A stretch of 19,598 nucleotides of DNA from the NCBI GenBank assembly GCA_902984215.1, contig CADWAF010000209.1, positions 1 through 19,598 on the forward strand. The letters run 5' to 3'. Below the pieces are notes generated by a model. That model saw nothing but the letters and a program-made list of their open reading frames with translations. It was not told where the DNA came from and made no database searches. The DNA is from Willaertia magna. Taxonomy: Eukaryota; Heterolobosea; Eutetramitea; Acrasida; Naegleriidae. Shown one piece after another: positions 1-19,598 of the stretch. Every line of letters begins with the position of its first letter. The stretch's first letter is position 1. The position numbers and the translations under genes are program-made.

Positions 1-10
1 CGTGTAAGAT

Positions 11-3000
11 TTATTTACCATATCCACCACCACCAGGTGTTTTAATCATCACTCTATCTCCAACATCCACTTCAAATGAATTTTTACCACTTAAATTATG
101 AATTAATCCATTTTCATTTGTAATTAATAAATTCTCTCCACGTAAAGCATTCTCCCCTCCTTTTAATCCAAATGGTGCAAATACTCTTCTTTCAGATAAT
201 ATACCAACCCTTAATTTTTCTAAAAATTCAAATTCACGAATGACACCATTTCCTCCTTTAAACTTTCCTTTTCCACCAGAATTTTCTCTAATTGAAAATT
301 GTTTTAATAAAAGTGGATATCTTTTTTCTAATATTTCAACATCTGTTATTCTTGTATTGGTCATATGAACTTGAACTGCATCTTGTCCATTACGTCCTTC
401 TCCAGCGCCTTTTAATTACAACAATAATAATTACACAAAAAAATAATTATTTAAAACGTACCTGAACCACCACATATTGTTTCATAATATCCAAATGTTT
501 CATTACCAAAAGTAAAGTTATTCATACATCTATTTATAAAAAAAAGGAGGATTAAATTAATAAAATAATATTAAAAACTTACCCTTGAGATGCAGCTGCT
601 GCCTCAAATGCCTTTAAAATGACATCTGTCACTCTTTGACTAGTTAAAACATTTCCACCAACCACACCAACTGTAGAATCATCACCAATATCTAATAATG
701 AATGCTTTTCAATATTTATAACAATTGGTTCTAAACAACCTTGATTTAAAGGTATATCTGATTTAACTAAACATCTTAAACAATATAAAATTGCTGAAAC
801 TGTAATTGCTTTTGGAGCGTTTGTATTACCAATAACCATTGCTGATGTGCCAGAAAAATCAAATATGGCAGCTGGCAGTTTATCACTTTCATTTTTATAA
901 GATTCAGCTATTTGACTATAATCTTTGTGTTTTTGATTAAATAATGTCATTTTCAATCTAATAGTAGATCCATCATCCATAAAATCTTCAGCTTGTAAAT
1001 CAATTCTATCAATGTCAGTGTCATTTGTTATCACAGATTTGACTTTCTCTTCAAAAACCTGTTGAAGCATTTGTCTAACAGCATATTCTGCATTATCCTG
1101 AACATATTGCATATATTTCTGTACAACTTCAAGAGAATATTCTTGAATTAAATCTTGAATTAATGAAATACCTTTTGTATTAGCTGCAATCTGTGCCTTT
1201 AAATCTGCAATATTATCTTTAATAGAACGTGCACCTGCTTGTTGTAAAAGTTCTGTTATACGTTCTTCTTGGAATTTTCCATCTTCAACAATCTTACAAG
1301 ACATAACAGCCATACCTTCTTCACGTAAATATCTACTAAATGGAGGCATTGATCCAGGTGTAAGGGAACCAATATCTGCATGATGTCCTCTATTAGCTAC
1401 ATAGAAAACAACCTTACCATTAGAATAAACAGGTGTAATAACAGTAATGTCAGGTAAGTGTGTACCTCCAGCAGCTGGGTGATTAGCTAAAATAACTTCA
1501 CCTTCTTTCCATGAATTTCCTAAATATTTAATTTGAAAACGTACAGCTTCAGACATACTACCTAAATGTACTGGAAGATGTGGTGCATTACAAACTAAAT
1601 CGCCTTTAGGTGAGAACAAAGCACATGAAAAATCTAATCTTTCTTTAATGTTTGTTGAGATACTTGTTCTTTGTAAAGATTTACCCATTTGTTCAGCAAT
1701 TGACATAAAACGATGATTAAATATACTTAAACGAACTTGATCTACTTTTTGTAATTCCTCAGTATTCTTCTTTTCTTTTAAAACATGATCATTAATAATT
1801 TTAATTTCAACATCACCATACTTTGTGATTTCAGCCATTGAATTAGATTGTACTACAATTGTTGTTGTTTCATGAATAATAACAGAAGGACCATAAATTT
1901 GATGTCCAGCATGTAAATCTGATAGATTATAAACTTTACTTTCTAGCCAACCTTCATTAAAATAAGTTTTTGTTGTAAGAAGATGTGGTGGAATAGTTTC
2001 TTTAGCTTTTGGTATTTCCACTTTTGTTAAGGTTCTTGTTTTACCAATTCCTCTAACTCTAATGTCATCAACAATTACTCCTCTTCCTTGTATATTAAAA
2101 CCATATTCTCTTCTATAAGATTTTTCAAATTGTTCTAAATAATTTCCTTCTAATTCTTTTGATGTGTCATAGTTGTCTGTTCTTTTATTTTCTTTTGGAA
2201 TATTTGTCATGATTGTGTAGTCAGTTCCTTTATATTTCATATTTAAATAACTTATTAAAGTAATATTTTCATCTTTAAATCCAGCTTCTTTTAATTTAAT
2301 TATTGCTTTCTTTTTAAGGTTTTCTAAATGACTTGCAAAATATTCAAAATTATTTAATTCATATTCTTTTGCACAAGGTTCTTGTTCTTCATGCACAACA
2401 TCAGCTAATCCAAGTCCATAAGCACTCTAATTTTTGTAAATTATTAAAATCATAAATTAAAATTAATACATACCAATATACCAGAATGACGATGAATAAA
2501 GACCTTTTTCATTCCCAACTTTTCTAACAGTGCATTTGCATGTTGACCACCTGCTCCACCAAAACAAGCTAAAACATGTTCCCTCGTATCAAATCCTTTA
2601 GCCACAGTCATTGAACGTATAGGTCTTGACATTGCCTCATTAGCAACCTCAATAAATCCATAAGCAACTTCCTCTGGCGTTTTTAACTTTTCATCTAAAC
2701 CTTTTTGTTGTTTAATAAATTCATTTACTTGATTTGTTAATTCTTCAAATGCTTTTTTAGTTGATTCGTAATCTAATGGTTCATCCTCACTAGGACCAAA
2801 GATCTTTGGGAAATATTCAGGTAATAATCTTCCAAGAAATAGATTGGCATCTGTCACAGCTAATGAACCTCCTTTTCTATAACAAACTGGACCTGGGTTT
2901 GCTCCAACACTTTCTGGACCAACTTGGAATATACCATTTCTATTAAATATTAATTTAGATCCACCTCCAGCAGCAACTGTATTTATATCAATTTGTGGTG

Positions 3001-4130
3001 CTTGTACTTGCACGCCAGCTGTCTCCGTTTCATAAACGTGTTCTAATTGACCACCATATCTACTGACGTCAGTACTTGTACCTCCCATATCAAGACCTAT
3101 CACAGGAATCTTATCTTCTTCATTATAAGCAGTACTACTATAACCAACAACGCCACCTGCAGGTCCAGAAAGAATTGCTCTACAACCAATAAAATTAATT
3201 GCAGGAGTTAAACCACCATCACTTTGCATAAAAGTAACTAAATTTAATAACTTATTAAAATCTGAAAATCCATTACAAAAATTATTTACATAAGTTTTAA
3301 TAATTGGTGTTAAATAAGCATCAGCACATGTAGTTTGTCCACGCGGTACAACTCTAATCATTGGCATAATTTTATGTGACAATGAAACATTTCCAATACC
3401 AACTTCATTTGCAATTTCACCAATTAATAATTCATGTTCTGGATAAGTATAAGAATGTAATAAAACAACAGCAATACTATGAAATCCTTCTTTTAATAAA
3501 TTTAAACAAATTTCTTTCACATTTTCTTTATCAATTTCTTTCTTAATAAAAACTTCTTCACCTGAAATTCCAATTTTTAATTTTTTTTCATTTTCTTGAA
3601 ATTTTTTATTCTTTCCATAAACTTGTTCTGTCAAACATATTCTTTCATCTATTTCAATAACTTTATCATATAATAAAGAAGGTTTTTCAATAAATAAATC
3701 AAATATTTTAGGTCTTGATTGATTACCTATTTTTAAAAGATCTTTAAATCCTTTTGTTGTAATTAATGCACATTTAGATCCTTTTCTTTCTAATAATGCA
3801 TTTGTGGCAACTGTTGTACCCATTCTTATTTCTTCAATTAAATCAATATTAATTTCTTTTGCTGATTTCATATTTAATCCTAATACTTTATTCATAATAC
3901 GTTTAATTCCTTTTTTTGTTGACAATTTTTAATTAAGATTAATAATACGAACCTTCTGTTGGAGCATCTTTATAATTTTGTGGATCTTCAGATAATAATT
4001 TCATTACTGTGAAACCTTCTTTTGTAGGTACTTCGGCATAGATATCTGTGAAGGTACCTCCACGATCAATTGAAAATCGGAATTTATTATTTGTTATTGT
4101 CTTCTTTTCAATCTCTTCTTCATTGAGCAT
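11..4130 (-). CDS. 5-oxoprolinase (ATP-hydrolysing), five exons
   Basis: Converts 5-oxo-L-proline to L-glutamate with ATP in the cytosolic glutathione (gamma-glutamyl) cycle. I place exons at 4130-3953, 3909-2474, 2426-583, 529-462 and 408-11; these sum to 3924 nt (1307 aa), close to eukaryotic OPLAH/OXP1 (about 1290 aa). All four introns (43, 47, 53 and 53 nt) preserve the frame. The order is hydantoinase/oxoprolinase A (N-terminal part with DRGGTFTD at residues 22-29, then [10 protein letters not shown] near 331) followed by hydantoinase B from about residue 765, including GGTHLPD and the glycine-rich C-terminal end GGGGYGK. Joins such as DAPTEG/IKRI, HSGIL/SAYGL, ASQG/CMNN and GGSG/AGEG reproduce family blocks. 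The start is the ATG at 4130, preceded by an A-run. The first intron has an unusual 5' site, GTTCGT. Function and exon structure are well supported. Confidence 0.95.
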
Positions 4131-4389
4131 TTTTTTTTGTGTTGAAGAAATTGGCGATCCTTTTTCTGCTTGTACGTGATTGCAAGCGGCGAGTTGTTTT
4201 AAAGCCTAAAGAACGTCCATTGTGCTGCGGTAGCAATAATTGAATCTTTACAGGTTATTTTGTTAGAAATTTGTAAGAAATCAGCTGCAATAACAATACT
4301 TTTACAAAGTTATAATTTTGTGGTTGTAAGTTTAGTTCTCAGTGGGGCACTTTAGCTTGTCTTAACACGTGGAATGCTACACTTTTTCA

Positions 4390-4428
4390 GTGCACTTTGG
4401 AAAAATGATTGCTTAGAAAAAGTGCACC
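4390..4428. promoter_or_regulatory. paired GTGCACTTT elements, facing each other
   Basis: GTGCACTTTGG lies at 4390-4400 and its near reverse complement AAAGTGCACC at 4419-4428, about 240-280 nt upstream of the paralogue-1 ATG. A degenerate copy (GGGGCACTTT) occurs near 4344. The same GGTGCACTTT string occurs at 15830-15839 upstream of paralogue 2. A shared regulator binding site is possible; the sequence shows only the repeated word. Confidence 0.35.
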
Positions 4429-4445
4429 ATTCAAACATTTGAATG
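4428..4445. repeat. perfect 8-bp inverted repeat with 2-nt spacer
   Basis: CATTCAAA at 4428-4435 is followed by CA and then TTTGAATG at 4438-4445. It overlaps the last base of the adjacent GTGCACC element. The symmetry suits a dimeric DNA-binding protein, but no known operator is recognised. Confidence 0.5.
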
Positions 4446-4670
4446 TAGAAAATCATTCTGCTTTAATAACCTTGTTAAATATGTTGGAGTAAAAAAAGTG
4501 TCAGTCTTATACCTTTACTAAATTTCCTTCATTAACTTCTTACTTCATTTCCTTCATTCCTTTCATTCGTTAAATTCAAATTGCAGGTATATAGTAGTAT
4601 TTATAATACAAATATAATACAATAAGAAAGTGTTATTCCTTTATCTCCATCACTTCAATATTTGAAAGAA

Positions 4671-5915
4671 ATGTCAGTGCCACGACCTACGATTTGTCAT
4701 TTATCTAATGAGAATGAAAATCATACATGTGACCTTACATGCGCTTTGGTAAAAGAATTACTTTCTTCAGAACAGGTATTTAATGTTGATGACTCGAACG
4801 AAGTAAATAACATTGTGAACAGTGCAGGACAATTAACCCAAAGTAACACTTGTGAATTAAATCAAACATGTGACTTTCTTAATGGCTACAGTCAACCTTC
4901 ACTTCTCGAACAACGTGGCGAAACGTCAATGTTTTTAAATACTGAGGAAAGTCTGTTTGAATATTTCTCCAGAAACGTAGAAAAACACAGTTTGCCTCTC
5001 CTCACAAATAACCTCTCGGGTCATTATCCAACAAATAACTGTATTAAAACAAATACAATTTCATTGGATGGTATTAGCAGATTAACATCATCGAGGGAGG
5101 TCGTATCTGTTGGGAGTAGTAGTGGTGAGAATGAAAATGTAAACTTGTTTTCTACACCTGAGGGATTGTCAAACGGCGACACTATACCTGCTACGTCCCG
5201 CAGAACACTACAAGATCCTGAAGAACAAATTATGTTTTTACTTACAGTCCCTAACCCTACGAATTTAAACCCTTACCACTCACATGAAAAGTTAGTACAA
5301 TTTTACTTTTCTAATTGCGCTGAAATTCCATTGAAATTTAAATCGCTTTCGTTTGTCACGTCAACAGTTTTAATTTCATGTAATCCAGGTTTCACAAAAT
5401 GTAATAAGAAGAAGCCTACGAGACTGTCAGTTTTCGTAAAAGACGAAATAACTATCCATCTTCCACTTCCGCAAGACCAAAATCTTGTGAATTATTTCTT
5501 TCAAAACTATTCTGTTGAATTAATGTCTATTCTCCAAGTCAATTGCTATGAATTCTATGAAGAGGATTTAGATTTCACTGTCGTTGAATTTAAAAAAACT
5601 TTGGCATCACAAGCAAAAATTAATGTTGAAAATAATACTGCCACAATAGTTGTTCCTATAAAAAGAGACAACTCAACCAAAAGAAAGAAAAGAAAGGAAG
5701 CAAAGAAAACTGTTAAGGTAGAGGAATCTGAAAAGCAATGCAAGGGAGAAAAGAAAATAAGCTTTGTTCAAATTGTAGATTTTGAAGGAAATCTGTTAGG
5801 TAGATCTGAATGTTTCTGGAGTAGGAGCAAGAGTAGAATTGAAATGGAAAAGAAGAAGGGAAAAAAGTCTAGAGGTGATAATAATGATAATAATTCTGTT
5901 ACCCCAGCAGAGTAA
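4671..5915 (+). CDS. putative nuclear DNA-binding/regulatory protein, paralogue 1
   Basis: A 414-aa protein starting at the ATG at 4671; the in-frame TTG at 4662 is not a credible eukaryotic start. Residues 1-230 are low in recognisable structure and rich in Ser, Asn and Thr. Residues 237-400 form a core clearly homologous to the gene at 13868-15472. It contains CNPxFxKC followed by PTRLSVFV, an acidic/aromatic middle, KRDNSTK joined to a basic tract KRKKRKEAKK (about 337-346, a likely nuclear localisation signal), then FVQIVDFEGNLLGRSECFW (from 365) and a Lys-rich tail. I do not recognise a named domain. Ser/Asn-rich N-terminus, NLS-like tract and a small beta-rich core suggest a transcription factor, but that is inference. 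No intron is seen. It is transcribed divergently from the 5-oxoprolinase and converges with the CCDC162-like gene, whose stop is 48 nt away. Confidence 0.85.
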   Translation: MSVPRPTICHLSNENENHTCDLTCALVKELLSSEQVFNVDDSNEVNNIVNSAGQLTQSNTCELNQTCDFLNGYSQPSLLEQRGETSMFLNTEESLFEYFSRNVEKHSLPLLTNNLSGHYPTNNCIKTNTISLDGISRLTSSREVVSVGSSSGENENVNLFSTPEGLSNGDTIPATSRRTLQDPEEQIMFLLTVPNPTNLNPYHSHEKLVQFYFSNCAEIPLKFKSLSFVTSTVLISCNPGFTKCNKKKPTRLSVFVKDEITIHLPLPQDQNLVNYFFQNYSVELMSILQVNCYEFYEEDLDFTVVEFKKTLASQAKINVENNTATIVVPIKRDNSTKRKKRKEAKKTVKVEESEKQCKGEKKISFVQIVDFEGNLLGRSECFWSRSKSRIEMEKKKGKKSRGDNNDNNSVTPAE

Positions 5916-5963
5916 CTTTATTCCTTTGTATCGTCTAAAATAAATTGATGCAGTAGACAATCA

Positions 5964-8900
5964 TTATTTGTCTTCATCTATTTTTGATGTTGAGGACGTG
6001 CGTTTTATTCCAGCAGAAAGAGCTCGCCTCTGTAAAGTCAAAGAATTACTGCTTGGAGTTTTCACAGGTTTCTTAATTGTGTTATTATAATTTGGTAATA
6101 CGGTAATTGGCCTTGTTGGAAGAATTGGTGTATGTAAGGAAGAAGGAGGTTTTGAAGCTCGGGAACTGGAGACAGTAGTTGGCCTGGATTTCCTTCCTGG
6201 TGTTGTGGTTGTTGTATTGTTGGTTAGTTGAAGTACTGACGAAGTTTCAGCAGATATTGGTCTTAATACAGTAGACGACTTCCTAACAAGCGACAATTCG
6301 TTAATCAGAGAAGAATTTTGCTTGAATAAAGGTGTATCAGTTCTTTCATCCAATTCAATTGGAACGATTATGCCAGATTTTTCTATATAGTTTTTTAGCA
6401 GTAAAATTTCTTTTTGGTACGAAGACAACTCTTCCATTGCGCTCCAATATCGAGATTGCCAAACTCCCTCGCTTTCAATATCAGATTTTTGTCCCTTTGT
6501 TTCAGATAGTTGTTTCATAACTTTGTTCTTTAATTTTTGCTCTTGTAACAGTTTCTTTTTTAGTGAATCAATAGTTTTTTGAGACTTTATCTCCACTGCA
6601 TTTGTTTTTTCCTTTATACGCTCTTTCAATTTAGAATATTGTTCTGCTTCTCTTTTCTTTTCTTCTAGCTCTAACAGTAATTTATCAACATTGGTGTGAC
6701 TCCATCGTTCATACTTTTCTACTTTAACCTCCAGTTCGTCCAACAATTGAGCGTTTTTAACTTTCCAATTTACTAATTTTTGTTTGTTTTTAATTTGTAA
6801 CTGAAGATCTTTTCTCAACTGTTCTACTTCCATCTCAGCATTACTTAATTGTTGTTGTGTTTTAATTAATTCCTGCCTCAATTGATTTTCTCTTAAACCA
6901 ACTTCATACTTAGAACTATAAAGTTCTTTTAGGGCCTCATCTCTCTTTTTCTCTGATTCACGAATTAATTTGTCGTATTTAGCCTCCAAACTTGCTAGCT
7001 TTAGTTTCTGTAATATTTGTAACTGTTTATACTGTATATTTAAATCTTCATTTTCCCTTCTCAAACTATTAACCTCATTGTCTTCTATTATAACTTCCAA
7101 TGCCTTCTTTTTAAGTGTTAAATCTCCAACGTCTTGTTGGTTTACAATATCCAATAAGGTGCTCTCTTTTACTTCTATAAACTTTTGATCTAAGTTTCTT
7201 AGAACATCCTTTTTATACTGAGCAACTTTTCCATTAGCAGCAATTAACTCTTTATACAAAGCTCTTACGAGGTCTTCATACTCTATCACTAAGTGTTTCC
7301 TTACTTCACTTTTTACAGTTCTATTTTTATTCTCCAATTCTTTGTTTTGCATTAAAAGTGTGTTCACCAAAAACACTAAATCATAATTCCTGTCATCTAC
7401 TTCTGCCTCAATCCTTCTCCTTAATGATTTTCTGTCAATATCTCTTTTGTACAAAAGGTACTTTACTTTTTGTTCCTCAATAAAAAAATTTCTTTTGATT
7501 TTCTCTATTAAATTATTACTAGTCTTCTCCAAAAATTGTAATTGTTCATGCTTCCATTGTTGTAATTTTTGACCTGTTTGTTCTAATGCTCTTTCGAACT
7601 CTTTTTCAGAAACAGTTATCAAAACTTCTCCATTTTTCGTTTTAGTTCTATTGATATTCTTTGATATAATAGATAAGAAATTATGGAATATTTCTAATTT
7701 CCCGTCACTATTAATTAAATCATATTCATCCTCAGATTCTTTCTTTGATTTTCTAGTCTCTTTCCTTAAAACATTACATACATCCTTTAATTCCTGTATC
7801 GCATTAATTATTAAAATTTTACTAATTTCATTCCCCAAAACCTTAATTTGTTTTTGCCTAAATTCTTTTTCTCTTTTTTTCTTGGGTCTCTGTAGAGATG
7901 CTGCTTCATACACCTCATGAGAGTCGTGATATTGTTGCTTTTCTTGCTCTTTTTGAGCTGCTATCATTGCACCTCTAATTTCCTTCTCATATATTCGCTT
8001 AGCTTTTTTCTTGATAGTTGAACTGTACAGTTCATCCATCTTCTCTTCATCTTGCAGCATGTATTTCGCATTATCACAACTTAATTGCAGAAAATTCTCT
8101 CTCATTAACATTGTCACCATTGAAAATTTAGCAAATTCTAATTGAGAAGAAACTGATTGCTCCGGCATGCTGGTTGCGTACAACTTTTCTTCAGTTAACA
8201 CCTCATCAAATAGCAAAGATACCGCTATACTTTCAGCAGAATAATAATTCCTTTCAGGTTCATTTAACTTAAATAAAAATCTATTCAAAATTTTAAGAGG
8301 TACAGAGTGAACGTTAATTGTATCTAATCCATCATATTTGATGCGTCTTTCTTTGCTCAGATGAGCACTAAGAATTGCAAATACGTCTTCGTCATAACAA
8401 TAACTCTTCTTAGGCACATTCATTAATCCATTCATGTATTCTTCAACAAATGTGCCTGCAGCAAAATTGGACTCTCTTCTAAATTTATGTTTCACGCTAT
8501 CTAAAGCTAATATACATTTGTAATATAACAATTCACATTTGTTGGATAAAAATTCAATAACTGAAGGTGTATTTTCTGGTTGTCTTAAATGATCCAGTTC
8601 AGCACACAACCCCCTTACTTGTTCATACAAAGTATTTTCTAAACCAAATCCCTCATTGGAAGCGACACCAACAAGAGGAACTACAGTTTGTAACTCAACA
8701 CACCAAAATTTCGTTATTAAGTAATTCCTTTGCAATATTTTAAGCAAAGAGTGCAATGAATCAAAATTATTATTTTCTTCTTCCTCTGGTATAAAATCTA
8801 AGGTGAGTATTTGGACAAAATGCGGTATATATGTTACATTAACAACTTCTCCATCCTTTGCTAGTATACATTTATTTAAACTATCCTTGGAATCTGTTGG

Positions 8901-11900
8901 CAATTTTTGAGTCATAAATCTAGCAGAAACTTGAACTCTGTGATCAGGTTTCCCAATACCAAACCCTGTCGTACCTTCTACTGTAGATAAGAGATGTCTA
9001 AAATCTCTTAGAATATTCATTATCTGTACTTTAAATACAAATGGTTGTATAGACTTCATTATGGATTGACAATATTGTTCAGCTAATCTAAATTTTAGCT
9101 CTCTCAAATGCTTTCTAATCATGTTAGGCCTTTTTCCTTGGATTATACCGTCAGACATCTTCTGGTACTCTTTTAAAATTACTTGTCTTATTGGAATTTT
9201 TATAGTGTTAAGAAGAATAAAATAATCTTGTACATCCTCTTTGGAGAGATGTGTGACCTTGTGTTCATCAGATATATTGTTAGTATTCATTGCAGTAAGG
9301 AAGAATTCATTTGTTTCTTGACCAATATAGTAATCATCTAAAGGAACTTGATTGTAACGAACAGATACTTGGAGTAATATTCTTTGAACTAATTGGAATT
9401 GATATATTCTACGTAATTCTCCCAAACCAACATTGTGTAATAATCTTTTGATTCCCTCTAAAGTATTTAAATTAAGCTCAGCCATTGAATTGTCAAATTC
9501 TACAATAGCTAAATTTGTCAAAAATTGAGTTCTCACAGAAACAACTTCAGAAGTTTTGTAGCTTTCTACATCAGTTTCAAGATGGTAAATAGTATTCTCG
9601 GTTTCAAAATTAATTGGATTTAGAACTGCTCCAACCTTTTGAGTTGTTCCAACAACTTGACCTTGATATACGTATATATTACTCAAAACATCTGTCTCGT
9701 ACAATTCTTGTGTTAAACCCCTCCATAAAGTAATCATTTCAATAAGATTGGAATAATATTGTAAAGCTCTTGAATCAGATTCAGAAATGAAAAATCCACC
9801 TTCTGTTTCCCTTAATGCGTCGTCTCCATCCTGTCCCAAAACTAAAAACTCGGACTGTTGTATTCCCTTTTCCTCATTTATCAACTCTTGAACGCATGCA
9901 ATCACTTCACAAGGATCCTCCATTATAATGTTATCCTCAACAGCTATTCTTTCTTCTACCAATCTTTGTTGAACAGTTTTTTGAACTTTTTCTTCTTTGG
10001 TTAACAGTTTCCACTCAACTATGGACTGCTGTAAGATTGTCCTTCTAATAGCGTTTACTGCCAAAACATTAGAAAATTTAAAACCGTTAATTATTTCATT
10101 TACACTGGATTCTACCATCTCGTGAAGTCTGCCAATAATAGATAAAGAAGTGTAAAAATCCAAAATACTAGTTCTATATGATCCAGGAAATAGTTCAATC
10201 TGAAGGTATTTGTCATCAATAGTGTTGTCTGGAATTCCACTAGTTTCAGATTTAGTTTTGTCTAATGATTTGTGTATTGAATTCAAAAACTCCTTTTCGT
10301 CCTTCATTTGATCCTTAATAATATCCCTAAGTAAACTATGGTACAGTTCTAAACAAATTATTTCAGATGCATAACTTTCAGAAAAATAGTGTGCCTCCAT
10401 GTTTAACTTTGGAGTTTTATGCATTATATTTATAATTATTTGGGCCAGTCTTTTTCTTTCCTTTGGTTCATAGCAATGTTCGTAAGCCTCCATAAAACAA
10501 TCAATTACTTTTCTTTTTGAATCTTGGAACCATGTTTCGCTTTCGTATAAGCCCTCCAAAACCATAAATCTATCCACCTGAAAATATTTAAAATGTTCTA
10601 AATTTTTAAGTATAAAGTAAGAACCTATTTTCAACAATCTTTCCTCAGTATTTTCAAAATCTTTGATTGCAGCATCATATAATATCTTTAGACCGTTGGC
10701 ATCTTTTATGATTATGTCACGTTTTAAGTGTAAAGAATATATGTCTTCTTTTTTAGTAATATTTAGAGGTAAATTATTACTACTTTCTATCTTTTCTATA
10801 TCGTCAGGCTTTGTGTAATATAATTTAATATAGCTAGGGGAACTAGACTTTGTAGCGCAACCAACTTGATCGTAATATAATCTTTTTTCTATAGATCTAA
10901 AATAATTAAGTATATCCAATAATTTTCTTTTAAATTCTCTAATTCTAATATATCTAAGCAAGTATATAGCGGCAATCTTATTTACAGAACCTTTTCCCCC
11001 CTCAATTTTATTAATTTCTTCTTCGGACATATTAGATGACTTTTCTCTTTCTGATATTTGTCCCTCATTTAAATATGGCTGTACCTCCTCTTCTACATTG
11101 GCCCTACGAAAGTGTGTATCAGCTTGTTCTTTTAAACGTTTTCTTGCATATTGCAACTCATTAGTATGGAGAAACCCAGCTTCCACTTGAAGTTGTGAAT
11201 CAAGTCGTTGTTGATTGAATATTATGCCTTGTTTTTCACAAATGGAATCAATTTCAGGTTTAATTATCTGTTGTTCGTTTACCCAAGTCGCTTCTTTCAA
11301 GTAAGTTATATTTTCTGCAGTTAGTTCCAGCTTTTTTTCTTTTAGATCTGTATTTTCAACACTATCCTTGTAAGGGTAAGGAAGAATTTTTAATTTTGCA
11401 CTCTGAGCCTTAAATATAGCGTCAAATCTATTCCTTACTACATATAAAAACTCCTGGCCTGTTTCTTCAGAAGGAGTTTTTTTTATCTCTACACAATCTT
11501 TTAAATTTTCCAACTGATCGTCTATCTCTTTCTTTGAAGTAGTTATTGCAGGTGCAGTAACATCACTATTCTGTTGAAATTCAAACGTCTTCTTAAATAA
11601 ATTATATCTGTCACTATAGCAAAGCCATTTCACTTTTGTTGTAAAAAGATCCAATTTCTTTCTGGTTCTTAAATCGTACAATTGTTTCCGTATTATAACG
11701 TGAAAATCATTAAGCTTAATGATATTCTTTTCCTTTTCTTCGGTGGTTTTTAACATTTTCAATTCATTCAGTCTAGCGGAAGTCTTTTCATATTCTTTTT
11801 CAATTTCTCTTACCCTAATTTTATACAATCCTTCTACTCTTTCTATTATTTCAGAATTATCTGAGTATTTATGATATCTATTTACAATACTTGCATATTT

Positions 11901-12728
11901 TAGTTTCAATGTCTGTTTCCAATATGTATAAAAAGAAATGATAAAATTCTCCATATATTCCTTTGTGTTTTTTGGCTCTAAGCAAAATTGAACAACCTTT
12001 TCCAAGTGCTCATATTCAGGACGAGGAAAAGATAATGTTGGTATTTCTTTAAGTTTATGAATTAATTGTTTCCTCTCATTTCTGTAATCTAAAAAAGTTT
12101 TATGTAATATATCGTTTGAAACCGAACTAAAAGTAAATTTTTCTGGTTCTCTTGTAAGTAAGGAATTCCTTCCATCAATCAACTCATCCCTTTTCTTTTG
12201 AAGTTTTTCCAGTTCAAACTCTAGTAATACTTCTGATAATGTCACATCTTCAGTTGGGGGAGTGGCAAAAATTGGTTGATCAACTAGTGAATTGAAACCT
12301 ATATATTTTTTTTGTAATTCTTTTACAATTTTTACTTTATCTCTTTCAAACTCCTCTTCTTCTTCAATGATCATTTCATCACTATTTTCATTTGCCATTC
12401 CAACCTCCGATAAAACATTCGAAAGATTTATAGTTTTATCCAAACGGACTGATTCCTTTTGAGGGGTAACTTTCTGTTCTTCATTTTCTTCTAATAAGGC
12501 AGAAACTGCACTATTAGAATCTATAATTTGTACAACCGAAGAATACATAGAAGAGCTCATTTCTTTACCAGTAATCAGATTATTTCCATCATTATTCAAT
12601 GGTGATAACTTATTTCTAGATTCCCTTACACTTCTATCCGTTAAGCCTCCGTTATTACTGAATGAATTTGTTGATAGCAAAAGTGATTGAAAATTAGTTG
12701 ATCCTCTTACATCAATGCTTTTCCTCAT
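5964..12728 (-). CDS. CCDC162-like giant coiled-coil protein
   Basis: An uninterrupted 6765-nt reading frame (2254 aa) starting at the ATG at 12728; an in-frame TTG lies 21 nt upstream and is rejected as a start. Residues 1-130 are Ser/Asn-rich and then Glu-rich. The long middle (about 150-1550) is helical and fits the CCDC162 (DUF4549-type) family, including FFISESDSRALQYY near residue 977 and a following stretch rich in conserved aromatic and hydrophobic positions. Long coiled coils occupy about 1570-2085, with heptad-like Glu/Lys/Leu patterns. The last 100 residues are Ser/Thr/Pro/Arg-rich and basic, the kind of tail often seen in microtubule-associated proteins. CCDC162-type proteins are found mainly in organisms with cilia or flagella, so an axonemal or basal-body role is likely but inferred. 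The start codon is only 60 nt from the LZIC stop upstream. The ORF is certain; the family name is from memory of its general pattern. Confidence 0.8.
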   Translation of the reverse strand: MRKSIDVRGSTNFQSLLLSTNSFSNNGGLTDRSVRESRNKLSPLNNDGNNLITGKEMSSSMYSSVVQIIDSNSAVSALLEENEEQKVTPQKESVRLDKTINLSNVLSEVGMANENSDEMIIEEEEEFERDKVKIVKELQKKYIGFNSLVDQPIFATPPTEDVTLSEVLLEFELEKLQKKRDELIDGRNSLLTREPEKFTFSSVSNDILHKTFLDYRNERKQLIHKLKEIPTLSFPRPEYEHLEKVVQFCLEPKNTKEYMENFIISFYTYWKQTLKLKYASIVNRYHKYSDNSEIIERVEGLYKIRVREIEKEYEKTSARLNELKMLKTTEEKEKNIIKLNDFHVIIRKQLYDLRTRKKLDLFTTKVKWLCYSDRYNLFKKTFEFQQNSDVTAPAITTSKKEIDDQLENLKDCVEIKKTPSEETGQEFLYVVRNRFDAIFKAQSAKLKILPYPYKDSVENTDLKEKKLELTAENITYLKEATWVNEQQIIKPEIDSICEKQGIIFNQQRLDSQLQVEAGFLHTNELQYARKRLKEQADTHFRRANVEEEVQPYLNEGQISEREKSSNMSEEEINKIEGGKGSVNKIAAIYLLRYIRIREFKRKLLDILNYFRSIEKRLYYDQVGCATKSSSPSYIKLYYTKPDDIEKIESSNNLPLNITKKEDIYSLHLKRDIIIKDANGLKILYDAAIKDFENTEERLLKIGSYFILKNLEHFKYFQVDRFMVLEGLYESETWFQDSKRKVIDCFMEAYEHCYEPKERKRLAQIIINIMHKTPKLNMEAHYFSESYASEIICLELYHSLLRDIIKDQMKDEKEFLNSIHKSLDKTKSETSGIPDNTIDDKYLQIELFPGSYRTSILDFYTSLSIIGRLHEMVESSVNEIINGFKFSNVLAVNAIRRTILQQSIVEWKLLTKEEKVQKTVQQRLVEERIAVEDNIIMEDPCEVIACVQELINEEKGIQQSEFLVLGQDGDDALRETEGGFFISESDSRALQYYSNLIEMITLWRGLTQELYETDVLSNIYVYQGQVVGTTQKVGAVLNPINFETENTIYHLETDVESYKTSEVVSVRTQFLTNLAIVEFDNSMAELNLNTLEGIKRLLHNVGLGELRRIYQFQLVQRILLQVSVRYNQVPLDDYYIGQETNEFFLTAMNTNNISDEHKVTHLSKEDVQDYFILLNTIKIPIRQVILKEYQKMSDGIIQGKRPNMIRKHLRELKFRLAEQYCQSIMKSIQPFVFKVQIMNILRDFRHLLSTVEGTTGFGIGKPDHRVQVSARFMTQKLPTDSKDSLNKCILAKDGEVVNVTYIPHFVQILTLDFIPEEEENNNFDSLHSLLKILQRNYLITKFWCVELQTVVPLVGVASNEGFGLENTLYEQVRGLCAELDHLRQPENTPSVIEFLSNKCELLYYKCILALDSVKHKFRRESNFAAGTFVEEYMNGLMNVPKKSYCYDEDVFAILSAHLSKERRIKYDGLDTINVHSVPLKILNRFLFKLNEPERNYYSAESIAVSLLFDEVLTEEKLYATSMPEQSVSSQLEFAKFSMVTMLMRENFLQLSCDNAKYMLQDEEKMDELYSSTIKKKAKRIYEKEIRGAMIAAQKEQEKQQYHDSHEVYEAASLQRPKKKREKEFRQKQIKVLGNEISKILIINAIQELKDVCNVLRKETRKSKKESEDEYDLINSDGKLEIFHNFLSIISKNINRTKTKNGEVLITVSEKEFERALEQTGQKLQQWKHEQLQFLEKTSNNLIEKIKRNFFIEEQKVKYLLYKRDIDRKSLRRRIEAEVDDRNYDLVFLVNTLLMQNKELENKNRTVKSEVRKHLVIEYEDLVRALYKELIAANGKVAQYKKDVLRNLDQKFIEVKESTLLDIVNQQDVGDLTLKKKALEVIIEDNEVNSLRRENEDLNIQYKQLQILQKLKLASLEAKYDKLIRESEKKRDEALKELYSSKYEVGLRENQLRQELIKTQQQLSNAEMEVEQLRKDLQLQIKNKQKLVNWKVKNAQLLDELEVKVEKYERWSHTNVDKLLLELEEKKREAEQYSKLKERIKEKTNAVEIKSQKTIDSLKKKLLQEQKLKNKVMKQLSETKGQKSDIESEGVWQSRYWSAMEELSSYQKEILLLKNYIEKSGIIVPIELDERTDTPLFKQNSSLINELSLVRKSSTVLRPISAETSSVLQLTNNTTTTTPGRKSRPTTVSSSRASKPPSSLHTPILPTRPITVLPNYNNTIKKPVKTPSSNSLTLQRRALSAGIKRTSSTSKIDEDK

Positions 12729-12750
12729 TTTTTTATGTAAAGGATTCAAT

Positions 12751-12759
12751 TTTTGGCGG
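12751..12759 (+). promoter_or_regulatory. E2F-like site TTTTGGCGG
   Basis: The GC-rich word TTTTGGCGG stands out in the 60-nt AT-rich gap between the LZIC stop and the CCDC162-like ATG, ending 23 nt before that ATG on the coding strand. It resembles E2F/DP sites (TTTSGCG core). Position is suggestive; a single short match has little statistical weight. Confidence 0.2.
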
Positions 12760-12788
12760 TAAATTTTTCTGTTAATTAATTTGTTTTA

Positions 12789-13376
12789 TTATTTCTTTTT
12801 TTGAAGTAAATGATGAACACTTTGTTGTACATTAATACTTGAATCAAAATCATCATTATTATTGTTAGTATTGTTAGTAGTAGTTGTGGAAGAATTATCA
12901 AATAGACCTTTCATTTGGTTTGTCATATTTTGATTTAAAAATCGTAAATCATCTTCACTCAGCATACTTGGATTAAGTTTTCTTAAAGCACTTAATAATT
13001 CCGATTTCTTAAAATTATAAATTTCTTGGCCTATATGAGTTTTTTCTACTTCTAATTGTTCCAATTTAATTTTTATTTGATTAACATCTTTTTCTGCAAA
13101 TAATTTAATAACTTGAGGTGTTTTAAAAGCTTCACTACAAGCGGCTTTTATTGCTAATTGATAAGAACGAATTTCATCAATTTTTAAAGATTTATTTAAA
13201 TGTTCTAAAGTTTTTTGAAATTCTTCTAATTGAGAAAGTGTTTCTTTTTTAATTTCTAAATATTCTTCTTCACTATCTAATTCTTCCTTACAATCTTCTA
13301 CATCTTGTAATTGTTTCAATAATCTATCTAATTGTTGTTTTGTTTGTTGTTTAAGCTTTTCTTGTTCACTACTCAT
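12789..13376 (-). CDS. LZIC homologue (leucine zipper and ICAT domain protein)
   Basis: A 195-aa single-exon protein starting at the ATG at 13376. It aligns from end to end with animal LZIC (about 190 aa). An N-terminal coiled coil has QLDRLLKQLQDVEDCKEELD (residues 15-34) and the KKETLSQLEEF block. A middle block follows (QLAIKAACSEAFKTPQVIKL). The C-terminal ICAT-like part contains LSALRKLNP with EDDLRFL. The Asn/Thr-run and Gln-Lys tail after about residue 160 is lineage-specific. ICAT domains bind beta-catenin armadillo repeats in animals; LZIC itself is reported not to act like ICAT there and its role is poorly defined, so no partner is claimed. It lies on the same strand as the TM2 terminal exon (154 nt upstream) and the CCDC162-like gene (60 nt downstream). 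Confidence 0.9.
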   Translation of the reverse strand: MSSEQEKLKQQTKQQLDRLLKQLQDVEDCKEELDSEEEYLEIKKETLSQLEEFQKTLEHLNKSLKIDEIRSYQLAIKAACSEAFKTPQVIKLFAEKDVNQIKIKLEQLEVEKTHIGQEIYNFKKSELLSALRKLNPSMLSEDDLRFLNQNMTNQMKGLFDNSSTTTTNNTNNNNDDFDSSINVQQSVHHLLQKKK

Positions 13377-13530
13377 TTTTTGTTGAAAATTGATTAATTC
13401 ATTCTTCCATCAGCACAAACCCAAAAAGCAAAACAGTTTTTTACGTACGTAGATAGTTATTTGAAGAAAGAATAATAGATACTTTGAAAACGCAAATAAT
13501 AAAAATTATTAAAAGTTTATTATTGACTTT

Positions 13531-13851
13531 TTAAAAAGTCTTTTGTTCTGTAGTGGTTACAGTGACTTGCATTGGAGGTTGTTGTTGCATTGGTGGTTGT
13601 TGATAAGCTTCCATTGGTGGTGCAACATAACCTTGTGGTGGATAATATCCTTGTTGCATAGGTGGTGCTTGTACATATTGTGGTTGTTGCATTGGTGGAG
13701 CTTGAACATAACCTTGTTGAACATAAGGTTGTGGTTGTACATATTGTGGTTGTTGTTGAACAGTTGTTGTTTGTACAACTACTTGTTGTGTACCCTTTTC
13801 TCTCTTATTACATTCTTCAACCATCATTGGAATAAGAACTAAATCAATTAA
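13531..13851 (-). CDS. TM2-domain protein, C-terminal exon (exon 4)
   Basis: This exon begins after the acceptor ATTATAG at 13852 and runs 107 codons to a stop at 13531. It opens with LIDLVLIPMMVEE, the invariant end of a TM2 domain (IDLxLIP), and continues as a Pro/Gln/Tyr/Val-rich cytosolic-type tail with repeated units such as QAPPMQQPQYVQ and APPMQQGYYPPQGYV. Read alone it looks like a 98-aa low-complexity ORF from the ATG at 13827. The phase-0 acceptor and the TM2 ending show it is really the last exon of the gene whose exons 1-3 sit at 18400-18750. Joined, the protein is 154 aa: an 8-residue N-terminus, two membrane helices with the loop HRFYL, then the tail. TM2 proteins are small membrane proteins of uncertain function. 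The two halves are 4.5 kb apart here; see the repeat entries. Confidence 0.85.
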   Translation of the reverse strand, partial: LIDLVLIPMMVEECNKREKGTQQVVVQTTTVQQQPQYVQPQPYVQQGYVQAPPMQQPQYVQAPPMQQGYYPPQGYVAPPMEAYQQPPMQQQPPMQVTVTTTEQKTF

Positions 13852-13861
13852 CTATAATTAA

Positions 13862-13887
13862 TAGTTGTCAGCAATTAAAGAGATCAA
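13862..13887. repeat. 26-nt exact direct repeat X, copy 1 (junction)
   Basis: Identical to 18357-18382. This copy lies in the last intron of the TM2 gene: the 36 nt from 13887 down to the acceptor at 13852, plus 17 nt from 18399 down to 18383, make a normal 53-nt intron. It directly abuts the 25-nt repeat Y, sharing two A residues. The repeat is ordinary unique-looking intron sequence, not a transposon end. Confidence 0.95.
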
Positions 13888-15472
13888 GTATTGTCAATTT
13901 ATCATAAGACGACGACTCTTGAAAATGAATATTCTTACTAGTTGTGCTTTCCAATTTTGTAATCTTCTCCTTACCATTTGAATTTTCAAAATTTTGTTCT
14001 CTTTTTCTCTTAGTTTCGCTAACGGGTATAGAAGAAGAAGATGTAGAAGAAGAGCAGAATGAAATCCCCTCTGAACAAATCGTTTCATTAGTAGTTGATT
14101 TAGAATCACTTGAGGCATAATTATATTGTCTTTTCTTATTAAACTTCTTCTTATTATTCATTTCACTTTTCGTTTTGCTTCTTACCCAAAATGTTTCAGA
14201 TCTACCTAGAACATGACCTTCACTATTTACAATTTGAATGAAACATACTTTTCTTTCTCCCTTTGTAATTTCCTTTTGTTTTTCTTGTGGCACAGAAGCT
14301 ATTAATTGTTGTTTAGCTTCTTTCCTTTTCTTTAACTTAGTAGTGTTGTCTCTCTTAATTGCAACAATAATATCTAATATAGAACTATCTTTTCTATTTG
14401 GTCTAATTTCATATAGTGGACTGCTTTGCTCCAGTAAAGTATAATTTAAATTATCGTTATATAATTCCATGTCACTCTTAATTAAAAGCGTTCTTAATTC
14501 AACTTTATATTCTTGAGTTAAATAAGTGGAAAGACTACTGTCTGAAGGGAGTGGAAACTGTATGGAAATATAGTTGTTGACAAACACTGATAATCTAGTT
14601 GGGTTGTTGTTACTGCATTTCTCAAATTGTGGATTGCACTTTATCTCGATAATTGATTGAACAAAATCTTTTTGTTTTGAATCTTGTGAAATTTTTGAAA
14701 AATCATTAATCAGACAATCTTGTAGCTGCTTGTGGAGTCCTGACATAGAATTCTCTTCACTGATTAACATTGGAGAATTATTAAGGAAAAAGGATAGTTG
14801 TAATTGCTCTTCGGTAATTGAACTATTTGTACTTTCTTTCTTACTGGCAACAGACATGCAATCATTATTGATTTCTTGTATTGTGATTGCTGGAATGGTA
14901 TTCCCTATTGCATGTGGTTCATGTTCTGGAGATTTTAGGTCATTACATGCCAAGGATGGGGTAGTTGATCTATAAGGAACATGTCTATTGTTTAAACGTC
15001 TAACGCCATTAAGTTGAATGACATTACTCAAAACTTGATGGTTAATAGGTTGACTATCAACCGAGGAGGAATTTTCAGCATTATTTTCTGTACATGCGAT
15101 TATACATGGTTCATTATTTATATTTGTTAAATGTTTAGATGTAATACATGCACAAAGGGTATCTACATGATCTTTTTCTTCGTCTTTCAAAAAGTCAAAA
15201 GTTTCTTCTTCGAAATAGTTTTGAAAGTTAGATGTGGCACATGTATACCAATCTTCATCAGGGATACAACTTGACACATTTAACATGTCTAAGAAGGACA
15301 GATCACCTTCATTATGTAAGCGTTGGTAATAGACATTATTTCCTAATAGTTGTTGTTGATTGGGGATTGTGGTGGGATAAGAAAATAACGAGTTTTCTAA
15401 CCAATTAATAGCATCCCCATTTAAATTAAAGTTGCTGTTGTTATTATTGTTATTATTCATGCTATTGTTCAT
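13868..15472 (-). CDS. putative nuclear DNA-binding/regulatory protein, paralogue 2 (3' end chimeric)
   Basis: A 534-aa frame from the ATG at 15472. It begins with a poly-Asn stretch (about residues 5-13). Its core (about 279-440) matches the protein at 4671-5915: CNPQFEKC at 279-286 followed by PTRLSVFV, KRDNTTK with a KKRKEAK basic tract, and FIQIVNSEGHVLGRSETFW (from 411) ending in RSKTKSEM. A Ser-rich stretch and a second basic patch follow. No named domain is recognised; a transcription factor is the best guess. The last residues DLFNC and the stop are read from repeat X, which belongs to the TM2 intron, so they are probably not real. The true C-terminus is most likely the piece at 19469-19597, which continues the same frame after SYDKLTIL and gives about 563 aa. 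Confidence 0.85.
   Translation of the reverse strand: MNNSMNNNNNNNSNFNLNGDAINWLENSLFSYPTTIPNQQQLLGNNVYYQRLHNEGDLSFLDMLNVSSCIPDEDWYTCATSNFQNYFEEETFDFLKDEEKDHVDTLCACITSKHLTNINNEPCIIACTENNAENSSSVDSQPINHQVLSNVIQLNGVRRLNNRHVPYRSTTPSLACNDLKSPEHEPHAIGNTIPAITIQEINNDCMSVASKKESTNSSITEEQLQLSFFLNNSPMLISEENSMSGLHKQLQDCLINDFSKISQDSKQKDFVQSIIEIKCNPQFEKCSNNNPTRLSVFVNNYISIQFPLPSDSSLSTYLTQEYKVELRTLLIKSDMELYNDNLNYTLLEQSSPLYEIRPNRKDSSILDIIVAIKRDNTTKLKKRKEAKQQLIASVPQEKQKEITKGERKVCFIQIVNSEGHVLGRSETFWVRSKTKSEMNNKKKFNKKRQYNYASSDSKSTTNETICSEGISFCSSSTSSSSIPVSETKRKREQNFENSNGKEKITKLESTTSKNIHFQESSSYDKLTILDLFNC
13886..13910. repeat. 25-nt exact repeat Y, copy 1 (junction)
   Basis: Identical to 19574-19598, the last bases of the window. 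It encodes SYDKLTIL on the minus strand in both places, in the same frame. Identity stops exactly where this copy meets repeat X and where the other copy meets the window end. Confidence 0.95.
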
Positions 15473-16075
15473 AGTAAAGTACTAAACCTTCCAGTTATAC
15501 TGCTATTTTATTTGTGTGAAATCAGTCAGACGCCGAGGTAATTATCAGCTATCACTTTCTATGGAAACCGTAAAATTGCTTTTGGCTGAAGATGTTGATA
15601 GAAATGTGTTTTATAGAAGTCGAAAGGGCTTTTTCTTTGTAACTAGAACTGTTTCTTCAAAAGGTTTGCGTTGGTGGTGTCAATAAATATAATTTTTTCG
15701 TTGTATCAAAAGTCTTAAAAGTTTTGCAAAGCAAGGAGGTAACTGTTACTGTCTATTGGCTTTTAAATTAATTTTTTAATTCTATACATTAATGAGAACG
15801 TGTTGCCTCTTCTTATAGTGTTTTCTCATGGTGCACTTTGACTGGTTAGGAGTAATTGTGCCAACAAAGATATCAATAACTCACAAATACGTAGCATTTT
15901 TCCTTGTTCCTATGGACTTATTTGGGGCTAATAAAGATAAGCAGGACTATTGGATTTAAAACATTTCAAAACGCTACCATTGTAGTGCAAATCTTAAATA
16001 ATTATCTTAATTGTTGTTTGTTGTTCAGAACTTTTGTTCAGAACTTGCCTTAAAATAAATATAATTAAATATTTA
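15473..16075. promoter_or_regulatory. 603-nt intergenic region upstream of paralogue 2
   Basis: Holds the presumed promoter of paralogue 2 and the 3' flank of the glucosidase gene, both on the minus strand. No credible ORF is seen. GGTGCACTTT at 15830-15839 matches elements upstream of paralogue 1. A perfect 13-nt tandem duplication lies at 16021-16046. An AATAAA-type polyadenylation word lies just past the glucosidase stop near 16070. Confidence 0.4.
16021..16046. repeat. 13-nt perfect tandem duplication
   Basis: TTGTTCAGAACTT occurs twice back to back (16021-16033 and 16034-16046) in the 3' flank of the glucosidase gene. It is probably replication slippage. Confidence 0.8.
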
Positions 16076-18356
16076 TTATTGCAGAGCTATTTTACAAGGA
16101 GAGGCACACGTTTGAAGAGCATTTGAAGATAATGATTGCGTTTTGAATTTGTCTTTCAATTCGAATGACTGTCCGTTGACATTAGTTTTCATCACAACAT
16201 TAACTAATTGTTGAGGATTGTTGATGGATGTTCCATCAAATGAAATATCAAAAACAGCTCCTTGATAACAAACACCTCTCAATTTCATTGCATTGACACC
16301 AAGACCAATAAATGATTTTGGTTCAATTATCAAAGAATTATCTTGAACTCTCAATCCACCAAATCCATTGACAATACTTTGAATAAAACCTCCACTTCCA
16401 GTTAAGAAATTAAAACTACCCATATCTAAATAATGTTTATAAGGATTTGGAGTTTCTGTAAAGATATTAAAAGGTGATTGAATATTTAATAAAGATCTTT
16501 TAAAAGCATCATAAGCATTTGAATAATTTCCAACATCTAACCACGCAATTGTATTCATGCTAAAAGTCATTGCAGGACCATCAGGCCAAATATAACTTTG
16601 TTCAAAGATAACGTCATTTAAACGAACTTGTTTTGTCATATTTAATTGTAAAGGATATCCTAAAAGAACAATATCTGCTTGTTTAACGTAATCTAAGAAA
16701 TAAGTATTTCCTCTTGGGAAGTTATCATATTCGTAATGTCTTTGTTTTTGTGTATCAAATAGAATTGTTAATTTATCAGCAATTGTGTCAAATTCTGTAG
16801 TGATGGGTTTACCTAAAGTTCTTGCTGCCTTATTTGCAAATCTTAATGAAATTTGAGCAACAGCATTGGTAAATACTTCATCATTTACTCCACTATACAA
16901 AGGAAATCCAATACCTTTATTTCACAAATATGTCCATCAAATAAGGCATCAATCAAAAATTATAAAAATTATTAATTTCACTTACCAAATTCATCAGGAC
17001 CTACAACCTTTCTTATATGATATTTTCCATCATCCTTAGATAATACAACCCTACTTTTCCAAAATAAGGCAATTTGATAAGCAATAGGAAAACCAACCCT
17101 CTCCAACCACTTTTTATCTTTCGTTAAATTCCAATATAATTCTAAAGCAAACCCAATATCACCTGTAATGTGTTGCTCTAATTCATTAAATAAAGCAATT
17201 AAATCGACTTCCCTTCCAGAAAAACCAGTTTGAAAAGGATACATAGCTCCTTCATATTTATAATGTTTTGCGTGATTTAAAGCTTGTTCTAATCTTTCGA
17301 AACGATATTCTAATAAAGTTTTTGCAAAATCTGGATATAAGTAAGCTAAAGAGGGCAAAACAAAAACTTCTTGATCCCAAAAGACAAGACCTTGATAGGC
17401 GTTGGTACTTATTCCACCAGGTGAGACACCAGCGAAATAGTCAGTTCTTATTGCGCTAAGTAGATAATATAAGGTGCTATTGATTTGTAAAGCTAATTGT
17501 GGATTTCCTTCAATTTCTATACCATGTTGCCAAATGTCATTCCATAATTTAATATGTGATTGATATAAATCATCACTTGATAGGGAAGATGCCTTTTTAA
17601 AATCCATTTCTGCATCTTGCAATGGATTATTAGAATCAATTGATGATCTAATAGTTGTAAAAAATAAAAAGGATTGTTTTGTATTCGATTTTACAGAAAT
17701 ACTTGATGGAACGTTTGACGTGACAAGTGAAACATTTACTTGTAAACTATCTGGAGTTTCTAAACGTGTTAATTGACCTTCCATACAAATAGCATTATTA
17801 TTTAATTTACAATTCACAGAATGAAAGGAAATATCTTTACTTGGTGAACTTTCTTTTCTTAATAAATTAAAACTAACATCTTCCTTATTTTGTAAATTAT
17901 CAATTATAATTTCGTGGATTAATAAAGAACGAAATTGTCTATGCGCGTAATATCTTTGTTCAATAAGTGTTTCATTATTTAATAAATATCTTCTTAAATA
18001 CATTGCTCTTTCTAAATCTAATGCTGATCCAATTAAATTTAATGGTTTTTGTTGTAAATTTTTTTGTAAATTTGTAGATTGAAAAATGTCAATATTCATT
18101 GTTGATGGAATTCTAGCTCTTTCACTATGAAATCCAATTAATTTTTCAATAAAAGTTAATTTACCAACATAAATTAATCCAACATAAATAGAATCACTAT
18201 CAATAACAGTTCCTAAATAACCATTACTGATTGAAGGTAAAAAGTTTTTATCTGTTGGTTCTTGTTTAACAAAAATTAAATTTCCTTCTTTCATTCGTTG
18301 TTCCCAATTATTGTTTTCATTATTTGAATATTTATTTGTCAAATTAATTTTTGAAT
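16076..18356 (-). CDS. GH65-family glucosidase (PGGHG/ATHL1-like), 5' partial, two exons
   Basis: Exons at 18356-16986 and 16914-16076 are joined by a 71-nt GTAAGT...AAAG intron that restores DEFGIGFPLYSGVNDEV. About 735 residues are visible, against 737 in human PGGHG, so little is missing. Landmarks are SNGYLG and ERARIPS in the N-terminal sandwich, GLVFWDQE (the GH65-type WDxE block, near visible residue 320), EQHITGDIGFALE, GPDEF and then SGVNDEVFTNAVAQISLRFA. In PGGHG the Asp of FWD and the Glu of PDE belong to the carboxylates reported as catalytic; both are present. PGGHG removes glucose from glucosyl-galactosyl-hydroxylysine; GH65 relatives also act on trehalose-type disaccharides, so the protist substrate is open. 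No start or signal peptide is visible. The frame upstream of 18357 runs into repeat X, begins at a non-ATG codon after a stop, and no acceptor AG exists there. Sequence beyond 18356 therefore does not belong to this gene. Confidence 0.85.
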
Positions 18357-18382
18357 TAGTTGTCAGCAATTAAAGAGATCAA
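18357..18382. repeat. 26-nt exact direct repeat X, copy 2 (junction)
   Basis: Identical to 13862-13887 with mismatches immediately on both sides. On one side lies the truncated glucosidase gene, on the other the first 17 nt of the TM2 intron, beginning with the donor GTAAGT. The glucosidase 5' end and the TM2 3' end are both lost exactly here, which marks an abnormal junction. Confidence 0.95.
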
Positions 18383-18399
18383 ACAAAATCTTTACTTAC

Positions 18400-18750
18400 T
18401 TGACCAATTCCGCATAAACCAGCGGTACAGAAATAAATTATACCTAATATTGGGGAATCTAGGTAGAAACGGTGGAGACTATGGAGTTATTAATGATTAA
18501 TTGAAGAGGTAAGACGAACGTTCAATAATTTAGAAAGAGGTTAATACTTACCCAAAAAATCCAAAACAACACCCTAACCATAAAATGTATGCCTATTGTT
18601 GTAATTCATTGTTGGTGTTAATGATATGAATTATTGTCAAATGAATTTTTAAATGGAAAAAGTTCAACAAAATTTTGATTGAAATTTGAGTGTCAACAAA
18701 TTGTGTGACACAATAGTAATACTTACTGTTGCACTATCTTTAACTGCCAT
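18400..18750 (-). CDS. TM2-domain protein, exons 1-3 (N-terminal part)
   Basis: Exon 1 is 18750-18727 (ATG, MAVKDSAT), exon 2 is 18592-18552 (AYILWLGCCFGFFG) and exon 3 is 18478-18400 (LHRFYLDSPILG, then IIYFCTAGLCGIGQ). Introns of 134 and 73 nt both start GTAAGT and end AG, and the phases agree (0 and 2). Together these give the TM2 signature: first helix, HRFYL loop, second helix, and GIGQ just before the expected IDLxLIP. That ending is absent here. After the donor GTAAGT at 18399 only 17 nt remain before repeat X, with no acceptor before the glucosidase sequence. The ending lies at 13851-13531. With that exon the whole CDS is 465 nt (154 aa). None of these exons is long enough to stand out as an ORF; they were found by splice sites and family pattern. 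Confidence 0.85.
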
Positions 18751-18917
18751 TTTTTTGCTGAACGGTTTTATTGTTTTTATGCTGTGATGTGACTGCTTTT
18801 ATTTGTTTTGGGAAGTGGTTTGGTTCTTTTCTAATTCCACTTCAGAAATCGACTACCAATTACTTTCTACAAAATTTGCAAAATATACAAAATACTTTAT
18901 CGTTAGTTTGAAAACGA

Positions 18918-18992
18918 GCGTCTTTGGTCTAATGGTAGGGCGCCTGGTTTATCGGGAATCAGGAGATAGGGGTTCGAGTCCCCTAGGATGCA
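18918..18992 (+). tRNA. tRNA with 11-nt anticodon loop, identity unclear
   Basis: A 75-nt cloverleaf. Acceptor GCGTCTT pairs with AGGATGC (two wobble pairs). D-stem GTCT pairs with GGGC around a loop containing GG. T-arm AGGGG-TTCGAGT-CCCCT is perfect, and the discriminator is A. The A box (TGGTCTAATGG) and B box (GGTTCGAGTCC) are good, and a T6 terminator follows at about 19011. The anticodon arm is odd. CCTGG pairs with TCAGG, leaving TTTATCGGGAA (11 nt) instead of 7. A 7-bp stem with loop TATCGGG is also possible, but then position 33 is A, not U. Removing a 4-nt insert (ATCG or TATC) would leave a Pro-type loop (TGG or GGG). I cannot assign the amino acid; it could be a micro-intron tRNA or a decayed copy. 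Confidence 0.75.
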
Positions 18993-19010
18993 ACCTTTGT
19001 GAATAGATAG

Positions 19011-19016
19011 TTTTTT
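19011..19016 (+). terminator. RNA polymerase III T-run terminator
   Basis: TTTTTT lies about 19 nt past the tRNA discriminator base, the expected signal for pol III release. Confidence 0.65.
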
Positions 19017-19098
19017 GGGCAAAAAAAGTTATTTGATATTGAATGATTGAATAGGTAAACACTTCGCCGAAATTGTTGAAGTATTTTTTTTTAATAAA

Positions 19099-19119
19099 AT
19101 AAAAACAATTTGTTTTTAT
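19099..19119. repeat. 9-bp inverted repeat
   Basis: ATAAAAACA at 19099-19107, spacer ATT, TGTTTTTAT at 19111-19119. A short hairpin in AT-rich DNA; no function is assigned. Confidence 0.5.
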
Positions 19120-19158
19120 AAACGAAATGTTTTAATAAAAACAAAAAATAAAAACAAT

Positions 19159-19208
19159 TTTTAAAACAAAAATAAAATACTATATATTTATTAATTTTTG
19201 TTTTAAAA
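19159..19208. repeat. 15-bp perfect inverted repeat, 20-nt loop
   Basis: TTTTAAAACAAAAAT at 19159-19173 pairs with ATTTTTGTTTTAAAA at 19194-19208. It may be chance in such biased sequence, a cruciform, or the remnant of a small mobile element; no coding capacity is associated. Confidence 0.5.
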
Positions 19209-19468
19209 TTAATTATAAATTTCTTCATCCCTTAGTTCTTGCACTTTTTTAAGTTTTAAATAAAATTATTCAACTATTAAGCAAGCTCATACACAACTTT
19301 ACAAAAAATAAAAACAGAAAAAAAAAATAAAAACAAAAATAAAAAATAAAAATAAAAATTTTTTTACTGACATAAAAACAAATTAACACTAATTCAGTCT
19401 CTTTAGAAATTTCCATTTTTCATTTTAAAAAAAAGAATTCAGAGAAATAATATTAAACTATAGAAGTT

Positions 19469-19598
19469 TTATTGGTTTTTTAAGGTATTTTGTGTGCCCA
19501 AAGCCATTATTTGTAAAAGGAAATCAGCCACAGCATTTGAAGGTTGATAAACTAAACCAGGCATTAAGGTATTAAGTATTGTCAATTTATCATAAGAC
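19469..19598 (-). CDS. orphan C-terminal coding piece, most likely the true end of paralogue 2
   Basis: An open frame enters from the window edge and reads SYDKLTIL, then NTLMPGLVYQPSNAVADF, then a Leu/Ile-rich stretch ending LGTQNTLKNQ and a TAA at 19471-19469. The first eight residues and their DNA are identical to the end of the paralogue-2 frame at 13887-13910, in the same phase. Placing this piece after 13911 therefore extends paralogue 2 by 34 residues and replaces its suspicious DLFNC ending. It has no similarity to the C-terminus of paralogue 1. It is too short to identify alone. Confidence 0.7.
   Translation of the reverse strand, partial: SYDKLTILNTLMPGLVYQPSNAVADFLLQIMALGTQNTLKNQ
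19574..19598. repeat. 25-nt exact repeat Y, copy 2 (window end)
   Basis: Identical to 13886-13910. The match runs to the very last base of the window, as expected when a contig ends in an unresolved overlap with another block. Confidence 0.95.

Follow-up and report, generated by a model that had tools for sequence, protein, structure and literature searches.

A question raised by contig C55 of Willaertia magna, a free-living amoeba of the Naegleriidae within Heterolobosea, is whether the blocks at its right end stand in the order in which the genome carries them. The window analysed here is the whole of this contig (19,598 bp), which comes from the same species as the W. magna assemblies, as the first exon of its glucosidase-like gene confirms with identity at 458 of 458 aligned residues. 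Published drafts of the species are fragmented into 4,505 contigs over 36.6 Mb for strain C2c Maky (PMC6892926) and 1,239 contigs over 47.6 Mb for strain T5(S)44 (PMC11702301). Judged by the sequence and its homologues, the right end of C55 has almost certainly been assembled in the wrong order, so that ordinary genes appear split by an error and not by a biological rearrangement. Within this conclusion, a relocation-type assembly error with the native order U1 - X - U3 - Y - U2 (Table 1) is very probably the right description. The relocation call for C55 rests on homologues and gene structure, and it is these that carry the argument below.

Two short direct repeats, X and Y, are the starting point, and the original prediction had taken both as exact and as marking the joints. 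This was borne out by direct comparison, with 26 of 26 positions identical between the copies of X (13862-13887 and 18357-18382) and 25 of 25 between those of Y (13886-13910 and 19574-19598), the left copies having the AA at 13886-13887 in common. It had also described X and Y as intron and coding sequence of the unique type, in agreement with an exact pattern search over 19,240,052 bases on 894 contigs, which returned two matches for X and two for Y, all within C55, and none for the backward control. Apart from X and Y, the window contains a single exact direct repeat that reaches 18 nt or more, at 13669/13735, within a Q/P-rich coding repeat of the TM2 gene. Across 100 order-3 Markov sequences of the window's length the longest exact direct repeat measured 14-19 nt, and the expectation from base composition is 1.6e-6 pairs at 26 nt and 5.5e-6 pairs at 25 nt. 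Because the window is the whole of C55, the right copy of Y at 19598 lies at a true contig end, so that what had been noticed as the end of the sequence proves to be the contig's own end. At joint 1, the other copy of X goes on at 18383, and 19573 is the base before the other copy of Y; owing to the AA overlap, any position between 13885/13886 and 13887/13888, both included, could be the cut. Measured from the corresponding side of joint 1, joint 2 and the contig end are each some 25 nt away, and a rough random-placement estimate puts the chance of both placements at about 7e-6. The joint sequences are otherwise unique in the 894 contigs, and one of them is at a contig end.

Table 1. Blocks, joints, repeats and genes at the right end of contig C55
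Feature	Position	Strand	Remark
Block U1 = piece A	1..13887		Ends with X; TM2 exon 4 at right edge
Block U2 = piece C	13911..18356		Paralogue 2 body and glucosidase gene
Block U3 = piece B minus its X, plus right Y copy	18383..19598		Inferred native place between X and 13911
Joint 1, held to be false	13886..13887		X passes into Y via the common AA
Joint 2, held to be false	18356..18357		Crosses codon of glucosidase residue 36; upstream written residues mismatch the intact protein
Repeat X, left copy	13862..13887		Exact 26 nt; inside TM2 intron 3 after block reordering
Repeat X, right copy	18357..18382		Exact 26 nt; piece B begins here
Repeat Y, left copy	13886..13910		Exact 25 nt; paralogue 2 coding sequence (SYDKLTIL, by translation)
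Repeat Y, right copy	19574..19598		Exact 25 nt; flush with contig end
TM2 exon 4 (LIDLVLIPMMV... to stop)	13531..13851	-	Open reading frame; TM2 homologues run on across the join
TM2 exons 1-3, introns 1 and 2, first 17 nt of intron 3	18383..18750	-	ATG begins at 18750; exon 3 ends at 18400
Paralogue 2 body	13911..15472	-	Written protein ends with DLFNC-stop, five residues absent from the paralogue
Paralogue 2 3' end	19469..19598	-	Y-coded residues, 34 more and stop (19469-19471)
Glucosidase-like gene (GH65, PF03632), two exons	16076..18356	-	Without the first 35 residues of P0001
tRNA-Arg (TCG)	18918..18992	+	ARAGORN; Rfam RF00005, 52.1 bits

The first gene that bears on the order encodes a TM2 protein, which had been reported as split in the written sequence and as repaired by moving U3. 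Both points hold. As written, exons 1-3 and exon 4 lie in separate blocks, and intron 3 would be 4548 nt long and enclose paralogue 2 and the truncated glucosidase gene. After reordering, the gene on the minus strand has three introns (134, 73 and 53 nt), each of the form GTAAGT..AG, and encodes a protein of 154 aa; intron 3 is then a GT-AG intron in phase 0, whose 53 nt are made up of 17 + 26 + 10. We used three TM2 homologues for comparison, P0061 and P0062 from W. magna and P0063 from Naegleria gruberi. Exons 1-3 align up to residues 47, 46 and 46 of these proteins, respectively, and exon 4 resumes at residues 48, 47 and 47, so the homologues bridge the two blocks. The joined protein matches PF05154 with 57.6 bits (cut-off 27.9, E 1.4e-15) over profile positions 3-51 of 51, across the join, and the reordered gene thus qualifies as one for a TM2-domain protein. 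The 48 residues left of the join already reach 53.7 bits and position 45 of 51; since most of the profile score is gained on that side, it is the protein homologues that carry the argument for the TM2 join. The W. magna ABK040 annotation returned no close TM2 orthologue, its best matches being two proteins of 54% and 57% identity on other contigs, and the gene may therefore be unannotated, mis-modelled or absent there.

The second gene is paralogue 2. Its written C-terminus, SYDKLTIL-DLFNC-stop, had been called alien, and rightly so, as DLFNC is not found in the full-length paralogue P0060 (ABK040_011493), which ends with DKLTVINSLMPGLVFQPSNEVAEFLLKIMSKTTQ. When the gene is read instead from the contig end, the protein continues as SYDKLTIL-NTLMPGLVYQPSNAVADFLLQIMALGTQNTLKNQ-stop, an in-frame extension of exactly 34 residues past the part encoded by Y, as expected from the original prediction. 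A six-frame search of the assembly of C55 with P0060 as query places its residues 4-512 at 13883-15463 (-) and its residues 506-539 at 19490-19591 (-), the latter at 71% identity and E 5.4e-8. Against P0060, the 34-residue tail reaches a score of 102, a value attained by none of 2000 shuffled tails (maximum 46). The joined paralogue 2 aligns to the last residue of P0060, whereas the written version stops at residue 512. Paralogue 2 also matches ABK040_012642 (P0059, 323 aa) with 96% identity over 60% of the query, the ABK040 model of this gene being itself cut at 323 aa.

The family to which this protein belongs has some further features. Its two members in C55, at 5199-5942 (+) and 13883-15472 (-), lie in opposite orientation and contain an inverted DNA repeat of 74% identity (5742-5858/14147-14263). 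Searches of Pfam and of PDB sequences gave nothing above cut-off for the family, the PH match of P0060 reaching 15.9 bits where the cut-off is 25.1. Of 5969 candidates in a protein search, only two passed E <= 0.001, both of them from W. magna, and in the assembly of C55 the family has nine matching stretches at E <= 0.01 on seven contigs, the weakest two with 28-33% identity; the family is possibly lineage-specific. The P0060 gene is likewise broken in the assembly of C55, where contig C239 (C239:1-1467) starts within it at residue 489, and the last 50 residues of P0060 were not found on another of the 894 contigs, save for the 71% match in C55.

The third gene, encoding a glucosidase, tests joint 2. 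Compared with its W. magna counterpart ABK040_012641 (P0001, 771 aa), its second exon agrees at 277 of 279 aligned residues, and its first exon covers P0001 residues 36 to 493 without a mismatch. The codon of residue 36 straddles 18356/18357, and residues 1-35 are missing from the window; upstream of this joint the written frame offers a stop followed by LLTT alone, with no ATG. The gene had been noted as lacking a start, and the comparison agrees in that the joint removes 35 N-terminal residues relative to P0001. The missing N-terminus was sought in 894 contigs, a possibly incomplete set, and only the truncated copy in the window was found, in keeping with the expectation that reordering would leave this gene truncated. 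Because residues 1-35 are missing past joint 2, the true continuation of U2 is absent from contig C55.

Taken together, the adjacencies as written are contradicted by P0060, by the TM2 proteins and by P0001, and a single reordering makes two broken genes, TM2 and paralogue 2, whole. The order U1-U3-U2 proposed at the outset is therefore supported by P0060 and by P0061, P0062 and P0063 across the new joins, and by P0001 against 18356/18357. The consecutive locus tags ABK040_012641 (glucosidase) and 012642 (paralogue 2) were considered as evidence on the order and set aside, since both genes lie inside U2 and their tag order does not discriminate between block orders. As DNA, the native adjacencies were not found elsewhere, X and Y being present among the 894 contigs only in their two window copies each.

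How such an order could arise may be explained by three neighbouring pieces, A (1-13887), B (18357-19598) and C (about 13886-18356), which would natively overlap by about 25 nt, A with B via X and B with C via Y, and which would have been joined A-C-B instead of A-B-C. If the pieces were butted with only about 2 bases of incidental overlap, X and Y would both be retained as exact direct repeats, with B ending at the contig end. We infer both the existence of A, B and C in the assembler and their mis-ordering by a scaffolding or gap-closing step. The impression that X and Y look like overlap artefacts is best accounted for by such overlaps between mis-ordered pieces, presumably left by a software step of this kind. 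The situation is like the relocation misassembly class of QUAST, as outlined in PMC4776351, in that pieces of the same region are misjoined on the same strand and gene models are broken at the joints; it is unlike that class, as outlined there, in that the displaced piece of C55 is only about 1.2 kb and both terminal overlaps are kept.

A real structural allele in the sequenced culture, either a 1.2-kb deletion or a duplicated and rearranged copy, which removes the tRNA-Arg and joins the TM2 locus to that of paralogue 2 beside an intact form, would be the biological counterpart of this reading, and we regard it as very unlikely. In its deletion form, joint 1 would be real, the 1.2-kb U3 having been lost via the 2-nt AA microhomology in one haplotype or subpopulation, and the path with U3 intact, bearing short flanks from the assembly graph, would have been falsely appended at joint 2. 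Such an allele would lack the first three TM2 exons, the tail of paralogue 2 and the tRNA gene. The AA common to both sides at joint 1 fits this idea, two alleles that fork and rejoin would likewise give U3 short flanks X and Y, and the amino-acid differences from ABK040 show that there is variation within the species. However, this account requires a damaging deletion allele as well as a false junction at 18356, X and Y have no further copies among the 894 contigs, and joint 2 conflicts with the intact glucosidase regardless and so would still be false. For these reasons the deletion allele appears highly unlikely.

Another possibility is that X-U3-Y-U2 was duplicated in tandem and the first of the two copies then lost its U3, the contig breaking off at the start of the second U2. 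This would likewise yield two copies of X, two of Y and a contig end at Y. It predicts, however, a second U2, and DNA searches with 50 bases from the left edge of U2 and 200 bases from the right edge report the window only, although such a search has little power for matches near 25 nt (it missed the other copies of X and Y) and a collapsed repeat would look alike. Moreover, the edges of the deletion and of the duplication must coincide within 26 nt by chance, a 4.4-kb repeat would normally not be bridged by short-insert data, and three genes are broken in the written copy. In a genuine rearrangement the genes at the new joints would be expected whole, or whole elsewhere; here the TM2 gene is split, paralogue 2 has a foreign end and the glucosidase is startless. 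The duplication is thus extremely unlikely, in line with the view of the original prediction that a rearrangement with duplicated flanks was the lesser alternative. That X and Y are chance matches, or meaningful short repeats such as recombination or target-site motifs, is scarcely credible at all: although the two are exact and of similar length, they exceed in length the repeats of all 100 Markov sequences, and X is unlike Y, one being intronic and the other coding, with neither found elsewhere in the 19.24 Mb.

With mis-ordered pieces as the preferred reading, annotation of C55 as written would show the TM2 gene as split, give paralogue 2 a wrong C-terminus, leave the glucosidase startless and record a false gene order. 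The case indicates that short exact repeats occurring in pairs, with one abutting the contig end, can expose a mis-ordered draft contig from its letters alone, and that the repair can be tested with homologues and without reads. The result is a correction of a draft assembly, and its biological interest is low. The contig was unmentioned in a literature search covering titles and abstract openings.

Other contigs were surveyed for similar terminal repeats. All four other ends compared (C55 start, C57 end, C500 end and C239 start) were unique in the 894 contigs, which are possibly part of the assembly. A survey of 12 of the 894 contigs, C55 included, was restricted to direct repeats after those with a 3-mer entropy of <=3.3 had been dropped; it detected complex direct terminal repeats of 20 nt or longer in none of the seven other whole contigs and in one of four partly read contigs, C800, where the repeat lies within a longer diverged duplication. 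Internal repeats only were found in C50, C57 and C500. Given the four unique ends and the seven whole contigs lacking such a repeat, no genome-wide habit of 25-nt end overlaps is claimed. The C2c Maky genome was assembled with CLC at a word size of 64 and with GapFiller (PMC6892926); the idea that a single assembler setting accounts for X and Y was abandoned, since a word size of 64 does not by itself predict repeats of 25-26 nt.

Several side observations were made in the same sequences. In the first 10 kb of C800 (C800:1-10000), a diverged direct duplication of about 0.7 kb begins at base 1 with an offset of 6177 and contains exact runs of up to 210 nt, and a 53-nt repeat starting at base 1 lies inside it. 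An exact 25-nt match between C239:2943-2967 and C806:515-539 hints at a duplicated or allelic region. In C55 itself, 5964-12785 (-) is one open frame of 2273 residues, stop-free throughout.
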